Shown here: one piece after another, positions 1 to 64,000 of the stretch
Position numbering within the stretch: the first letter of the stretch is position 1
How the letters are laid out: each line of letters opens with the position of its first letter
NCBI RefSeq assembly: GCF_003867075.1
Contig: NZ_CP032544.1
Span: 858,001-922,000 of the forward strand
Length of the DNA stretch: 64,000 nt
Direction: 5' to 3'
DNA from: Tenacibaculum mesophilum
Lineage (GTDB): Bacteria; Bacteroidota; Bacteroidia; Flavobacteriales; Flavobacteriaceae
Position numbers and translations under genes: made by a program
Notes under the pieces: model-generated
Seen by the model: the letters and a program-made list of their open reading frames with translations, nothing else
The model's database searches: none
What the model was told of the DNA's origin: nothing

Positions 1-636
1 AGTAGTCAAGAAACGGGATTAACCAGAATGTTTAAAAATCCCATATTATGGTCTAATAAAAGTCAAATTACAGGAGACAGCATTCAGTTAGTATCTAATA
101 AAGAAACAAATAAACTTGACTCTTTAAAAGTATTACAAAATGGTTTTATGATTCAACAAGACTCCGTTCATACAGAAAACTTTAATCAAATTAAAGGAAG
201 AAATATTTATGGTAAGTTTGAAAAAGGAGAATTAAGAACAATGTTAGTTAAGGGTAATGCAGAGTCTTTATACTACAGTAACAACGAAAAAACACAAGAA
301 TTAGAAACAATTACCAAAGAAATAGCAAGTGATATTGAGTTTATTTTAGAAGATGGAGAAATAATACAAACTAAATACTTTAAAAAATCTGAAGGAAAAA
401 CTTTTCCTCCTTCTGAATTCCCTTCTGACGAAAAAAAATTCAAAGGCTTTTTATGGCGAGGAGATGAACAACCCTTAACTGTGGAAGATATTTTTATAAA
501 AGACGCTACTTCTACTGTTCCTTCAAAAAGAAAAAAACAACCTGATGTTGTAAAAGAAGCTAAGGAAATGTTTATCGAAGAAACTTCAAAAAATAAGAAA
601 GAACAAAAAAAGCTTAATCTTAAAAAAATAAAATAA
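1..636 (+). CDS. OstA-like outer-membrane biogenesis protein, C-terminal part
   Basis: The reading frame is open from base 1, so this is the 3' part (about 211 residues) of a longer gene that starts outside the window. The sequence resembles the C-terminal half of Bacteroidota OstA-like proteins (OstA/LptA beta-jellyroll family). In these, repeats of the type 'N-KGRNIYGKFEKGEL' alternate with 'GNAESLYY' strands and the stretch ends near 'FLWRGDEQPL'. Family members bind lipopolysaccharide or act in its transport across the periplasm. The last 50 residues are very Lys-rich and probably disordered. The stop is 5 bases before the GTG start of the next gene, so the two are probably co-transcribed. 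The family call is by recognition of the motif pattern; substrate is inferred. Confidence 0.75.
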   Translation, partial: SSQETGLTRMFKNPILWSNKSQITGDSIQLVSNKETNKLDSLKVLQNGFMIQQDSVHTENFNQIKGRNIYGKFEKGELRTMLVKGNAESLYYSNNEKTQELETITKEIASDIEFILEDGEIIQTKYFKKSEGKTFPPSEFPSDEKKFKGFLWRGDEQPLTVEDIFIKDATSTVPSKRKKQPDVVKEAKEMFIEETSKNKKEQKKLNLKKIK

Positions 637-641
637 TTTCT

Positions 642-1820
642 GTGAAAGACGATTTTTTTAAATACCAAGGACAAACAACCCCAAATCCTTTAGCTATTGA
701 AATTTCACATGCCAAAGGAAGTTATATTTATGATAGCAACGGAAAAGCGATGCTAGATTTTGTTGCAGGAGTTTCTGCAAATAGTTTAGGACATAATCAT
801 CCTAAGGTAAATGAAGCTATAAAAAATCAATTGGAACAATATACCCATGTAATGGTGTATGGTGAGTTTATACAAAAACCTCAATTAGAGTTGTGCAAAG
901 CCTTGGCTGCTACCTTACCTCCTAACCTTTCGTCTGTTTATCTGGTAAATTCTGGTACCGAAGCTACCGAAGGTGCTCTAAAATTAGCCAAACGTTTTAC
1001 GGGTAGAAGTGAAATTATTGCCGCTAAAAATGCGTATCATGGAAATACACAAGGTGCTATGAGTGTTTGTGGTGCCGAACAACAAAATCGTGCATTTCGT
1101 CCGTTAATTCCAGGAAGTAAGTTTATTGAATACAACAACGAAATAGATTTAGAAAAAATAACATCTAAAACAGCGGGTGTTATCTTAGAAACCATCCAAG
1201 GAGGTGCAGGATTTATCGAGCCTAAAAATAACTACTTAACAAAAGTAAAACAACGTTGTGAAGAAGTTGGAGCTTTATTAATTTTAGATGAAATTCAATC
1301 AGGAATTGGACGTACAGGAAAATTTTGGGGATTTGAAAATTACAATGTTATCCCTGATATTATTATTACAGGAAAAGGTTTAGGTGGTGGAATGCCAATC
1401 GGCGCTTTTATAGCTTCTTTTGAAATAATGAACTGTTTAAAAGAACACCCGAAATTAGGACATATTACTACGTTTGGCGGCCATCCTGTAATTGCGAGTG
1501 CTGGATTGGCGACCGTACAAGAAATCACTTCCTCTAACTTAATGGAAGAAGCCTTACGAAAAGAAAAAATTATTCGCGATGCCTTTAAGAATCACCCTGC
1601 GGTTAAAGAAATTAGAGGAAAAGGATTTATGCTTGCCTTATTAGTAGATACTCCTGAAGCTGCCTCTCAAGTAATTTTAAACTGTTTAGACAAAGGACTA
1701 ATTTTATTCTGGTTACTTTTTGAAGGAAGAGCCATTCGTATCACCCCTCCACTAACTATTTCTGATGAGGAAATAGAAAAAGGGTGTGAACTTATTGTAA
1801 GTGAGTTGGATAAGTTGTAG
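642..1820 (+). CDS. class III PLP-dependent aminotransferase
   Basis: A 392-residue class III (acetylornithine/ornithine/4-aminobutyrate-like) aminotransferase. The N-terminus 'FKYQGQTTPNPLAIEISHAKGSYIYD' is that of the flavobacterial family, which supports the GTG start 5 bases after the upstream stop; no in-frame ATG fits better. The PLP-binding features are visible: 'NSGTEATEGALKLA' in the cofactor pocket, 'LILDEIQSGIGRTGKFW' with the Asp that contacts the pyridine nitrogen, and 'IITGKGLGGGMPIGAF' with the Schiff-base Lys. The amino donor cannot be told from sequence: ornithine, lysine or GABA are all possible. It follows the OstA-like gene as a likely operon partner, an order common in this family of bacteria. 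Confidence 0.85.
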   Translation: MKDDFFKYQGQTTPNPLAIEISHAKGSYIYDSNGKAMLDFVAGVSANSLGHNHPKVNEAIKNQLEQYTHVMVYGEFIQKPQLELCKALAATLPPNLSSVYLVNSGTEATEGALKLAKRFTGRSEIIAAKNAYHGNTQGAMSVCGAEQQNRAFRPLIPGSKFIEYNNEIDLEKITSKTAGVILETIQGGAGFIEPKNNYLTKVKQRCEEVGALLILDEIQSGIGRTGKFWGFENYNVIPDIIITGKGLGGGMPIGAFIASFEIMNCLKEHPKLGHITTFGGHPVIASAGLATVQEITSSNLMEEALRKEKIIRDAFKNHPAVKEIRGKGFMLALLVDTPEAASQVILNCLDKGLILFWLLFEGRAIRITPPLTISDEEIEKGCELIVSELDKL

Positions 1821-1921
1821 TTTATCAACAATTCAACACCCTAAAATTATTATTATGTAAGAATTAAAAATAAATATAGTAACTTTAAACAACTGGACTA
1901 GTGCTTTTCATAGGAGCCATT

Positions 1922-1931
1922 GTTATGTGTA
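1922..1931. repeat. left boundary arm of cassette 1 (GTTATGTGTA)
   Basis: The 10-mer GTTATGTGTA lies immediately after the stop codon (TAA, complement of 1933-1935) of the lipoprotein gene. It is the exact reverse complement of TACACATAAC at 3180-3189, just upstream of the same gene's start. It is the first of four gene-specific boundary pairs in this region. Unlike the inner sites, no GTATAA-type second arm follows to the left, so this boundary looks terminal or degenerate. Confidence 0.65.
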
Positions 1932-1932
1932 G

Positions 1933-3153
1933 TTATTCTATTTCTAAATCAAAGTTTAATTTAATTAAAGAAACTTTATGAGATGGGTAATTAGTTGATA
2001 AAGTATAAATATTTTTATTAGTTAAATCTATAGATTGTCCCCATTGCTCGTCATTTTCATTTCTATGATAATATGACTTTTCAAGGTTACCGTTAAGATC
2101 ATATTTTGCTATTGCCATTCGTCTTGGTCCAAAACCTATTTGCTCATTAACAGCTCCGATTAAATATGTATTACCATTATTGTCAGTTTTAAAATCTTCA
2201 ATGAACTCAAATCTGTTATAGGGAAAATTGTTAATAGTAATGTTTTTTTTCCAAATTAACTGTCCTTCAAATGATACTTTACAGAAAATATGTCTACCAT
2301 TTTGTCTATCGGGCATTACAGATAAAATATAATTATTTGTTTTATTAATTATGAAATTATCATATCTAAATGTAAAGTCAAAAAAAGTGTGAAGCTTTAG
2401 TTCCCACAATATATTTCCTTGTAAATCAGATTTTATGATATATGGTTCTATTTCAGAGATACCTAATTCTTTTTTAAAACAAGATAAGATAATTGATTCG
2501 TTATCAAGACTGATAATGTCATTGAAATTTTTATACTCATCAGGAAAGTTTATTTCATTAATAAAATTGCTGTTTAAGTCAAATATCAAAATGCTTGATT
2601 TTCTATTTTCTTGATTTCCAACAATTAAATTTTTTAAGACAAAAAGATTGTTTGAAATAATCACAAAATTATTCACAAAAGTTTTATTATCTAGTTCTTT
2701 TTCCCAAATAAGATTGCCTTTATTTGAAGTTTTTATAAGCATAGATTTATTCTCATAGTCAGTTAGATAAGAATATGCTATGTAAAGATTATTGTTTTGT
2801 GGAATAGTAATTATATTTCTAGACTCAATGTTTCCGTTATGAAAACTAGAATTTTGATTAAACTGATCTCTAATAGGGGATTTCTTGTCTGTTATATTTA
2901 AGTTTTGGTCTAGATAATTAATAAATAGACCTTCAGAATTATTGTCTTTAAAAGAAATCCCAGAAACTAAAATATCATTATTAAAGATATTTAGATCTAA
3001 CCAACTTATATAATAAGGATTTTCAACAGGGTAATATTGTTTCTCTCCAATAATCAATTGAGTAGGTTCACCTTGTTCTTCACTCATATCGATATCATCA
3101 CTATTACAGCTAATGAAAGTTAAGAAAAATAAAAGTAAAACTGTTTTATTCAT
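1933..3153 (-). CDS. lipoprotein of unknown function (possible beta-propeller)
   Basis: A 406-residue protein with a lipoprotein signal ('LLFFLTFISC', Cys16) followed by an acidic stretch 'NSDDIDMSEEQGE', so it is exported and lipid-anchored. The rest has repeated strands of the type 'NIYTLSTN', 'NTYLIGAVNEQ', 'SIILSCFKKE' and 'YLDQNLNITDKK' with many Asn, Ile and Phe, which suggests a beta-propeller-like repeat fold; this is inference and no catalytic motif is visible. It is the first unit of the cassette-like array: flanked by the private inverted repeat 1922-1931/3180-3189, with its stop codon one base from the left arm and its ATG only 26 bases from the right arm, leaving little room for its own promoter. 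Confidence 0.7.
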   Translation of the reverse strand: MNKTVLLLFFLTFISCNSDDIDMSEEQGEPTQLIIGEKQYYPVENPYYISWLDLNIFNNDILVSGISFKDNNSEGLFINYLDQNLNITDKKSPIRDQFNQNSSFHNGNIESRNIITIPQNNNLYIAYSYLTDYENKSMLIKTSNKGNLIWEKELDNKTFVNNFVIISNNLFVLKNLIVGNQENRKSSILIFDLNSNFINEINFPDEYKNFNDIISLDNESIILSCFKKELGISEIEPYIIKSDLQGNILWELKLHTFFDFTFRYDNFIINKTNNYILSVMPDRQNGRHIFCKVSFEGQLIWKKNITINNFPYNRFEFIEDFKTDNNGNTYLIGAVNEQIGFGPRRMAIAKYDLNGNLEKSYYHRNENDEQWGQSIDLTNKNIYTLSTNYPSHKVSLIKLNFDLEIE

Positions 3154-3179
3154 TTTTTAATTAGTATTTTGTAGCTTAT

Positions 3180-3306
3180 TACACATAACGGGTTTGTATA
3201 AGATTGGTTGCGTGTTTTAAGCACTAAAGTTAGCAAATAAATCACAGATAGAAAGTCCGCGAGGACTTTCGTAAGTAGGCTAGAACTAGCAATTAATTTT
3301 ATACGT
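3180..3306. repeat. attC-like site A (interrupted by the IS110 element)
   Basis: An imperfect palindrome between the lipoprotein gene and hamB. It starts with TACACATAAC (3180-3189, mate of 1922-1931), a 6-base spacer beginning GG, and GTATAA (3196-3201). It ends with the complementary TTATAC (3299-3304). The other boundary arm, GTTGTGCAC (4524-4532), is now displaced 1.2 kb by the IS. The middle carries a hairpin of GAAAGTCC/GGACTTTC around GCGA and the block 'AAGCACTAAAGTTAGCAAA' shared with site B. The order AAC-spacer-L''...L'-GTT follows the plan of integron attC sites. Confidence 0.6.
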
Positions 3307-3344
3307 CTTAAGTTAGCAATTGTTTAAATTTAGTAATAAAAACC

Positions 3345-3495
3345 AGAAAGAAAAAAGCGTAGAGTAAGGTTATGATATACGTTGAAACCTAGATTTCGTC
3401 AACATTGATAATCCCTACGCTTTTACTACTTCGAATTCGTTCAGTTCTGTGAGACCAAGATCTCGATTTCAAGTTGTTTAATTGATAGTAGTTAT
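3345..3495 (+). ncRNA. candidate bridge RNA of the IS110 element
   Basis: Two stem-loops lie between the IS left end and the transposase, where IS110-group elements encode their bridge RNA. Stem-loop 1 has the stem AAAAGCGTAG (3353-3362)/CTACGCTTTT (3415-3424), an inner stem GGTTAT/ATAATCC, and a cap GTTGA/TCAAC. Its loop holds TATACGT (3376-3382), identical to the left flank at 3300-3306, and CAACA (3400-3404), complementary to TGTTG at the right flank. Stem-loop 2 has ACTACT (3425-3430)/AGTAGT (3487-3492) and holds TCAGTTCT (3441-3448), identical to the IS right end at 4514-4521. These are the expected target and donor guides. Exact RNA ends are unknown. Confidence 0.6.
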
Positions 3496-3518
3496 TTTCT
3501 TTCCAATCCTTTTTTCTT

Positions 3519-4484
3519 ATGAGTAAAAATAAACAATTTTTAGGAATCGATGTAAGTAAAGACGTTTTAGATGTATATGATTATCAAGGAAATTGGTATC
3601 AGTTTAAAAATGATGCATCAGGTTTTAAAGAGCTGTTGTTAATCACAACTGATTTAACACATTGTATAATGGAAGCTACAGGATATTATCATGTACGCTT
3701 AGCTTATTTTTTAACAGAAAAAGGAGTTTTGTTATCGGTAGAAAATCCGTTGAAGGTTAAGCGTTTTATTCAGATGAATTTATCAAAAGTAAAGACGGAT
3801 AAGAGTGATGCAAAGCAGTTATATAATTATGGCGTAAGTCAATCTCCTTCTATATGGAAAGGAGATAGTAAGGAACAACAAGAATGTTTACAAATAGTAC
3901 GTTTGTTGAGTGTTTATACGAAACAATCTACTCAATTAAAGAACAAGCTTCATGGCGAATCAGTATTAGGAACTCCCTCAAAATTGGTAGTTAATTCCTT
4001 AAAAAGGCAGCTGAAAAACATACAAAAAGAGATAGTTAAATTAGAAGATTTGTTGCTAGAGAACGTAAAAAAGAGTTATCAAGAAGAAATAACTTTATTA
4101 AAGTCTATTCCAGGAATAGGGGGTAAAACAGCATTAATGTTATTAGTTTTTACCGATGGATTTAAGCGTTTTACTTCAGCAAAAGAGTTGTGTAGTTACG
4201 CAGGTATTACACCCACTATTAGAGAATCAGGCAGTAGTATAAAAGGACGCCCTCGAATAAGTAAAATGGGGAATCCAAAGCTTAGAAATTTATTATTTAT
4301 GTGTAGCTTTAATGCTTGTAAATACAACAAAGCATGTAGAGAACTTTATGACCGAATAGTTGCTAAAGGTAAGAGTAAAAAACTAGCTTTAATAGCGGTG
4401 TGTAATAAGCTACTAAAACAAGCTTTTGCCATTGTAAAGAGTGGTTTGCCTTATGACGCAAATTATAAAAGTACGTTGGTTTAA
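3519..4484 (+). CDS. IS110-family DEDD transposase
   Basis: A 321-residue transposase of full family length. The N-terminal DEDD RuvC-like domain shows 'FLGIDVSKDVLDVY' (first Asp), 'CIMEATGYY' (Glu) and 'KVKTDKSDAKQL' (last two Asp). The C-terminal Transposase_20 domain shows 'LLKSIPGIGGKTALMLL', a helix-hairpin-helix-like start, and 'CSYAGITPTIRESGSSIKGRPRISKMGNPKLR', which contains the serine-bearing segment typical of the family. No frameshift or stop is seen, so the element could be active. The enzyme recombines a circular donor with its target at a short core guided by the element's own RNA (established for IS621). The ATG at 3519 is the natural start. Confidence 0.95.
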   Translation: MSKNKQFLGIDVSKDVLDVYDYQGNWYQFKNDASGFKELLLITTDLTHCIMEATGYYHVRLAYFLTEKGVLLSVENPLKVKRFIQMNLSKVKTDKSDAKQLYNYGVSQSPSIWKGDSKEQQECLQIVRLLSVYTKQSTQLKNKLHGESVLGTPSKLVVNSLKRQLKNIQKEIVKLEDLLLENVKKSYQEEITLLKSIPGIGGKTALMLLVFTDGFKRFTSAKELCSYAGITPTIRESGSSIKGRPRISKMGNPKLRNLLFMCSFNACKYNKACRELYDRIVAKGKSKKLALIAVCNKLLKQAFAIVKSGLPYDANYKSTLV

Positions 4485-4523
4485 AAAAGTATAAAATGTA
4501 CTTGTTTTTTACCTCAGTTCTTT

Positions 4524-4532
4524 GTTGTGCAC
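4524..4532. repeat. left boundary arm of the hamAB cassette (displaced half of site A)
   Basis: GTTGTGCAC is the exact reverse complement of GTGCACAAC at 7505-7513 on the far side of hamA. It lies 8 bases beyond the hamB stop codon (complement of 4541-4543). Before the IS insertion it closed attC-like site A. Confidence 0.65.
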
Positions 4533-4540
4533 TGGCTTTT

Positions 4541-6655
4541 TTAAATATATTCTTTCATATTCAACAATATTTCCTTTTCAAATTCAGTCAGTGCTAAATT
4601 CTCAATATTTAACTTGGATATAATCTCCAATAAATCATCTAAATTTTCAGTATTTTCTAGAGCACCTTGAATTTTTTTTGAAACTTGAATAGGAAGTCCA
4701 TACTCTTCTAGAATATTATAGTTGCTATTTGTAAAAAGACTTTCTAGTTGACTTGCAAAATAAGAATAATCAATTGGCTCTTTATTGTTGTTCTCAAAAA
4801 CCTCGTTTGCAATAGATTGTAAGTTTTTTAAATATATTGGGAAATGGTATTGAGGCCAATACTTAATAAAATTAATTTCTGCTTCGATAGCTTTATTAAT
4901 TTCGTCTTTGTTTGTTTTATTGGCAACTTCTAGCGCTAGTAAAGTCTTTATATCTTTATAACGCATAACTTGATAAATTTTGAAGGTTAATTGCTTATAA
5001 GATTTAATAAAAGCTCTAGAGTTTGAAGGTGCAATAAAATGTTCCCAAATAAGAAAGCATACTGCTTCAAGTTGTTTATAATCCGGATAATGCCATCTTA
5101 TATTTTGTTCATAATCTAAAATAACTTTAGCTAAATCATTTTGAAACGAAGGCTCTATATTAGAGTTACTTTTTAATGTCTCAAAAGATAATTCTGAATT
5201 CGATTTTATCTCATTTACAATTCTCTTAGACTTTTTATTTAAGTCTTCTTCATTTAATTGAAGTAATAATCTATCTGGTGTGTTTTCGCCTTGAGTAAAT
5301 AAAGGAAAATCAACTAAAGGTAATTCTTCGATAGGTGCATCGTGAAATAAATAAACATCACCTATGAAATGTTCAAACATTCTTCCTGAACGACCACAAA
5401 TATTATTATAAGTAAAAAAATCAAACTTATTTTGAGCTACCTTATTATCATAAATAATAACATTTTTAGCCTTTGTATTAACACCTTCTATAATTGTACT
5501 CGTGCATAAGAGAACGTTCAGCTCGTCATTATTAAATTTATCTAATATGATTTGAGAAAGAGAACGAGGTAATCTTCCGTGATGTAAACCAATGCCAAAT
5601 TCTAAATAATCAGCTAAATACCATTCTGAGTGAAATTCAGAACGTATCCAATTTGATAATTTCTCTACACTTTTATTCTTTTTAAAAATACCACTTAAAA
5701 ATAGAGCCTTAGCAAGCTGATTTATACTTCGTGGTGATTTACAATAAATTAAGGTCTGTCCATCTAATTCTGAACATAATTCAATTAATTTATCAATAGG
5801 ATTTCCATTATAATCAACTTTTATTCTACGGTTAATTACAGTCTTATAATCTGTTCTAATGTATTTATAAGTTACCTCATTTGGAAAATAGCTATTATTA
5901 ATATTTTCAATATTTGGGCCTAATAAATAGAACTGAGCTCCTTTTTTTAAAAGTTTATAAAAAGCTTGATTTAAAGCAATAGTCCTATTTAAGTCTGAAG
6001 TTGTAAAGTTTATTTTGTAAAATTCATCAATAACGAAAAAATCAATATCAATATCATCAGGAACAATCTCTAGAACTCTTTCTTGTGTTAATACAAAAAT
6101 GTTCTTTTCTGATATAGTCTGACTACTATGGGTTATTACTTTATAAGATTCTTTAAACTTAGATAGCCTTTTACGAGTTTCATCGATTAGCGCAATAGTT
6201 GGGACAACTATTACGATATTTTCATATTTTTCTATAGCAATTACTGCATCTATTACTAAGCTTTTACCAAAACTTGTTGGTGCACTTAGAATTACATTTT
6301 CTCCATTTAATAAAGAATAATAAATTTGTGCTTGTATTTTGTGAAAAACTATATTTTCTATTTTTTTTCCCTCAGGTCTATGAAATTCGTAAGCTATTAA
6401 ATCTTCTAGAGAAAGTTCTTCTGGGTTTAAGTATGGGAACAAACCTAGTTCACGAGCCAAATCATTTATAATTCCACTTGTAAATTTGAATTTATATTTG
6501 AAATTTAAGGCAAAAAGTATTAAATCGTTTGCTTGAATATTGCGCTTATTGTAATAGTAAGAAATAGATTTTGCTATGTCAAATTCACGATTACCAAAAC
6601 TCTCTTCTGTTTCAATAAGTTTAATTAGTTGAGATATTTCTATAAGTTCTGCCAT
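4541..6655 (-). CDS. hamB: Hachiman anti-phage system helicase HamB
   Basis: A 704-residue superfamily 2 helicase. Motifs in order: Walker A 'APTSFGKS' (125-132, Lys131), motif II 'VIDEFY' (Asp210-Glu211), 'GLHHGRLPRS' (about 356-365), motif V 'CTSTIIEGVN' (384-393) and motif VI 'NNICGRSGR' (417-425). The C-terminal 280 residues are helical with no recognised domain. It is encoded directly after a DUF1837/HamA gene, with a 16-base overlap, which is the defining two-gene arrangement of the Hachiman defence system. HamB is the ATP-dependent DNA-sensing helicase that holds the HamA nuclease in check (known for characterised systems). All motif residues look intact. The two genes together make one unit of the cassette array. 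Confidence 0.88.
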   Translation of the reverse strand: MAELIEISQLIKLIETEESFGNREFDIAKSISYYYNKRNIQANDLILFALNFKYKFKFTSGIINDLARELGLFPYLNPEELSLEDLIAYEFHRPEGKKIENIVFHKIQAQIYYSLLNGENVILSAPTSFGKSLVIDAVIAIEKYENIVIVVPTIALIDETRKRLSKFKESYKVITHSSQTISEKNIFVLTQERVLEIVPDDIDIDFFVIDEFYKINFTTSDLNRTIALNQAFYKLLKKGAQFYLLGPNIENINNSYFPNEVTYKYIRTDYKTVINRRIKVDYNGNPIDKLIELCSELDGQTLIYCKSPRSINQLAKALFLSGIFKKNKSVEKLSNWIRSEFHSEWYLADYLEFGIGLHHGRLPRSLSQIILDKFNNDELNVLLCTSTIIEGVNTKAKNVIIYDNKVAQNKFDFFTYNNICGRSGRMFEHFIGDVYLFHDAPIEELPLVDFPLFTQGENTPDRLLLQLNEEDLNKKSKRIVNEIKSNSELSFETLKSNSNIEPSFQNDLAKVILDYEQNIRWHYPDYKQLEAVCFLIWEHFIAPSNSRAFIKSYKQLTFKIYQVMRYKDIKTLLALEVANKTNKDEINKAIEAEINFIKYWPQYHFPIYLKNLQSIANEVFENNNKEPIDYSYFASQLESLFTNSNYNILEEYGLPIQVSKKIQGALENTENLDDLLEIISKLNIENLALTEFEKEILLNMKEYI

Positions 6656-7479
6656 ACGTTAAGTCTTTCGTCAAGTGATGCAGTTAATTCTATTTTTTCT
6701 TTCATTGGAAGCAGAAATAGATGAATTTTTAAATCTATATCTCCAATTTTATCTTTAAATGCTTCAAATATTTTTTCAAGTTCAGGTTTGATTTTGTCAA
6801 TATACTCGTCTGTAAATTTTGTGATATCCTTTGTTGTATTTGAATTATAAGTTAAAAGAACAGGAACACTTATTGAAGAAAATATTTCATCTAATGAGGT
6901 ATAAGGGTCGATTAGCTTTTTTAATTTATCCTTTAAAGGAAATTTTTCATCTATTTTATTTGTTATCGCGATAAATTCATTTCGTAGATAGTTATTTTCT
7001 AAATGGTCTTTAATCTCTGGAACAACATCTCGAATTGCATTGGAAATATTACTATAAAACTTAACTTCTCCAAGCCAAAGTTCTAACTGATTGTCAACCT
7101 CTAAAACGTGAACAGCATCAAAACCTTTTACAGTTTCATTGGGTCCATCTTTAAAGTGTATTTTGCTTATTGCAGGTGTTGTATTATAACATTCTTTAAT
7201 AATACTATGCAATATTAATTCTCCAAATTCACCTCGTCTAGAATGATATTTTTGATAGATTAATTTGGCAGCTTTTTTGAGCTTATTTGTAGCATCTAAA
7301 TAGTTTAAATTTTCATATTCAGAAAATTTTAGAGCAAAGTCTAATAAGTGGCGGTCAAATAAAAATTCAGAAAATTGCTTATGTCTCCATTCACCAGCTT
7401 CAAATCCACAACAGAGTCCTGTCATACCAATCGGAACTTCATTTGTATGGTAAAGTAGCTTTAAAAATTGTAGATTCAT
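6640..7479 (-). CDS. hamA: Hachiman system nuclease HamA (DUF1837)
   Basis: A 279-residue DUF1837 protein. The PD-(D/E)xK-like nuclease residues are visible: 'RRGEFGELILHSIIKE' (Glu84/Glu87), 'KGFDAVHVLE' (Asp121) and 'LWLGEVKFY' (Glu138, Lys140). In studied Hachiman systems HamA is the DNA-degrading effector released by HamB. The ATG at 7479 has only 25 bases between it and the cassette arm GTGCACAAC (7505-7513), so any promoter would have to lie within the attC-like palindrome or upstream cassettes. hamA precedes and overlaps hamB by 16 bases, implying coupled translation. Active-site assignment is by motif; the family assignment rests on the motif set plus the helicase partner. Confidence 0.87.
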   Translation of the reverse strand: MNLQFLKLLYHTNEVPIGMTGLCCGFEAGEWRHKQFSEFLFDRHLLDFALKFSEYENLNYLDATNKLKKAAKLIYQKYHSRRGEFGELILHSIIKECYNTTPAISKIHFKDGPNETVKGFDAVHVLEVDNQLELWLGEVKFYSNISNAIRDVVPEIKDHLENNYLRNEFIAITNKIDEKFPLKDKLKKLIDPYTSLDEIFSSISVPVLLTYNSNTTKDITKFTDEYIDKIKPELEKIFEAFKDKIGDIDLKIHLFLLPMKEKIELTASLDERLNVWQNL

Positions 7480-7504
7480 TTCTTAGTTGGTTGTTTTTTA
7501 GCTT

Positions 7505-7641
7505 GTGCACAACGGTCTCGTATAACCGTTAGTTACGGGATTAAAGTTAATGATTTTCGGTTTAGCACTGACGTTAGCAATTCCTAGTGGATTCGGACGT
7601 AGTCGAATCCGCCGTAATTGCGGTTATACATTGTTACCTGC
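7505..7641. repeat. attC-like site B (intact)
   Basis: An intact site between hamA and the next lipoprotein gene. Outer arms: GTGCACAAC (7505-7513, mate of 4524-4532) and GTTACCTGC (7633-7641, mate of 8334-8342). Inner arms: GTATAACCG (7520-7528) and CGGTTATAC (7621-7629), a perfect 9-bp complement. Spacers are 6 bases on the left and 3 on the right, an asymmetry also seen in site C. The centre contains 'TTTAGCACTGACGTTAGCA' (shared with sites A and C) and a palindrome GGATTCG...CGAATCC around a GACGTAGT core. The stop codon of the lipoprotein gene lies inside the right arm. Confidence 0.65.
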
Positions 7642-8317
7642 TGGCTTTTATTTTTTCAAATTCAGTTTCGGTTAGGATTTCCGCTAATTCTAATTCAATC
7701 AACTCGTGCTGAATAGGAATTTTCCTTTTATATTTTATCATTCCAATGTCTTTTACGTAAAACGAATCTTGATAAAATCTTTGCTCAACGTCGTGGTCAA
7801 GTGCAAAAATTATATATTCGTCTCTAAATTTCAATGCTTCATATTCCTTTCCATTTACAGTAATATTTTCAATTCCAGATTCCACTCTTTTCTTTTTAAA
7901 ATCGAAGCGACCATATTTATTGACATATTTAACAGAATATGTATATTCTTTATCTCCACCCCATTTGTAAACGTCTTTATCAACTACCTTTGCTTTAATT
8001 TCTTTTCTTTCTCCTTTGTCATTCATTTCAAAGTCAGAGTAAGCAGTTAATTCAGCACCACTTTCTGTTATAATCTCGTCAAACGTATTGTAGACATTAA
8101 AGTCAGAATCGTAAGAAACTGTTTTTAATTCATTTGTTTTCGGATTTGATGTTACTTTCCAATACTCAATTTTCGTCGAGTCGTTTTTATCCACGTATTT
8201 ATAAATTTTTGTTTCTGTTTGATTATAAAATGGATAATAGAAGTCTTTTAAATTTTCTTGGGACTTACAACTTAATGTTGCAAGTAATATCAAAATTAGG
8301 TTTATGTACTTTTTCAT
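7634..8317 (-). CDS. lipoprotein of unknown function (cassette gene)
   Basis: A 227-residue protein with a lipoprotein signal 'MKKYINLILILLATLSC' (Cys17), so it is probably anchored in the outer or inner membrane facing the periplasm. The body is rich in charged beta-strand-like stretches ('DEIITESGAELTAYSDFEMNDKGERKEIKAKVVDKDVYKWGGDKEYTYSVKY') without a family motif I recognise. Its TAA stop is part of the boundary arm GCAGGTAAC on the minus strand, and its ATG is 16 bases from the mate arm at 8334-8342, so the coding region fills the cassette almost completely. Such tight packing with no room for a promoter is typical of integron-type cassette genes. Confidence 0.7.
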   Translation of the reverse strand: MKKYINLILILLATLSCKSQENLKDFYYPFYNQTETKIYKYVDKNDSTKIEYWKVTSNPKTNELKTVSYDSDFNVYNTFDEIITESGAELTAYSDFEMNDKGERKEIKAKVVDKDVYKWGGDKEYTYSVKYVNKYGRFDFKKKRVESGIENITVNGKEYEALKFRDEYIIFALDHDVEQRFYQDSFYVKDIGMIKYKRKIPIQHELIELELAEILTETEFEKIKASR

Positions 8318-8333
8318 TCGTTTTGTTCAGCTT

Positions 8334-8533
8334 GCAGGTAACGGATTTGTGTATGAAACGTAGCGTGTAATAAGACACTAACTTTCGGGTTAACACAGAG
8401 CCGAATTTTTATATTTTGTTTTTAATTTTCTCTTTTTAAAAGCCAAATTAAAAATTTGGCGAACTTTCTAAATATACACAAACCTTTCGGTTTAGCACTT
8501 ATTAGCTATGTTTTATACACCGTGTTGTACTGC
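8334..8533. repeat. attC-like site C (intact, long)
   Basis: Outer arms are GCAGGTAAC (8334-8342, mate of 7633-7641) and GTTGTACTGC (8524-8533, mate of 9168-9177). Inner arms are GTGTAT (8349-8354) and ATACAC (8515-8520), with spacers of 6 and 3 bases as in site B. The centre is about 160 bases and holds 'TTTCGGTTTAGCACTTATTAGCTATG' in part (8485-8510), matching site B, plus an AT-rich inverted repeat AGCCAAATT/AATTTGGC near 8440-8460. No gene fits here. Confidence 0.62.
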
Positions 8534-8534
8534 G

Positions 8535-9146
8535 TTATTTTTTGTCAAATTCATTTATCAGATTGTGTAATTTATCTTTTTCAGGAACTCTTTCAATCCA
8601 TTTTCTGGCTGAAATTCCGTGATTATTTATTTTATCCAATTCAGCTCCACGATTTAAGAGTTCTTTGATAATTTCAAATCTCAATTGGTTGACTTCTTTT
8701 TGTTCTTCTCGCCAAGTCAGTCCGTATTCACGAATTGCAGTAAATATGGGACTATTTCCGTGTTCATCATCAACAATATTTACATCTGGATTACCTTTTC
8801 TTAGTAATAGTAAAGATATTTTTGAGAGATTATGATAAGCGAGAGCGATATGTAAAGCATTAAATCCATTATCATTTTTCCAATTCAAGTCAGCTTTTTG
8901 GTCAATTAGATAATCAATTAATTCCAATTGCTCATTGGAGTCTTGAAATTCAGACGAGCAGTTCACAGCATTAATGAGAATTGAGTTCGAGTTAGATGAA
9001 TCCAAGTATTCGTTTATTCCAATTTTTTCTTTTTCAATTATTTCAATCACCTTTTGTTTGTTCGGTTCATAAAGTGCTCTAAAAAGTTCAATTCCGAAAT
9101 CCTTTTCAGATTTATTTGAAGAAAACAAACTTTTGAATAAACTCAT
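8535..9146 (-). CDS. ankyrin-repeat protein (cassette gene)
   Basis: A 203-residue cytosolic protein when started at the ATG at 9146 ('MSLFKSLFSSNKSEKDFGIELFRAL'); the frame extends 10 codons upstream to a TTG, but that segment runs into the cassette arm and is not needed. Ankyrin-type repeats are visible: 'DNGFNALHIALAYHNLSKISLLLLRKGNPDVNIVDDE' (middle) and 'HGNSPIFTAIREYG...IIKELLNRGAELDKINNHGISARKWI' (C-terminal), with a degenerate one before them ('NSILINAVNCSSE...LIDYLIDQKADLNWK'). Ankyrin repeats bind other proteins; the partner is unknown. The TAA stop abuts the arm GTTGTACTGC, and the mate arm lies 21 bases before the ATG. Confidence 0.75.
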   Translation of the reverse strand: MSLFKSLFSSNKSEKDFGIELFRALYEPNKQKVIEIIEKEKIGINEYLDSSNSNSILINAVNCSSEFQDSNEQLELIDYLIDQKADLNWKNDNGFNALHIALAYHNLSKISLLLLRKGNPDVNIVDDEHGNSPIFTAIREYGLTWREEQKEVNQLRFEIIKELLNRGAELDKINNHGISARKWIERVPEKDKLHNLINEFDKK

Positions 9147-9167
9147 AGATTCTTGATTGGTTTTAAT

Positions 9168-9209
9168 GCAGTACAACTAGTTTATATGCGTAATAAAATT
9201 ACTTATATA
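9168..9209. repeat. right end of the cassette array (half-site)
   Basis: GCAGTACAAC (9168-9177) is the exact mate of 8524-8533. It is followed by a short stem TATATgcGTAAT (9183-9194)/ATTACttATATA (9198-9209) instead of a full site, and no GTT arm follows. This is either a truncated last site or an attI-like entry point. Between here and 9394 I see nothing else except AT-rich DNA. Confidence 0.45.
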
Positions 9210-9394
9210 TTCCTTTTACGGTAGGATATGCGGAACTTTTAGCAATTTTATTAACACCTTCAAATATAAAGAAATAAGATAAAAAAGTGTAATTTTTTTA
9301 TCGGGATTACAAACAAAGCCTAATTAGGTTGTCTTCCTTCTTCAAGAATAAAAGCAATTTTAAACAAGTTGACACACTTTATTGAATACTCCCC

Positions 9395-9646
9395 GGCATG
9401 CTCCGTTAACACCACGGCACGGGTCGCTGATATCACGGCGTGCTCCGTTGACACTACGGCATGGGTCGCTAATATCACGGCATGCTCCGTTAACACCACG
9501 GCATGGGTCGCTAATATCACGGCATGCTCCGAAGACACCACGGCACGGGTCGCTAATATCACGGCGTGCTTCGAAGACACTACGGCATGGGTCGCTAATA
9601 TCACGGCATGCTCCGAAGACACTACGGCATGAGTCGTTATTATCTC
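9395..9646. repeat. minisatellite: six 42-bp units, each two related 21-mers
   Basis: Six units of exactly 42 bp, each composed of a 21-mer of the type GGCATGCTCCGTTAACACCAC (variable TTA/AAG in the middle) in its first half and one of the type GGCATGGGTCGCTAATATCAC in its second half. Units differ by a few substitutions and the last is most diverged. The array is markedly GC-richer than its surroundings. Because 21 is divisible by three, several frames stay open and would encode heptad repeats ('HAVILAT'), but no start context or homology supports a gene. Confidence 0.9.
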
Positions 9647-9710
9647 GTTACGATTAGTTAATACTTTTCTCTACTATGTTATTATTTTTTTTCTTAGGAT
9701 ATAATAAGCT

Positions 9711-9838
9711 AAAAGTATTTTCATTGTTTTTTAGAACATTATTTATGCTTTTAACTCAATGTTAAAGAACAAAAGATATATCATTACTTTTCTAGCTGTA
9801 ACCATGGTTTCTTTTTTTGGCTCTACAAATAACCTCAC
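9711..9838 (+). repeat. diverged copy of the thr operon leader region (upstream copy)
   Basis: Homologous along about 125 bases to the true thr leader region at about 13650-13780: both contain GTTTTTTAGAACAT, CTCAATGTTAAA, CAACAAAAGA or its variant, and AGCTGTAAC in the same order. The copy encloses a 30-codon frame (9759-9851). The -7 box is decayed here (TATGCTTTT in place of TATACATTTG). Together with the downstream copy it brackets the effector module. Confidence 0.75.
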
Positions 9839-9851
9839 TAAAAAAACATAA
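9759..9851 (+). pseudogene. degenerate thr leader peptide copy
   Basis: A 30-codon frame, 'MLKNKRYIITFLAVTMVSFF...', that aligns with the thr leader peptide at 13697 ('MLNNKRHIISIPAVTTASFV...'). It has lost most of the Thr/Ile run and so would no longer sense threonine or isoleucine. It ends in a TAA 57 bases before the PAAR effector start. It is called a pseudogene because the regulatory codons, the -7 box and the hairpin are not preserved. It might still be transcribed into the effector gene. Confidence 0.55.
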
Positions 9852-9908
9852 ACAACTGATAATTAACACTTTTTTTTTATTATTTTAGTTCACAAAAAAT
9901 AAAAAGCT

Positions 9909-12341
9909 ATGTCTAAAAAACCAGTTGTAACTTTAGGTAGTAATCACCAATGTCCAATGTGTAGTGGGTCTACACCTCATGTTGGAGGACCTGTTACCCA
10001 AGGAGAGCAAAACATTTTAATTAACGGTAAACCTGTGGCAACTATTGGTAGCATGTGTACATGTAATGTAGGTATGGATACTATAGTTACTGGAAACCCA
10101 AGCATTCTTGCTAATGGTAAACCTATAGCATGTATAGGTGATATGACTGCACATGGGGGAACTATTACTTCTGGTGAGAATAATGTTCTTGTTAGTAGTA
10201 GCTCCCCACAATCAACTGTAGTGATGCCTATTGATCAAATTCCATTTCCTGATATTAGTTTTAAAGACAGAATTGGGGCTGCTTTTACTGGTAACACAAA
10301 AATGCTTAAACAAGCTGAAGCCAATCAACAAAAAATAAAAGAACTTGCTGAGCAACAAGAGCAAGAAAAAAAAGAAAAAGAACTCCCAAAATTACAAGGT
10401 GAAATTATTTTTATAAATGGTTATTTAAGCGACTTTAAAACAAACAGCGAATCACACTGGAATGCTATAATGGATTTAAACCCTGATAAACCAGGTTGGT
10501 TCACCTCAAGAGGTGAAAACACTAATGAATATAAACGTACTGATCATGATGATTATTATACTGCAGAACAACGTGAAAAAGACCTCCACAAAAGTAAATT
10601 TAGAAAAATTGTTGAAGAAAAGTTTAGAAATCCTAATACGTTAATTTTTAAAACTCCCGAAAGTAAATATTATGGTTACTGGAATGATATTGCTAATGAC
10701 TACAAAGCTACAGAAACCTACGCCAAATACTTTAATGCAGAAGGTAGAGTACACTACATTAATGGTTCACATGGGCTAGGAAGTAGCGGAGCACATAGAG
10801 TTGATCATGGTATTGCTTTAGGCTATGAATGGGCTCGTTATAATTGGAAGCTCATCAAAAAAGAAAAGGTTGATGCTAAAAAAGAAGAATCTCCACAAAT
10901 AGAAAGCTATTCTCCACATTATAAACCCATAACTATTGTTGGTCATAGTCAAGGTGCTTGTATGGCAGCAGGTGTAAAACTGGGTATTATTAAGTATGCT
11001 AACGAAATGGGATGGAAAAAAGTAGCCATAAATACCATTTTTTTAGGAGTGCATCAACCTAAAGGATTGTATGGAAAAAACTACGATAGTCTTATTAAGA
11101 AAAAAACACAAGAGTACATGGTTTACAAAAATGCTGTACTTAGAGGAAAAAATGAAGATAGCGGACATAAATTTTTAAGTGCTATTTCTGAATTGTATAG
11201 TCCCAAATATAAAAAGGTTTTTAACAAACGAGGTTTATTTGAACATGTAAAAGCTATTTGTTACGATTGGAACGCTTATAAGAGTAGAGTTGTACAATTT
11301 ACTTTTCCGAACGACAGAGGTGATTTAGTAACTATAGATGGAGATATACCAGAAATAAAAAGTGCCTGTCACCCTAAAAGAGATAAAACGTTATTTAGTG
11401 CTGAATATTTTCATAAACAAGATAGTATTCCTTCGTATTACCAAACACAACAAAATAAAAAAATCATTGATTTGTCTATGTATGGAGCTGAAAGTGGCTA
11501 TGTAGTTATTCCTCCTTATGTAGCTGAAGAACGTTACGATTACGATGCTTTAGAAAAGCTAGACTCCCCCACTATAAATCAACAAATACACGGTGTACAT
11601 TGGAAGGGTTATAGTAGAGTAGTCATACGTTGGGGTGTAGCTATGAATGCCTTCAAACTAGCTAAATCAAGCTACCAGAACTATACAAAACATAAATTTA
11701 CCGCAAGTGCTGTTGGTGATCTTTTAATTGGGACTTATACGTTTATAGAAAACAATCATAAAAAAATAGCGTTGTACAAAAAACTAATTGCTAATTATAA
11801 AAACAAAACGATTAAAACTAACCTTACTAATTTGTTTGAAGGACATTTTAAAACTCCTATTAAGATACCAAAACACCTCACTCGTAAATGGAGATATTCT
11901 AGCGACGAAAAATATGCTATCATTCTATACAATTTAGCCTATGTAACTTATCAAAACATGCTACTACAATACGCTCCCTTACAAAGTGCTGATTTATATG
12001 CTCACTTTGCTCCTGTAGGACATATTTTACACACAAAATTATTACAAGACAATAGTGGGAGTTTTAATGACCAGTACGGTAATATTTCTATATTTGAACG
12101 TATAAAGAATGCTGGAAAAGATAAATTCTATAGAATGAAATATAAAGTAGAACTTGGAAAAGAGTTAACAGATGAAGAAAAACGAAAACAAGAAAAAAAG
12201 AAAGTTGAAGAACTAAAAGATAAACTTATTGATTCTTCTATTGCTGACACAGAATATATAAATAATGTTATCAAAGCATACGTACACAAAAAGAAAAGTT
12301 ATGAATCTAAGTTATATGATGAAAGTAAAAATAAAAATTAG
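9909..12341 (+). CDS. PAAR-domain lipase, predicted type VI secretion effector
   Basis: An 810-residue protein. Residues 1-97 form a PAAR-type spike-tip domain with repeated 'INGKPVATIG', 'ANGKPIACIGD' and 'TSGENNVLV' segments and several Cys/His. After a charged linker (about 125-160) comes an alpha/beta-hydrolase domain starting 'GEIIFINGYLSD', with the nucleophile elbow 'IVGHSQGACM' (Ser347). The rest to 810 is alpha/beta with a Lys/Glu-rich tail and no recognised domain. PAAR plus GxSxG is the plan of T6SS phospholipase effectors (Tle-like), which act on target-cell membranes. No other T6SS gene is in the window, so it is an orphan effector. The following lipoprotein overlaps its 3' end and is the candidate immunity protein. 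Confidence 0.82.
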   Translation: MSKKPVVTLGSNHQCPMCSGSTPHVGGPVTQGEQNILINGKPVATIGSMCTCNVGMDTIVTGNPSILANGKPIACIGDMTAHGGTITSGENNVLVSSSSPQSTVVMPIDQIPFPDISFKDRIGAAFTGNTKMLKQAEANQQKIKELAEQQEQEKKEKELPKLQGEIIFINGYLSDFKTNSESHWNAIMDLNPDKPGWFTSRGENTNEYKRTDHDDYYTAEQREKDLHKSKFRKIVEEKFRNPNTLIFKTPESKYYGYWNDIANDYKATETYAKYFNAEGRVHYINGSHGLGSSGAHRVDHGIALGYEWARYNWKLIKKEKVDAKKEESPQIESYSPHYKPITIVGHSQGACMAAGVKLGIIKYANEMGWKKVAINTIFLGVHQPKGLYGKNYDSLIKKKTQEYMVYKNAVLRGKNEDSGHKFLSAISELYSPKYKKVFNKRGLFEHVKAICYDWNAYKSRVVQFTFPNDRGDLVTIDGDIPEIKSACHPKRDKTLFSAEYFHKQDSIPSYYQTQQNKKIIDLSMYGAESGYVVIPPYVAEERYDYDALEKLDSPTINQQIHGVHWKGYSRVVIRWGVAMNAFKLAKSSYQNYTKHKFTASAVGDLLIGTYTFIENNHKKIALYKKLIANYKNKTIKTNLTNLFEGHFKTPIKIPKHLTRKWRYSSDEKYAIILYNLAYVTYQNMLLQYAPLQSADLYAHFAPVGHILHTKLLQDNSGSFNDQYGNISIFERIKNAGKDKFYRMKYKVELGKELTDEEKRKQEKKKVEELKDKLIDSSIADTEYINNVIKAYVHKKKSYESKLYDESKNKN

Positions 12342-13347
12342 TGCTATTTGTTTGCTTTTGTTAACTAGTTCTAGTTGTAATTATTTAAAAAAGAAAAAAG
12401 CTATACAAAAAATGGAAAAAGAATATACAGAATATCAAGATTTACATAAACATCAAGGAACAGAAAATTATGATGTAATTACGTTGTTTAAAGAACACTC
12501 TATAATTGAAGAGAAATTAGCTGAACAAAAACAACTATTTTTATCTGTTATAGGTAAAAAAAAAGAAAAGTTTAAAAGAATAAAAGTAGATTTTTTCGGA
12601 AACCTATTAGGCACAGGTTTATCTTCTGAAACACTAATAGATGGTACTATGTCTGGGTATAAAACATATGGAAACTGGCTCATTAATAATGACACTACTT
12701 TAAATAAATATATAGACCCTTTTTTAAATAAAGAAATTAAAGATCCTTTAGATTATAATTTCAAAAATGTAGAAAAAAGAGAATGGTTACAAAAGTTCAA
12801 AGAACTATATTTAGATGCCTCATATGTACATATTGACTCATATGATTATTATTTTAAAATCAAAGAAAAGTGGTATTTAATTCAAACTTATAAAAAAGCA
12901 AAAGAGTTAAATATTGATATAAAAAAACAGTATCCTTCCAAAATAGCTCCTGAAGAAGTACGTATGGTAAAAATTCCTGAGGTCTTTGATAACTTACTAG
13001 AAAACAAAACCCTACAATTAGCTGAATATGTAGAAATGGACAAACAAAAAAGTAGTGGTTTAAACCCTATTAGTTTTTCCTCTGGTTATTACATGTTCGA
13101 ATTACATTTACCACAAGGGGATATCTTAAAATTTAGACGTTATGGTGCCATGGGGTTTAATGCTGATATGAATATATATCAAATACCTAAAGAATTAGGT
13201 GGTAGCGACGAAGTTTTTTTTATAGAACAATTACCAAGACAAACTTATCCTAATAAATCCTTTGCTGGTTTTTATGCCATACGACCTAAAAATTACATAG
13301 AATTACCTGAGTATAAATCATATTCCGAAAAAGAGAAAAAAAATTAA
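12316..13347 (+). CDS. lipoprotein, candidate immunity protein of the PAAR effector
   Basis: About 343 residues when started at the ATG at 12316 (12319 is equally possible), giving the signal 'KVKIKISAICLLLLTSSSC' with a clear lipobox. Upstream in-frame ATGs (12265, 12301) would put a hydrophilic extension before it. The start lies inside the effector gene (26-base overlap), which argues for translational coupling. The mature part has many Lys/Glu/Tyr, ends with 'GFYAIRPKNYIELPEY', and has no motif I know. Immunity proteins against periplasmic lipase effectors are often lipoproteins, and position fits; the role is inferred. Confidence 0.6.
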   Translation: MMKVKIKISAICLLLLTSSSCNYLKKKKAIQKMEKEYTEYQDLHKHQGTENYDVITLFKEHSIIEEKLAEQKQLFLSVIGKKKEKFKRIKVDFFGNLLGTGLSSETLIDGTMSGYKTYGNWLINNDTTLNKYIDPFLNKEIKDPLDYNFKNVEKREWLQKFKELYLDASYVHIDSYDYYFKIKEKWYLIQTYKKAKELNIDIKKQYPSKIAPEEVRMVKIPEVFDNLLENKTLQLAEYVEMDKQKSSGLNPISFSSGYYMFELHLPQGDILKFRRYGAMGFNADMNIYQIPKELGGSDEVFFIEQLPRQTYPNKSFAGFYAIRPKNYIELPEYKSYSEKEKKN

Positions 13348-13348
13348 C

Positions 13349-13594
13349 ATGAATAAAAAAAGTGATAATTTTGGTTGTACACATGTGACATATGGTATTG
13401 TTTTCTCTGATATCATTGCTATAATTATATGGCATGAAAAATATATCTCTGGTAAATGTAGTTTTTGTACAGGCTTAGGTGAGTTTATTATTTTGTTATT
13501 GTATTTAGGAGCAGCTTCAACTATCGGAGCTTTTCTATCACTACCTTTTCATTACATCTATCACTACATTAAAAAGAAAAAACAAAATAATTAA
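13349..13594 (+). CDS. small membrane protein next to effector and immunity genes
   Basis: An 81-residue protein starting one base after the previous stop, so part of the same operon. It has two predicted membrane segments (about residues 15-32 'VTYGIVFSDIIAIIIW' and 45-70 'FIILLLYLGAASTIGAFLSL') and a basic C-terminal tail 'KKKKQNN'. The loop between them contains 'GKCSFCTGLGE' with a CxxC. Family unknown. It may assist immunity or be a second immunity protein, but sequence alone does not show that. Confidence 0.55.
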   Translation: MNKKSDNFGCTHVTYGIVFSDIIAIIIWHEKYISGKCSFCTGLGEFIILLLYLGAASTIGAFLSLPFHYIYHYIKKKKQNN

Positions 13595-13649
13595 TGTTGG
13601 CTTCATAAATTCTACTAAAACACTCAAAGTTTTATTTTTAACAAAAAAA

Positions 13650-13780
13650 CAACAACTTTTCTTGTTTTTTAGAACATAATGTATACATTTGGCTCAATGT
13701 TAAACAACAAAAGACATATTATCTCTATTCCAGCTGTAACTACGGCTTCTTTTGTTGGCACAACAACTACAATTATTATT
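13650..13780 (+). repeat. thr operon leader region (downstream, functional-looking copy)
   Basis: Counterpart of the repeat at 9711-9838. This copy retains the promoter -7 box TACATTTG, the Thr/Ile codon run and a hairpin, so it is the likely native thr leader. The pair flanks 3.8 kb of effector DNA as imperfect direct repeats. Confidence 0.75.
13662..13691 (+). promoter_or_regulatory. promoter of the thr leader and operon
   Basis: A Bacteroidota-type promoter: TTG at 13662-13664, 19-base spacer, TACATTTG at 13684-13691 (consensus TAnnTTTG). The leader peptide ATG at 13697 is only 5 bases downstream, so the transcript may start at or next to the ATG (leaderless). Confidence 0.65.
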
Positions 13781-13792
13781 ACAACCCTTTAG
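13697..13792 (+). CDS. thrL: threonine operon leader peptide
   Basis: A 31-residue peptide ending in the run 'GTTTTIIITTL': 9 Thr and 6 Ile in all, directly upstream of thrABC. This is the hallmark of a transcription-attenuation leader, analogous to E. coli thrL, where stalling on Thr and Ile codons when charged tRNA is scarce relieves termination. The TAG stop lies within the hairpin at 13783-13797. The peptide is too short for usual gene callers. Its start is fixed by the promoter and by conservation with the upstream copy (MLxNKR). Function is inferred by analogy; the symbol follows the E. coli naming. Confidence 0.75.
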   Translation: MLNNKRHIISIPAVTTASFVGTTTTIIITTL

Positions 13793-13805
13793 GGGTTATT
13801 TTTCT
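13783..13805 (+). terminator. candidate attenuator hairpin of the thr operon
   Basis: AACCC (13783-13787) pairs with GGGTT (13793-13797) across TTTAG and is followed by a run of T (ATTTTTC). The leader peptide's stop codon is in its loop and right arm, so a ribosome finishing the leader would mask it. The stem is short, so its strength is uncertain. A second weak AT-rich hairpin (TTTTCAA 13832-13838/TTGAAAA 13844-13850) follows. Confidence 0.5.
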
Positions 13806-13900
13806 ACATATCATTTCCGTATATATTTATTTTTTCAAAAGACTTGAAAACAGATAAATAGCTTAAAAAATCTTATTTTTAATTTATTATTCATTTTAAA

Positions 13901-16345
13901 ATGAACGTTTTAAAATTTGGTGGTTCCTCAGTAGCCAACCCTCAAAATATAGAAAAAGTAGTACAAGTCATTGCCAATGCTTCTGTAAATAACCAACTTA
14001 TTGTGGTGGTTTCTGCCTTTGGTAAAACAACAAATAAACTCATTGCATCGGCAGAACAAGCTGCTCAAAACAATGCTAATTATCTTGACAACTACCAAGA
14101 AGTTGAGCAATTGCATTTTGAAGTAATTGAAAAATTAGTCCCTAAAAATCAGCAAGAAGAAGTTAAAACGTATATAGCATCGCTTTTAAAACAGCTAAAA
14201 ACCTTGTTAGAAGGTTGTTTGTTACTAAACGAAATTACCCCCAAAACACTAGCTACTATTAGTGGTTTTGGTGAACTATTATCTTCATACATTATTGCAG
14301 GTATAGCCAGTAAAGAACTGGATGTCGTATATAAAGACAGTAGAGAGTTAATCATCACTTCCAACGCTTTTGATAAAGCACAAGTTGATTTTCAAGTAAC
14401 CAACGCTAATTGTAAAGCCTATTTTGCCAATAATAAGCACCAAGTAACTTTGTTACCTGGATTTATAGCTCGTACAAAAGAAGGGAAATCAACTACTTTA
14501 GGACGTGGAGGATCCGATTATTCTGCGGCTATTTATGCGGCTGCTGTCAATGCTGATGAATTACAAATTTGGACAGATGTTAGTGGTATGTACACTGCGA
14601 ATCCTCATATGGTAAAGCAGGCATTTCCTATTCCACATATTTCGTATCAAGAAGCCATGGAATTGTCACATTTTGGAGCAAAGGTTATCTACCCTCCTAC
14701 CATTCAACCAGTGTTGGAAAAGGAAATTCCCATTCGAATAAAAAACACTTTTGAACCTGAAAATATAGGAACACTCATTTCTAAAATTACCGAAAACGGA
14801 AAACCAGTAAAAGGAATTTCTCATATCGAAAATATTACCTTACTAACTTTAGAAGGAAGTGGCATGGTAGGTGTTTCTGGCATTTCTAAACGTTTATTTG
14901 AAACTTTATCGACGCATAATATCAATGTGGTATTAATCACACAAGCTTCTTCAGAACACTCTATTTGTGTGGGAATTTATGATGAAGATGCCAAAAAAGC
15001 AGCTCTAAAAATCAACGAAGCTTTTGCTTTTGAAATAGAACGTCATAAAATAGATCCGATTATTGTAGAACAAGGCTTGGCAATTATCGCTTTGGTAGGT
15101 GATAAAATGAGAAATCACCAAGGTTTGAGCGGACAAATGTTCAGCTCTTTAGGCAAAAACAACGTAAATATTCGTGCCATTGCCCAAGGTGCTTCAGAAA
15201 AAAATATTTCTGCTGTTATCAATAGTTCAGATGCCAAAAAAGCATTAAATACGCTACACGAACAGTTCTTTGAAGAGAATATAAAGCAATTAAACTTGTT
15301 TGTTACGGGTGTAGGAAATGTTGGGGAACGCTTTTTAGCACAAATCCACCAGCAGAAAAAATACTTAAAAGAACAGTTAAAACTGAATGTACGTGTTGTA
15401 GGGATTTCCAATTCTAAACAAATGGTTTTTGATGAAGGTGGTATCAGCTTAAAATCATGGAAAGAGCAATTACAAAACGGAGAAAAAAGTTCTTTAGAGC
15501 TTTTTTTCCAAAGAACAAAAGCGTTGAACCTTCGTAATTCAGTTTTTATTGACAATACAGCCAATCAAAAAGTTTCTGAAATATACGAACACTATTTAGC
15601 CAACAATATAGGGGTGGTTACTTGCAATAAAATAGCCTGTGCTTCTGAACTCAACAATTATAAAAAGTTAAAACACATTTCACGAAAATACAGTGCACCA
15701 TTTTTATTTGAAACCAATGTGGGTGCTGGTTTACCTATTATTGATACGCTTAAAAACTTAATTGCTTCTGGTGATCGAGTGCATAAAATACAAGCGGTGT
15801 TATCGGGCTCTTTAAACTTTGTTTTCAATAATTTTAATGAAAGTATTTCTTTTCAGGATGTCGTACAACAAGCACAAGAACAAGGATACACCGAACCGGA
15901 TCCTAAAATTGATTTGAGTGGTGTTGATGTAGCCAGAAAAATATTAATTCTTGCCCGTGAAAGCGGTTATGATTTAGAGCTTTCAGATATTGAAAACAAT
16001 GCATTTTTACCTAAAAAGAGTTTAGAAACTACCAATAATGATGATTTTTATGCTTCTTTAACCGAGTTTGAAAGCCATTTTCAACAAGTATATAAAGAAG
16101 CTGCCGACAAAAATTGTCGCTTAAAATATGTTGCTGAATTTAACAATGGAAAAGCGTGTGTTGGCCTACAACACATTCCGTTTGATCATTCTTTTTATAA
16201 TTTAGAGGGTAGCGACAACATTGTCTTGTTTTTTACAGATAGATATCCTGTAAATCCGCTACAAATAAAAGGAGCCGGTGCAGGTGCTGAAGTAACTGCT
16301 TCTGGAATTTTTGCTGATGTCATACGAATTGGAAATAATATATAA
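13901..16345 (+). CDS. thrA: bifunctional aspartokinase / homoserine dehydrogenase
   Basis: An 814-residue fusion of the usual ThrA length (E. coli about 820). Residues 1 to about 290 are the aspartokinase domain ('MNVLKFGGSSVANP', 'GRGGSDYSAA'). ACT regulatory domains follow (about 310-450, 'LEGSGMVGVSGISKRLFETLS'). The homoserine dehydrogenase domain is C-terminal (from about 465, 'LNLFVTGVGNVGERFLAQI' as NAD(P) site, 'KIACASE', 'GAGLPIIDTLKNLIASGD', 'GYTEPDPKIDLSGVDVARK'). It catalyses the first and third steps from aspartate to threonine in the cytosol. It is the first gene of thrABC, with the leader and hairpin above it indicating attenuation control. Confidence 0.97.
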   Translation: MNVLKFGGSSVANPQNIEKVVQVIANASVNNQLIVVVSAFGKTTNKLIASAEQAAQNNANYLDNYQEVEQLHFEVIEKLVPKNQQEEVKTYIASLLKQLKTLLEGCLLLNEITPKTLATISGFGELLSSYIIAGIASKELDVVYKDSRELIITSNAFDKAQVDFQVTNANCKAYFANNKHQVTLLPGFIARTKEGKSTTLGRGGSDYSAAIYAAAVNADELQIWTDVSGMYTANPHMVKQAFPIPHISYQEAMELSHFGAKVIYPPTIQPVLEKEIPIRIKNTFEPENIGTLISKITENGKPVKGISHIENITLLTLEGSGMVGVSGISKRLFETLSTHNINVVLITQASSEHSICVGIYDEDAKKAALKINEAFAFEIERHKIDPIIVEQGLAIIALVGDKMRNHQGLSGQMFSSLGKNNVNIRAIAQGASEKNISAVINSSDAKKALNTLHEQFFEENIKQLNLFVTGVGNVGERFLAQIHQQKKYLKEQLKLNVRVVGISNSKQMVFDEGGISLKSWKEQLQNGEKSSLELFFQRTKALNLRNSVFIDNTANQKVSEIYEHYLANNIGVVTCNKIACASELNNYKKLKHISRKYSAPFLFETNVGAGLPIIDTLKNLIASGDRVHKIQAVLSGSLNFVFNNFNESISFQDVVQQAQEQGYTEPDPKIDLSGVDVARKILILARESGYDLELSDIENNAFLPKKSLETTNNDDFYASLTEFESHFQQVYKEAADKNCRLKYVAEFNNGKACVGLQHIPFDHSFYNLEGSDNIVLFFTDRYPVNPLQIKGAGAGAEVTASGIFADVIRIGNNI

Positions 16346-16347
16346 AA

Positions 16348-17277
16348 ATGAACTATTTAAAAATATTTTCACCAGCAACCGTTGCCAATGTTTCCTGCGG
16401 ATTTGATGCTTTAGGCTTAGCGCTCGAAACGGTTGGTGATACGATGACTTTTACCAAAACAATTACAAAAGGTGTTAAAATCACAAAAATAACTGGAGCT
16501 GATTTACCATCTGACCCACAAATAAATGCTGCGGGAGTGGTTGCGCTAGCGATGTTAGAAAAGCATCCAGTTGATTTTGGTATCGACATCACCATTCACA
16601 AAGGATATACTCCTGGAAGTGGTTTAGGAAGTAGTGCTGCCAGTGCTGCGGGAGCTGCATTTGGTGTAAATCAGTTATTAGGAAATAGCTTCTCTCCTCT
16701 TGAATTGACTCAGTTTGCTATGCTAGGAGAAGAAGCCACTTGCGGAACTCCGATAGCTGATAATGTTTCTGCCGCTATTTATGGTGGTTTTACATTGGTA
16801 CGTAGTTACAAACCTTTGAGTATTGTAAAGATTCCTGTACCTGCTGATTTAAGAGTGGTGGCTATCCATCCTCAAGTTGAAGTAAAAACCAAAGACTCTA
16901 GAGAGGTATTACCGAAAGAAGTTTCTTTAAAAGATGCGGTTACACAATGGGCGAATGTTGGCGGATTGATTAGTGGATTGTATACCAACGATTATCAATT
17001 AATCGCAGACTCTTTAACAGATATCATTGTTGAACCTGCTCGTAAACATCTGATTCCTCATTTTGATGAAGTGAAGCAACAAGCAATTAAAGCAGGAGCT
17101 TTAGGAGCAGGAATTTCAGGTTCAGGCCCTACAATTTTCACTTTATGTAAAGGGGATGCAACTGCCGAAAACGTTTATAAAACCATTCAAAACACGTATC
17201 AAGACAAACAAATTGATTTTAACATGATTCTTTCAAAAATCAACACAGAAGGAATTAAAATTTTAGAAACTAACTAA
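16348..17277 (+). CDS. thrB: homoserine kinase
   Basis: A 309-residue GHMP kinase starting 2 bases after thrA. The ATP-binding glycine/serine motif 'GYTPGSGLGSSAASAAGAAFGVN' is at about residues 90-110, and the C-terminal GHMP motif 'GALGAGISGSGPTIFTL' is at about 250-266. It phosphorylates homoserine to O-phosphohomoserine, the substrate of ThrC encoded next. Length and motifs are typical and intact. Confidence 0.97.
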   Translation: MNYLKIFSPATVANVSCGFDALGLALETVGDTMTFTKTITKGVKITKITGADLPSDPQINAAGVVALAMLEKHPVDFGIDITIHKGYTPGSGLGSSAASAAGAAFGVNQLLGNSFSPLELTQFAMLGEEATCGTPIADNVSAAIYGGFTLVRSYKPLSIVKIPVPADLRVVAIHPQVEVKTKDSREVLPKEVSLKDAVTQWANVGGLISGLYTNDYQLIADSLTDIIVEPARKHLIPHFDEVKQQAIKAGALGAGISGSGPTIFTLCKGDATAENVYKTIQNTYQDKQIDFNMILSKINTEGIKILETN

Positions 17278-17286
17278 TATTAAATG

Positions 17287-17310
17287 TTCACTAAGCGTAG
17301 TCGAAGTGAA
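17287..17310. repeat. flavobacterial palindromic element between thrB and thrC
   Basis: TTCACT (17287-17292) and AGTGAA (17305-17310) flank the core AAGCGTAGTCGA. The same core, with different complementary arms, lies inside pyrD (60511-60537) and, more diverged, in attC-like site B. It overlaps an apparent GTG extension of thrC. Confidence 0.7.
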
Positions 17311-17326
17311 AAACAAACACGAAATT

Positions 17327-18607
17327 ATGAACTATTATAGTCTCAATCATACATCACCTAACGTTAGCTTTGAAAAAGCTGTAGTAAACGGATTAGCTCC
17401 TGATAGAGGATTGTATTTCCCTGAAAACATAACTCCATTACCTAAAGAATTTATTGAAAACATTGATGAGTATTCTAATGAAGAAATTGCGTATGAAGCC
17501 ATTAAACAATTTGTAGGTGATGAAATTCCGAAAAACGTTTTACAAGAAATCATTAAAGAAACCATCAATTTTGAGTTTCCTGTGGTATCTATTGAAGAAA
17601 ATATCGGTACACTAGAATTATTTCACGGACCAACTATGGCTTTTAAAGATGTGGGTGCTCGTTTTATGGCACGCTGCTTAGGATATTTTAATCGTGATAA
17701 AGATCAACAAGTAACCGTATTGGTCGCTACTTCTGGTGATACTGGAGGAGCTGTTGCTAATGGTTTTTTAGGAGTTAAAGGTGTAGATGTGGTCATTCTC
17801 TACCCTAGCGGAAAAGTAAGTAATATTCAAGAGAAGCAATTGACTACTTTAGGACAAAACATTACTGCTTTGGAAGTTGATGGTGTTTTTGATGATTGTC
17901 AAGATATGGTTAAAACTGCTTTTTTAGATGCTGACATCAATCGTACGTTAACCTCAGCAAATTCTATCAATATTGCTCGTTGGTTACCCCAAATGTTTTA
18001 CTTTTTCTTTGCCTATAAACAAGTTTATAAAAAGCATAAAGAAATAGTTTTTTCGGTACCTAGTGGAAATTTCGGGAATATTTGCGCAGGAATTATGGCG
18101 CAAAAACTAGGGTTACCCATTAAACATTTTGTGGCTTCGACCAATGTAAATGATACTGTTCCTAATTATTTGGCTAGTGGTGAATATCAACCTAAACCAT
18201 CTAAAGCGACCATTTCTAATGCCATGGATGTTGGGAATCCAAGTAATTTTATCAGGATACAAGAATTATTTAATAACGATTTAGCGCTTTTAAAAGCTGC
18301 ATTTTCTTCTTTTTCTTTTTCTGATGATGAAACTCGTGAAGCTATGAAAAACATCTATAAGAACTCTAATTATATTGCCGATCCACACGGAACTGTTGGG
18401 TATTTAGGTTTGAAAAAACACGAATTACAAAACGAGTATGGAATTTTCTTAGAAACAGCACATCCCGTAAAATTTTTAGATGTTGTAGAAGATGTGTTAA
18501 ATGTAACTGTTGAAATTCCACCTCAAATAGCATCAGTAATAAACAAACAAAAAGAAGCTACACAAATTAGTTCTTATCAAGAATTGAAAGGTTTTTTAAA
18601 TGCTTAA
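17327..18607 (+). CDS. thrC: threonine synthase
   Basis: A 426-residue PLP enzyme that converts O-phosphohomoserine to threonine. The start is taken at ATG 17327 ('MNYYSLNHTSPNVSFEKAVVNGLAPDRGLYFP'), the canonical N-terminus; a GTG 21 bases upstream lies in the palindromic element. Key residues: 'FHGPTMAFKDVGARFMA' with the Schiff-base Lys, 'VATSGDTGGAVANGF' as phosphate-binding loop, 'SANSINIARWLPQM' and 'VPSGNFGNICAG'. It closes thrABC and is followed at once by a strong bidirectional terminator. Confidence 0.97.
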   Translation: MNYYSLNHTSPNVSFEKAVVNGLAPDRGLYFPENITPLPKEFIENIDEYSNEEIAYEAIKQFVGDEIPKNVLQEIIKETINFEFPVVSIEENIGTLELFHGPTMAFKDVGARFMARCLGYFNRDKDQQVTVLVATSGDTGGAVANGFLGVKGVDVVILYPSGKVSNIQEKQLTTLGQNITALEVDGVFDDCQDMVKTAFLDADINRTLTSANSINIARWLPQMFYFFFAYKQVYKKHKEIVFSVPSGNFGNICAGIMAQKLGLPIKHFVASTNVNDTVPNYLASGEYQPKPSKATISNAMDVGNPSNFIRIQELFNNDLALLKAAFSSFSFSDDETREAMKNIYKNSNYIADPHGTVGYLGLKKHELQNEYGIFLETAHPVKFLDVVEDVLNVTVEIPPQIASVINKQKEATQISSYQELKGFLNA

Positions 18608-18612
18608 CACAA

Positions 18613-18640
18613 AAAAATGCCTCACTTTTGAGGCATTTTT
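18613..18640. terminator. bidirectional terminator between thrC and the M1/ABC gene
   Basis: AAAAATGCCTC (18613-18623) pairs perfectly with GAGGCATTTTT (18630-18640). With A and T runs at both ends it can end transcription of the convergent genes from either side. Confidence 0.9.
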
Positions 18641-18645
18641 AATTC

Positions 18646-21600
18646 TTACAATCTAAATATATTATCTACTAAATTTTCATCATTTCTAGTTCCATAAGGG
18701 TCTATCGCAATATAATTAGGCTTTTCATTTACTATGAACGAAACTTCTATGAGTTCTCGGTTGATTTGTTTAGACTCATAATACAACACAGTACTATTAT
18801 CTTTTACTTGTAAAGGATGGGTTGTAAAGATTCCTATTTTAATAGGCTCGTTAATCCCTATTTCTTTAATATCTCCGTTTGATAGTGTTTCAAATCGTTT
18901 CGCTTTTATTGTTGCTTTAACTTCATAGGCTCCATCCGGCAACTCCTTATACGAACTTTTTTCTACAGCTATATCGTAAGTTATTACCTTTTTAAACCAA
19001 TCATTTACCAATAGGTGATATTCTTTGGGAGTAATCTTATATATTTCTTCAAGTAATTCTATAGTATGTGCTTTAGGAGAACTTTCAAATCGATGTCGGT
19101 GTGTAATGGTTTTTACTATGTCATTAACTTGCTTCTCTCCTATCAAATCTCTTAATGCCATTAATACGGTATAAGCTTTACCATAAGAAATATAACCTTC
19201 TTCTTGTACTTTATAAATTGGAGGTTCAATGTTTTCACCAAACGCTCTTCCTAAAAAATATCTCCTTCGTGCATCTTCAGCTAACTCATATAAAACACCT
19301 TTTCCGTACATCTTTTCTAACACTACGGCTTCTGTATATTTCGCTAATCCTTCTACTAATAAAGAACCACCCGCTACTGGCTTAGCTATTAACGTATGCC
19401 CCCACCATTGATGTGCTACTTCATGAATTGTTCTTTTAGCGACTAAATTAAAGGTATTTTCATCACGAACATCTGACAAGTACAAACGATCTTCAGTCAT
19501 GCTAATAACCCCGGGATGTGCAAATCCACCAAATCCCCAATGTGAAGGAACTTCTGCGATTCGAACATGTTTAAAATTATACGTTCCAAAATTTTCTTGA
19601 CAATATGCTAAGGTTTCTTTTGTACTTTTCTCTATTTCATCAATATTAAAATCGTGACTAGCGTTGTAATATTGTTCTATAGAGATTCCATTATATATTG
19701 CTTTTTTAGTTGTATATTTTGCAGAAAAATAGGCTACCATAGGTAATATTTTTCCTTTTGATTTGTAGTGGTAATAGTTTCTATCGTTTTCTGACCAAGT
19801 TTTAATTAAATCTCCTGAACTTATGGCTATTTGGTCTTTATTTGTAGAAACAACTGTTTCAAAACGTACTTTTTCAATTTTAATATCTTCTAAGGCTATA
19901 TGCACATCTGAGTTATCATCCTCATCTCTTTCTGGTAATCCTCTTTTTTTACGTTCTGCTTTATCCAAAATTTCAAATCCAGAAGCATACCCTATAATAG
20001 GCTCAAAGTTTCTAAAAGTTATATAGGTACCATTGTTAACAATACTTTTGTCTTCTTCATATCCTTTTAGTTCTTTTTCTATAACAAAAGTATAAGCTAC
20101 AGAATCGTTGGGTTGTAGTTTCTCTTTAAATTCAAACACATAGGCTCCATGTGTAGTATCTTTTGTTGATAAACGAGCTCTTTCTAAATGAATTTGTTTT
20201 ATAGGTATTCGTTCAGTTATTAATAATTTGGATACTGCTTCATTATTCTTGTTTTTTAACACATAATTTGCCTTGACAGTATACTTTCTTTTCTTCGGAA
20301 AAATAGCTACTTCTGTTTTTTGAGAAACTGGATATAGCTTTTCTAACGTTTGATAATGCTTATACTTACGTTCGTAATCTTTACTAAGATTTAAGTTATC
20401 ATCATTCGTATGATAATCTGAAAGAAAATTGGTATTGTAAAACACTAAGCTTCCTGCTCCAATAACTAACAAAGAAAAGCTTAAAAGTAATATCCTCTCT
20501 GTTAAGTTGTAACCTTGCTTTAGTTGCTTTATTTTATACGAAAAACCTTTTACCATTCCTCTATTCCAAACTTTAAAAGCTATTAAAACAAATAAGACTC
20601 CTATCCCTAGCCAATACAACCCTAAATGATTAAACTGTGTAGTATTGCTATTATACATAGACATATCTCCCAAGGCTACTCTAGGCATAAAACCAATACT
20701 TGTTAAAGGGTGTTCTAGACCTAAAAGATTAGCTTTCATACTTATTATAACTAACAAACCAAAAGCTCCCATTCCTACATACTTACTTTTAGCTATACTA
20801 TTTATAAACACGGCTAGCATAGCGTATATGATAAGCTGTAAACCATAATAATAAAATACAGAAGCATACATACCAATGTTTATACTTTCAAAACCTAAAC
20901 TAACTTGAAAAGTAATACACATAAATATTCCTAAAGCAATTAATAATATGGGTAATAATGATAAACTGATAAACTTAGCAGCAAAAAACACCCAATTTTT
21001 AGTTGGAGTTGCCCCAATAATTAAATTAAAATTTACGCTATGTTCTCTCCATACTATTTCTGAACCATAAAAAATTAGTACTAAAAGACCGAAAAGGGTT
21101 AACGGATTTGTAATAAGTTCTATTAGTTGATTTGTAAATGGATATACACTTACTCCGTATTCACGCCCTTCAACAAAATTTGCATACAACTCAGAAAAAA
21201 CAATTAGTAACCACATAGCTACAATTACTAAAAAAGGTAAACTTTTAAATACACTGTTTAACTCTAAACGTACTAATGACAAAAGCCCTTTTATTTGTGC
21301 TGTAAAATTGTATGTTCCTTCTATTGCTTTATAAGGAGTTAGCTGTTTTATATTATTTTTTAATGTTTTTTGTTTCTTTACTTTCTTCGTAATTTTTCTA
21401 AAAGAAAACCTTTTATAGGTAAGGAACAATATTCCAAGAGAAAAAGCTATCCAAAGTATTCTATTCCATAAAAACAATCCTGAAAAAGAAAGTAACTGCG
21501 TATTCTTCTGATGAGCTGTCCAATACTGAGTTTGCTCAAAAAAAGCTGCTATTCCAAAAGAATCTGCTATTGCGGCTACCGACATCATTTCTGGTGATGC

Positions 21601-22203
21601 GGGAACAGATTGAGCTAATAAGGGTGAATTTAAAAAAATAGAACTCACAAAATATAACATATAAATGCATACTGCACTTGCGTAAGTTGCAATGCTATTT
21701 TTAGTAAATATACTCACAGAGAATATTAAAGAAGTACATATAAAAATATTAGGTAGCACTATATAAAACCAAGGCTGTATATAATTAAGTAAACTAAAAG
21801 TTCCTAACCTTTCTGCATCTAAACCAGAAAAGTAGTTCCCTACTATATATCCGACTATAAAAGGAGAAAAAGCCAAAACACTAAATATAAATGCTCCTAA
21901 AAAGCGACTCCAAAAATAATGCTGTTTTGTTATTGAAGAGCTATAAATTAAGCCCTCCATATGATGTTGTTTATCTCTTATGGTAGCAGTTACCGTAAAA
22001 AACATAATAATAAAAACACTTCCTAAAGTAAAAAGACCTGTATGAAAATAAACTTGATAAACAGCATTAAAGTTTACTCCAGTAGGCGCATAACCTTGAC
22101 TTCCTGTAAAATAGCCTAATCCTAAAAATAGTATTGAAAATATTGGAAAGGCTCGTTGTTTTAATTGATAATACGTTTCAAATTGTAATAATTTCTTAAA
22201 CAT
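18646..22203 (-). CDS. ABC-2 type permease fused to an M1-family peptidase domain
   Basis: A 1185-residue protein. The first about 600 residues contain two sets of about six membrane helices, as in ABC-2 permeases, and a further helix near 590-610. The C-terminal periplasmic part has the gluzincin motif 'TIHEVAHQWWGHTL' (His927-Glu928, His931) followed by 'LVEGLAKYTEAVV', which supplies the third zinc ligand, and 'GFGGFAHPGV' in place of the GAMEN exopeptidase motif. Such permease-peptidase fusions are a known Bacteroidota arrangement. The ATPase gene follows 3 bases upstream on the same strand, so they form one transporter. Substrate unknown; control by the divergent LytTR pair is likely from position only. 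Confidence 0.85.
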   Translation of the reverse strand: MFKKLLQFETYYQLKQRAFPIFSILFLGLGYFTGSQGYAPTGVNFNAVYQVYFHTGLFTLGSVFIIMFFTVTATIRDKQHHMEGLIYSSSITKQHYFWSRFLGAFIFSVLAFSPFIVGYIVGNYFSGLDAERLGTFSLLNYIQPWFYIVLPNIFICTSLIFSVSIFTKNSIATYASAVCIYMLYFVSSIFLNSPLLAQSVPASPEMMSVAAIADSFGIAAFFEQTQYWTAHQKNTQLLSFSGLFLWNRILWIAFSLGILFLTYKRFSFRKITKKVKKQKTLKNNIKQLTPYKAIEGTYNFTAQIKGLLSLVRLELNSVFKSLPFLVIVAMWLLIVFSELYANFVEGREYGVSVYPFTNQLIELITNPLTLFGLLVLIFYGSEIVWREHSVNFNLIIGATPTKNWVFFAAKFISLSLLPILLIALGIFMCITFQVSLGFESINIGMYASVFYYYGLQLIIYAMLAVFINSIAKSKYVGMGAFGLLVIISMKANLLGLEHPLTSIGFMPRVALGDMSMYNSNTTQFNHLGLYWLGIGVLFVLIAFKVWNRGMVKGFSYKIKQLKQGYNLTERILLLSFSLLVIGAGSLVFYNTNFLSDYHTNDDNLNLSKDYERKYKHYQTLEKLYPVSQKTEVAIFPKKRKYTVKANYVLKNKNNEAVSKLLITERIPIKQIHLERARLSTKDTTHGAYVFEFKEKLQPNDSVAYTFVIEKELKGYEEDKSIVNNGTYITFRNFEPIIGYASGFEILDKAERKKRGLPERDEDDNSDVHIALEDIKIEKVRFETVVSTNKDQIAISSGDLIKTWSENDRNYYHYKSKGKILPMVAYFSAKYTTKKAIYNGISIEQYYNASHDFNIDEIEKSTKETLAYCQENFGTYNFKHVRIAEVPSHWGFGGFAHPGVISMTEDRLYLSDVRDENTFNLVAKRTIHEVAHQWWGHTLIAKPVAGGSLLVEGLAKYTEAVVLEKMYGKGVLYELAEDARRRYFLGRAFGENIEPPIYKVQEEGYISYGKAYTVLMALRDLIGEKQVNDIVKTITHRHRFESSPKAHTIELLEEIYKITPKEYHLLVNDWFKKVITYDIAVEKSSYKELPDGAYEVKATIKAKRFETLSNGDIKEIGINEPIKIGIFTTHPLQVKDNSTVLYYESKQINRELIEVSFIVNEKPNYIAIDPYGTRNDENLVDNIFRL

Positions 22204-22206
22204 AGA

Positions 22207-23088
22207 CTAGGCTTTTTTATGGTGAAACAACGTAGTGAAATAGTAATCCTCTAAGTTTGGAGTAATTCTTTCAAATCCATTTGATAAAGTAACTTCAGAG
22301 AAAACCCTTATTTGTGTTTCGCCTGATACTAATTTGGTTGAAATTATATCATATGTCTTTCTATAGTGTTCAATATCACTTTTAGCTATAATTTTTGTCC
22401 AAATATTGTTTTGAATACTCTCTACCAGCTCTTTTGGGTTTCCTTGAGATATAATTTGTCCTTCAGATAATATTGCCATTTTAGTGCATAGGTTTCTAAC
22501 ATCTTCTACTATGTGAGTAGATAAGATGACTATCACATTCTCTCCTATTTCACTTAAAAGATTTAAAAAACGATTGCTTTCTTCTGGATCTAAACCTGCC
22601 GTAGGCTCATCTACAATAATTATTTGAGGGTTTGCCAACAAAGCTTGCGCAATTCCAAAACGTTGCCGCATACCTCCTGAAAATGTATGTACCGCTTTTT
22701 TTCTGTGTTGATAGAGGTTTACTTGCTGTAATAAAGAAGTTACTTGCTCTTTTCGCGCTGAGTTATTAGTAATACCTTTCAGAATAGCTAAATGATCTAA
22801 CAATCTTTCGGCTGATATTTTAGGGTACACACCAAATTCTTGAGGTAAATACCCTAAGTATTTTCGTATTTCTTCTGGCTTATTAATAATATTACAGTCG
22901 TTAAACACAAGCTCTCCAGAAGAAGGCTCTTGTAAAGAAGCAATAGTACGCATTAAAGAAGATTTACCTGCTCCATTGGCACCTAACAAGCCAAACATTC
23001 CGTTCGAAATTTTTAAGTTAATTCCGTTTAATGCTTTAACTCCGTTAGGATATGTTTTTGTAAGATTTCTAATTGTTAATGTATTCAT
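22207..23088 (-). CDS. ABC transporter ATP-binding protein
   Basis: A 293-residue ABC ATPase with all motifs: Walker A 'GLLGANGAGKSSLMR' (about 33-47), Q-loop 'GYLPQEFGVYP', signature 'FSGGMRQRFGIAQALL', Walker B 'IIIVDEPTAGLDP' and H-loop 'STHIVED'. It drives the membrane protein encoded just downstream (3-base gap). Upstream lies a 207-base divergent region shared with the sensor kinase gene; a CTGATA/TATCAG inverted repeat sits in it near 23140-23165. Confidence 0.95.
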   Translation of the reverse strand: MNTLTIRNLTKTYPNGVKALNGINLKISNGMFGLLGANGAGKSSLMRTIASLQEPSSGELVFNDCNIINKPEEIRKYLGYLPQEFGVYPKISAERLLDHLAILKGITNNSARKEQVTSLLQQVNLYQHRKKAVHTFSGGMRQRFGIAQALLANPQIIIVDEPTAGLDPEESNRFLNLLSEIGENVIVILSTHIVEDVRNLCTKMAILSEGQIISQGNPKELVESIQNNIWTKIIAKSDIEHYRKTYDIISTKLVSGETQIRVFSEVTLSNGFERITPNLEDYYFTTLFHHKKA

Positions 23089-23260
23089 ATGTGGTTAGGT
23101 ATTTGTTTTCTACAAATCTCCAATACCTTACCTTTCTGATAAATTAAAAATGATATATCAGCTTATTTTTAACACACATAATATTTATTTAAGTACTAAC
23201 TAAAACTCAACTAAAAAAGCTACTTGTTCGTATAAAAAACAATAGTGTTTGTCAATATAA

Positions 23261-23291
23261 TTGTGAAAACAGTTTTACATGAGTAATTTTG
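23261..23291 (+). promoter_or_regulatory. promoter of the LytS/LytTR operon
   Basis: TTG at 23261-23263, a 20-base spacer and TAATTTTG at 23284-23291. The kinase ATG is at 23296, 4 bases after the box, so the mRNA is probably leaderless or nearly so, as at the thr leader. Confidence 0.6.
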
Positions 23292-23295
23292 AAGT

Positions 23296-24426
23296 ATGAT
23301 TGATTTTTTAAAGAAATACAAAGCTTTTCTTATTGGCTTTTTAATTATAATTCCGTTGTTCATTTTATTAGATTATGTCAATTTTCTAAACATCCCAAAT
23401 GATCAACCCGCTGAAGTTATCGTCATCACTCTTTTTTGGGCGTTAGTTGTAGGATTACCCATACATAATTATCAATATTTAAAAAGGAAAAAGAAAGCCG
23501 TAATTGGTATTACTGTTCTTTTTATCCTATTTTTTATTACAATAGTTATTGATTCTTTTATGAAGCTCCCAGATAATCCAATCACATTCATTTTATTAAT
23601 AATATTTTGGTGCGGATTAGCTTATTTTTTAGTGCCTAACTTCATTAAAAAATATTGGAAATTCATAGCCCTTCTATACACTCCATTGCTCTTATACTTT
23701 TTTTATCTCAGATTGTTTTCTGGTGATTTAGAAGCTTATTTAAAAGTAAAACAAGAAACCCCTTTTTATATATTCTTTTTGCCTATTCCTATTTTCTTTT
23801 TTCTTTGGATTTTTGAACAATGGAAATGGGTACAAGAGTTAAAAAAAGAAAAATCTAAAACTGAATTATCACTATTAAAAACCCAAATAAACCCGCATTT
23901 TTTCTTCAACACATTAAATAACTTGTACGCACTTACAGTAAAAAATTCCCCTCAAGCACCAGAAGTTATTTTAAAATTATCTGACATGATGCGCTATACC
24001 ATTTACGATGGAGAAAAAGAAACAGTAAAAATTTCAGAAGAAATAGAATACCTAAATAATTACATCGAACTACATAAAATCCGATATAAAAAGTCTGTAG
24101 AAATTACTTTTAATCACGACATCGATCCCTCTTTAAACATTCCTCCCTTATTATATATTATTTTACTAGAAAATGCCTTTAAACACGGTATAGAAACACT
24201 AGCAGAAAAAGCTTTTATTCATATAAATTTATACGAAGATGCTCATTTTATTTACTTTGACATAGAAAACAATTTTGATCCTAGTGAACTCAATAATTCT
24301 AAAGGTATTGGATTACAAAACCTAAAACGAAGATTATCTTTGCTATACAAACAACAACATGAACTAAGTATTAGTTCCACAAATAATATCTATAAAACAC
24401 AGTTAAAAACACCAAAGCATGCTTAA
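23296..24426 (+). CDS. LytS-like sensor histidine kinase
   Basis: A 376-residue membrane kinase. Five to six hydrophobic helices occupy residues 10-175. The His_kinase (PF06580) domain begins with 'LLKTQINPHFFFNTLNNLYAL', phospho-acceptor His201, and ends with the N-box 'LLYIILLENAFKHGIE' and a shortened G-box 'KGIGLQNLKRRL'. It overlaps the response regulator gene by 8 bases and faces the ABC transporter genes, so the pair probably senses an envelope signal and may control that transporter. The signal is unknown. Confidence 0.92.
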   Translation: MIDFLKKYKAFLIGFLIIIPLFILLDYVNFLNIPNDQPAEVIVITLFWALVVGLPIHNYQYLKRKKKAVIGITVLFILFFITIVIDSFMKLPDNPITFILLIIFWCGLAYFLVPNFIKKYWKFIALLYTPLLLYFFYLRLFSGDLEAYLKVKQETPFYIFFLPIPIFFFLWIFEQWKWVQELKKEKSKTELSLLKTQINPHFFFNTLNNLYALTVKNSPQAPEVILKLSDMMRYTIYDGEKETVKISEEIEYLNNYIELHKIRYKKSVEITFNHDIDPSLNIPPLLYIILLENAFKHGIETLAEKAFIHINLYEDAHFIYFDIENNFDPSELNNSKGIGLQNLKRRLSLLYKQQHELSISSTNNIYKTQLKTPKHA

Positions 24427-25120
24427 CTATATAATTATTGATGATGAGCCTTTAGCTCATGAAATTATAACAGAATTTTGTAGCATGCTACCTCATGTTC
24501 AATTAGTAAAAAGCTGCTATAATGCTATGGAAGCTATGCAATTTTTAAATGAGCATACTGTTGATTTTATGTTTTTAGATATCAACATGCCCAAGTTAAA
24601 AGGTTTAGATTTTTTAAAAACACTTTCAAATCCACCTAAAACCATTATCACTACTGCCTACAAAGAATACGCTATTGAAGGATTTGAACTCAATGTTGTA
24701 GACTATCTTTTAAAACCTTTTAGTTTTGATCGTTTGGTAAAAGCTGTTAATAAAGTATCAGACACTTTACCTATCAAAACAATCAACAAAGAAAGTATAC
24801 AGACAAGTCAAATCAATACTCGTATTTTTATCAAAGGAGATAAAAAACACCATCAAGTTGATTTAAATGATTTGTTATTTATAGAAGCTTACGGAAACTA
24901 TACTAAACTATTTTTAACAGATGAAATGATAGTAAGCCATGAAAAAATTTCTCATTATGAAACTATCTTAGATGAAAACAATTTCCTAAGAGTACATAAA
25001 TCATTTATCGTTGCCATTGATAAAATAAAGTTTATAGAGGGCAATCGTATTATAATTCATGAGCATAAGGTTCCTATTGGTCAAACCTATAAAAGCCTAG
25101 TTAGTAAACTTTACAACTAA
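24419..25120 (+). CDS. LytTR-family response regulator
   Basis: A 233-residue regulator. The receiver domain (1-120) has the acidic pocket Asp8/Asp9, phospho-acceptor Asp54 in 'FMFLDINMP', the conserved Thr in 'IITTAY' and Lys in 'LLKPFSFDRL'. The LytTR DNA-binding domain (about 135-230) shows 'IFIKGDKKHHQVDLNDLLFIEAYGNYTKLFL' and 'FLRVHKSFIVAIDKIKFIEGNRI'. It is the cognate partner of the overlapping kinase gene. LytTR proteins bind direct repeats upstream of targets; I could not identify a convincing one. Confidence 0.95.
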   Translation: MLNYIIIDDEPLAHEIITEFCSMLPHVQLVKSCYNAMEAMQFLNEHTVDFMFLDINMPKLKGLDFLKTLSNPPKTIITTAYKEYAIEGFELNVVDYLLKPFSFDRLVKAVNKVSDTLPIKTINKESIQTSQINTRIFIKGDKKHHQVDLNDLLFIEAYGNYTKLFLTDEMIVSHEKISHYETILDENNFLRVHKSFIVAIDKIKFIEGNRIIIHEHKVPIGQTYKSLVSKLYN

Positions 25121-25186
25121 CATTAATTTTATTTTTCTTTTATCTCTTTTATTTTCATAGATTTATGCATCAACAAAACCATTTGT

Positions 25187-26959
25187 ATGCGTATATCTTC
25201 AAAAGTTACACGTCTTTTTGATTTTCCATATCACCAACTAGAAAACTACCCACAACAACATTTCTTAGTTTCTAAAGAGAATAATGAATGGAAAAGTATT
25301 TCTACTAAAAAATATATTGAAGATGCTAACATCATAAGTAAAGCTTTATTAAATCTTGGAGTGAAACCAGGAGATAAAATTGCTGTAATTACTTCTGTAA
25401 ATCAACCAAAATGGCATTTGTTAGATATTGGAGTTTTGCAAATTGGTGCAGTAAATATTCCCTTATATCCTACTTTTTCAGAAAAAGATTACGCTTATAT
25501 CTTAAACCATTCTGATAGTGTTTACTGTTTTGTTTCTGATGATGAACTCTATCAAAAAGTAATCAAAATTCAAGAACAAACACAGCTCAAAAAAGTATTC
25601 ACTTTTGAAGAATTAGATGTAGATTATGGGTGGAGTTCTTTCTTAAGTCTTGGTAACGAAACAGCTCTTCAAACAAAAGTAAACGAATTAAAAGAGTCTA
25701 TAAATCCATCTGATTTAGCTACTATTATCTATACTTCAGGCACTACTGGAACTCCAAAAGGGGTTATGCTCTCACATAATAACATTGTTAGCAACGTTTT
25801 TGCTGTTGGAAAAAGACTTAATCTACAAGACAATCAAAAAAAAGTGATAAGTTACCTTCCCATTTGTCACATTTTTGAGCGTGCAGCCTCTTATTACTGT
25901 CAATATATGGGCTTTGAAATTCATTTTGCTGAGAGTATTGATAAAGTTGGAGATAATTTACGGGAAATTCAACCTCATTTTATGGCTGTAGTACCTCGTT
26001 TATTAGAAAAAGTTTTCGATAAAATTGTAGATAAAGGCAGTAACTTATCTGGTCTAAAAAAGCGATTGTTCTTTTGGGCATTACAATTAGGTGAACAATA
26101 TCAACCCTATAAAGCAAACGGTTGGTGGTACGAATTCAAGCTTTCTATAGCACGAAAACTTATTTTTTCTAAATGGAAAGAAGCTTTAGGAGGACAGTTA
26201 GAATTTATGCTAGCAGGTAGCGCTCCAACCCAAGCTAGGCTTGTAAGAATCTTTACTGCGGCAGGCATTCCTGTTTTTGAAGGCTACGGACTTACCGAAA
26301 CCTCTCCTGCAATTTCTGTTACCGATATGCGAAACAACGGGTTTAAAATAGGAACTGTTGGGAAGGTAATTGAAAATGTAACTGTAAAAATAGCTGAGGA
26401 TGGGGAAATCTTAGTGAAAGGACCGAATGTAATGATCGGCTACTATAAAGATATAGAAAAAACTAACGAATCAATTATAAATGGTTATTTCCATACAGGA
26501 GACATCGGAGAACTAGATAATGAAGGATTTTTAAAAATTACAGATCGAAAAAAAGAAATCTTCAAAACTTCTGGAGGTAAATATATAGCTCCTGCTATCC
26601 TAGAAAGTGAATTGAAGAAATCACGTTTTATAGAGCAAGTTATGGTAATTGGTGAAGGTGAAAAAATGCCGGCTGCATTAATTCAAATTGCTACTGAATT
26701 TGTTCAAGAATGGTCAAAAAGACACCACCATACAATTGCAGATATTACTACAGATGAGAAACTACTCAAACGAATTCAAAAAGAGATTGATATTTGCAAT
26801 GAAAAATTTGGGAAGTGGGAACAAATAAAACGCTTTGAAATTACTCCTGATGAATGGTCTATCAATTCGGGTCATTTAACTCCGACATTAAAAATGAGAC
26901 GAAAAATAATCTTAGAAAAATACAATAGTTTGTATCAAAAAATATATAATCCTCAATAA
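25187..26959 (+). CDS. long-chain acyl-CoA ligase (AMP-forming), copy 1
   Basis: A 590-residue ANL-superfamily ligase. The AMP-binding P-loop 'IIYTSGTTGTPKGVMLSH' (about 181-198), 'GYGLTETSPAISV' (about 362) and 'GYFHTGDIGELDNEGFLKITDRKKEIFKTSGGKYIAP' are intact, with the catalytic Lys in the C-terminal lid. It activates fatty acids to acyl-CoA via acyl-AMP. It is about 60% identical by eye to the next gene, so the pair arose by tandem duplication. Confidence 0.92.
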   Translation: MRISSKVTRLFDFPYHQLENYPQQHFLVSKENNEWKSISTKKYIEDANIISKALLNLGVKPGDKIAVITSVNQPKWHLLDIGVLQIGAVNIPLYPTFSEKDYAYILNHSDSVYCFVSDDELYQKVIKIQEQTQLKKVFTFEELDVDYGWSSFLSLGNETALQTKVNELKESINPSDLATIIYTSGTTGTPKGVMLSHNNIVSNVFAVGKRLNLQDNQKKVISYLPICHIFERAASYYCQYMGFEIHFAESIDKVGDNLREIQPHFMAVVPRLLEKVFDKIVDKGSNLSGLKKRLFFWALQLGEQYQPYKANGWWYEFKLSIARKLIFSKWKEALGGQLEFMLAGSAPTQARLVRIFTAAGIPVFEGYGLTETSPAISVTDMRNNGFKIGTVGKVIENVTVKIAEDGEILVKGPNVMIGYYKDIEKTNESIINGYFHTGDIGELDNEGFLKITDRKKEIFKTSGGKYIAPAILESELKKSRFIEQVMVIGEGEKMPAALIQIATEFVQEWSKRHHHTIADITTDEKLLKRIQKEIDICNEKFGKWEQIKRFEITPDEWSINSGHLTPTLKMRRKIILEKYNSLYQKIYNPQ

Positions 26960-26979
26960 ATCAACCAGTAAACTACAAC

Positions 26980-27009
26980 TTGTGCAATCGGGGTATTTTT
27001 CATACTTTG
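26980..27009 (+). promoter_or_regulatory. possible promoter of the second acyl-CoA ligase
   Basis: TTG at 26980-26982 and TACTTTG at 27003-27009 (one base shorter than TAnnTTTG) with a 20-base spacer, 22 bases before the ATG. It suggests the second ligase has its own transcript. Confidence 0.4.
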
Positions 27010-27031
27010 CAGAGCCCAAAAATTTGAACAT

Positions 27032-28804
27032 ATGTCGATTGAAATTACACGCCTTTTTGATTTTCCTTATTATCAACAAGAAAACTATAATTTAGATAAC
27101 ACATTTACCACAAAATACAACGGTAAATGGCAATCTATTTCAACCAATGAATATATTAAACAAGCCAATGCTATAAGTAGAGGTTTGTTACGATTAGGAG
27201 TACAACCTAATGATAAAATTGCTGTAATTTCAACAAATAATAGAACTGAATGGAATGTTTGTGATATTGGAATATTACAAACAGGAGCTCAAAACGTTCC
27301 TATCTATCCAACTATCTCTAAAGAAGACTACGAATATATTTTAAATCACTCAGAAGCTACTTATTGCTTCGTTTCTGATGAAACTATTCTAGAAAAACTA
27401 AACCAAATAAAAGCAAATACTCAACTTAAAGAAATATTTACTTTTGACGATATAACTGACGAAAAAAGCTGGAAAGAGGTTTTAAAATTAGGAGAAGACG
27501 AAAGTAATCAAAATGAAGTTGAAGAACGTAAAAATGTTATTACAACTAACGATTTAGCAACCCTAATTTATACTTCTGGTACTACTGGACGCCCAAAAGG
27601 CGTTATGCTTAGTCATAAGAACATTGTATCAAATGTTTTAAGTAGTGAGAAAAGAGTACCATTAGTATATGGACAAGGTCGTGCATTGAGTTTCTTACCT
27701 GTGTGCCATATTTTTGAACGTATGCTTCTATACCTATATCAATACTGTGGTATCTCTATTTATTTTGCTGAAGCTATTGATAAATTGAGTGAAAATGCTC
27801 AAGAGGTTAAACCGCATGTAATGACCGCGGTTCCTAGATTGTATGAAAAAATTTATGATAAAATTTATGCCAAAGGAGCCGACTTAACAGGAATTAAAAA
27901 GAAATTGTTCTTTTGGGCTATTGAGTTAGGTTTACAATACGAACCTTATGGAGCTAACGGATGGTGGTATGAAAAGAAACTAAATATTGCTAGAAAACTT
28001 ATTTTCTCTAAATGGCAAGCTGCTTTAGGTGGAGAATTAAAAATAATGGTTTCGGGTTCTGCCGCGTTACAACCACGTTTAACTAGAGTATTTACAGCTG
28101 CTGGAATGCCGGTAATGGAAGGTTATGGTCTTACCGAAACTTCACCTGTAATTGCTGTAAACGATATGCGTAATGGAGGTTTTAAATTAGGAACTGTAGG
28201 TCGATTAATTGATGGTGTTGAGGTTAAAATAGCCGATAATGGAGAAATTTTAGTAAAAGGACCAAATGTAATGCAAGGATATTATAAAGATCCTGAAAAA
28301 ACTGCTGAAGCTTTACAAAACGGATACTTCCATACAGGTGATAAAGGTGAATTATGTGAAGATGGTTTCTTAAAAATAACTGGACGTACCAAAGAAATGT
28401 TTAAAACCTCAGGTGGTAAATACATTATTCCACCATTACTAGAAGGTCAATTAAAACAATCTCGCTTTATTGAGCAAGTAATGGTTATTGGTGAAGGTGA
28501 AAAAATGGCTGCTGCATTTATTCAACCAAATTTTGAATTTGTTCGTGAATGGGCAATTAGGCACAATATAACTGTTGGAGATAATAAAGACTTGGTAAAT
28601 AACCCTAAAGTAATAGAGCGTATTCAAGAAGAAGTAGATTACGCCAATACTAAGTTTGGTAAATGGGAAACTATTAAAAAGTTTGAGTTAACCGAAGAAG
28701 AATGGTCTATTGACGGAGGACAGCTTACTCCTACCATGAAAATGAAACGAAACATTATCAAAGAAATGTATAAAGACTTATACGATAAAATTTATAGAGA
28801 CTAA
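27032..28804 (+). CDS. long-chain acyl-CoA ligase (AMP-forming), copy 2
   Basis: A 590-residue paralogue of the preceding gene, exactly the same length. P-loop 'LIYTSGTTGRPKGVMLSH', 'GYGLTETSPVIAV', and 'YFHTGDKGELCEDGFLKITGRTKEMFKTSGGKYIIPP' are intact. This copy has the more usual 'GYGLTETSP...NDMRNGGFKLGTVG' form of the flavobacterial main enzyme. Substrate ranges of the two copies may differ but cannot be read from sequence. Confidence 0.93.
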   Translation: MSIEITRLFDFPYYQQENYNLDNTFTTKYNGKWQSISTNEYIKQANAISRGLLRLGVQPNDKIAVISTNNRTEWNVCDIGILQTGAQNVPIYPTISKEDYEYILNHSEATYCFVSDETILEKLNQIKANTQLKEIFTFDDITDEKSWKEVLKLGEDESNQNEVEERKNVITTNDLATLIYTSGTTGRPKGVMLSHKNIVSNVLSSEKRVPLVYGQGRALSFLPVCHIFERMLLYLYQYCGISIYFAEAIDKLSENAQEVKPHVMTAVPRLYEKIYDKIYAKGADLTGIKKKLFFWAIELGLQYEPYGANGWWYEKKLNIARKLIFSKWQAALGGELKIMVSGSAALQPRLTRVFTAAGMPVMEGYGLTETSPVIAVNDMRNGGFKLGTVGRLIDGVEVKIADNGEILVKGPNVMQGYYKDPEKTAEALQNGYFHTGDKGELCEDGFLKITGRTKEMFKTSGGKYIIPPLLEGQLKQSRFIEQVMVIGEGEKMAAAFIQPNFEFVREWAIRHNITVGDNKDLVNNPKVIERIQEEVDYANTKFGKWETIKKFELTEEEWSIDGGQLTPTMKMKRNIIKEMYKDLYDKIYRD

Positions 28805-28811
28805 TCGTTTA

Positions 28812-28839
28812 AAAAAGTGTTGTGAGAGCAACACTTTTT
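28812..28839 (+). terminator. terminator after the acyl-CoA ligase pair
   Basis: AAAAAGTGTTG (28812-28822) pairs with CAACACTTTTT (28829-28839) around TGAGAG, followed by CTTTTTA. The next gene's ATG is 10 bases further on, so that gene may be transcribed by read-through or from inside the ligase gene. Confidence 0.88.
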
Positions 28840-28848
28840 CTTTTTATT

Positions 28849-30471
28849 ATGACCAAAATTATTTCTTTTTCTTCGGATGTTTCTACTATTGAATTACCTA
28901 AAAAGTTTGATTATCCTTATAATTATTCACCTCATACTCTAGCACAAATAGCTGCTAAAGAATTACAAGAATATTTAACAAATCAAACTGATTTTTCGCA
29001 CAACTTTGGAATTAAAAACCCTGAGGATACTAACTCACTAGGGAAAATGTTTGGAGTCTTAGTTGTGCAAGATCAAAATGGAACCTTAGGCTATTTAGCT
29101 GCATTCTCTGGTAAACTTGCTGAAAGCACACAACACAAACATTTTGTTCCGCCTGTTTTTGATGTTTTAGATAAAAATGAATTCTACCTTACGACAGAAG
29201 AACGACTTAATGAGTTAACCCATAAAATAGAAAGTCTAGAAAGTTCCGCTGGTTTTATTGAAACAAAAAAAGCATATCAAAAAACGCAACAACTGCACGA
29301 AAAGCTTTTAGCTGAAGAACAATCAAAAATTAAACAACGAAGAAAACTTAGAAAAAAGCTAGGGCAACAAAACAATCAACTAAACATAAATGAAGAGTTT
29401 TACTTACGTGAATACGAAGTGTATTTAAACGATAAAATAGCAGCATCAAAAAAAGCGTACCAAGTAAAGCAACATCAAATTGAGGAGTTAAAACAACAAC
29501 GTGCAAACCTTTCAGCTTGGGCACAACAAGAAATATTTAAAAAATATGCTTTTCTTAACTATCGAAGAGAAACTAAAAACTTATTAGATGTTTTTACAGA
29601 CTCCACTCAAAACATTCCTGCTGGTGCCGGTGATTGTTGTGCACCAAAACTATTACAATACGCATATAAACATCAATTAAAACCTATTTGTATGGCTGAA
29701 TTTTGGTGGGGAAAACCTTTAAAAACTTCCATAAGAAAACATCAATATTTTTATCCTGCGTGCACAGGGAAATGCAAACCTATTCTAACGCATATGTTAC
29801 AAGGGATTACAGTAGAAGAAAATCCGTTAGTTGCTCAATTAAAGAAAGAAAAAGAAATTACAATTATTTATGAAGATTCAGATTTGTTAGTCATCAACAA
29901 ACCACATGAGTTATTATCGGTAGCTGGAAAAGAAATAAAAGACTCTGTGTTTAGTCGTATTCAAAAATTATATCCAAAAGCAACAGGTCCGTTAGTTGTG
30001 CATCGTTTAGACATGTCAACCTCAGGAATATTATTAATAGCAAAAAATCAAGAAACTTATAAAGCTTTACAAGCACAGTTCATTAATAAAACTGTGCAAA
30101 AACGCTATATAGCTTTATTAGATGGTGTTTTAAAAGACTTTAAAGGAAAAATCGATTTACCACTTAGAGTAGACTTAAACGACCGCCCTAAACAGCTTGT
30201 GTGTTACCAACACGGAAAAGAAGCATTGACTACTTGGGAAAAAGTTGAAGTTCTAAACAACAAAACAAAAGTATACTTTTATCCTATAACTGGACGCACA
30301 CATCAATTACGTGTGCATGCTGCACATAATTTGGGACTAAACACTCCTATTGTAGGTGATGATTTATACGGAAAGAAAGCAGACAGGTTGTATTTACATG
30401 CTGAAAAAATCACATTTGTACATCCTACTTCAAAAAAACAAGTAAGCTTTACTACTCCTGCACCTTTTTAA
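28849..30471 (+). CDS. RluA-family pseudouridine synthase with long N-terminal extension
   Basis: A 540-residue protein when started at ATG 28849 ('MTKIISFSSDVSTIELPKKFDYPYNYSPHTLAQIAAKEL'); 9 further codons upstream lie in the terminator. Residues 1-330 are an extension that includes a coiled coil (about 110-230, many Lys/Gln/Glu) and a Cys-rich part 'GAGDCCAPKLLQYAYKH...PACTGKCKPILTHML'. The synthase domain follows: 'VINKPHELLSVAGK' and the catalytic 'VVHRLDMSTSGILLIAK' with the conserved Asp, then 'ITGRTHQLRVHAAH'. It modifies uridine in rRNA or tRNA. This long version is common in Bacteroidota; the exact site is unknown. Confidence 0.9.
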   Translation: MTKIISFSSDVSTIELPKKFDYPYNYSPHTLAQIAAKELQEYLTNQTDFSHNFGIKNPEDTNSLGKMFGVLVVQDQNGTLGYLAAFSGKLAESTQHKHFVPPVFDVLDKNEFYLTTEERLNELTHKIESLESSAGFIETKKAYQKTQQLHEKLLAEEQSKIKQRRKLRKKLGQQNNQLNINEEFYLREYEVYLNDKIAASKKAYQVKQHQIEELKQQRANLSAWAQQEIFKKYAFLNYRRETKNLLDVFTDSTQNIPAGAGDCCAPKLLQYAYKHQLKPICMAEFWWGKPLKTSIRKHQYFYPACTGKCKPILTHMLQGITVEENPLVAQLKKEKEITIIYEDSDLLVINKPHELLSVAGKEIKDSVFSRIQKLYPKATGPLVVHRLDMSTSGILLIAKNQETYKALQAQFINKTVQKRYIALLDGVLKDFKGKIDLPLRVDLNDRPKQLVCYQHGKEALTTWEKVEVLNNKTKVYFYPITGRTHQLRVHAAHNLGLNTPIVGDDLYGKKADRLYLHAEKITFVHPTSKKQVSFTTPAPF

Positions 30472-30496
30472 TCGCAGGACGATAGCCTAAAAATTC

Positions 30497-30524
30497 CTTA
30501 AACTTATTTTAAAATAGTTTTAAG
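30497..30524. terminator. AT-rich hairpin between convergent genes
   Basis: CTTAAACTTATTTT and AAAATAGTTTTAAG form a 14-bp stem with two mismatches between the pseudouridine synthase and the convergent MFS gene. A weak terminator is possible. Confidence 0.4.
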
Positions 30525-30554
30525 TATTATTTGTGTAGCTAATATTGCACAATT

Positions 30555-31850
30555 TTACACTACATATTTTGTCTTTTTAAGTGTACTTAAAATAATAAAT
30601 GAAGCTAAAAAGAAAATTGCTAAACACAATACGCTCCATTGCATAGAGCCTGTAATAGCGTTTAATGCTCCATATACAGCAGTTCCTAAAACAATGGCTA
30701 TTTTTTCAGTAACATCATAAAAACTAAAATAAGTAGCATGATCTTCTGTTTCTGGTAACAACTTAGAGTATGTAGAGCGTGTTAAGGTTTGAATAGCTCC
30801 TTGTACCAACCCCAGTAAACCACCTAGTCCATAAAAGTAAACTGCTACATGTTCTTGAGATTTATCTAACATAAAAGCACAAAAACAAACTAACATCCAC
30901 ACTACAATAGTTACTTTCAAAGCAGTAATATTTCCCCATTTTTCTGAAAACCTTGAAAATAAAATCGCTCCTAAAATTGCTACTATTTGTACTAATAAAA
31001 TGGTAATTATTAAACTCGTAGATGACAAGCCTAATTCCGAAGAACCAAAAATAGCAGCCATTAAAATAATAGTTTGTACACTAATACTTAACAAAAAGAA
31101 AGAAATTAAAAAACGTTTTAAAGTTGGGTAGTTTAATACTTCTTTTATCACTATTTGTAGCTCTTTATATCCTTTCCATATATAATCTTTTTCAGGTTTT
31201 TTGTTATAAACGTTTCCTGGCAATCGCTTAAAGGTTACTTGGGCAAATCCAAGCCACCATAAACCCACCATAACAAAAGAAATTCTAGACGCCATTCCTG
31301 CACTAATTCCTAAAATTTCAGGAAACATAATCATCGCCAAATTGATGAGTAATAAAATTACAGAACCAATATACCCATATACAAAACCTTTGGCACTAGC
31401 TCTATCTTGTTGTTCTGGATGTGCTACCTCAGGTAAATAAGCGTTATAAAACACCAAACTTGCCCAAAAGCCTATACTTGCTAAAACAGTAAATAAAATA
31501 CCTATCCATACAGTATCAATTCCATCAAAAAAGTACAAACTCATTACCGATAATGCTCCTAGAGTACAGAAAAACTTCATAAACTTTTTCTTACTTCCAG
31601 TATAATCTGCAATACCCGACAATATTGGAGAAATAAAAGCCACTACTAAAAACGAAAAAGACAATGCATAGCTATATAAACTATCTGGATGCTCCCAGTC
31701 CATTCCTAAAAAGCTTACAATTTTACCTTCTGTTACTCCGCTGTAATACAACGGAAAAACAGCTGTGCTAATTACCAATGAATATACTGAATTGGCCCAA
31801 TCGTAAAATGCCCATCCGTTAATTAACTTCTTATCTCCTATTTTGTACAT
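30555..31850 (-). CDS. MFS transporter, UMF1 family
   Basis: A 431-residue membrane protein with about twelve hydrophobic helices. The start is placed at 31850 ('MYKIGDKKLINGWAFYDWANSVYSLVISTAVFPLYY'), the typical family N-terminus; the 9 upstream codons overlap a terminator hairpin. 'GWAFYDWANSVY' and 'PILSGIADYTGSKKKFM' are characteristic of the UMF1 (Vacuole effluxer Atg22-like) branch of the major facilitator superfamily. Transport substrate is unknown. It stands alone, separated from the upstream M48 gene by a terminator. Confidence 0.88.
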   Translation of the reverse strand: MYKIGDKKLINGWAFYDWANSVYSLVISTAVFPLYYSGVTEGKIVSFLGMDWEHPDSLYSYALSFSFLVVAFISPILSGIADYTGSKKKFMKFFCTLGALSVMSLYFFDGIDTVWIGILFTVLASIGFWASLVFYNAYLPEVAHPEQQDRASAKGFVYGYIGSVILLLINLAMIMFPEILGISAGMASRISFVMVGLWWLGFAQVTFKRLPGNVYNKKPEKDYIWKGYKELQIVIKEVLNYPTLKRFLISFFLLSISVQTIILMAAIFGSSELGLSSTSLIITILLVQIVAILGAILFSRFSEKWGNITALKVTIVVWMLVCFCAFMLDKSQEHVAVYFYGLGGLLGLVQGAIQTLTRSTYSKLLPETEDHATYFSFYDVTEKIAIVLGTAVYGALNAITGSMQWSVLCLAIFFLASFIILSTLKKTKYVV

Positions 31851-31866
31851 ATAAATTCTAATAAAA

Positions 31867-31893
31867 AAACCGCTCATGTAACATGAACGGTTT
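31867..31893 (-). terminator. terminator of the M48 peptidase gene
   Basis: Read on the minus strand, AAACCG-TT-CATG pairs with CATG-AG-CGGTTT and is followed by a T run. On the plus strand the arms are 31867-31872/31888-31893 and 31875-31878/31882-31885. Confidence 0.8.
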
Positions 31894-31917
31894 GCAATAT
31901 ACTATAATTTATCAATC

Positions 31918-32727
31918 TTATTTGCTCGTAGGCACGTTGTATTTTGCTGCTAACTTTTTAGCTTCTGGTAAAAAGTTTCTTAAAGTCTGAATACGAGTTT
32001 GATTAGATGGGTGTGTACTCATAAACTCTGGTGGAGCTCCTCCTCCTGAGCGTTCACTCATTCGTACCCATACTTCAGCAGCTTCTTCTCCTTTATATCC
32101 TGCCATAATCATAAAAACTAACCCTAACTTATCTGCTTCGGTTTCATGTTCCCTACTAAATGGTAACATTACTCCTACTTGAGTTCCTAAACCATACGCC
32201 ATATTCCACATTTCAGCATTTTTGCTATTTTGAGTACCTAAGGCTAGAGCAACTCCTCCTAATTGTTGTAATTGACCTGTAGACATACGTTCTTGTCCGT
32301 GTTTTGCAAATGCATGAGCAACCTCGTGCCCCATCACAGCAGCAACCCCATCTTCATTAGCACAAATAGGCATAATTCCTGTATAAAACACCACTTTTCC
32401 ACCAGGTAAACACCAAGCGTTAACTGTTTTATCTTCCACTAAATTAAACTCCCATTCATAAGCATTTGCTTCTGTAGTCATTCCATTAGCTCTCATAAAA
32501 CGATCTACTGCTGCTGAAATATTTTTCCCTACTCGTTTTATTTGATTTGTTTGTTTTGTATTTGTAGATAATTTATTTTCTTCTAAAAACCCTTTGTATT
32601 GCGCAAAACTTGCAGGTAAGATTTGAGCATCGTTTACAAAATTTAATCTTTTTCTTCCCGTAATTGGCACAGTGCTACACGCTACTAAAAAAGCAGCTAA
32701 AAATGTTAGGGCTATAATTTTTTTCAT
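31918..32727 (-). CDS. M48-family metallopeptidase lipoprotein
   Basis: A 269-residue protein with lipoprotein signal 'FLAAFLVACSTVP' (Cys17). The zinc motif 'VMGHEVAHAFAKHG' (His134, Glu135, His138) and the downstream Glu in 'SREHETEADKLGLVFM' are present. This is the compact, membrane-helix-free type related to E. coli LoiP/BepA, periplasmic proteases of outer-membrane protein quality control. Role in quality control is inferred from the family. Confidence 0.9.
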   Translation of the reverse strand: MKKIIALTFLAAFLVACSTVPITGRKRLNFVNDAQILPASFAQYKGFLEENKLSTNTKQTNQIKRVGKNISAAVDRFMRANGMTTEANAYEWEFNLVEDKTVNAWCLPGGKVVFYTGIMPICANEDGVAAVMGHEVAHAFAKHGQERMSTGQLQQLGGVALALGTQNSKNAEMWNMAYGLGTQVGVMLPFSREHETEADKLGLVFMIMAGYKGEEAAEVWVRMSERSGGGAPPEFMSTHPSNQTRIQTLRNFLPEAKKLAAKYNVPTSK

Positions 32728-32859
32728 TGTTCAATAGTTTAAAATTCTATGTTCTTGGTTGTATCTTTTATGACACGAAATTAACTTATTTGTCACAAAC
32801 TTGATAATATATTATGTCTTTAAAGCTACAAATTCTATCTTTATCTTAAAAACTAATTT

Positions 32860-33732
32860 ATGAATTTTACGCATTCTAAAACTGCTTTACCTAGTATTAA
32901 AATTCCTAAACCTGTCATCCTTTCAGCTAAGGTTTTGCAGTTTATATCTACTAATAAAGCAGCTAAACTTGGTACACGGCTTTTTACAACTCCTGTTAAC
33001 TTTCCTATTCCTAAGAGAGAAAAAGTAATGTTAGAGAGTGCTCAAAAGAAAACAATAAATGTACCATCTATTTCAAGAGATATTCAAGTATTATCATATG
33101 GTTATTCAACTAAAAAAGTATTATGGGTACATGGTTGGGCAGGAAGAAGCACTCAATTATATATGATTGCTGACAAACTATTAGAAAAAGGCTACATGGT
33201 TATTTCTTTTGACGGACCTGCGCATGGAAAGTCTACAGGAAAAACTACCGAAATGCCAGAGTTCTTAGAAACCATTACTGAACTCAACAAACAATTTGGA
33301 CCTTTTGATGCTGCTATAGGGCACTCGTTTGGCGGTGTATGCTTGTATAACGCTCTTTCAGAAAATTTTGCTGTAAACAAATTGGTTACTGTTGGGGCAG
33401 CTGATAAAATATCAGATGTTATTTTAAACTTTACTAAAAACTTACAAGTAAAACCAGTTATAGCTCATAAAATGAAACGCTTATTTGATAAAAAGTGGCA
33501 ACGAGATATTGATGTTCACTCCTCTAGCGTAAAAGCTAAAGATGTAAAAATACCTACTTTAGTTGTTCATGATTCATTTGATGGCGATGTTGATGTAAGT
33601 TGTGCAATAGCAATACGTCAAAACTTACAGAATGGAAAACTTTTAATTACGGAAGGCTTAGGACACACCAGAATTCTTCGTAACTCAAAAGTTGCTTCCA
33701 AAATTGTTGATTTTATAAGTAAAGAACCATGA
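32860..33732 (+). CDS. alpha/beta hydrolase
   Basis: A 290-residue cytosolic hydrolase. 'VLWVHGWAGRSTQLY' forms the oxyanion region, 'AIGHSFGGVCLYNAL' the nucleophile elbow (Ser156), 'VVHDSFDGDVDV' the acid and 'EGLGHTRILRN' the His. The catalytic triad is therefore complete. Substrate unknown. Its stop overlaps the start of msrB (ATGA), so the two are translationally coupled. Confidence 0.85.
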   Translation: MNFTHSKTALPSIKIPKPVILSAKVLQFISTNKAAKLGTRLFTTPVNFPIPKREKVMLESAQKKTINVPSISRDIQVLSYGYSTKKVLWVHGWAGRSTQLYMIADKLLEKGYMVISFDGPAHGKSTGKTTEMPEFLETITELNKQFGPFDAAIGHSFGGVCLYNALSENFAVNKLVTVGAADKISDVILNFTKNLQVKPVIAHKMKRLFDKKWQRDIDVHSSSVKAKDVKIPTLVVHDSFDGDVDVSCAIAIRQNLQNGKLLITEGLGHTRILRNSKVASKIVDFISKEP

Positions 33733-34196
33733 GAAAATTAGTTGTTTTATTCCTTTTAGCAATAACAGTTAGTACTACTGTAAATGCTCAAAACAAGAAA
33801 AAGTACGCGGTAAACAAAACCAACAGTGAGTGGAAAAAGTTATTAACTCCAAAACAGTACTATGTACTTAGAGAAGCGGGTACAGAACGTCCAAACTCAA
33901 GTCCTTTAAACTTTAACAAGAAAGAAGGAACCTATGTATGTGCAGCCTGTAAAACCCCACTATATAAATCTGAAAACAAATACGATTCAGGTAGTGGTTG
34001 GCCTTCTTTTGATAGAGCCATTAAAGGAAATGTAGAGCTTGATACAGATTATAAAGTAGGGTATGCTCGAACAGAATTAAAATGTAATACTTGTGGCGGA
34101 CATTTAGGACACTCTTTTAATGATGGACCTAAAAAAACTACTGGTAAACGTCACTGCATTAATGGAGTTGCTTTAGAGTTCATTCCTAATAAATAA
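33729..34196 (+). CDS. msrB: peptide-methionine (R)-S-oxide reductase, exported
   Basis: A 155-residue MsrB with a signal peptide 'MRKLVVLFLLAITVSTTVNAQ', so it repairs oxidised methionines outside the cytoplasm. 'YVCAACKTPLY' and 'LKCNTCGGHLGHSFNDGP' provide the two CxxC zinc sites, 'SGSGWPSFDRAI' is the substrate pocket, and 'RHCINGVAL' holds the catalytic Cys143. All key residues are present. Expression is coupled to the hydrolase gene by the 4-base overlap. Confidence 0.96.
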   Translation: MRKLVVLFLLAITVSTTVNAQNKKKYAVNKTNSEWKKLLTPKQYYVLREAGTERPNSSPLNFNKKEGTYVCAACKTPLYKSENKYDSGSGWPSFDRAIKGNVELDTDYKVGYARTELKCNTCGGHLGHSFNDGPKKTTGKRHCINGVALEFIPNK

Positions 34197-34209
34197 AATT
34201 GTAAATTAA

Positions 34210-34234
34210 GGCTGGTTTTAACCAGTCTTTTTTA
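34210..34234 (+). terminator. terminator after msrB
   Basis: GGCTGGTT (34210-34217) pairs with AACCAGTC (34220-34227) with one G-T pair, followed by TTTTTTTA. Confidence 0.75.
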
Positions 34235-34261
34235 TTAGCACCATCAAAGAATTTAATACCA

Positions 34262-34323
34262 GAGGCTTGCCTCAAAAATCAAGAACTTTTTTCCCGTAAA
34301 TGCCTCGTGAGCTTGCCCCGAGG
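34262..34323. repeat. palindromic intergenic repeat
   Basis: Two small hairpins: GAGGC-TT-GCCTC (34262-34273) and CCTCG (34303-34307)/CGAGG (34319-34323) with loop TGAGCTTGCCC. The form 'GCCTCG...GCTTGCC...CGAGGTAGTTTAC' looks like a dispersed flavobacterial intergenic repeat; GC content exceeds the surroundings. It lies in front of the DUF1572 gene and creates a spurious upstream GTG start. Confidence 0.55.
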
Positions 34324-34345
34324 TAGTTTACTAAAAAATTATACC

Positions 34346-34900
34346 ATGCAAAACTCTTATTTAGAAAGTGTAAAAAAACAAATAACCTACTATAAAAGTT
34401 TAGGCGATAAAACTTTTAATCAACTTACCCAAGAAGCGCTATTTTACCAATACAATCAAGAAAGCAACTCTATTGCGGTAATTGCAAAGCATATTGCGGG
34501 TAATATGTTATCTCGTTGGACTAACTTTTTTACTGAAGATGGAGAAAAATCGTGGAGAAATAGAGATGATGAGTTTATAAATACTTTTACAACCAAAGAA
34601 GAAATGATTGCCTATTGGGAAAAAGGTTGGGATTGTTTTTTAAACACTATTAACTCTTTAGAAGAAACTGATTTAGAAAAAATCATCTACATAAGAAACC
34701 AAGGGCATACAGTAACCGAAGCAATTAACCGTCAAATTTGCCATTATCCGTATCACATTGGGCAAATTGTATTTTTAGGCAAAATGCTACAAAACGAAAA
34801 ATGGGTATCGCTATCCATTCCTAAAAATGCTTCTAAAAACTTCAATCAACAAAAATTTAGTCAAGAGAAAAGTCGCAAACATTTTACGGATGATTTATAG
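34346..34900 (+). CDS. DUF1572 / DinB-like family protein
   Basis: A 184-residue protein when started at ATG 34346 ('MQNSYLESVKKQITYYKSLGDKTFNQL'); the frame reaches back 13 codons through a repeat element that should not be coding. The pattern of a His in 'AVIAKHIAGNMLSRW' and 'CHYPYHIGQIVFLGKML' (two His) fits the four-helix DinB/DUF1572 fold with a metal-binding His triad. These proteins are often linked to thiol-dependent metal enzymes; the activity here is not known. Confidence 0.8.
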   Translation: MQNSYLESVKKQITYYKSLGDKTFNQLTQEALFYQYNQESNSIAVIAKHIAGNMLSRWTNFFTEDGEKSWRNRDDEFINTFTTKEEMIAYWEKGWDCFLNTINSLEETDLEKIIYIRNQGHTVTEAINRQICHYPYHIGQIVFLGKMLQNEKWVSLSIPKNASKNFNQQKFSQEKSRKHFTDDL

Positions 34901-35013
34901 TATTTACTCCTCTTGTTACCAATACAAGAACTAAAAAAAGTGACTACTACTCTTACTAATTATTAAAAATCGGACACTTTTATACAATAATGCAGAAAAA
35001 ATCTACCAACAAA

Positions 35014-35046
35014 TTGCTAAAAACTAACAACTAATAACTAAATTTG
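35014..35046 (+). promoter_or_regulatory. promoter of ffh
   Basis: TTG at 35014-35016, 22-base spacer, TAAATTTG at 35039-35046, 25 bases before the ATG at 35072. Confidence 0.5.
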
Positions 35047-35071
35047 TGCCTCTAAAAAATGAAGCCGATAC

Positions 35072-36400
35072 ATGTTTAATAATTTAAGCGAAAAGTTAGA
35101 TAAGGCGTTACATACGCTGAAAGGACACGGAAAAATTACCGAAGTTAACGTTGCAGAAACTTTAAAAGAAGTTCGTAGAGCTTTATTAGATGCCGATGTT
35201 AACTTTAAAATAGCTAAGAATTTTACCAAAACAGTAAAAGAAAAAGCCTTAGGTCAAGACGTATTAACAACGTTAAACCCTGGGCAATTAATGGTAAAAT
35301 TGGTTAAAGATGAATTAACCGAATTAATGGGTGGTGATACCGTTGGTATTAACTTAGGTGGTTCACCTACTGTAATTTTAATGTCTGGTTTACAAGGTTC
35401 GGGTAAAACAACCTTTTCTGGTAAGCTAGCTAACTATCTTAAAACTAAGAAAACTAAACAAGTTTTATTAGTAGGATGTGACGTATATCGTCCTGCCGCA
35501 ATTAACCAGTTACGTGTTGTTGGAGAGCAAATCGGTGTTGAAGTATATGCTGAGGAAGGAAATCAAAATCCTGTAGAAATTTCTCAAAATGCTATTAAGC
35601 ATGCAAAAGCAAACGGTAAAAACGTGGTAATTATTGATACCGCGGGTCGTTTAGCTGTTGATGAGGAAATGATGACTGAAATTTCTAACATCCACAAAGC
35701 TGTAAGCCCACAAGAAACCTTATTTGTGGTAGACTCTATGACAGGGCAAGATGCTGTAAATACTGCCAAAGCCTTTAACGATGTATTAAATTTTGACGGA
35801 GTTGTTTTAACTAAGTTAGATGGTGATACTCGTGGTGGAGCTGCTTTATCTATTAAATCGGTAGTAGACAAGCCTATTAAATTTATAGGTACGGGTGAAA
35901 AAATGGATGCAATTGATGTATTCCACCCTAGTCGTATGGCTGATCGTATTTTAGGAATGGGAGACGTTGTTTCGTTAGTAGAGCGTGCCCAAGAACAATA
36001 CGATGAAGAAGAAGCTAGAAAATTACAAAAGAAGATTGCTAAAAATCAGTTTGGTTTTGATGATTTCTTAAATCAAATCAATCAGATCAAAAAGATGGGT
36101 AGCATGAAAGACTTAGTAGGTATGATTCCTGGTGCTGGTAAGGCTTTAAAAGATGTTGATATTGACGACGATGCTTTTAAAGGAATTGAAGCTATTATAC
36201 ACTCTATGACTCCTGAAGAAAGAAGTACTCCTTCTGTTATAAATGCGAGTCGTAAAAAACGAATTGCCAAAGGTTCCGGAACTTCGGTACAAGAAGTTAA
36301 CCAGTTGATGAAGCAATTCGACCAAATGAGCAAAATGATGAAGATGATGCAAGGTGGTGGCGGAAGAAAAATGATGCAAATGATGAAAGGCATGAGATAA
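35072..36400 (+). CDS. ffh: signal recognition particle protein
   Basis: A 442-residue SRP54/Ffh. N domain 1-95; G domain with P-loop 'GLQGSGKTTFSGKLA' (about 108-122), 'DVYRPAAINQLRVVGEQ', 'DTAGRLAVDEEMM' and 'TKLDGDTRGGAALS'; M domain from about 325 with a Met-rich finger and C-terminus 'QMSKMMKMMQGGGGRKMMQMM' that binds signal sequences and SRP RNA. It targets nascent membrane proteins to FtsY and the translocon. Ends with a strong terminator. No 4.5S RNA gene was seen in the window. Confidence 0.98.
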   Translation: MFNNLSEKLDKALHTLKGHGKITEVNVAETLKEVRRALLDADVNFKIAKNFTKTVKEKALGQDVLTTLNPGQLMVKLVKDELTELMGGDTVGINLGGSPTVILMSGLQGSGKTTFSGKLANYLKTKKTKQVLLVGCDVYRPAAINQLRVVGEQIGVEVYAEEGNQNPVEISQNAIKHAKANGKNVVIIDTAGRLAVDEEMMTEISNIHKAVSPQETLFVVDSMTGQDAVNTAKAFNDVLNFDGVVLTKLDGDTRGGAALSIKSVVDKPIKFIGTGEKMDAIDVFHPSRMADRILGMGDVVSLVERAQEQYDEEEARKLQKKIAKNQFGFDDFLNQINQIKKMGSMKDLVGMIPGAGKALKDVDIDDDAFKGIEAIIHSMTPEERSTPSVINASRKKRIAKGSGTSVQEVNQLMKQFDQMSKMMKMMQGGGGRKMMQMMKGMR

Positions 36401-36403
36401 TGT

Positions 36404-36435
36404 AAAAAAAGATAGGCTTCTGCCTGTCTTTTTTT
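36404..36435 (+). terminator. terminator of ffh
   Basis: AAAAAAAGA (36404-36412) and AGGC pair with GCCT and TCTTTTTTT (36427-36435), with a single mismatch in the stem. Confidence 0.88.
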
Positions 36436-36553
36436 ATTTAGTTTACAGTACCAAAGTAAACAGTATTCAGTAAGCTGTATTTATGAGTTTTAAAACTATT
36501 AAGTTCTTTCTATGTTATGTCGAGTGATTTTTCTGACTAAAAGGAAGATAAAT

Positions 36554-36610
36554 TGTATCGAGACACTTGGAACTAGTTCTCGATACATCTCCCTCCGGTC
36601 GATACTCGAA
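36554..36610. repeat. flavobacterial intergenic palindromic repeat
   Basis: TGTATCGAGA (36554-36563) and TCTCGATACA (36578-36587) form a perfect 10-bp stem around a 14-base loop, followed by a related 'CGGTCGATACTCGAACTGACA'-type segment in 36596-36616. It is GC-richer than its surroundings. The 425-base gap between ffh and folD contains this element and otherwise AT-rich DNA with no gene. Confidence 0.6.
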
Positions 36611-36825
36611 CTGACATATAGTATTTAAACTTAATTTATGATTAAAAAATAATACTTCTACTGAAGTAACTTTTAAAATATTACTATTAAAAACAAAAGC
36701 AAAGAAGTTGGGAAACTAATCAATTATATGATTAAAAATCCTGATAAATTTGGAATATAACAACACAACAATTACAACACAACAACTGTATACTGAAGAC
36801 AGTATACTGAAAACTTAACAAGACT

Positions 36826-37710
36826 ATGATTTTACTAGACGGTAAAAAGACATCAGCAGACATTAAAGAAGAAATTGCTTTAGAAGTAGCAGCATTAAAA
36901 GCAAACGATAAAAAAACACCGCATTTAGCAGCGATTATCGTAGGTAATGACGGAGCTAGTTTAACCTATGTAAATGCAAAAGTAAAAGCTTGCGAACGTG
37001 TAGGTTTTGAATCTACTTTACTTCGTCTTCCTGAAGATACTACTGAAGAAGAACTATTAAACGAAATTGCTATTTTAAATATAGATAATGATATTGATGG
37101 TTTTATAGTACAATTACCCCTACCCGATCATATTGACGAACAAAAGGTATTAATGGCTATAAACCCTGATAAAGACGTAGACGGTTTTCACCCTATGAAT
37201 GTTGGTAAGTTAGCCTTAAATTTACCTACGTATATTTCTGCAACTCCTTTCGGAATTTTAGAATTGTTAGACCGTTATAATATTGAAACCTCTGGTAAAG
37301 ATGTTGTAGTTATTGGTCGTAGTCATATTGTAGGAAGCCCTATGAGTATTTTACTATCTCAAAAAAGAAAAGTAGGAAATGCAACGGTTACCCTTACGCA
37401 TAGTAGAACAAAAAACTTAAAAGAGGTTACTAAAAGAGCAGATATTATTATAGCTGCTATTGGTATTCCTGAATTTTTAAAAGGTGACATGGTAAAAGAC
37501 GATGTAGTAATTATTGATGTAGGAATTACTCGTGTTGCTGATCCTTCTAAGAAAAGAGGATTTAGATTAGTAGGTGATGTTGCTTTTAACGAAGTAAAAG
37601 AAAAAGCATCTCATATTACACCTGTACCTGGTGGTGTAGGTCCTATGACAATTGCTATGCTCTTAAAAAATACTTTATTAGCTTGTGAGCGTAGACAAGA
37701 AGAGTGTTAA
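36826..37710 (+). CDS. folD: methylenetetrahydrofolate dehydrogenase / cyclohydrolase
   Basis: A 294-residue bifunctional FolD that interconverts methylene-, methenyl- and formyl-tetrahydrofolate using NADP. '[15 protein letters not shown]' carries the catalytic Lys, '[12 protein letters not shown]' and '[15 protein letters not shown]' the substrate site, '[18 protein letters not shown]' the Rossmann loop, and '[21 protein letters not shown]' the C-terminal signature. Full length and intact. It is a core gene that marks the left side of a later insertion: its terminator is duplicated 2.3 kb downstream. Confidence 0.98.
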
Positions 37711-37736
37711 TACACACAGCTTAGTATAATAATATA

Positions 37737-37782
37737 AAAGACTGCCCTTAGGCAGTCTTTTTTTATAGAAAACAGTTTATAC
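37737..37782 (+). terminator. terminator of folD plus copy 1 of a flanking direct repeat
   Basis: AAAAGACTGCC (37737-37747) pairs with GGCAGTCTTTT (37751-37761). The following 21 bases (37762-37782) are identical to 40072-40092, so this terminator and its tail form the left copy of a direct repeat around the next three genes. Confidence 0.9.
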
Positions 37783-37935
37783 ATTTCTCTTACTCTGCTA
37801 TTAATTACCTTTTTATTATATTAGCTAGCACTAATTAAAAAATTGCAATAATTACGTTTACACTTCCTTTTTAGGATATATAAAGACACTAAAAGTGTTT
37901 ATAAAAAGTTACCTTTAATATGAAAACAAGAAAAA

Positions 37936-38850
37936 ATGAATGTAATTCAAAACTTTAAGCAAGATATAAAATCAAGTTTATTTTTTAGTTCTTCAGGAAG
38001 TGAATTGAAAAGTCAATTATTATTATTACAGAACAGACTAGACAGTTATGTGAGTTCTTATTTTGATGACAAAACTAACCCAATAAGCAAGGAAAAGTTA
38101 AGAGAGCTTAAAAAGCGTGTTAAAGAAAAAATAGATACTTTAAATACCCAACTTGAAAAAGCAAGAGGAGCTGCAAAAAAAGATTTAATAGCTAGAATTA
38201 AAGAGTTGAAAGAGGCTTTAAAAGAAATTAAAGTTATTCAAAATTCGGAAACCGAATACAATTTTAAGATTAGTAATAAACCAAAGTTTACTTATGAAAA
38301 CACTTCAAATAAAGGAACTGTGTTTTATAATGGAACATTAGGTAGTTTGTTAAATGAATTAAAACACGCTTTTCAATTTGAAACAGGTAAAATAGACTTT
38401 ATTAAAGTAAATGGAGTTCCTGAAAATCTTCCTGGTGTTTTATACGATTTAGGCGATGAATTAGAGACTTACAAAAGACAATATGCATATGATGGTATAT
38501 TAAAACTTCGAATTGTTATGACTGAGACAGAAATGTTAAACCAAATTAAAACAGGTAAAATAAAAAAAGGATTAGGTTTAGGTGGGCTAGAAATAAAACA
38601 AATGAAAAAAATTACAGCGAGTGTAATTGTTAAAATTGAAGATACTCTTGGTAGTGGTTCTTTATACAATACAATATCAAAAAAGAGTTTAGATATTCAC
38701 TCAACGCTTGGAGAGATTAAAAAGGGTAACAAACATCGAAGTAACTTTATTCAAGGGTTAGGTATAGATAAACAAGATAAAAGAAAACCATATATAGATT
38801 TTATAAAAGTATTTATTGAAACTAATCCATTTATTTATGTTAAGTACTAA
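37936..38850 (+). CDS. uncharacterised protein with zincin-like motif lacking the first His
   Basis: A 304-residue protein without a signal peptide. Residues 48-105 form a Lys/Glu-rich coiled coil. The C-terminal half has 'GTLGSLLNELKHAFQFETGKIDF' (N140-E141-L-K-H144) and then 'LYDLGDELETYKRQYAYDG'. This resembles the toxin-like metallopeptidase pattern (HExxH, followed by a 'YD..DE.EAY+RQYAFDG' segment) seen at the ends of polymorphic toxins, but the first zinc His is Asn here. It could be an inactive or diverged toxin domain. The next gene overlaps its end. The family call is tentative. Confidence 0.6.
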   Translation: MNVIQNFKQDIKSSLFFSSSGSELKSQLLLLQNRLDSYVSSYFDDKTNPISKEKLRELKKRVKEKIDTLNTQLEKARGAAKKDLIARIKELKEALKEIKVIQNSETEYNFKISNKPKFTYENTSNKGTVFYNGTLGSLLNELKHAFQFETGKIDFIKVNGVPENLPGVLYDLGDELETYKRQYAYDGILKLRIVMTETEMLNQIKTGKIKKGLGLGGLEIKQMKKITASVIVKIEDTLGSGSLYNTISKKSLDIHSTLGEIKKGNKHRSNFIQGLGIDKQDKRKPYIDFIKVFIETNPFIYVKY

Positions 38851-39442
38851 AACTTTTATCAGCATATTTTTTCTTTCTTATTTTTGTTTTATACCGCAAC
38901 CTTTTCCTGAAGGCACTACTTATATTACACCTTCATTTAAATCAATTCCTAAACATTCAGTTGATATTCAAAAAAACAATATCATCATAACCATATTTTC
39001 AAAAGATATGTTCTATCGTGGAAATGAAATAAAATTTAAAAGTGAAATAAAAGGAGATACAATTTACATTCTCAATAAAATTAAGAATAGTAAGAAAAAC
39101 GATGGAATTAAAATTAATAATGAAAAACTTATATCTTTTTTTACAAACACTCGTTTTTTTATAAAGTCAAAAAACACTTTAATTCATACTGAAAGTAATA
39201 GACCTTATTTTAATAAAAAGTTAGTAGATAGCACCTTAAGTAACCAAACAGTATATAGCATAAATGGTAAAATACTAATGTCTACTAAAGATTCTTCTGT
39301 ATTAAATCCAATATTAAATGAAAAGAAGTTTAAAATAAAAACCTTGGAGGTAATAAAGCCTGAAAACGCTATAAAAACTTACGGACTATTTGGCTTTAAA
39401 GGTATTATAAAAATAAAGGGAAAGTTTAAAAAATGTAAATAA
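38837..39442 (+). CDS. small exported protein of unknown function
   Basis: A 201-residue protein when started at ATG 38837, which gives a signal peptide 'MLSTKTFISIFFLSYFCFIPQ'. The start overlaps the preceding gene by 14 bases, suggesting coupled translation. The mature protein is Lys/Asn/Ile-rich with 'SIPKHSVDIQKNNIIITIFSKDMFYRG' and ends 'GLFGFKGIIKIKGKFKKCK'. I recognise no family. Its place next to a toxin-like gene makes an immunity or accessory role possible, but nothing in the sequence proves it. Confidence 0.5.
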   Translation: MLSTKTFISIFFLSYFCFIPQPFPEGTTYITPSFKSIPKHSVDIQKNNIIITIFSKDMFYRGNEIKFKSEIKGDTIYILNKIKNSKKNDGIKINNEKLISFFTNTRFFIKSKNTLIHTESNRPYFNKKLVDSTLSNQTVYSINGKILMSTKDSSVLNPILNEKKFKIKTLEVIKPENAIKTYGLFGFKGIIKIKGKFKKCK

Positions 39443-39521
39443 AACACTGAAAGTGCTTATGTAAACAAGTTGCTTTAATTTAAATAAAAACTATGGAGTT
39501 AACTTAAACTTATATTTATAA

Positions 39522-39968
39522 ATGAGTAATAAAATAAAATTTTACATATTAAGTTCAATTATAAACTTTCTGCTAATATTCTTTGCAGTCATTGTATCTG
39601 GTTTAATTACCGAAGAATATTTAGTTTCTGGTATGTTTGTTACTCAAAAAAATGGAGGTGCAGACTTTTTGTTCTTAAGAAGAATATATATGTTTTCAGC
39701 TTTTTTGTTTCCTTTTTTAATTTATATAATTAAGAATTACAAATACCATGGTCTTGTTATTTTTATAATTAGTTTAATAGTAGTTTTTTCTAGACAATTA
39801 GTTTATTATTATCAACTACCTAACGAGTACTACTCTATACCAAGAAGTTTTAAAGAAACTATTTTACTTATACTTTCTACATCTGTAATCGTGCATTTTT
39901 CGCAAATGATAATTGGCAAAAAACTCTTACCAACATTATATAAAGCTTATAAAGGTAAATTCTCCTAA
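39522..39968 (+). CDS. small four-helix membrane protein
   Basis: A 148-residue protein with four hydrophobic segments (about 7-27, 47-63, 73-93, 108-128). No motif known to me. A 35-40 base sequence upstream (39443-39478, 'ACTGAAAGTGCTTATGTAAAC') resembles the one upstream of the 37936 gene (37884-37919), so both may share promoter-type elements. It is the last gene of the module bounded by the duplicated folD terminator. Confidence 0.5.
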   Translation: MSNKIKFYILSSIINFLLIFFAVIVSGLITEEYLVSGMFVTQKNGGADFLFLRRIYMFSAFLFPFLIYIIKNYKYHGLVIFIISLIVVFSRQLVYYYQLPNEYYSIPRSFKETILLILSTSVIVHFSQMIIGKKLLPTLYKAYKGKFS

Positions 39969-40043
39969 TCGGAAAACCACGCCTTTTTATTGGCTTGTGA
40001 ACCTAGATAAGAAAAGGTGTAATAACAACTTCATATATAATTG

Positions 40044-40092
40044 AAAAGACTGCTTTTAAAGACAGTCTATATTTATAGAAAACAGTTTATAC
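40044..40092 (+). repeat. copy 2 of the folD-terminator direct repeat
   Basis: AAAAGACTG...CAGTCT plus 21 bases identical to 37762-37782. The hairpin is degenerate here (AAAAGACTGCTTTTAAAGACAGTC), so the terminator function is weakened. The rest of 39969-40213 holds no gene. Confidence 0.8.
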
Positions 40093-40213
40093 GCCCATTT
40101 TCACCTTCTATTAAAAACATCCTACCCTCTCTAACACATTTCATTCTCCTCATACCACACAAAATAAAAAGAGATTACCTTTACCCCAATGCGAAAATAA
40201 TCTGAATTAAAAG

Positions 40214-40256
40214 TTGTATAACTAAATTGTTTTTCTAAATTTGGACAATATTTGTC
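40214..40256 (+). promoter_or_regulatory. promoter and palindromic operator of the restriction-modification operon
   Basis: Promoter: TTG at 40214-40216, 19-base spacer, TAAATTTG at 40236-40243. Directly after it is the palindrome GACAA-TAT-TTGTC (40244-40256), overlapping the expected start of transcription, with a partial repeat 'ACAATTTTGACC' (40261-40272) next to the ATG. This is the right place for binding by the XRE controller encoded first in the operon, so auto-repression is predicted. Confidence 0.6.
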
Positions 40257-40273
40257 TAAAACAATTTTGACCA

Positions 40274-40582
40274 ATGAAAACATTAGGCGACACTTTAAAA
40301 TGCGCTAGAGAGGAAAAAGAATTGATACTTCGAAAAGTTGCTGCTGAAGTGGATATTGACCAATCCTTGATAAGCAAATTTGAGAAAAATGAAAGAAAGC
40401 CAACAATGGAGCAACTCATTAGACTTGCTAAATTTTATGGACTTTCTGAAAGTGAGTTAATCATTAATTGGTATTCAGAAAAAATTGCGGATGAATTAAA
40501 ATATACAGAATCTACTTCTGAAATTCTAAAAGTAGCAGAAGAGAAAATCAAATATTATAAAACCCAAGTAAATGGAAAGTGA
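40274..40582 (+). CDS. XRE-family controller of the R-M operon
   Basis: A 102-residue protein with a helix-turn-helix: 'TLGDTLKCAREEKELILRKVAAEVDIDQSLISKFEKNERKPTMEQLIRLAKFYGL' (residues 2-57), typical XRE. It begins the operon and overlaps the methylase gene by 11 bases. Small XRE proteins in this position act as control (C-protein-like) regulators that time methylase and nuclease expression. The C-terminal 45 residues form a helix that probably helps dimerise. The operator candidate lies just upstream. Confidence 0.85.
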   Translation: MKTLGDTLKCAREEKELILRKVAAEVDIDQSLISKFEKNERKPTMEQLIRLAKFYGLSESELIINWYSEKIADELKYTESTSEILKVAEEKIKYYKTQVNGK

Positions 40583-41813
40583 GACATTAAAAGTAGCTGA
40601 ATTGTTCGCAGGAGTCGGTGGTTTCCGCCTTGGACTTGAAAAGAGTAACTATAAAGTTGTTTGGAGTAATCAATGGGAACCTTCAACAAAAATGCAACAC
40701 GCTTCACTAGTTTATGAAGCAAGGTTTGGTAAAGAAAACCATTCAAATCAAGATATTGCAACTGTTTCAACAAACGAAATTCCAGATCATGATTTACTTT
40801 GTGGTGGGTTTCCTTGCCAAGATTATTCTGTTGCAACAACATTGCATAATTCAAAAGGATTAAAAGGTAAAAAAGGAGTTCTTTGGTGGTCTATTCACCG
40901 AATTTTAGAAGAAAAAAAGAACAAGCCAAAATATCTATTTTTAGAAAATGTAGATAGACTTTTAAAATCACCTGCTAAACAAAGAGGACGTGATTTTGCG
41001 GTTATGTTGCAAAGTTTAAATGAACTAGGATATGCAGTAGAATGGAGAGTAATCAATGCAGCTGAATATGGAATGCCACAAAGAAGACGAAGGGTTTTCT
41101 TTATTGGTTATCATAAGTCTACAGAAATATATAAAAGGCTTCAAAAAGCAGAGAAAATCGATTGGTTAACAAAGGAAGGAACAATTGCAAATGCTTTTCC
41201 TGTTAACAACACAAATTCAATTCAAGAAATTGAACTGAAAGGAGATTTAGTTGAAATAACAAATAATTTTAACAAAAACGGAAAGCTCTCTCCTTTTCAA
41301 AATACAGGTTTACTTGTAAATGGTAAAGTCTTCACTACTAAGACAGAGCCAAATTATGATGGTGAAAGAACTGTTTTAGGAGATATCCTACAAAACGGAG
41401 AAGTAACATCTGAATTTTTCATTAACGAAAATGATAAACCAAAATGGGAATATCTAAAAGGTGCTAAAAAAGAAAAAAGAACAACTAAAGACGGGTTTGA
41501 ATACAATTATAGTGAAGGAGGAATGATTTATCCAGACGCTCTTGATAATGCTTCAAGAACAATAATTACAGGAGAAGGCGGAAAATCACCTTCAAGGTTT
41601 AAACACGTAGTTGTATCTGACAGAGGTTTAAGAAGATTGACACCTGTTGAATTGGAAAGACTAAATATGTTTCCAGATAATCACACCAAACTTGAAGGAA
41701 TTACAGATACAAAACGAGCTTTTTTTATGGGAAACGCTTTAGTTGTTGGTGTAATTGAAAAAATAGGAGAAGAACTTTACAAGCAAATTAATCAACATAG
41801 TTATGCTGAATAG
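40572..41813 (+). CDS. DNA (cytosine-5) methyltransferase of a Type II R-M system
   Basis: A 413-residue C5 methyltransferase. Motif I 'LFAGVGGFRLGLE' (11-23), motif IV 'GGFPCQDYSVA' (catalytic Cys82), motif VI 'FLENVDRLL' (Glu125-Asn126-Val127), motif VIII 'QRRRRVFFIGY', a target-recognition region (about 190-330) and motif X 'GNALVVGVIEKIGE'. Because the partner nuclease is Sau3AI/MutH-like, the likely site is GATC with the C methylated (as in M.Sau3AI), which is inference. It overlaps both neighbours by 11 bases. Confidence 0.93.
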   Translation: MESETLKVAELFAGVGGFRLGLEKSNYKVVWSNQWEPSTKMQHASLVYEARFGKENHSNQDIATVSTNEIPDHDLLCGGFPCQDYSVATTLHNSKGLKGKKGVLWWSIHRILEEKKNKPKYLFLENVDRLLKSPAKQRGRDFAVMLQSLNELGYAVEWRVINAAEYGMPQRRRRVFFIGYHKSTEIYKRLQKAEKIDWLTKEGTIANAFPVNNTNSIQEIELKGDLVEITNNFNKNGKLSPFQNTGLLVNGKVFTTKTEPNYDGERTVLGDILQNGEVTSEFFINENDKPKWEYLKGAKKEKRTTKDGFEYNYSEGGMIYPDALDNASRTIITGEGGKSPSRFKHVVVSDRGLRRLTPVELERLNMFPDNHTKLEGITDTKRAFFMGNALVVGVIEKIGEELYKQINQHSYAE

Positions 41814-43233
41814 CTTAATTAATTTTTTCAAAACATTAATGAATAAAGGATACAATATATATTCTGCAAAGTCAATAATAAACTTTGCCAAGAAATTAAA
41901 AGCACAATCTTTAAGACAAGCTTGTGGTTCTGAAATTGAAAAACACGGTTATAAAGGAAAAGGAAATTTTGGTCAAATATTAGAGAAGTTTTATTTTGGT
42001 TATGAGCCAAATTCAGATGCTGAACCTGACTTTAAAGAAGCAGGAATAGAGCTTAAATCAAGTCCTTTAAAAATCTTAAAAAATAAAGAATATCGCTCAA
42101 AAGAAAGGCTTGTTTTAAATATCATCAACTATCTTGAAGTTCACAAAGAAAACTTTGAGAATAGTTCGTTTTGGAAAAAAAATGCTCATTTGCTTTTAGT
42201 CTTTTATCTGCACGACAAAGATTTAGATTTACTTGACTACATAATTAAATTGGTTGATGATTGGAAGTACCCTAATGAAGATTTGAAAATTATCAAACAC
42301 GATTGGGAAACAATTAATCAAAAAATAAAAGACGGAAAAGCGCACGAATTATCGGAAGGAGATACTTTTTATCTTGGAGCTTGTACAAAAGGTTCTACAG
42401 CCTTAAAATCCTATCGTGACCAACCTTTTAATAAAGAAAAAGCTAAACAAAGAGCCTATTCACTTAAACAGGGTTATGTAAATCATATAATTGCTAATAT
42501 CGCTCAAGAAGAAACTGCGGTTTATGGAAAGATAATTGAACAGCCTGAAATCCTTGATGTACTTCAATCAATTGAAGATGTTGTAATTTCTAAGTTTCAA
42601 CCTTTTTACGGAAAATCAGCAGAACAAATTGAACAAGAGTTAGGTTTAGAATTAAACTCAAAAGCTAAAAGCTATTTTGCAAATCTTACTAATGCTATTC
42701 TTGGACTTAAACTCGGGCAAAAAATTGAAGAGTTTGAAAAAGCTGACATTCAAGTAAAAACTATTCGTCTTAAAGAAAATAATTTACCTAAAGAAGATAT
42801 TTCATTTCCAACTTTTGAATATCAAAAATTAATTGAAACAGATTGGGAAGATTCTGATTTTAAAAACATTCTGGAAAGTAAATTTTTCTTTGTTTTCTAT
42901 CAATTTGAGGGAGATAACTTAATATTAAGGAAAGTAAAGTTTTGGAATATGTCATATTCAGATATTATAGAAGCTAAATCTGTTTGGGATAAAATGAAAA
43001 CAACCATTTCAAAAGGAAAAATTGTAAAAGAAGTAACAAACAAAGGTATTCGAAAGACCTATTTCCCGAAGAAAACGGAAAATAGAATTAGCCACGTTAG
43101 ACCACACGCAAGAAATGCAGACGACACTTATAATTTACCAGTTGCCGACAAACTAACAGGGTTAATCGAATTTACAAAACATTGTTTTTGGTTAAATGCG
43201 AGTTACGTAAAAGATGAAATTTATGGGAAATAA
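41803..43233 (+). CDS. Sau3AI/MutH-like Type II restriction endonuclease
   Basis: A 476-residue protein, close to Sau3AI in length (489). The MutH-type catalytic motif is 'PDFKEAGIELKSSPLK': Asp76, Glu83, Lys85, preceded by 'GNFGQILEKFYFGYEPNS'. The long C-terminal half contains a second, degenerate MutH-like domain as in Sau3AI ('SIEDVVISKFQPFYGKSAEQIEQELG...'). It overlaps the methylase by 11 bases. ATG 41839 is an alternative start that would drop 12 residues. The enzyme is predicted to cut unmethylated GATC. Frame intact. Confidence 0.88.
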   Translation: MLNSLINFFKTLMNKGYNIYSAKSIINFAKKLKAQSLRQACGSEIEKHGYKGKGNFGQILEKFYFGYEPNSDAEPDFKEAGIELKSSPLKILKNKEYRSKERLVLNIINYLEVHKENFENSSFWKKNAHLLLVFYLHDKDLDLLDYIIKLVDDWKYPNEDLKIIKHDWETINQKIKDGKAHELSEGDTFYLGACTKGSTALKSYRDQPFNKEKAKQRAYSLKQGYVNHIIANIAQEETAVYGKIIEQPEILDVLQSIEDVVISKFQPFYGKSAEQIEQELGLELNSKAKSYFANLTNAILGLKLGQKIEEFEKADIQVKTIRLKENNLPKEDISFPTFEYQKLIETDWEDSDFKNILESKFFFVFYQFEGDNLILRKVKFWNMSYSDIIEAKSVWDKMKTTISKGKIVKEVTNKGIRKTYFPKKTENRISHVRPHARNADDTYNLPVADKLTGLIEFTKHCFWLNASYVKDEIYGK

Positions 43234-43369
43234 GTCCAACACTATGTTTAAGCACATTTTATCCCTCATTCCTACGGTTACAAAATGCTTTCACATCAAT
43301 ACTGAATTACAAATTGAAAAAAGTCAGCGTACAAACTAGCTATCCCTTCCAACCAACTAAAAACAAACA

Positions 43370-44020
43370 CTACCTCCCCCTCCTAACACGCAACTTCTCC
43401 ACCTCTTCAATGGTAAGACCTGTGGAATCTGCAATGGTACTTGTATCAACACCTTTTCTCTTTAAGGACTTGGCAATTTCAATTGCTTTATTCTTTTCAG
43501 CAATTTCTGAAGCCTCTTTTTTAAGACGCTGTTCCAGTACATACTTAGGAACATATTTGGTACTTTTTGCTAACTCTTGTAAAAGACCAACATCAGCAAA
43601 ACTCAAATAACTTTTATCAGAAATAATTAAATGATCTATTACATGTGTATTTACTATAATACCTACTTGTATTAACCTATCTGTTAGGTTTTTGTCATTG
43701 TCTGACGGAGTTAACTCACCACTTGGGTGATTATGACATAATATTATTTTTACAGCTCTTTTTTGCAATGCAAGACTAAAAACTTCCATAGGTTCTACCA
43801 AAGTAGCATTAATAGTGCCTAAGCTTATTAACTCAATAAAAAGAATACGGTTGTTGTTAGCTAAACCAATTACCCAAAAGTGTTCACGGTTTTGGTCTAT
43901 CTTACTTTCACGAAGTAATATTTTTTGCATTATTCCGTAGATATCATCGGAATTTAAGATTTTTATCTTCTCTTGTTCTGTCAATTTTATGTCCATATCG
44001 TAAAAATAGGATTTTTTCAA
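43370..44020 (-). CDS. radC: RadC-family JAB-domain protein with Rpn-like C-terminal tail
   Basis: A 216-residue protein (or 208 from the ATG at 43996, 'MDIKLTEQEKIKILNSDDIYGIMQKIL'). The RadC/JAMM domain shows 'REHFWVIGLANNNRILFIELISLG' and the metal motif 'KIILCHNHPSGELTPSDND'. The C-terminal 45 residues ('KKEASEIAEKNKAIEIAKSLKRKGVDTSTIADSTGLTIEEVEKLRV') look like the tail of Rpn/PD-(D/E)xK transposase-like proteins rather than RadC. The function of RadC is not settled; such genes are common next to mobile DNA, which suits its place beside the R-M operon. Confidence 0.85.
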   Translation of the reverse strand: MKKSYFYDMDIKLTEQEKIKILNSDDIYGIMQKILLRESKIDQNREHFWVIGLANNNRILFIELISLGTINATLVEPMEVFSLALQKRAVKIILCHNHPSGELTPSDNDKNLTDRLIQVGIIVNTHVIDHLIISDKSYLSFADVGLLQELAKSTKYVPKYVLEQRLKKEASEIAEKNKAIEIAKSLKRKGVDTSTIADSTGLTIEEVEKLRVRRGR

Positions 44021-44416
44021 AGATAGCCTATATAGTTTTCATAGAAAGTAGTTTTTTTAGCATACGCTGTTCTTTCATTTTTTATAGCTTAAAACAACAT
44101 TTGTTACCTATTAAACCTGAATTATAAGGAGACCATGGCGAAGTAATCTGTTTATTTAAATTTCAATTTATAAAGTACTATTAAGCTTGATATGTATAAT
44201 GGAAATGTCTTTTCGTACCTAATACGAAAGACATTTAGTGCTTAGTAGAAGTGACATTTGGTGCCTAATGGAAAAGTCTTGATAATAAATAAGCCCAACA
44301 AGTTCGTTTCTTAACTTATCAGGCTTTAAATGGTTGTTTTCTTATAGTATGCCACAGTAACAATAAAAATAGCTTATAAAAAATCTTTTTAACTATAAAG
44401 TATTTCTTTTAAGAGG
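44021..44416. other. non-coding gap between radC and pepE
   Basis: About 400 bases with no credible gene. It contains four 23-bp tandem repeats (44197-44288) and an imperfect stem with AAGCC/GGCTT and AAGTT/AACTT arms at about 44290-44325, possibly a weak terminator. The rest is AT-rich. Confidence 0.6.
44197..44288. repeat. four degenerate 23-bp tandem repeats
   Basis: Units at 44197-44219, 44220-44242, 44243-44265 and 44266-44288 share the pattern TAatrgaAAtGaCaTTTngTgCC with substitutions. There are no unique spacers, so this is a tandem repeat, not a CRISPR. Confidence 0.7.
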
Positions 44417-45124
44417 TTAAAAATACTGGCTAACCTCTGTATTTGTGGCTAACTCCTCAGCTTCCTTTCCTTGTTTAAATAAACGTGCGGTGTAAGTTCC
44501 TCTTAATATAATTGAATCTCCGTTAACCTCTAGCCAGCTACCTTCACGTAACCCTAGCACTGGTGTTTCATTAAATACATGATATTCTTTAATGCGTGTT
44601 TCACGCGTTTCACCCATGTGCGTAGAATCTGGATTTGGGTCTAAATAATGTGCGTTGATATTAAACGGAATAAACCCTAAGGTTTTAAAACTTGGTGGAT
44701 ACACAATAGGCATATCGTTCGTATTCATCATCGTTACTCCACAAATATTACTTCCTGCACTGGTACCTAAATACGGAGTTCCGTTTTCAACCGCTGTAGT
44801 TAAATCAGAAAGTATATCGTTTTTATATAGTTGATTTACCAATTCAAACGTATTACCTCCTCCTGTAAAAATAGCTTCCGCTTGCTGAACAGCTTCTTTC
44901 GGATTATCAAACTCATGGATACCTACAACTTTTTTATCAATAGTAGCAAAAGCCTTACGAGCTATTTCAGTATATTCATCGTAGGTTTTTCCGCTTGCTC
45001 GTGCATACGGTATAAATAATATGGTAGAGGCTTCTTTAAAAAAGTTAGTTAAGGTTGGTAAAATATATGCTAGGTATCCACTACCATGAACGGTAGATGT
45101 GCTAGCTATAAGTAGTTTTTTCAT
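44417..45124 (-). CDS. pepE: dipeptidase E (peptidase S51)
   Basis: A 235-residue aspartyl dipeptidase, the usual PepE length. The nucleophile is in 'YLGTSAGSNICGVTM' (Ser122), preceded by 'AIFTGGGNTFELV'; 'FNINAHYLDPNPDSTHMGETRETRI' is also characteristic. It cleaves N-terminal Asp-X dipeptides in the cytosol. It stands alone with its promoter probably in the 66 bases shared with the divergent lipoprotein gene. Confidence 0.93.
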   Translation of the reverse strand: MKKLLIASTSTVHGSGYLAYILPTLTNFFKEASTILFIPYARASGKTYDEYTEIARKAFATIDKKVVGIHEFDNPKEAVQQAEAIFTGGGNTFELVNQLYKNDILSDLTTAVENGTPYLGTSAGSNICGVTMMNTNDMPIVYPPSFKTLGFIPFNINAHYLDPNPDSTHMGETRETRIKEYHVFNETPVLGLREGSWLEVNGDSIILRGTYTARLFKQGKEAEELATNTEVSQYF

Positions 45125-45190
45125 TTTTTTCTTTGTTTATTCAATCAAAAATATGACTTTTGGTTTCAATAATTAAAAAAATTAAAAACT

Positions 45191-45709
45191 ATGAAAAAAA
45201 TACTTTTTGTATTCAGTATCTCTTTTCTTCTATTTTCTTGTTCTGACAGCAATGATTTGGTAGAAATTTCAAACGAAGATCTTATAGGTAAGTGGAACTT
45301 AATTGATTTAACCTCAAATGTAACTAATAAGTTTTCTTATCAAGGAAATACTGTTAATAGCACAACAGCTGTTTATGGTAAAAATTACAATTTTTCAATG
45401 ACCTTTTCTGAGAACCCTAACGAATACTCTACAGAAGGATCTCTTACCCTTGTTACCAAAACAAATACTAATGGAGAAGTAGATACTCAAGAAACAGAAT
45501 CGAGTTCTATTATGGACCTAGAATCTGGTGAGTGGGAAATTAAAGGAAATAAACTTATTACAAAGAGTAATGGTGTTTCTTCTGAAATGATTATTGATTC
45601 ATATACAGAAAACAAGCTTGTTTTAAAACAAAAAATAAATGAAACTCAAACAGTTCAAGGTGTTGGAGTAAAAATTGTAGGTAATGCTACAGTTATATTA
45701 GAAAGATAA
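45191..45709 (+). CDS. lipocalin-like lipoprotein
   Basis: A 172-residue lipoprotein with signal 'MKKILFVFSISFLLFSC' (Cys17). The mature part starts 'DLVEISNEDLIGKWNLIDLTSNV', the G-x-W signature of lipocalin-like domains common in Bacteroidota, followed by alternating beta-strands ending 'VKIVGNATVILER'. The ligand is unknown. It is followed by a perfect 17-bp-arm terminator. Confidence 0.8.
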   Translation: MKKILFVFSISFLLFSCSDSNDLVEISNEDLIGKWNLIDLTSNVTNKFSYQGNTVNSTTAVYGKNYNFSMTFSENPNEYSTEGSLTLVTKTNTNGEVDTQETESSSIMDLESGEWEIKGNKLITKSNGVSSEMIIDSYTENKLVLKQKINETQTVQGVGVKIVGNATVILER

Positions 45710-45734
45710 ATTTCTAACATACATTAAAAACTAT

Positions 45735-45768
45735 AAGACCGTTTGAAAATTAATTTTCAAACGGTCTT
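45735..45768 (+). terminator. strong terminator after the lipocalin-like gene
   Basis: AAGACCGTTTGAAAATT (45735-45751) is directly followed by its exact reverse complement (45752-45768) and then TTTTCTTC. Confidence 0.9.
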
Positions 45769-45839
45769 TTTCTTCGTTTAACAAAAATTTACCATGTCCT
45801 TAAAACATTTTTAAGACAAGTAGGTAGTTTATTTGTGAT

Positions 45840-46616
45840 ATGAGAAAATTGTTACTTGTTCTTTTTACCATAACTACCTGTGCTATAACTGCTCAAAACA
45901 CTCCTAAAATTATTACGGGTACTGTGTTTATAGATAGTATTCCTACGCAAGATGTACATATTATTAATAAAAAACTAACGCTTGGTGCCGTTTCTAATGA
46001 AAACGGACGTTTTGAAATTTTAGCTTCTGAAAACAACGTTTTACTTATTTCTCATCTTAACTTAGAGTATAAAGAGGTTACCCTTACCAAAGAGCATATT
46101 AAAGCTAAGAACATTGTAATTTTTGTTGATAGTAAAACGCACATGTTAGATGAGGTTGTGCTTGAAAAGCAAAGAAGTATTTTAGAAATTGATCCCGACA
46201 TTCTTAACAACGCCCCTGTTGTAAATGCTAAAACCTTAAAACTACCTTATGCCAATGTTATACAACCAAAAGATGAAAAAACAGTAAAGGTAGAATCGGG
46301 CTTAGCTATTAGTGTAACGGGACTTATAAATACACTTAACGGAACAAACAAACGAAAAAAACAATTAAAAAAGATTACTGTTGAAGATAGAAATATTGAA
46401 AAAATTAGAAAACACTTTACAGATGGCTTTTTTATACGTCAACTAAAAATAAAGAAAGAAAACATCAATCAGTTTTTACAAGCCTGTATTTCTAAAGGAA
46501 TTATAAACCTGTATAATAAAGACAAAGTATTAGAACTTACGGCTGTTTTAATTGAAAATAGTAAATCATCCCCTTACCTACTAGAAAATGAAAATATAAG
46601 AGTTACCAAAAAATAA
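45840..46616 (+). CDS. CarboxypepD_reg-like exported protein, paralogue 1
   Basis: A 258-residue protein with signal peptide 'MRKLLLVLFTITTCAITAQ' and an N-terminal carboxypeptidase D regulatory-like beta-sandwich: 'KIITGTVFIDSIPTQDVHIINKKLTLGAVSNENGRFEILASENNVLLISHLNLEYKEVTL'. A helical C-terminal domain (about 130-258) ends with 'LIENSKSSPYLLENE'. It is the first of four tandem paralogues spaced by 4-90 bases. This fold is usually the N-terminal part of TonB-dependent receptors, but here no barrel follows. Function unknown, probably outer-membrane linked. Confidence 0.8.
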   Translation: MRKLLLVLFTITTCAITAQNTPKIITGTVFIDSIPTQDVHIINKKLTLGAVSNENGRFEILASENNVLLISHLNLEYKEVTLTKEHIKAKNIVIFVDSKTHMLDEVVLEKQRSILEIDPDILNNAPVVNAKTLKLPYANVIQPKDEKTVKVESGLAISVTGLINTLNGTNKRKKQLKKITVEDRNIEKIRKHFTDGFFIRQLKIKKENINQFLQACISKGIINLYNKDKVLELTAVLIENSKSSPYLLENENIRVTKK

Positions 46617-46620
46617 TTGC

Positions 46621-47433
46621 ATGATTAAACAACTACCCATCACACTTTTACTACTAATTACTTTAGGAGCTACGGCTCAACAAAAACGAAAATTCGTTTA
46701 CGGAACTTTAAATGATGAACTTGGTGCTATACCCAACGCTCATATTATCAACCTAAATACCCAACAAGGTACATTTAGTACCGACTTTGGTAAATTTAGA
46801 ATTTTAGCAAAACCTAACGATACTTTACAAATATCTTTTGTAGGATACGAAACCCAAAAAATTAAGCTTACCCATATTCATTTTGGAATACAAGAAAATA
46901 AGATTACCCTAGTTAAAGTTCCTTTTGAATTGGATGAAGTGGAAGTAAAAAAACACAACTTAATAGGTTCACTTGCCATAGATACTAAACAAACACCTAA
47001 AGATATTGGTATGGAAAAAGCTAAAAAAGCTATTGATTTTTCTATGATTAATTTTCAAGACCCTATTATTATGCCTATTGATGAGATTGATAAAATGGGG
47101 GTTCCTAATATGAGAAAAGTAACTGACCCTACTGCTAAATTTGCTGGTGTTGGAGGCGCAATTAGTTTAGGGAAAGATAATTATTCTGAACAACTAAAAA
47201 GAACCCGAAAAACAATACAGTTTAAAGAGAATTTTCCTAAAATGCTCCTCTCAGCATTTGGAGAGTCCTTCTTTTTTAAAGAGCTTAACATACCTAAAGA
47301 CAAGTATCTTCATTTTTTAGAATATTGCAATCCCCTAGAAATAGAAAAATTATATAAAGAACAACAACTTTTAAAAGTCATTGCTATCTTACAACAAGAA
47401 AGTAAGAGCTATTTAAAAGTGATTAGTAACTAA
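46621..47433 (+). CDS. CarboxypepD_reg-like exported protein, paralogue 2
   Basis: A 270-residue paralogue beginning 4 bases after the previous stop. Signal 'MIKQLPITLLLLITLGATAQ'; regulatory-like domain 'KFVYGTLNDELGAIPNAHIINLNTQQGTFSTDFGKFRILAKPNDTLQISFVGYETQKIKL', followed by 'LDEVEVKKHNL'. The C-terminal domain contains 'LLSAFGESFFFKELNIPKDKYLHFLEYCNPLEIEKLY', almost the same as in paralogue 4, so 2 and 4 form one subtype, and 1 and 3 another. Function unknown. Confidence 0.8.
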   Translation: MIKQLPITLLLLITLGATAQQKRKFVYGTLNDELGAIPNAHIINLNTQQGTFSTDFGKFRILAKPNDTLQISFVGYETQKIKLTHIHFGIQENKITLVKVPFELDEVEVKKHNLIGSLAIDTKQTPKDIGMEKAKKAIDFSMINFQDPIIMPIDEIDKMGVPNMRKVTDPTAKFAGVGGAISLGKDNYSEQLKRTRKTIQFKENFPKMLLSAFGESFFFKELNIPKDKYLHFLEYCNPLEIEKLYKEQQLLKVIAILQQESKSYLKVISN

Positions 47434-47437
47434 ACAC

Positions 47438-48214
47438 ATGAAAAATATACTCCCTTCAATTATTTGTCTGTTTTTTATAATAAAAGCTACAGCGCAAGAA
47501 AGTAGAAAATTCTTTTACGCTACCATACAAGATGAAGTAAGTACTGTTCCTAACGCACATGTTATAAACCTTAACACTAAACAAGGAACTTTTACTAACG
47601 ATAATGGTGAGTTTAGAATTTTGGCCAAAGCAAATGATACTATACAAATTACGTTCGTAGGTTATGAAACTAAAAAAAATGTGGTAGGTGTTAATCACTT
47701 CGGAATGCAAGAAAATTACATTCAATTAAAAAAAGTACCTATTGAACTGGATGAAGTAGCGATAAAAAAACATAATTTACTCGGGCATATTTCCTCAGAC
47801 ACAAAACATATAAAATCTGAAAAAGAAATTAATGCCGAAACATTAAACCTGCCCTTTGCCGGTTCTAGAATACTTACTCCTGCTGAAAGGAGGTTACACA
47901 CTGCTACTTCAAGTTATGGAGGTATAGCAATTGACCCTTTACTAAATTGGATTTCTGGAAGACTAAAAAAATTAAAAAAACTTAAGGCTATTGAAGACAA
48001 AGAAAAAAGAATAGAAAACATACGCCGTAATTACCACATACTCATTCAACACGAACTAAACATACTAAAAGAAGATATTGACAGGTTTATTTATTTTGCT
48101 GAATCTGCCGATGACTTCAATACTCTTTATTTAAATAATGAAGTAGCAATGATTACATTTTTACAAAAGAAATCAGACGAATTTAAAAAACTTAACCCTA
48201 AAAAATACAATTAA
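47438..48214 (+). CDS. CarboxypepD_reg-like exported protein, paralogue 3
   Basis: A 258-residue paralogue, 4 bases after the previous stop. Signal 'MKNILPSIICLFFIIKATAQ'; domain 'KFFYATIQDEVSTVPNAHVINLNTKQGTFTNDNGEFRILAKANDTIQITFVGYETKK', which is closest to paralogue 2. The C-terminal part ('LNLPFAGSRILTPAERRLHTATSSYGGIAIDPLLNWISGRLKKLKKLKAIEDKEKRIENIRR') resembles paralogue 1. The mix of halves suggests recombination between paralogues. Function unknown. Confidence 0.8.
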   Translation: MKNILPSIICLFFIIKATAQESRKFFYATIQDEVSTVPNAHVINLNTKQGTFTNDNGEFRILAKANDTIQITFVGYETKKNVVGVNHFGMQENYIQLKKVPIELDEVAIKKHNLLGHISSDTKHIKSEKEINAETLNLPFAGSRILTPAERRLHTATSSYGGIAIDPLLNWISGRLKKLKKLKAIEDKEKRIENIRRNYHILIQHELNILKEDIDRFIYFAESADDFNTLYLNNEVAMITFLQKKSDEFKKLNPKKYN

Positions 48215-48304
48215 AACCTCTTCCCTATTTCGTTGTTATTGGTTACGCTTTCTTAAAATATTTCGTACCTTTAGGTGTATACTAATCTAACCTAATAAAG
48301 TACC

Positions 48305-49102
48305 ATGAAGAAAGTTCTAATAGCCTTGTTATTTTTATCACAATTCGTATTCTCTCAAGAAGAACGAAAAACACTTTTTGGAATTGTTTATGATGAAAAT
48401 GGTGTGCTAGAAAATGCTCATATTGTTAACTTTTCAACAAACCAAGCCACGTTTTCTAACGAGAATGGAGAATACAGACTTTTTGCTAGACCTACAGATT
48501 CTATTAGATATAGTAGTATAGGTTATAAAACCATTTATGAAAAACTAACCAAAGCCGACTTTAATACCTACAGAAAAAGAACTACTCTTGAAAAACAAGA
48601 TTATGAACTAGATGAAGTTTTACTAAGAAACAACGAATTATCAGGTGAACTTGCCAAAGACCTTAGAAAGGTAAAGCGTGATAAAAACTTAGAAATAGCA
48701 AGTAAAGCTACCGACTTTTCAAATGTTAATTACAGTAATTACCATTCAGACGATTATATAAGTAAACACGTAAAACCTAATGTAGTAAATGTTGACCCTA
48801 CAAAAGCTTTTGAAGGAATGGGTACTACCAACACGTTTCCTGTAAAAAACTCAGAAAAACTAATAAAACTTCGTAAAGAATTAGCTTTTAAAGAAAATAT
48901 GCCTGCTAAATTACTTAATGAATTAGGAGAAGACTTCTTTTTTGTTGAACTTAAAATTCCGGTTGATAAATATTATCACTTTTTAGAATATTGTAATCCG
49001 TTAGGAATAGAAAAACTATATCAAAACCGTGAAGTGTTAAAAGTTATTAAAATATTTAGAAAAGAACATACAGGATACCTCAAACTTATTGGAAAAGATT
49101 AA
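48305..49102 (+). CDS. CarboxypepD_reg-like exported protein, paralogue 4
   Basis: A 265-residue paralogue separated from the previous one by 90 bases that may hold its own promoter (TACCTTTA near 48268). Signal 'MKKVLIALLFLSQFVFSQ'; domain 'KTLFGIVYDENGVLENAHIVNFSTNQATFSNENGEYRLFARPTDSIRYSSIGYKTIYEKL'. The C-terminal 'LLNELGEDFFFVELKIPVDKYYHFLEYCNPLGIEKLYQNREVLKVI' matches paralogue 2. It precedes the DUF6702 and M1 genes, an arrangement that appears as the ancestral neighbour. Function unknown. Confidence 0.8.
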   Translation: MKKVLIALLFLSQFVFSQEERKTLFGIVYDENGVLENAHIVNFSTNQATFSNENGEYRLFARPTDSIRYSSIGYKTIYEKLTKADFNTYRKRTTLEKQDYELDEVLLRNNELSGELAKDLRKVKRDKNLEIASKATDFSNVNYSNYHSDDYISKHVKPNVVNVDPTKAFEGMGTTNTFPVKNSEKLIKLRKELAFKENMPAKLLNELGEDFFFVELKIPVDKYYHFLEYCNPLGIEKLYQNREVLKVIKIFRKEHTGYLKLIGKD

Positions 49103-49131
49103 TTTGGCGCAATAATTGACCTTTATTAACC

Positions 49132-49623
49132 ATGAAAAAACTTTTTGTTCTCTTATTAGTCCTTCCCTTACTATCATTCACTCTGCATAAATACTATGTT
49201 GCGTTAACTGAAATTGAATACAGAGAAGATACTCAAAGCGTACAAATGATTATGAATGTTTTTATGGATGATATTGAGCTCGCCATAAATAAAGATTACA
49301 ATACCAACCTACAAATTGCCACTAAAAACGAATTAACATCTATTAATGAATACTATTACAAATACTTAAAAACTCATTTTAAAGTTATTATTAACAATGA
49401 AGAAAAAAACTACAAGTTTATAGGTAAGGAATACGATGGTAATATTGTTTACTTTTATTTAGAGATAGAAAATGTTTCATTGCCAAAATCAATAAAAATA
49501 GAAAACAATGTTTTAGTTGAGCATTTCCCTGATCAACAAAACCTTATTAAAGCAACTGTTAAAAAGGAGCGCAAAAGTTTGTTTTTATCAAGCAATAATG
49601 ATAAAGGTTTGTTAAATTTTTAA
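49132..49623 (+). CDS. DUF6702 family protein
   Basis: A 163-residue protein with a signal peptide ('MKKLFVLLLVLPLLSFTLHKYYVALTEIEYREDTQSVQMIMNVFMDDIELAI'), matching the N-terminal signature of the DUF6702 family. The remainder is a beta-rich domain 'YLKTHFKVIINNEEKNYKFIGKEYDGNIVYFYLEIENV'. In flavobacteria this gene regularly precedes an M1 metallopeptidase, as here (71-base gap). Biochemical role unknown; probably periplasmic. Confidence 0.8.
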   Translation: MKKLFVLLLVLPLLSFTLHKYYVALTEIEYREDTQSVQMIMNVFMDDIELAINKDYNTNLQIATKNELTSINEYYYKYLKTHFKVIINNEEKNYKFIGKEYDGNIVYFYLEIENVSLPKSIKIENNVLVEHFPDQQNLIKATVKKERKSLFLSSNNDKGLLNF

Positions 49624-49694
49624 TAAAGCTTCTTTTTTAGTAATAAGATTTCATTAACTTTCCGCTTATTTATTCAAAAACTAACAAGCATATA

Positions 49695-51923
49695 ATGAGA
49701 AAATATTCTACGCTATTATTTTCAGCGCTCTTTGTATCAGCTTCTTTATTTGCCCAAGAAGCACCTAAAAAAGAACGTCAACAAGGTCATACCGACCAAA
49801 ACAAATTTCGACAATTAAAAGATGTATTAGCTACTCCTAACGATCAACGTACAGCATCAGGAGCCCCTGGTCATGCATACACACAACAAAAAGTTGATTA
49901 TGTAATGAACTTACGCTTAGATGAAGCTACAGATAGATTGTACGGAGATGAAGATATTACTTACCACAACAACTCTAAAGATCATTTAGAGTATTTATGG
50001 TTACAGTTAGATCAAAATATGCGAGCTCCAGATTCTAAATCTCCCTTGGCAGAATCTAATGCAGCAAGAAGTTTTCAAACTCCTGATAAATTTGTGAGTG
50101 ACAATATGGATAAACCAAAAGCATTTGGTTTTAATATTGAAGCCGTAAAATATGCTGATGGTAGAGATTTATCTCATACTATTAATCGCACAATGATGCG
50201 TATTAACTTGCCTAAGCCATTGGCTCCTGGTGAGATCTTTAAATTCAAAATTAAGTGGAACTACTTAATTAACAACTCTGTTGAAGACGGTGGTCGTTCT
50301 GGTTTTGAATCTTTTCCTGACGGAAATAAAAACTATACTATCGCTCAATTTTTTCCAAGATTATGTGTGTACAACAATGTTGAAGGATGGCAAAACATGC
50401 AGTTTTGGGGACGTAGTGAATGGGCTTTAGAATTTGGTGATTACGATGTAAAAATTACTGTTCCTGCCGATCATATTTTAGAGGCTACTGGTGAACTACA
50501 AAACGAAAAAGAGGTATTAAGTAGAGAACAACGTAAACGTCTTGAAAAAGCTAGAAAATCTTTTAAAGACCCAGTGTTTATTGTTACTCAAAAAGAAGCT
50601 GAAGAAAACGAAAAGCAAGGAACTACTAAAACTAAAACTTGGCACTTTAAGGCAAATAAAGTACGTGATTTTGCTTTTGCTTCATCAAGAAAATATATTT
50701 GGGATGCTATGGCTGTAGATATTAATGGTAAAACCGTTATGGCATTATCTTTATACCCAAAAGAAGGAAACCCGCTATGGGAAGAGCACTCTACTCGTGT
50801 TGTTGCTAATACATTAGAAGAGTATTCTAAAATGACTTTTGATTATCCATATTCTAAAGCAGTATCAGTACACGCTAAGCGTCAAGGAATGGAGTATCCT
50901 ATGATTTGTTTTAACTACGGACGCCCAAATCCTGATGGAACCTATTCTGATAGAGTTAAAAACGGAATGATTGGAGTAATTACTCATGAAGTTGGTCATA
51001 ACTTCTTCCCTATGATTGTAAACTCTGACGAGCGTCAGTGGACTTGGATGGATGAAGGCTTAAATTCATTTGTTGAAATTTTAGCTGAGTTAGACTACGA
51101 CCCAAACTTTAACACTGGTAACTTACCTAAAGATATTGTTCGTTACATGAGTTTAGATCAAGATAGGTTAAGCCCTATCATGTCTCAAGGTGATTATGTA
51201 CATAATTTCGGGCCTAATGCTTATACAAAACCAGCTGCTGGTTTATACATGTTGCGTCAAACAATTATGGGACCTGAGTTATTTGACTATGCTTTTAGAA
51301 CATACTCTAAAAGATGGATGTTTAAGCACCCTACCCCTGCCGATTTCTTTAGAACAATGGAAGATGCTTCTGGTATGGACTTAGACTGGTTTTGGAGAGG
51401 TTGGTTCTACACCACTGATTATACTGATATTGGAATTAAAGAGGTTAAGCCTTTATATTTAACCAATAAGCCAAATGAAGAAAGTAAGAAGTTACAACAG
51501 CAATATCCTTCTTATTTTGCGCAATTAGGTAAGTTAGTTTACTTAACTACTAAAAAAGAAGATGCTGATAAATCTGAAATAGAAGCATATATTAATAGCT
51601 TACCTTCAGACAAGAAAGCTAATTTAAAAAGTATACCTAATTATATTTATCAAGTTGAGTTTGAAAAACCAGGTGGTTTAGTAATGCCTATTATTGTGGA
51701 ATTAACGTATGCAGATGGTTCTAAAAAACGCCAAACTTTCCCTGCTCAAATTTGGAAAAAAAATGAGCATAAAGTAAAAAGAGTATTTACATCTACTCAA
51801 GAAATTAAAAGTATTGTTGTAGATCCTGATTTAGAAACTGCCGATATTGATACTTCAAATAACAGTTGGCCTAAACAAACAACAAATAAGTTTGATGCTT
51901 TTAAAAAGAAAGCTAAAAACTAA
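49695..51923 (+). CDS. M1-family metallopeptidase, exported
   Basis: A 742-residue gluzincin with signal peptide 'MRKYSTLLFSALFVSASLFAQ'. The zinc site is 'VITHEVGHNFFPM' (His431, Glu432, His435) and 'WMDEGLNSFVE' (Glu454, 18 residues after His435), so all ligands are present. N-terminal beta domain (50-290) and C-terminal domain with 'LDWFWRGWFYTTDYTDIGIKEVK' are family-typical. It probably digests peptides in the periplasm. It ends with a strong terminator. Confidence 0.92.
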   Translation: MRKYSTLLFSALFVSASLFAQEAPKKERQQGHTDQNKFRQLKDVLATPNDQRTASGAPGHAYTQQKVDYVMNLRLDEATDRLYGDEDITYHNNSKDHLEYLWLQLDQNMRAPDSKSPLAESNAARSFQTPDKFVSDNMDKPKAFGFNIEAVKYADGRDLSHTINRTMMRINLPKPLAPGEIFKFKIKWNYLINNSVEDGGRSGFESFPDGNKNYTIAQFFPRLCVYNNVEGWQNMQFWGRSEWALEFGDYDVKITVPADHILEATGELQNEKEVLSREQRKRLEKARKSFKDPVFIVTQKEAEENEKQGTTKTKTWHFKANKVRDFAFASSRKYIWDAMAVDINGKTVMALSLYPKEGNPLWEEHSTRVVANTLEEYSKMTFDYPYSKAVSVHAKRQGMEYPMICFNYGRPNPDGTYSDRVKNGMIGVITHEVGHNFFPMIVNSDERQWTWMDEGLNSFVEILAELDYDPNFNTGNLPKDIVRYMSLDQDRLSPIMSQGDYVHNFGPNAYTKPAAGLYMLRQTIMGPELFDYAFRTYSKRWMFKHPTPADFFRTMEDASGMDLDWFWRGWFYTTDYTDIGIKEVKPLYLTNKPNEESKKLQQQYPSYFAQLGKLVYLTTKKEDADKSEIEAYINSLPSDKKANLKSIPNYIYQVEFEKPGGLVMPIIVELTYADGSKKRQTFPAQIWKKNEHKVKRVFTSTQEIKSIVVDPDLETADIDTSNNSWPKQTTNKFDAFKKKAKN

Positions 51924-51947
51924 TATAGTTTTATTTAAACCTAACAA

Positions 51948-51975
51948 AAAAGCAGCCTATGGGCTGCTTTTTTGT
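51948..51975. terminator. terminator after the M1 peptidase gene
   Basis: AAAAAAGCAGCC (51948-51959) pairs with GGCTGCTTTTTT (51964-51975). It can serve both this gene and the convergent gene at 51990. Confidence 0.9.
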
Positions 51976-51989
51976 TGCTGTTATTTTAA

Positions 51990-52424
51990 CTATTTGCTAA
52001 ATAACTTATTTACTTCTTCATATGTAAGTAACTTAGAAACTGTCATAATATCTGGATCTCTACTTACATACTGTTGAATTTGTAACATTACTACTCCATC
52101 AACTTTAGTATATTTTAACCAGATTACATCTCCATTTGCTTTAATTTTATAAGGATCTCTAGGGTTTTCTTCAAAGCCTTTTACAATTATTTGATGTAAT
52201 TTTTCTACATCATTATCTAAGTTTTTAAATGAAAAATGAACATATTCATGAATAGGATCATTTATATTCTTATAGTAAAAGTTGTAAGCTTTATCTCCTA
52301 TTTTCTCTAAATAAACGTACTCTATTTTTCCTACTATTTCTGTTTTAGTAGTTTCAATAAATTCAATCTGAGAATACGAGGCTACAGAAAATAAAAGACC
52401 TGCTAATAAAAAAAGTTTTTTCAT
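51990..52424 (-). CDS. small exported protein of unknown function
   Basis: A 144-residue protein with signal peptide 'MKKLFLLAGLLFSVASYSQ'. The mature part alternates strands and helices ('TEIVGKIEYVYLEKIGDKAYNFYYKN', 'VEKLHQIIVKGFEENPRDPYKIKANGDVIWLKYTKVDGVVMLQIQQYVSRDPDIMTVSKLLTYEEVNKLF'). I do not recognise a family, although the closing 'L(T)YEEVNKLF' pattern recurs in small Bacteroidota periplasmic proteins. It is divergent from the TPR/AraC regulator across 253 bases that hold no gene. Confidence 0.65.
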   Translation of the reverse strand: MKKLFLLAGLLFSVASYSQIEFIETTKTEIVGKIEYVYLEKIGDKAYNFYYKNINDPIHEYVHFSFKNLDNDVEKLHQIIVKGFEENPRDPYKIKANGDVIWLKYTKVDGVVMLQIQQYVSRDPDIMTVSKLLTYEEVNKLFSK

Positions 52425-52677
52425 GAAATTTAAGGGTTTAAGTTTTATATTACTTTTTAAAAATTTTTTAAATATAACTAAAACAACAACGCTTTTTACT
52501 TATAAAAAGTATTTTCTCTTTTTATTTACATATTATCTTATTATGTTCTTATAACATTTTTTTAGAAATAAACTAACTTACTGTAAATCAAAAATAGAAT
52601 AGAAGAAATAGCTTTCTTGTTAAATTATTTTTATTTTGCAACTACTATTAATTTTCCTCTAACCCTTCAAAAAAATT

Positions 52678-54381
52678 ATGTTAAAGCAAATTTTATTTCT
52701 CTTCTTAGTAATTTTTAATTGTATTCTTTCTTTTTCTCAAGAAATAGAGAAGTATAACGAAAGTGACTTGATAAAAATTAAAAAAAAGTTCTATTTAAAT
52801 AAAGAAATTGGTGTTGATAGTTCTTTATACTACATGAACAAGCTTCTACTAAGTAATAATACTGCTTATAAAACTTTTGGATATGCTGCTATAGAATATT
52901 TAAAAGTAAGAGAAAAACAATCTATAAACACTTCTTTTAAAGATAGTATTAATAAATATCTTCCTAAAATAGTAAGAGTAAATAAAAATTTTCCTTTACT
53001 GTTTGATATTCATATTCTCTTAGGCAACTCTAATAAAAGAAGAAAGTTAATTAAACCAGCTTTACAAAATTATATTACAGCCGAAAATTACGCTTTGTTA
53101 GCCAAAGATATTGAGCGAATTATTAAAATAAAAGGGAACATCGCACTTATTTATCAAGACATGGGAGAGCTTGATAAAGCTCTTAATAAAGCAAAAGAAA
53201 CTCTTGACCTTATAGAAGCTAATAAAGAATCCCTTTCAAACAAGTATTATAGTAGCAAATATAAAAGAATGTTTAATGTTGCTGCTATTTACGCTACTTT
53301 ATATAAAAAAAATAGAGAAAAACAGCAGTATGCAGACTCTTCTTTACATTACTATAATTTGATACTAAAAACAAAAGAGTTTAATCTTAATAGCTATTAT
53401 ACCGGCAAAGTTTATTATGGAAAAGGGACTATTTATACTTTAAAAAAAGAATACTCTAAAGCTAGTTCTTTTCTTGAAAAAAGTTTAGCGTTATTCGAAA
53501 AAAGCAAGTCACAGTCTTATTTATACAAAGGATACTACAACAATGGTCTAAACTATTATAATTTAAATAAATTCGAAAAGGCTAAACATAACTTTTTAAC
53601 TGCTCTTAAAATAAAAAAAGACACCATTTTAGATGATAATTATATAAAAATGAATGGATACCTTTCACAAATTTATACTTATCAAAATAAAGTAGACTCT
53701 GCAAATTATTATTTAAACACATATGTAAATAATCATTCAAAAGTTTCATTAAGAGATAAAAAACAGTTTAAAGAAGCAATTAAAGTTGATTTTGATAAAA
53801 AAATTAAAAAGTTAAAAGAGGATAGTAACAAAAAGAATTTTTATTATGAAATTATAGTTATAGGATTAATATCTACAGTAATAGTTATCTCTTTTTTAGT
53901 ATTTAAAAACGCTAAAGAAAAAAAGAAAACAAAGAAAAAGTTAAGTGAACTATTAAATAAAATTTCAAAAAAAGAAGACCTAACTGAAAAGCCCTTTTCT
54001 TTACCTAATCCATTAAAAATAAAAGACGAACAACATCAACAAATTATTAGCGGCTTATTAAAAATAGAGGAAAAGAAATACTTTTTAAAAGAAGAGTATA
54101 ATTTATATAATGCAGCTAAAAAAATAGGAACCAATACTACTTACCTATCAAAAATCATTAAAGATTATAAAAAAATGAGCTTTAATGATTATACGAATGA
54201 GTTACGTATTAATTACATTATTGGAATATTGAGTAATGATAAGAAAGTGAGGTCTTATACAACACAAGCTATTGGAGAAATTGCTGGATATAAAAATGCG
54301 AAGTCTTTTACTCGAATTTTTAAAAAATATATAGGTATAACTCCTTATCAATTTATAGAGAAAATTAATAAGGAGTTATAA
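52678..54381 (+). CDS. membrane-anchored TPR / AraC-type transcription regulator
   Basis: A 567-residue regulator. Signal peptide 'MLKQILFLFLVIFNCILSFSQ'; tetratricopeptide-type helical repeats (about 95-340, for example 'ALNKAKETLDLIEANKES', 'YYNGLNYYNLNKFEKAKHNFLTALKI'); one membrane helix at about 388-408 ('YEIIVIGLISTVIVISFLVF'); then a cytosolic AraC HTH pair ('NLYNAAKKIGTNTTYLSKIIKDYKKMSFNDYTNELRINYI', 'TQAIGEIAGYKNAKSFTRIFKKYIGITPYQFIEKI'). The layout allows a periplasmic signal to act on a tethered DNA-binding domain. It sits next to the double-glycine peptide genes and the 22-bp-spaced direct repeat, so they are its likely targets. Confidence 0.9.
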   Translation: MLKQILFLFLVIFNCILSFSQEIEKYNESDLIKIKKKFYLNKEIGVDSSLYYMNKLLLSNNTAYKTFGYAAIEYLKVREKQSINTSFKDSINKYLPKIVRVNKNFPLLFDIHILLGNSNKRRKLIKPALQNYITAENYALLAKDIERIIKIKGNIALIYQDMGELDKALNKAKETLDLIEANKESLSNKYYSSKYKRMFNVAAIYATLYKKNREKQQYADSSLHYYNLILKTKEFNLNSYYTGKVYYGKGTIYTLKKEYSKASSFLEKSLALFEKSKSQSYLYKGYYNNGLNYYNLNKFEKAKHNFLTALKIKKDTILDDNYIKMNGYLSQIYTYQNKVDSANYYLNTYVNNHSKVSLRDKKQFKEAIKVDFDKKIKKLKEDSNKKNFYYEIIVIGLISTVIVISFLVFKNAKEKKKTKKKLSELLNKISKKEDLTEKPFSLPNPLKIKDEQHQQIISGLLKIEEKKYFLKEEYNLYNAAKKIGTNTTYLSKIIKDYKKMSFNDYTNELRINYIIGILSNDKKVRSYTTQAIGEIAGYKNAKSFTRIFKKYIGITPYQFIEKINKEL

Positions 54382-54397
54382 TGCTTTTGTAATTATT

Positions 54398-54607
54398 TTA
54401 AACCTTAAAATTATTTTTACGATCGTAGCATTTATCTTTTTCTGCACTTGGTGGTAAAACAAAACAGTCTTCTTCTCCATCTGTATCTGGTCCGCCAAAA
54501 TCTATTTTTTCATAATTCGCCTTAACTGGATCTCCTGCTAATATCTTTGTTTTTTCCTCTAATGTTAATTTATACTTTGCTAACATCTCAATAGATAAAC
54601 ATTTCAT
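54398..54607 (-). CDS. 69-residue leader-type peptide, possible secreted or modified product
   Basis: A 69-residue peptide with N-terminal 'MKCLSIEMLAKYKLTLEEKTKILAGDP', similar in plan to double-glycine leaders (helix ending in 'KILAGD', Ala-Gly in place of Gly-Gly). The rest 'YEKIDFGGPDTDGEEDCFVLPPSAEKDKCYDRK' is acidic with two Cys. It is encoded opposite the regulator and divergent from the four peptide genes at 54894-55667 with the direct repeat between them. Real coding is likely from the start context (A-rich, ATG) and composition, but it is short and unproven. Confidence 0.5.
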   Translation of the reverse strand: MKCLSIEMLAKYKLTLEEKTKILAGDPVKANYEKIDFGGPDTDGEEDCFVLPPSAEKDKCYDRKNNFKV

Positions 54608-54746
54608 AAGTTTTAATTTTTAAGTTATATGTAAAGTTAATTTTTTAATCTATTGTTTTTGTTTTTATCAAACTCACCAAAAAACAAAACACACAAAACA
54701 CTACAAAACAACAACTTAAATCAACAATAATAATGTCATTATTTTT

Positions 54747-54779
54747 AAATAGTACCTCCTGTTTTCATAAATAGTACCT
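54747..54779. promoter_or_regulatory. 22-bp-spaced direct repeat, candidate AraC-type operator
   Basis: AAATAGTACCT at 54747-54757 and again at 54769-54779, a 22-bp offset (about two helical turns), with similarity continuing into CTGTTTT. AraC-family proteins with two HTH motifs bind such phased direct repeats. It lies between the divergent 54398 peptide and the 54894 peptide array, and next to the AraC-type gene. Confidence 0.55.
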
Positions 54780-54893
54780 GTTTTTACTTCTTTTGTAACT
54801 AACAATGTTTAATATTTGTTATAAATCAAGCTTGTTTTAATGCGTCCCCCGAAAAGCATTTAATAGAGTAGGGATAACTCAAATTAATTAATC

Positions 54894-55064
54894 ATGTTAA
54901 AATCAATTTCTAAATTAGGAAACGTTCTGAATAAATCAGAACAAAGAACTATTAATGGTGGACAAATTGTTTGCCCTAGAGGAACTTATTTAAAATGTAA
55001 TTGGATAAGATGTTGGTGTGAACCAGAATATGTTGAAGAATTACCTGTAGACTTTGACCACTAA
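54894..55064 (+). CDS. double-glycine leader peptide 1, Cys-rich core
   Basis: A 56-residue peptide. Leader 'MLKSISKLGNVLNKSEQRTINGG' (Gly22-Gly23), the form 'LxxLGxxLxKxxQxxIxGG' of Bacteroidota natural-product precursors. Core 'QIVCPRGTYLKCNWIRCWCEPEYVEELPVDFDH' has four Cys in the pattern C-x7-C-x4-CWC. It is the most diverged of four tandem paralogues. No maturation enzyme or peptidase-ABC transporter lies in the window. Confidence 0.75.
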   Translation: MLKSISKLGNVLNKSEQRTINGGQIVCPRGTYLKCNWIRCWCEPEYVEELPVDFDH

Positions 55065-55093
55065 AAATTATCAATAACCAAAACTAATTAATT

Positions 55094-55273
55094 ATGAAAA
55101 CAAAAGTTTTAAACCTAGGTACTATTATCAGTAAAACAGCACAAAAACAAATTTTAGGAGGTGAATCTCCTATGAGGTGCCCAGGAGATGGAGTATTAGT
55201 ATGCAAAGGTGAAAAACCTCACACCAATTGTTGGTGTTATTATAAAGCATACGAAGTACTTAGACCTGAGTAA
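55094..55273 (+). CDS. double-glycine leader peptide 2, Cys-rich core
   Basis: A 59-residue paralogue. Leader 'MKTKVLNLGTIISKTAQKQILGG' and core with 'MRCPGDGVLVCKGEKPHTNCWCYY': Cys in the pattern C-x7-C-x8-CWC. It begins 29 bases after peptide 1. All four peptide genes have a short A-rich gap containing 'ATTAATTATG'-like starts, suggesting one transcript. Confidence 0.78.
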   Translation: MKTKVLNLGTIISKTAQKQILGGESPMRCPGDGVLVCKGEKPHTNCWCYYKAYEVLRPE

Positions 55274-55286
55274 CAAATTAATAATT

Positions 55287-55466
55287 ATGAAAACAAAAAT
55301 TTTAAATTTAGGTACTATTATTAATAAAGCAGCGCAAAAACAAATTTTAGGAGGTACACCTGCAAAATGTCCTGGAGATGGAGTATTGAAATGTAGAGGA
55401 AAAGAGCCTTATATTATGTGTTGGTGTGAATATGATAAGAAGAATTTTTTTGAACCTAACTATTAG
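55287..55466 (+). CDS. double-glycine leader peptide 3, Cys-rich core
   Basis: A 59-residue paralogue. The true start is the ATG at 55287, aligned with the other copies; a longer upstream frame from 55209 runs through the end of peptide 2 and is not real. Leader 'MKTKILNLGTIINKAAQKQILGG'; core with 'AKCPGDGVLKCRGKEPYIMCWCEYDKK', the same four-Cys pattern. Nearly identical to peptide 4 in the leader and core centre. Confidence 0.8.
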   Translation: MKTKILNLGTIINKAAQKQILGGTPAKCPGDGVLKCRGKEPYIMCWCEYDKKNFFEPNY

Positions 55467-55487
55467 TAATTAATTAAAAATATAATT

Positions 55488-55667
55488 ATGAAAACAAAAA
55501 TTTCAAACTTAGGTACTGTTATCAATAAAACAGCGCAAAAACAAATTTTAGGAGGTACACCTATAAAATGTCCTGGAGATGGAGTATGGACATGTAGAGG
55601 AAAAGAGCCTTATATTATATGTTGGTGTGTATATGATAAACACTATGACCGTGAACCTAACTTTTAA
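55488..55667 (+). CDS. double-glycine leader peptide 4, Cys-rich core
   Basis: A 59-residue paralogue, last in the array. Leader 'MKTKISNLGTVINKTAQKQILGG'; core with 'IKCPGDGVWTCRGKEPYIICWCVYDK'. The leader and the CPGDGV, RGKEPYI and CWC blocks are constant while the C-terminal ten residues vary, as in families of processed, secreted peptides. A bidirectional terminator follows. Confidence 0.8.
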   Translation: MKTKISNLGTVINKTAQKQILGGTPIKCPGDGVWTCRGKEPYIICWCVYDKHYDREPNF

Positions 55668-55719
55668 GTAACAAAGCAATGTATATTCATGAAGTTTCTT
55701 AAGTAAAACTCTACTTAAA

Positions 55720-55749
55720 AAACAGCCAATAGAACTATATTGGCTGTTT
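55720..55749. terminator. bidirectional terminator between the peptide array and lon
   Basis: AAACAGCCAATA (55720-55731) pairs perfectly with TATTGGCTGTTT (55738-55749), with A and T runs on both sides. Confidence 0.88.
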
Positions 55750-55766
55750 GTTTAGTTTTTCTAATA

Positions 55767-58223
55767 TTATAAAAGTTTCTTAGCTTTTTTAACTTTTTGC
55801 TTGGTAAGTGCTATATCAATTACCTCACTCATGTCGGTTACATAATGAAATGTTAACCCTTTTAAGTAGCTCTCTTTTATTTCTTCTATATCCTTTTTAT
55901 TATCAGCACACAAAATAATTTCTTTAATATTTGCTCGTTTTGCTGCTAATATTTTTTCTTTAATTCCACCAACTGGAAGTACCTTTCCGCGTAGCGTGAT
56001 CTCTCCAGTCATGGCTAATTTATTTTTCACCTTACGCTGTGTAAATACAGAAACTAAAGAAGTTAACATCGTAATACCTGCACTTGGACCATCTTTAGGG
56101 GTAGCTCCTTCAGGCACGTGAATGTGTACATCATATTTATCTAATACTTCAGGATTAATTCCAAATTCTTCAGCATTAGATTTTATATATTTCATTGCTA
56201 TTGTTGAAGACTCTTTCATTACAGTACCTAAGTTACCTGTTATTGAAAGATTTCCTTTTCCTTTAGAAATAATAGATTCTATAAATAAAATATCTCCTCC
56301 AACACTTGTCCAAGCTAACCCAGTAACAACACCTGCAACATCGTTATTCTCGTACTTATCACGTTCTAAACGTGCAGGTCCTAAAATAGTTTCTATATCT
56401 TCATTTGTCAAAACAACATTGTACTCCTCTTCCATCGCAATAGACTTAGCGGCAAAGCGAACTACTTTTGCTACTTGTTTTTCTAAACCACGGACTCCAG
56501 ACTCTCTAGTATATCCTTCAACTATTTTCTCTATCTGCTTTTTACCTACTGTTAAATGTTCTTTTGATAATCCGTGCTCTTTTAATTGCTTTGGGAACAA
56601 GTATTTTTTAGCTATTTCTACCTTCTCTTCAATAGTATACCCTGTTACGTTAATAATTTCCATACGATCACGTAATGCCCATGGAATTTGATTAATGTTA
56701 TTAGCTGTTGCTATAAATAATACTTTAGAAAGATCATATCCCACTTCTAAATAATTATCATAAAAAGCTGTGTTTTGTTCTGGGTCTAATACTTCTAACA
56801 TTGCTGAAGAAGGATCTCCTTGATGACTTTGACTTAACTTATCTATTTCATCTAACACAAATACAGGATTTGAAGTTCCTGCCTTTTTAATATTTTGGAT
56901 TAAACGACCAGGCATTGCTCCAATATAGGTTTTACGGTGTCCTCTAATTTCAGCTTCATCACGTAAACCTCCTAAAGACATACGTACGTACTTGCGTCCT
57001 AATGCTTCAGCTACCGATTTACCTAACGATGTTTTACCTACTCCTGGAGGTCCGTATAAACAAATAATTGGCGATTTCATATCACCACGTAATTTTAAAA
57101 CCGCTAAATGCTCTAAAATACGCTCTTTAACTTTCTCTAACCCAAAATGATCTCTATCTAAAATTTTTTGAGCTCTTTTTAAATCAAATTTATCTTTTGA
57201 ATACTCGCCCCAAGGTAACTCTAACATTAACTCTAAGTAGTTACGCTGTACACCATATTCTGCCATTTGAGGGTTCATACGTCTTAAACGCCCTAACTCT
57301 TTCTCAAAAGTTTCTCCAACCTCTTTATTCCATTTTTTAGACTTAGCCTTAGTACGCATTTCATCTAGCTCTTGCTCGTGAGAAACACCACCTAATTCAT
57401 CTTGAATGGTTTTTAATTGTTGATTTAAATAGTATTCACGTTGTTGTTTATCTAAGTCAGAACGTGTTTTAGATTGAATATCGTTACGTAATTGTAACTT
57501 TTGAAGCTCTTTATCTAAATTCTTTAACGTTAATAATGCACGTTCTTTTAAATTGTCTTTCTCAAGTAATACCTGCTTTTGCGATACACTTAATTCCATG
57601 TTTGACGAAATAAAATTCACCAAAAATGAATTGGATTGAATATTTTTTATAGCAAAAGATGCTTCTGAAGGTAGCATAGGGTTTTCTTTAATTACCTCTA
57701 ATGCTAAGTCTTTAATCGAATCGATAATTGCATCAAACTCTTTTTGATCATCAATTTCTCGCTCATCTACAGCTTCTTTTACTCTTGCTTTTAAGTAAGG
57801 GGCTTCTTGCGTAATTTCCTCTATTTCAAAACGCTTTTTACCTTGGATAATTACAGTTGTATTACCATCAGGCATTTTTAATACACGTAAAATTTGTGCC
57901 ACTACACCTGTTTGATAAATATCATCAATTCCTGGATCTTCAACTTCACTATCTTTTTGTGCTACAACACCTACAACTTTATCTCCCTTGTTGGCATCTT
58001 TAATTAACTGAATAGACTTATCTCTACCTGCCGTAATTGGAATTACAACTCCTGGAAATAACACTGTATTACGTAGAGGAAGAATTGGTAATTCTTCAGG
58101 AATACTTTCTTGATTTATTAACTCTTCATCTTCTGGTGTTAATAATGGAATTAACTCTGAATCCTCATTAAAAACATCTTGAAGCGACAAATTGTCTAAA
58201 TGTAATATTTTTGATTTACTCAT
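55767..58223 (-). CDS. lon: ATP-dependent protease Lon
   Basis: An 818-residue LonA. N-terminal substrate domain from about 42 ('[20 protein letters not shown]'), AAA+ domain with Walker A '[16 protein letters not shown]' and Walker B '[11 protein letters not shown]', and the C-terminal Ser-Lys protease domain with '[15 protein letters not shown]' (catalytic Ser) and '[13 protein letters not shown]' (catalytic Lys). It degrades misfolded and regulatory proteins. It is a core gene with a 230-base upstream region; no clear heat-shock operator was recognised there. Confidence 0.98.
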
Positions 58224-58453
58224 ATCTTATTTATTCTGTCATAGTGGCACTTATCACTCTTTTATTGAAAAAAAACCACTTTTTAAAAACCTTAATCTAC
58301 TGATAAACAAAAGAATAAACTTAAACTCTTATCTATCTCGTTATCTATATTTCAATTCTTATGCCAACGAAAGCTATAAATAATTTAATTTGTAACTTAT
58401 TTGGTTCTAAATCGTCTTACTAACATCTTATTTCAACATAAAACTAACCAAAA

Positions 58454-59140
58454 ATGAAATTTAACATTTTAACTCTATCATTACTTTTATTACTAATTAA
58501 CTGTACCTCAAAAACAAACTCTTCTGAGTTTATTGAAAAAGCAGCAGGACGCTATTATTTTAATGCTGATGAAATTATAGAAGTTACTTTTAATAATGAC
58601 AATAAATTACTTATAAAATGGCGTAATCAAAACTTAGAACCTTTAAAAGTGAATGATTCTTCTTTTTACGTTAGAGAGTTAAATGAAAAACTAATTTTTA
58701 ATACTTCTAAGAATATGATAGGGTTAGCTGAAAAGCGTGAGCATGAAGGTGAAAAGTATGTCTTTAAAAAACTAAAAAAAGGAGAAAAAACTCCCAGCGA
58801 ACATTTAGCAGAAGGTAACTTTGAAGCTGCTTTAAAAGGTTACAAAGCTATAAAAGAAAAAGACAGTTTAAATCCTGTAATCAGAGAACGAAATATAAAT
58901 AGGTTAGGATATCAATACCTTAGAAAAGATGAGTTTGAAAATGCCCTTAATGTTTTTAAAATTAATATTGAATTGTATCCTAACAGTTCAAATACTTATG
59001 ATAGTACCGCTGATGCTTATACCAGAATGAAAGATACAGCGAACGCTATTGAATACTATAAAAAAGCTTTAACCATTAACCCTGAAAATAGAAGTTCTAA
59101 ACGTGCTTTAGAAAAACTTACTTTAAAGAAAGAGGAATAA
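58454..59140 (+). CDS. TPR-containing lipoprotein
   Basis: A 228-residue lipoprotein ('LLLLLINCTSKTNSS', Cys17). The middle part is a beta-rich domain ('GRYYFNADEIIEVTFNNDNKLLIKWRNQ'). The C-terminal half has three TPR-like repeats ('LAEGNFEAALKGYKAIKEKD', 'YLRKDEFENALNVFKINIELYPNS', 'YTRMKDTANAIEYYKKALTINPENRSS'). Such domains mediate protein contacts at the membrane; no partner is evident from the neighbours. It is convergent with the LysE-type gene. Confidence 0.8.
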   Translation: MKFNILTLSLLLLLINCTSKTNSSEFIEKAAGRYYFNADEIIEVTFNNDNKLLIKWRNQNLEPLKVNDSSFYVRELNEKLIFNTSKNMIGLAEKREHEGEKYVFKKLKKGEKTPSEHLAEGNFEAALKGYKAIKEKDSLNPVIRERNINRLGYQYLRKDEFENALNVFKINIELYPNSSNTYDSTADAYTRMKDTANAIEYYKKALTINPENRSSKRALEKLTLKKEE

Positions 59141-59157
59141 ATAATCTTGAAAGTTTT

Positions 59158-59772
59158 TTAAAGTAAAATTAACATCGCTATACCTATAAAAACTACAATT
59201 TGCGCCCATTTTAAATATATTCCCACCTTTTTGTGCTGTTTAATGTAATTAGAAATTTTTCCTGCCAAAATAGCAATGGAAGAAAATATTAAAAAAGATG
59301 TTAGAATGAATAATCCTCCTAATACATAAAATTGGAGTACGTTTGACAAGCTGTCAGAAAACAAAAACTGCGGGAAGAATGCCAAAAAGAAAATCGTAAC
59401 CTTAGGGTTTAATACATTCATCCAAAAACCTGTTTTGAATAATTGTAATGTTGATTTTTTCTGAACATTCTCCGTAGAAAATGCAATTTTAGCATCACTT
59501 TTATACACTTGATATGCTAAATATAGTAAGTATCCTGCTCCAAATAACTTAATGATAAAAAATAAATTCGGATTCTGTTTGATGATTTCAGATACTCCAA
59601 AAGCTACCAACGTGGTATGAATGATGCATCCTGTCATTAAACCAGCAACTGTAGCCAATCCATATTTTCTTCCATTAACAATACTTTGTGTTAAGACAAA
59701 AATATTATCAGGACCTGGTGAAATAGCTAAAGTAGCCGTAGCAAATACAAAAGATATGAGGGTTTCTAGCAT
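59158..59772 (-). CDS. LysE/RhtB-family exporter
   Basis: A 204-residue membrane protein with six hydrophobic helices. 'ISPGPDNIFVLTQSIVNGRKYGLATVAGLMTGCIIHTTLVAFGVSEI' is the family signature. The LysE/RhtB family exports amino acids such as lysine, threonine or homoserine. Which substrate this one moves is not visible. Single-gene unit. Confidence 0.88.
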   Translation of the reverse strand: MLETLISFVFATATLAISPGPDNIFVLTQSIVNGRKYGLATVAGLMTGCIIHTTLVAFGVSEIIKQNPNLFFIIKLFGAGYLLYLAYQVYKSDAKIAFSTENVQKKSTLQLFKTGFWMNVLNPKVTIFFLAFFPQFLFSDSLSNVLQFYVLGGLFILTSFLIFSSIAILAGKISNYIKQHKKVGIYLKWAQIVVFIGIAMLILL

Positions 59773-59865
59773 TTTTTTACTTAATTAGATTGAATAAGAT
59801 AATATAAAAAGTAAAATGTAATATAAAGCGGGGGAAAAACCTATGATTACCCAAATTATGTTTTT

Positions 59866-60057
59866 TTAAAAATCTTTTTTTCTCTGAAACCATACTATTA
59901 ACGGAAATATAGCGGATAGAATAAACCCTATATAAACTAACACTTTCGAAAATTGCTTTCCTTTTTCATATAAATACTTATTATCTGAAAAGCGATAGAG
60001 TTCAAACTTCCCTTTTAATATTAAATATTGAGCAAGAAATAAAAAAATAAGAAACAA
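59866..60057 (-). CDS. small membrane protein with a non-ATG start, uncertain
   Basis: A 63-residue frame, 'MFLIFLFLAQYLILKGKFELYRFSDNKYLYEKGKQFSKVLVYIGFILSAIFPLIVWFQRKKDF', read in two parts (the limit of length is respected by position: 59866-60057) with two hydrophobic helices. The only usable start is the TTG at 60057; upstream codons to a TGA at 60091 read 'IKKFLLSYKIV', so a longer form with ATA is imaginable. A frameshift in this gene is possible, since an adjacent frame begins 'VNKEVFIIL'. Composition looks coding, but function and start are unknown. Confidence 0.4.
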   Translation of the reverse strand: MFLIFLFLAQYLILKGKFELYRFSDNKYLYEKGKQFSKVLVYIGFILSAIFPLIVWFQRKKDF

Positions 60058-60113
60058 TACTATTTTATAGGATAATAAAAACTTCTTTATTCACTAAAGT
60101 TATAACAATAATA

Positions 60114-61166
60114 CTATTTCTTTTCAGCTAAAATAGCCTTATTGATTCTTTTTACCAAGCTTGGTCCTTCATAAATGAATCCTGTATAAATCTGAATTAA
60201 ATCTGCACCTGCTTTTAGCTTTTCTAAGGCATCTTTTTCAGAATGAATACCTCCTACTCCTATAATTGGAAATGCTTTATTAGAGTTATCCGTTAAGTAT
60301 TGAATTACTTTGGTACTTCTATCTTTAACCGGTTGTCCGCTTACACCTCCATTACCTATTTCTTGTAAACGATCTTTAGAAGCTTTTAAATTATCTCTAT
60401 TTACTGAAGTATTCGACGCTATAACTCCATCAATCTTCGTTTCAGCAACCAACTCAATAATTTCATCTAATTGTTGATTATTTAAGTCTGGAGCAATTTT
60501 TAATAAGATTGGTTTGCTTCGACTACGCTCAGCAACCGATAATTCTTTATCTATCTTTTGAACTTCAGTAATTAACTCTTTTAAATAATCAGCATCTTCT
60601 AATTTTGCATGACTAGATACATTCGGGCAGCTAACATTCAACACAAAATAATCTACATACGGGTGTAATCCTTTAAAACATGTTATGTAGTCTTCTGTAT
60701 AATTTTCAGGAGCTGTATTCGTATTTTTTCCAATATTTCCTCCTATAATTATTTTTCCTTTGTTCTTTTTTAATTGCTCAATCGCTGCTGTTAACCCTTC
60801 ATTATTAAACCCCATTCGGTTAATGATTCCTTTATCATCTTTTAAACGGAATAAACGTTTTTTCGGGTTTCCTGCTTGACCTTTTGGCGTTACAGTACCA
60901 ATTTCAACAAAACCAAATCCAAAATTAGCCAACTCGTTGTACAATACTGCATTTTTATCAAATCCTGCTGCTAACCCTACTGGGTTTTTAAATGTTAATC
61001 CGAATAAATTGCGTTCTAACTTTTTATCGTTTACTTGATACATTCCTCTAAAGATAGAAGACATTCCTGGTACTTTCGATAAAAACTTTACTAATGAAAA
61101 TGTAAAGTGGTGAATCTTTTCAGGATCAAAAAGGAAAAAAATTGGGCGAATCAGTAATTTATACAT
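60114..61166 (-). CDS. pyrD: dihydroorotate dehydrogenase (quinone), with in-frame insertion
   Basis: A 350-residue class 2 enzyme of pyrimidine synthesis, membrane-associated through its N-terminal helix ('[28 protein letters not shown]'). '[13 protein letters not shown]' and '[15 protein letters not shown]' bind FMN, '[12 protein letters not shown]' has the catalytic Ser, '[16 protein letters not shown]', '[11 protein letters not shown]' and '[32 protein letters not shown]' complete the barrel. Between 'DKELS' and 'KPILLK' the segment 'VAERSRS' is coded by a palindromic repeat (60511-60537), an insertion not expected in the enzyme family, located in a surface loop before the conserved strand. 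Confidence 0.96.
60511..60537. repeat. palindromic element inserted within pyrD
   Basis: GGTTTGCT (60511-60518) and AGCAACC (60531-60537) flank the core TCGACTACGCTC. On the minus strand the core is GAGCGTAGTCGA, the same as in the thrB-thrC spacer element. It keeps the reading frame and codes for 'VAERSRSK'. Confidence 0.75.
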
Positions 61167-61205
61167 TAGTTTATTTTAAGTATTGTTCTTTATTAAATAT
61201 AAAAA

Positions 61206-61225
61206 AAGCTCCAAAAATGGAGCTT
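61206..61225 (-). terminator. terminator of pheT
   Basis: AAGCTCC (61206-61212) pairs with GGAGCTT (61219-61225); read on the minus strand it is followed by TTTTTT. It separates pheT from pyrD. Confidence 0.85.
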
Positions 61226-61230
61226 CTGAA

Positions 61231-63657
61231 TTATCGTAATACAGCGTCTAAATTCTTTTCGAATGTTTGCTGTAGTTTCTGCATTATTTTATCTATTTGT
61301 TTATCTGCCAACGTTTTGTTTTCATCTTGTAATACAAAACTTACTGCATACGACTTTTTACCTTCTGGCAATTTGTCTCCTTCATACACATCAAACAAAT
61401 CCACTTCTTTTAAAAGCTTTCTTTCTGATTGAAATGCTAAGTTATAAATTTCTTTGAATTCAACTTTATTATCCAATAACAAGGCTAAATCACGCTTTAC
61501 AGCTGGAAACTTAGGTAAATCAGCTACTTTTATTTTTTTCTTACCTACTAAATCTAAAATATTCTGCCAGTTAAAGTCTGCAAACAATACCTCTTGTTTT
61601 ATTGAAAACTCTTTTAAAATTGCTCTTTTAACAACTCCTAACTCTACTAACTTAGTTTTTCCTAAACTTAACGTAATTCCTTCAGAAAACACATCTGATT
61701 TTGTTGGAGTGGTTTTTAATTTATCAATTCCTAAGCGACTTAATAAAGCTGTTACAATCCCTTTAACATAGAAGAAATCTGATGTCTCTGTAGCTACCTT
61801 CCAGCTATCTTGTGTTCTATTACCAGTAACAAATAACGTTAAATGCTTGTCTTCTTGGTATCTGCTTTCATATTTATGATACGTCTTACCAAACTCGTAA
61901 AACTTTAATGAATTGTTCTTTCTGTTAATATTGTATGCTACAGATTCTAAACCACTAAATAGTAACGATTGACGCATTACTTTTAAGTCGTTACTTAACG
62001 GATTCAACATTTCAACGTTAAAATCAGCGTTTAAGTTATCAGATAACTCAATATAACCTGCCTTTGTTAACGAATTTGCCATAGTTTCATTAAACCCTAA
62101 CGATGTTAACTGGTCAGCAACAATATTTTCAACTTTTACGTCTTTATCACTATCAAAAGAAATAGACGTATTTAATTTATGAGAAAACTCTACATTATTA
62201 TATCCGTAAACACGTAAGATTTCTTCTATAATATCTGCTTCACGTTGTACATCTACACGATACGATGGTACTACCAATCCTAAACCAGCTTCAGTAACAC
62301 TATTAATTTTAATATCTAATGAAGCTAAAATCTTTTTAATCGTTTCCTTAGGTATTTCTTGACCTATTAATTTATATGCATTTTCAAACGATAAGAACAC
62401 CTCAAAATCTTCCACCTTTACAGGGTAAAAATCTAAAATATCAGAAGACATTTTTCCTCCTGCATATTCTTCAATTAATAAAGCGGCACGTTTTAAGGCA
62501 TATTTTGTTGTGTTGATGTCAATACCTCTTTCAAAACGGAAAGAAGCGTCTGTATTTAACCCGTGACGTTTTGCTGTTTTACGAACAGACACAGGGTTAA
62601 AATAAGCACTTTCTAAGAAAATAGAAGTTGTATGCTCTGTAACTCCTGATTGTGCTCCTCCAAATACACCTCCAATACATAATGGATTATCATCTGCATC
62701 ACAAATCATAATATCTTCAGAAGACAACTTTCTTTCTACATCATCCAACGTTGTAAACTTAGTGCCTTCTTCTAAAGTTTTTACTACTACTTTACCTCCT
62801 CTAATTTTAGAAGCATCAAAAGCGTGTAATGGTTGTCCTAACTCATGCAATACATAGTTAGTAATATCTACAATATTATTTTTTGGAGCTAATCCAATTG
62901 CTTTTAATCTGTTTTGAATCCACTCTGGTGATTCTTTTACTTCTACATCAGTAATGGTTATACCACAATAACGAGGTGCTAAATCTTTATCTTCAATTTC
63001 AATATCAATTTTATGAGTACGCTCATCAACATGAAAATCAGAAACAGAAGGAGATATTAACTCAATATTAGTTCCTTGCTGAATTAATCCAGCTCTTAAA
63101 TCGCGTGCAACACCGTAATGACTCATGGCATCTGCTCGGTTTGGTGTTAACCCAATTTCAAAAACATAGTCTGTCTCAATGTTAAAAACCTCTGAACAAG
63201 GAGTACCTGGAGCTAAATTCTCGTCTAACACCATAATACCATCATGACTTTGTCCTAAACCTAATTCGTCTTCGGCACAAATCATTCCGTGACTCTCTTC
63301 TCCTCTTATCTTTCCTTTTTTAATTTTAAAGCCTTCTCCTTTTTCATCATACAACATGGTACCAACAGTAGCCACAGGAACTTTTTGTCCTGCCGCGACA
63401 TTTGGTGCTCCACATACAATTTGTACAGGGGTACCATCTCCTAAATCAACAGTAGTAACCTTTAACTTATCTGCATTAGCGTGCTTTTCACAAGTTAAAA
63501 CTTCTCCTACAACTACCCCTTTTAGGCTTCCTTTAATACTCTCTACAGTTTCTATTCCTTCAACTTCAAGACCTAAATCAGTTAATAACTCACCTGTTTT
63601 CTCTGCCTCCCAGTCTGTCTGTAAAAATTGTTGTAACCAATTGTATGATATCTTCAT
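61231..63657 (-). CDS. pheT: phenylalanine-tRNA ligase beta subunit
   Basis: An 808-residue PheT from the ATG at 63657 ('MKISYNWLQQFLQTDWEAEKTGELLTDLGLEVEGIE'); two codons of frame precede it. Domains in order: N-terminal B1, tRNA-binding OB fold (about 40-150, 'VVVGEVLTCEKHANADKLKVTTVDLG'), B3/B4 ('GLTPNRADAMSHYGVARDL'), B5 ('VPSYRVDVQREADIIEEILRVYGYNN'), and C-terminal ferredoxin-like anticodon-binding domain ('FPAVKRDLALLLDN'). It pairs with PheS, not in the window, to charge tRNA-Phe. Confidence 0.98.
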   Translation of the reverse strand: MKISYNWLQQFLQTDWEAEKTGELLTDLGLEVEGIETVESIKGSLKGVVVGEVLTCEKHANADKLKVTTVDLGDGTPVQIVCGAPNVAAGQKVPVATVGTMLYDEKGEGFKIKKGKIRGEESHGMICAEDELGLGQSHDGIMVLDENLAPGTPCSEVFNIETDYVFEIGLTPNRADAMSHYGVARDLRAGLIQQGTNIELISPSVSDFHVDERTHKIDIEIEDKDLAPRYCGITITDVEVKESPEWIQNRLKAIGLAPKNNIVDITNYVLHELGQPLHAFDASKIRGGKVVVKTLEEGTKFTTLDDVERKLSSEDIMICDADDNPLCIGGVFGGAQSGVTEHTTSIFLESAYFNPVSVRKTAKRHGLNTDASFRFERGIDINTTKYALKRAALLIEEYAGGKMSSDILDFYPVKVEDFEVFLSFENAYKLIGQEIPKETIKKILASLDIKINSVTEAGLGLVVPSYRVDVQREADIIEEILRVYGYNNVEFSHKLNTSISFDSDKDVKVENIVADQLTSLGFNETMANSLTKAGYIELSDNLNADFNVEMLNPLSNDLKVMRQSLLFSGLESVAYNINRKNNSLKFYEFGKTYHKYESRYQEDKHLTLFVTGNRTQDSWKVATETSDFFYVKGIVTALLSRLGIDKLKTTPTKSDVFSEGITLSLGKTKLVELGVVKRAILKEFSIKQEVLFADFNWQNILDLVGKKKIKVADLPKFPAVKRDLALLLDNKVEFKEIYNLAFQSERKLLKEVDLFDVYEGDKLPEGKKSYAVSFVLQDENKTLADKQIDKIMQKLQQTFEKNLDAVLR

Positions 63658-63831
63658 AATCAATCTCTAATTTTAGCGTGCAAATTTATGCAAAATAAAG
63701 GAAAAACTATAAACTAGTTACCTACAAAAGATATACGATTGATTATTAACCTTTTGATAACATCAAAAAATTATATTTTTTATTGATTTGCAGGAGGTTA
63801 ACAAAAATTTAACTTTTTTCAATAAAATATT

Positions 63832-64000
63832 ATGAAACACAAACTACTCTTCTTCTTTTTAATAGCTTCATTAGCTGTTTTTTCACAAATTCCTTCATAT
63901 TATAACGATGTTAATTTGAATTTATCTGGTTCAGCATTAAAAAATGAGCTCGCTACTAAAATTATTAATACACATACAACAAACCTATCATACACACCTG
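63832..64000 (+). CDS. endonuclease I-like secreted protein, N-terminal fragment
   Basis: Only the first 56 codons are in the window. A signal peptide 'MKHKLLFFFLIASLAVFSQ' is followed by 'IPSYYNDVNLNLSGSALKNELATKIINTHTTNLSYTP', which matches the start of the flavobacterial endonuclease I family ('IP..YY....L.G..LK..L..II..H....Y'). These are secreted DNases, often with a T9SS C-terminal sorting domain; the catalytic part lies beyond the window. The upstream 'AATAAAATATT' is AT-rich with no obvious box. Confidence 0.7.
   Translation, partial: MKHKLLFFFLIASLAVFSQIPSYYNDVNLNLSGSALKNELATKIINTHTTNLSYTP

Follow-up and report, generated by a model that had tools for sequence, protein, structure and literature searches.

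The array described here lies in a 64,000-nucleotide stretch of the Tenacibaculum mesophilum genome (the window) and consists of four gene units, termed cassettes below, which are separated by attC-like sites (Table 1). Cassette 3 is a Hachiman anti-phage system, in which HamA (DUF1837) stands next to the HamB helicase; PADLOC identifies the former as PDLC00166 (E 1e-105) and the latter as PDLC00180 (E 2e-232), and HamA is recovered by Pfam too. The ORFs of cassettes 2 and 4 gave no match in searches of Pfam and PADLOC, and no copy of the window's cassettes was found outside its own genome among the retrieved loci of other genomes. The ORF of cassette 1 is listed at 8535-9176 with a TTG start, an alternative ATG start being available at 9146. 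At the oldest end of the array no L box is seen beyond the end arm of cassette 4, such that this cassette's own attC looks truncated. The attI-like element and its promoter-like box, at the opposite end (9167-9310), had been overlooked in an earlier reading of the letters alone (the sequence-only reading). Site A is interrupted by an IS110-type element, which is inserted at the same point of the site in all seven copies for which both junctions were read. In this regard it is akin to ISKpn4 and ISPst6, IS1111/IS110 elements which, according to passages of PMC11187229, sit at attC, the difference being that the target here is a flavobacterial site, in the interval from the L box to TGTT.

Table 1. 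Features of the cassette array, in window coordinates
Feature	Position	Strand	Details
Cassette 4, oldest end	1922..3189	-	Arms GTTATGTGTA 1922-1931 and TACACATAAC 3180-3189; ORF 1933-3153, 406 aa
Site A, attC-like, given as non-coding strand	3187..4526	+	3187-3306, resumes at 4523; split by IS110-type element
IS110-type insertion sequence	3307..4522 (ends +/- 2 bases)	+	DEDD transposase 3519-4484
Cassette 3, Hachiman	4524..7513	-	Arms GTTGTGCAC 4524-4532 and GTGCACAAC 7505-7513; HamB 4541-6655, HamA 6640-7479
Site B, attC-like	7511..7635	+	AACGG...TTATACATTGTT
Cassette 2	7633..8342	-	Arms GTTACCTGC 7633-7641 and GCAGGTAAC 8334-8342; ORF 7634-8317, 227 aa
Site C, attC-like, long type	8340..8526	+	
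Cassette 1, adjoins attI, ankyrin-repeat protein	8524..9177	-	Arms GTTGTACTGC 8524-8533 and GCAGTACAAC 9168-9177
attI-like core	9174..9187	-	ATATAAACTAGTTG; cassette start at G^TT
attI-like element	9167..9310	-	Promoter-like box TATATTTG 9261-9268; inverted repeat GATAAAAAAATTACACTTTTTTATC 9278-9302

The sequence-only reading had given each unit a private, exact inverted pair of ends, and all eight arms are exact and lie where it had placed them. Seven of the eight arm words occur once on the plus strand of the window, the exception being GTTGTGCAC, which has a second copy at 29636. Given only the base composition, the probability of six further matches at set positions is 5.7e-4, or about 9e-15 for the four units jointly if these are independent. 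The property extends to 215 units from four genomes, in which arms pair within their own unit at a mean of 5.93 of 7 bases and at least six bases are paired in 180 units; the corresponding means are 2.47 for shuffled arms (with 2.76 as the largest of 1000 shuffled means), 2.59 for the arms of one site and 2.66 for the next unit. This count supersedes that from an earlier site finder, with which 121 of 238 matches were resolved and the arm statistic was diluted (own mean 4.36). Weaker arms are seen in one genome (G139, 15 of 33 units), and an ORF of 50 aa is absent from 64 of 189 units. The units have the private complementary ends, the single gene direction and the scant promoter room of integron cassettes.

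Between the units, the imperfect palindromes of the sequence-only reading are present as sites A, B and C. The short motif AACGGnnnnGTATAA alone, at up to two mismatches, occurs in the window at the chance level (21 against 20.85 expected), unlike the full site. BLAST with site B gives matches in 17 of 39 genomes, most of the longer alignments spanning AACGG to GTT with the arms excluded, and a covariance model of the site matches 22 places in the window's own genome (E<0.01) and has matches in 108 of 120 Flavobacteriaceae genomes. Rfam has no match at the sites, and site B has none in the plasmid and phage collections. The canonical R' box consensus is GTTRRRY; across 100 units the fourth position is G or A in 97 and the fifth is G in 37, T in 35, C in 28 and A in none, so that the box reads GTTR plus a base other than A, and GTTRRRY does not hold. 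Moreover, the sites fold and covary: in the site alignment 99.0% of the paired cells are indeed paired, and both sides are changed in 65 cells against 23.2 in shuffles (alignment A1 omits five of the 32 collected sites, three cut by the IS and two long-type ones). The non-coding strand folds more stably in 245 of 258 sites, a preference to which shuffled sites also incline (192 of 258). With R and L boxes, an unequal spacer and non-coding-strand folding, these sites follow the attC plan as outlined in passages of PMC2727003.

The window's genome holds at least six attI-like elements, each of which precedes attC-like sites. In 47 of 55 loci the bases that follow attI agree with the first site's arm at 6 or 7 of the 7 positions, whereas shuffling gives a mean of 2.50; the other eight pairs fall short of six matches, the window being among them solely because the profile missed site C. 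At one attI-like element (L304 of genome G017) no site was recognised within 12 kb. The box TATATTTG is likewise found before attI in many relatives, and is a candidate for the promoter Pc. At a shared locus, sister species differ in cassette content: close relatives carry other genes between the flanking genes that they have in common, and the common flank ends at GTT. Integrase-dependent recombination at G^TT would fit this comparative evidence.

That the array has no integrase, as first proposed, holds for the genome as a whole, in which a gene of the type found in relatives is absent; in the window, a tblastn search for integrase remnants reached a best E of 0.13. In relatives, by contrast, a tyrosine recombinase gene is found ahead of the array, with attI beside it and the first cassette starting there, whereas the window has attI without the integrase. 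Integrase followed by an attI core is the order at 27 of 29 genes of the genus and 25 of 29 of the family (readable frame), and at 31 of 37 class-a genes in the named genomes, against a background of 21 in 1760 stretches; for class-b integrases of the named genomes, attI is found in 9 of 32 and sites in 2 of 32. In G139 the integrase gene is not adjacent to the array.

The recombinase of the relatives is not a canonical IntI. In the tree it forms its own clade, separate from IntI, and an AU test of the array integrases and IntI as one clade without class b gave p 0.058. Array integrases score 186-213 bits with TIGR02249, split over two stretches, against a cut-off of 265, and the distance from the Lys motif to LRHS is 59-61 residues in the 36 proteins in which both were found, as compared with 102 in eight IntI; an IntI integrase with the IntI-specific insert is not what accompanies these arrays. 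Six array-type proteins reach 205-230 bits with NF040815 ('site-specific tyrosine recombinase/integron integrase', cut-off 220), a name which a Urechidicola croceus protein carries at NCBI; the model, of 263 positions, covers the recombinase part only and is silent on cassettes, attI and the N-terminal domain. For this extra domain, Foldseek gave no match at E < 0.001, the top match being YciH, an eIF1-like protein; the N-terminal domains of HARP, UvsW and XPB count among the nearest known comparisons.

Taken together, the array is very probably an integron-type cassette array that lacks its integrase, from a Flavobacteriaceae system of a non-IntI lineage. The checks that were run support the sequence-only reading, which saw, in a chromosome of the Bacteroidota, a cluster of attC-like sites that lacks an integrase and has departed from GTTRRRY; two amendments are that an attI-like element is part of the array and that the relatives' recombinase is not canonical IntI, because of which 'integron' fits by working mode and not by membership. 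Circular cassettes of one or two genes would enter at G^TT of the attI core (ATATAA-N3-GTTR), such that the newest cassette adjoins attI, and would be exchanged at G^TT of the attC-like sites. Because a cassette starts with 9-10 bases that are complementary to its own end arm, a free circle would regain a fully paired hairpin, while neighbouring arms within the array mismatch. The recombinase, of about 376-410 aa and encoded just before attI in relatives, would act on the folded non-coding strand and thereby fix cassette direction, and its N-terminal domain may assist in recognising the branched single-strand substrate. The window's genome would either have lost this enzyme or obtain it at times from outside, keeping its attI-like elements with short arrays. 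Overall, the system appears to be widespread in one family of marine bacteria, with the capture enzyme in sister genomes and missing here; no description of such a system was found in the literature searched.

The likeness to IntI chromosomal integrons and CALINs lies in short one-direction cassettes, an attI that opens the array, hairpin sites whose end arms are private, non-coding-strand folding, and arrays that in G106 and G151 extend over about 78 kb. The differences from IntI integrons, beyond the lack of the IntI insert and the presence of the N-terminal domain, are an integrase gene transcribed toward the cassettes, site boxes of the form AACGGnnnnGTATAA / TTATACnnnGTT whose arms measure 9-10 bp, and at least six attI-like elements in a single genome. 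A CALIN is defined in PMC9668308 as two or more attC less than 4 kb from one another, with no IntI; sites B and C, as called by the covariance model built here, lie 0.7 kb from each other, and the search for IntI found none. An ordinary CALIN, in which the sites are canonical attC and a canonical IntI has since been lost or lies elsewhere, would likewise have private arms, genes in one direction, hairpin sites and an attI, all of which are integron features, and canonical IntI does exist in the phylum, above cut-off in 105 of 395 genomes. Nevertheless, of those 105 only one is labelled as belonging to the window's class and none to its order, family or genus (at most five candidates being scored per genome), which, with the non-A fifth position of the R' box and an array-linked recombinase devoid of the IntI insert, makes this explanation very unlikely.

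Slightly less probable still is that the housekeeping XerC/XerD, or another recombinase, moves the units and that the class-a gene is a mere passenger. No full-length PF00589 proteins besides XerC and XerD are encoded in a genome still rich in sites and attI-like elements, as such a scheme would have it, but in most cases the class-a gene lies directly ahead of attI and of the first cassette, and sites are carried by all 57 of the 57 family genomes with an integrase match of at least 380 bits (51 of the 108 site-bearing family genomes, including the one-contig G109, have no such match). A MITE- or REP-like palindromic repeat family which separates genes by accident, with no cassette exchange, is the least credible: the repetitive site cores with shared sequence families, and a window motif that alone is at chance, would suit it, yet it predicts neither the end pairing nor the GTT boundary, both of which are found, and is contradicted by the arm statistics.

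For the integron-type system itself, the comparative data also tip, with less assurance, towards a second deep integron lineage: gene capture in most sampled Flavobacteriaceae would depend on recombinases that are sister to IntI, process folded single-strand sites despite lacking the IntI-specific insert and perhaps carry an N-terminal domain for the recognition of branched DNA, and several promoter-bearing attI landing pads per genome could be served in trans by one integrase. If true, the IntI insert would be dispensable for integron-type recombination, and an old question becomes testable, namely whether the folded attC strand is read by the IntI insert or by something which other domains can replace. 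Moreover, integron surveys target IntI and canonical attC, such that a system with a different integrase and different sites would escape them, together with the large cassette store that it maintains in a common bacterial family, phage-defence and toxin-antitoxin genes included.

Read on the minus (gene) strand, from right to left, the array of the window runs from an attI-like element through cassettes 1 to 4 (see table). The sequence-only reading had given each cassette an exact inverted pair of its own, and all four pairs are found at their positions when the words are checked again in the window.

The cassette array of the window, its flanks and further features (positions within the window)
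Feature	Position	Strand	Description
attI-like element	9167-9310	minus	array start
Cassette 1		minus	ankyrin-repeat protein; then site C
Cassette 2		minus	227 aa, without match; then site B
Cassette 3		minus	HamB and HamA, the Hachiman anti-phage system; then site A
Site A			between cassettes 3 and 4; interrupted by an IS110-type element
Cassette 4		minus	406 aa, without match
Class-III aminotransferase gene	642-1820		flanks the array on one side
PAAR-domain gene	9909-12341		flanks the array on the other side
PAAR-domain gene with following genes	9909-13594		810-aa PAAR-domain protein, then two small genes
Tandem repeat	9369-9657		about 42 bases (CATGCCGTGATATTAGCGACC...), upstream of the attI-like element
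Rfam match	54839-54874		DUF805b RNA, 39.4 bits, above gathering score

The privacy of the arms was measured on 215 units from four of the compared genomes (G numbers), by setting the seven bases past GTT against the seven past AAC at the other end. A unit's own two arms pair in a mean of 5.93 of 7 bases, and in at least six in 180 of the units (73/81 in G106, 86/92 in G151, Urechidicola croceus, 15/33 in G139 and 6/9 in G125), as compared with 2.47 for shuffled partners (highest mean among 1000 shuffles, 2.76), 2.59 for the two arms of one site and 2.66 for the next unit's arm (197 cases); for 173 of the 215, perfect pairing extends over 9 or 10 bp and no further. Moreover, among the 189 units with at least five arm matches, the longest ORF lies on the predicted strand in 124 and on the opposite strand in 1, while 64 have no ORF of 50 aa, 37 of these being supplied by one repeated unit. 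Where a unit is coding, the start codon lies a median of 27 bases past GTT and the stop a median of 12 bases ahead of AAC. The 120 cassette proteins of G106 and G151 include three ParE and two ParD matches, together with single matches to PADLOC models, such as PifA, SoFic and PD-T4-1. One unit of G151 (fetched loci L085-L089) recurs 38 times in the large array, where it alternates with coding cassettes; 37 of the copies lack an ORF of 50 aa, and the unit may supply a promoter or encode an RNA.

The sites between the cassettes fold, a check that the sequence-only reading had proposed. In an alignment of 27 of the 32 collected sites, 18 base pairs are paired in 99.0% of cells, with 65 cells changed on both sides versus 23.2 in shuffles (0/500 as high), and pairing drops to 53.3% at most when one side is slid by 1-3 columns. 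One base pair, G.U in all 27 sites, points to the strand that does not encode the genes as the favoured one. When both strands are folded as DNA, this strand is the more stable in each of four sites and in 245 of 258, and closing each site with its cassette's own arm raises the latter count to 253, with a mean gain of 4.7 kcal/mol. Shuffled sites likewise favour the non-coding strand (192/258), so composition accounts for part of the preference. In its closed form, site B has a 9-bp R stem, a spacer of 6 versus 3 bases and a long bulged L stem, and resembles the attC plan of R box, unpaired central spacer, L box and extrahelical bases, as laid out in the accessible part of PMC2727003.

BLAST with site B found matches in 17 of 39 genomes (that of the window, 23 from its genus and 15 from its order), in one order member through 22 bases only. 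Most of the longer alignments span the AACGG start to the GTT end; in other words, the site core is common, unlike the arms. With a covariance model built on the site, the window's genome yields 23 matches at E up to 1, 22 of them under 0.01; a search for such further sites had been proposed by the sequence-only reading. With at most 27 candidates scored per genome, the model matches 108 of 120 Flavobacteriaceae genomes (one per genus), the 12 site-less ones being 1.3 to 2.6 Mb in size; in G106 and in G151 (Flavobacteriaceae) the sites are spread across about 78 kb each. In site-rich genomes, 4 of 254 covariance-model matches are palindromic echoes, the site itself being on the opposite strand, and a site profile gave 238 matches in 400 kb and none on the same sequence reversed.

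A linked tyrosine recombinase is present in relatives. In a search of ten site-rich genomes, G106, G151 and G125 have it directly ahead of the array, with the cassettes downstream in its direction of transcription, and it lies near sites in G052, G078 and G066; that of G139 lies away from the array, those of G123 and G129 differ in look, and none of array type was found in G109. The attI-like core ATATAA-N3-GTTR, at which the first cassette starts, follows the integrase stop codon at a short distance, typically 14 to 33 bases. Counting genes with a readable frame and a core within 450 bases, the combination is present at 27/29 genus, 25/29 family and 7/28 phylum loci, most of the last being other recombinase types, over a background of 21/1760 stretches. 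Among 80 named loci (69 frames found), class a, the array integrase, has the core in 31/37, with downstream sites on the expected strand in 22/37 and on the opposite strand in none; the related class b has the core in 9/32 and downstream sites in 2/32. In 55 loci the first site lies no more than 3.5 kb from attI, and in 47 of them the heptamer that follows the attI GTT is identical to the arm of that site at 6 or 7 positions (shuffles: mean 2.50, highest 3.18); the window scores 0 here because the profile missed site C, its actual arm match being exact. An unbroken chain of integrase, attI and four cassettes is found within the window's genus, in G017. Array-integrase matches of at least 380 bits occur in 57 of the 120 family genomes, all with at least one site, and are absent from 51 site-bearing genomes and all 12 site-less ones; matches of at least 200 bits, some partial or with stops, occur in 45 of 58 genus genomes.

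In the genus and family searches the window's genome had no array-type integrase, the best match being XerD at 147 bits. It has at least six attI-like elements, in the window and in loci L293, L294, L295, L297 and L301, the last five 82-98% identical to the window's across the matched part, and each with sites downstream in the right direction. The window's element contains the promoter-like box TATATTTG, as in Bacteroidota promoters. The pattern GCATATAAACTAGTTG, with one mismatch allowed, also matches 17 other genomes of 58, where several places look like chance matches. G017 has one attI by its integrase and two elsewhere, one of these with no recognised site in 12 kb. Tandem repeats like the window's stand ahead of the attI-like copies in L293, L295 and L301 and of one copy in G161. 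A second type of orphan attI-like element (GTTACATAAAGTTGCGCATATAAACTAGTTG) has at least three copies (L135, L147, L152) in G188, which belongs to the genus and has no strong integrase match. At 3251002 of the window's genome (L024) lies a broken integrase of another type, in which a 126-aa frame with a match to PF00589 is separate from the front part of 263 aa.

Cassette content at one locus differs between sister species, a comparison that the sequence-only reading had proposed for sister strains. Between the same two genes, for aminotransferase (94-95% identity) and aspartokinase (93-96%), lie a single 308-aa ORF with neither attI nor site in G189; three ORFs (189, 186 and 239 aa) with an attI element and one recognised site in G017; two ORFs (187 and 167 aa) with two attI elements and no recognised site in G161; and three ORFs (84, 163 and 150 aa) with sites and the PAAR genes in G022. 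None of the window's cassette proteins was found at this locus in the four. The aminotransferase-side flank of the window's genome, G161 and G017 is the same until GTT (ATT in G161) and then diverges, as do the attI elements beyond GTT; G189 and G022 lack this common flank. The other 11 fetched loci are uninformative on exchange because aspartokinase is not nearby. Relatives of the window's PAAR-domain gene and the two small genes after it (93-97%) are present at this locus in G022 and absent in G017, G161 and G189.

The insertion element in site A has three more copies (over 99%) in the fetched parts of the window's genome; G151 contributes three relatives of near-full length (68%). In all seven copies with both junctions read, partial pieces elsewhere being left out, the left end falls within a few bases after the L box (TTATA) and TGTT of an attC-like site comes after the right end. 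PMC11187229, in its accessible part, describes attC as a known target of IS1111-family elements such as ISKpn4.

Against the model for IntI, the canonical integron integrase, six array-type proteins reach 186-213 bits, split over two stretches and under the cut-off of 265; the window genome's XerD and XerC reach 116 and 109 bits. Alignment to IntI4 (PDB 2a3v) breaks at the same place, and the Lys motif stands 59-61 residues from LRHS in the 36 proteins that yielded both motifs, versus 102 in eight IntI. In a tree of 44 proteins, the 12 array integrases and the 8 IntI each form a clade (100/100), ten class b proteins group with the array integrases (88/91), and IntI falls beside these two, apart from XerC and XerD (100/99); there is no clear rejection of a topology that unites array integrases and IntI to the exclusion of class b (p 0.058). 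Among the matches listed, plasmid-record relatives are two of flavobacterial type, the others mostly IntI1 at 32% identity; the Chryseobacterium oryzae plasmid NZ_CP094530.1 carries an array-integrase relative at 38327-39346 (38% identity over 91%). Canonical IntI exceeds the cut-off in 105 of 395 phylum-sample genomes, one marked as the window's class and none as its order, family or genus.

Reviews, in their accessible parts, list Bacteroidota among integron-bearing phyla (PMC8618304, PMC9668308); an attC survey that covers 11 taxa includes, in the part available, no name from this group (PMC8352920), and the available part of a report on the flavobacterium Tenacibaculum larymnensis gives no integron by IntegronFinder (PMC10013915). 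No description of this system was found in the literature searched, preprints and most subscription journals lying outside the search. To judge by its sequences, the system would work like an integron but fails two defining features of canonical integrons, IntI and GTTRRRY, and is therefore classed as a variant rather than as a canonical integron; a second integron lineage is the stronger claim, for which the system is a candidate.
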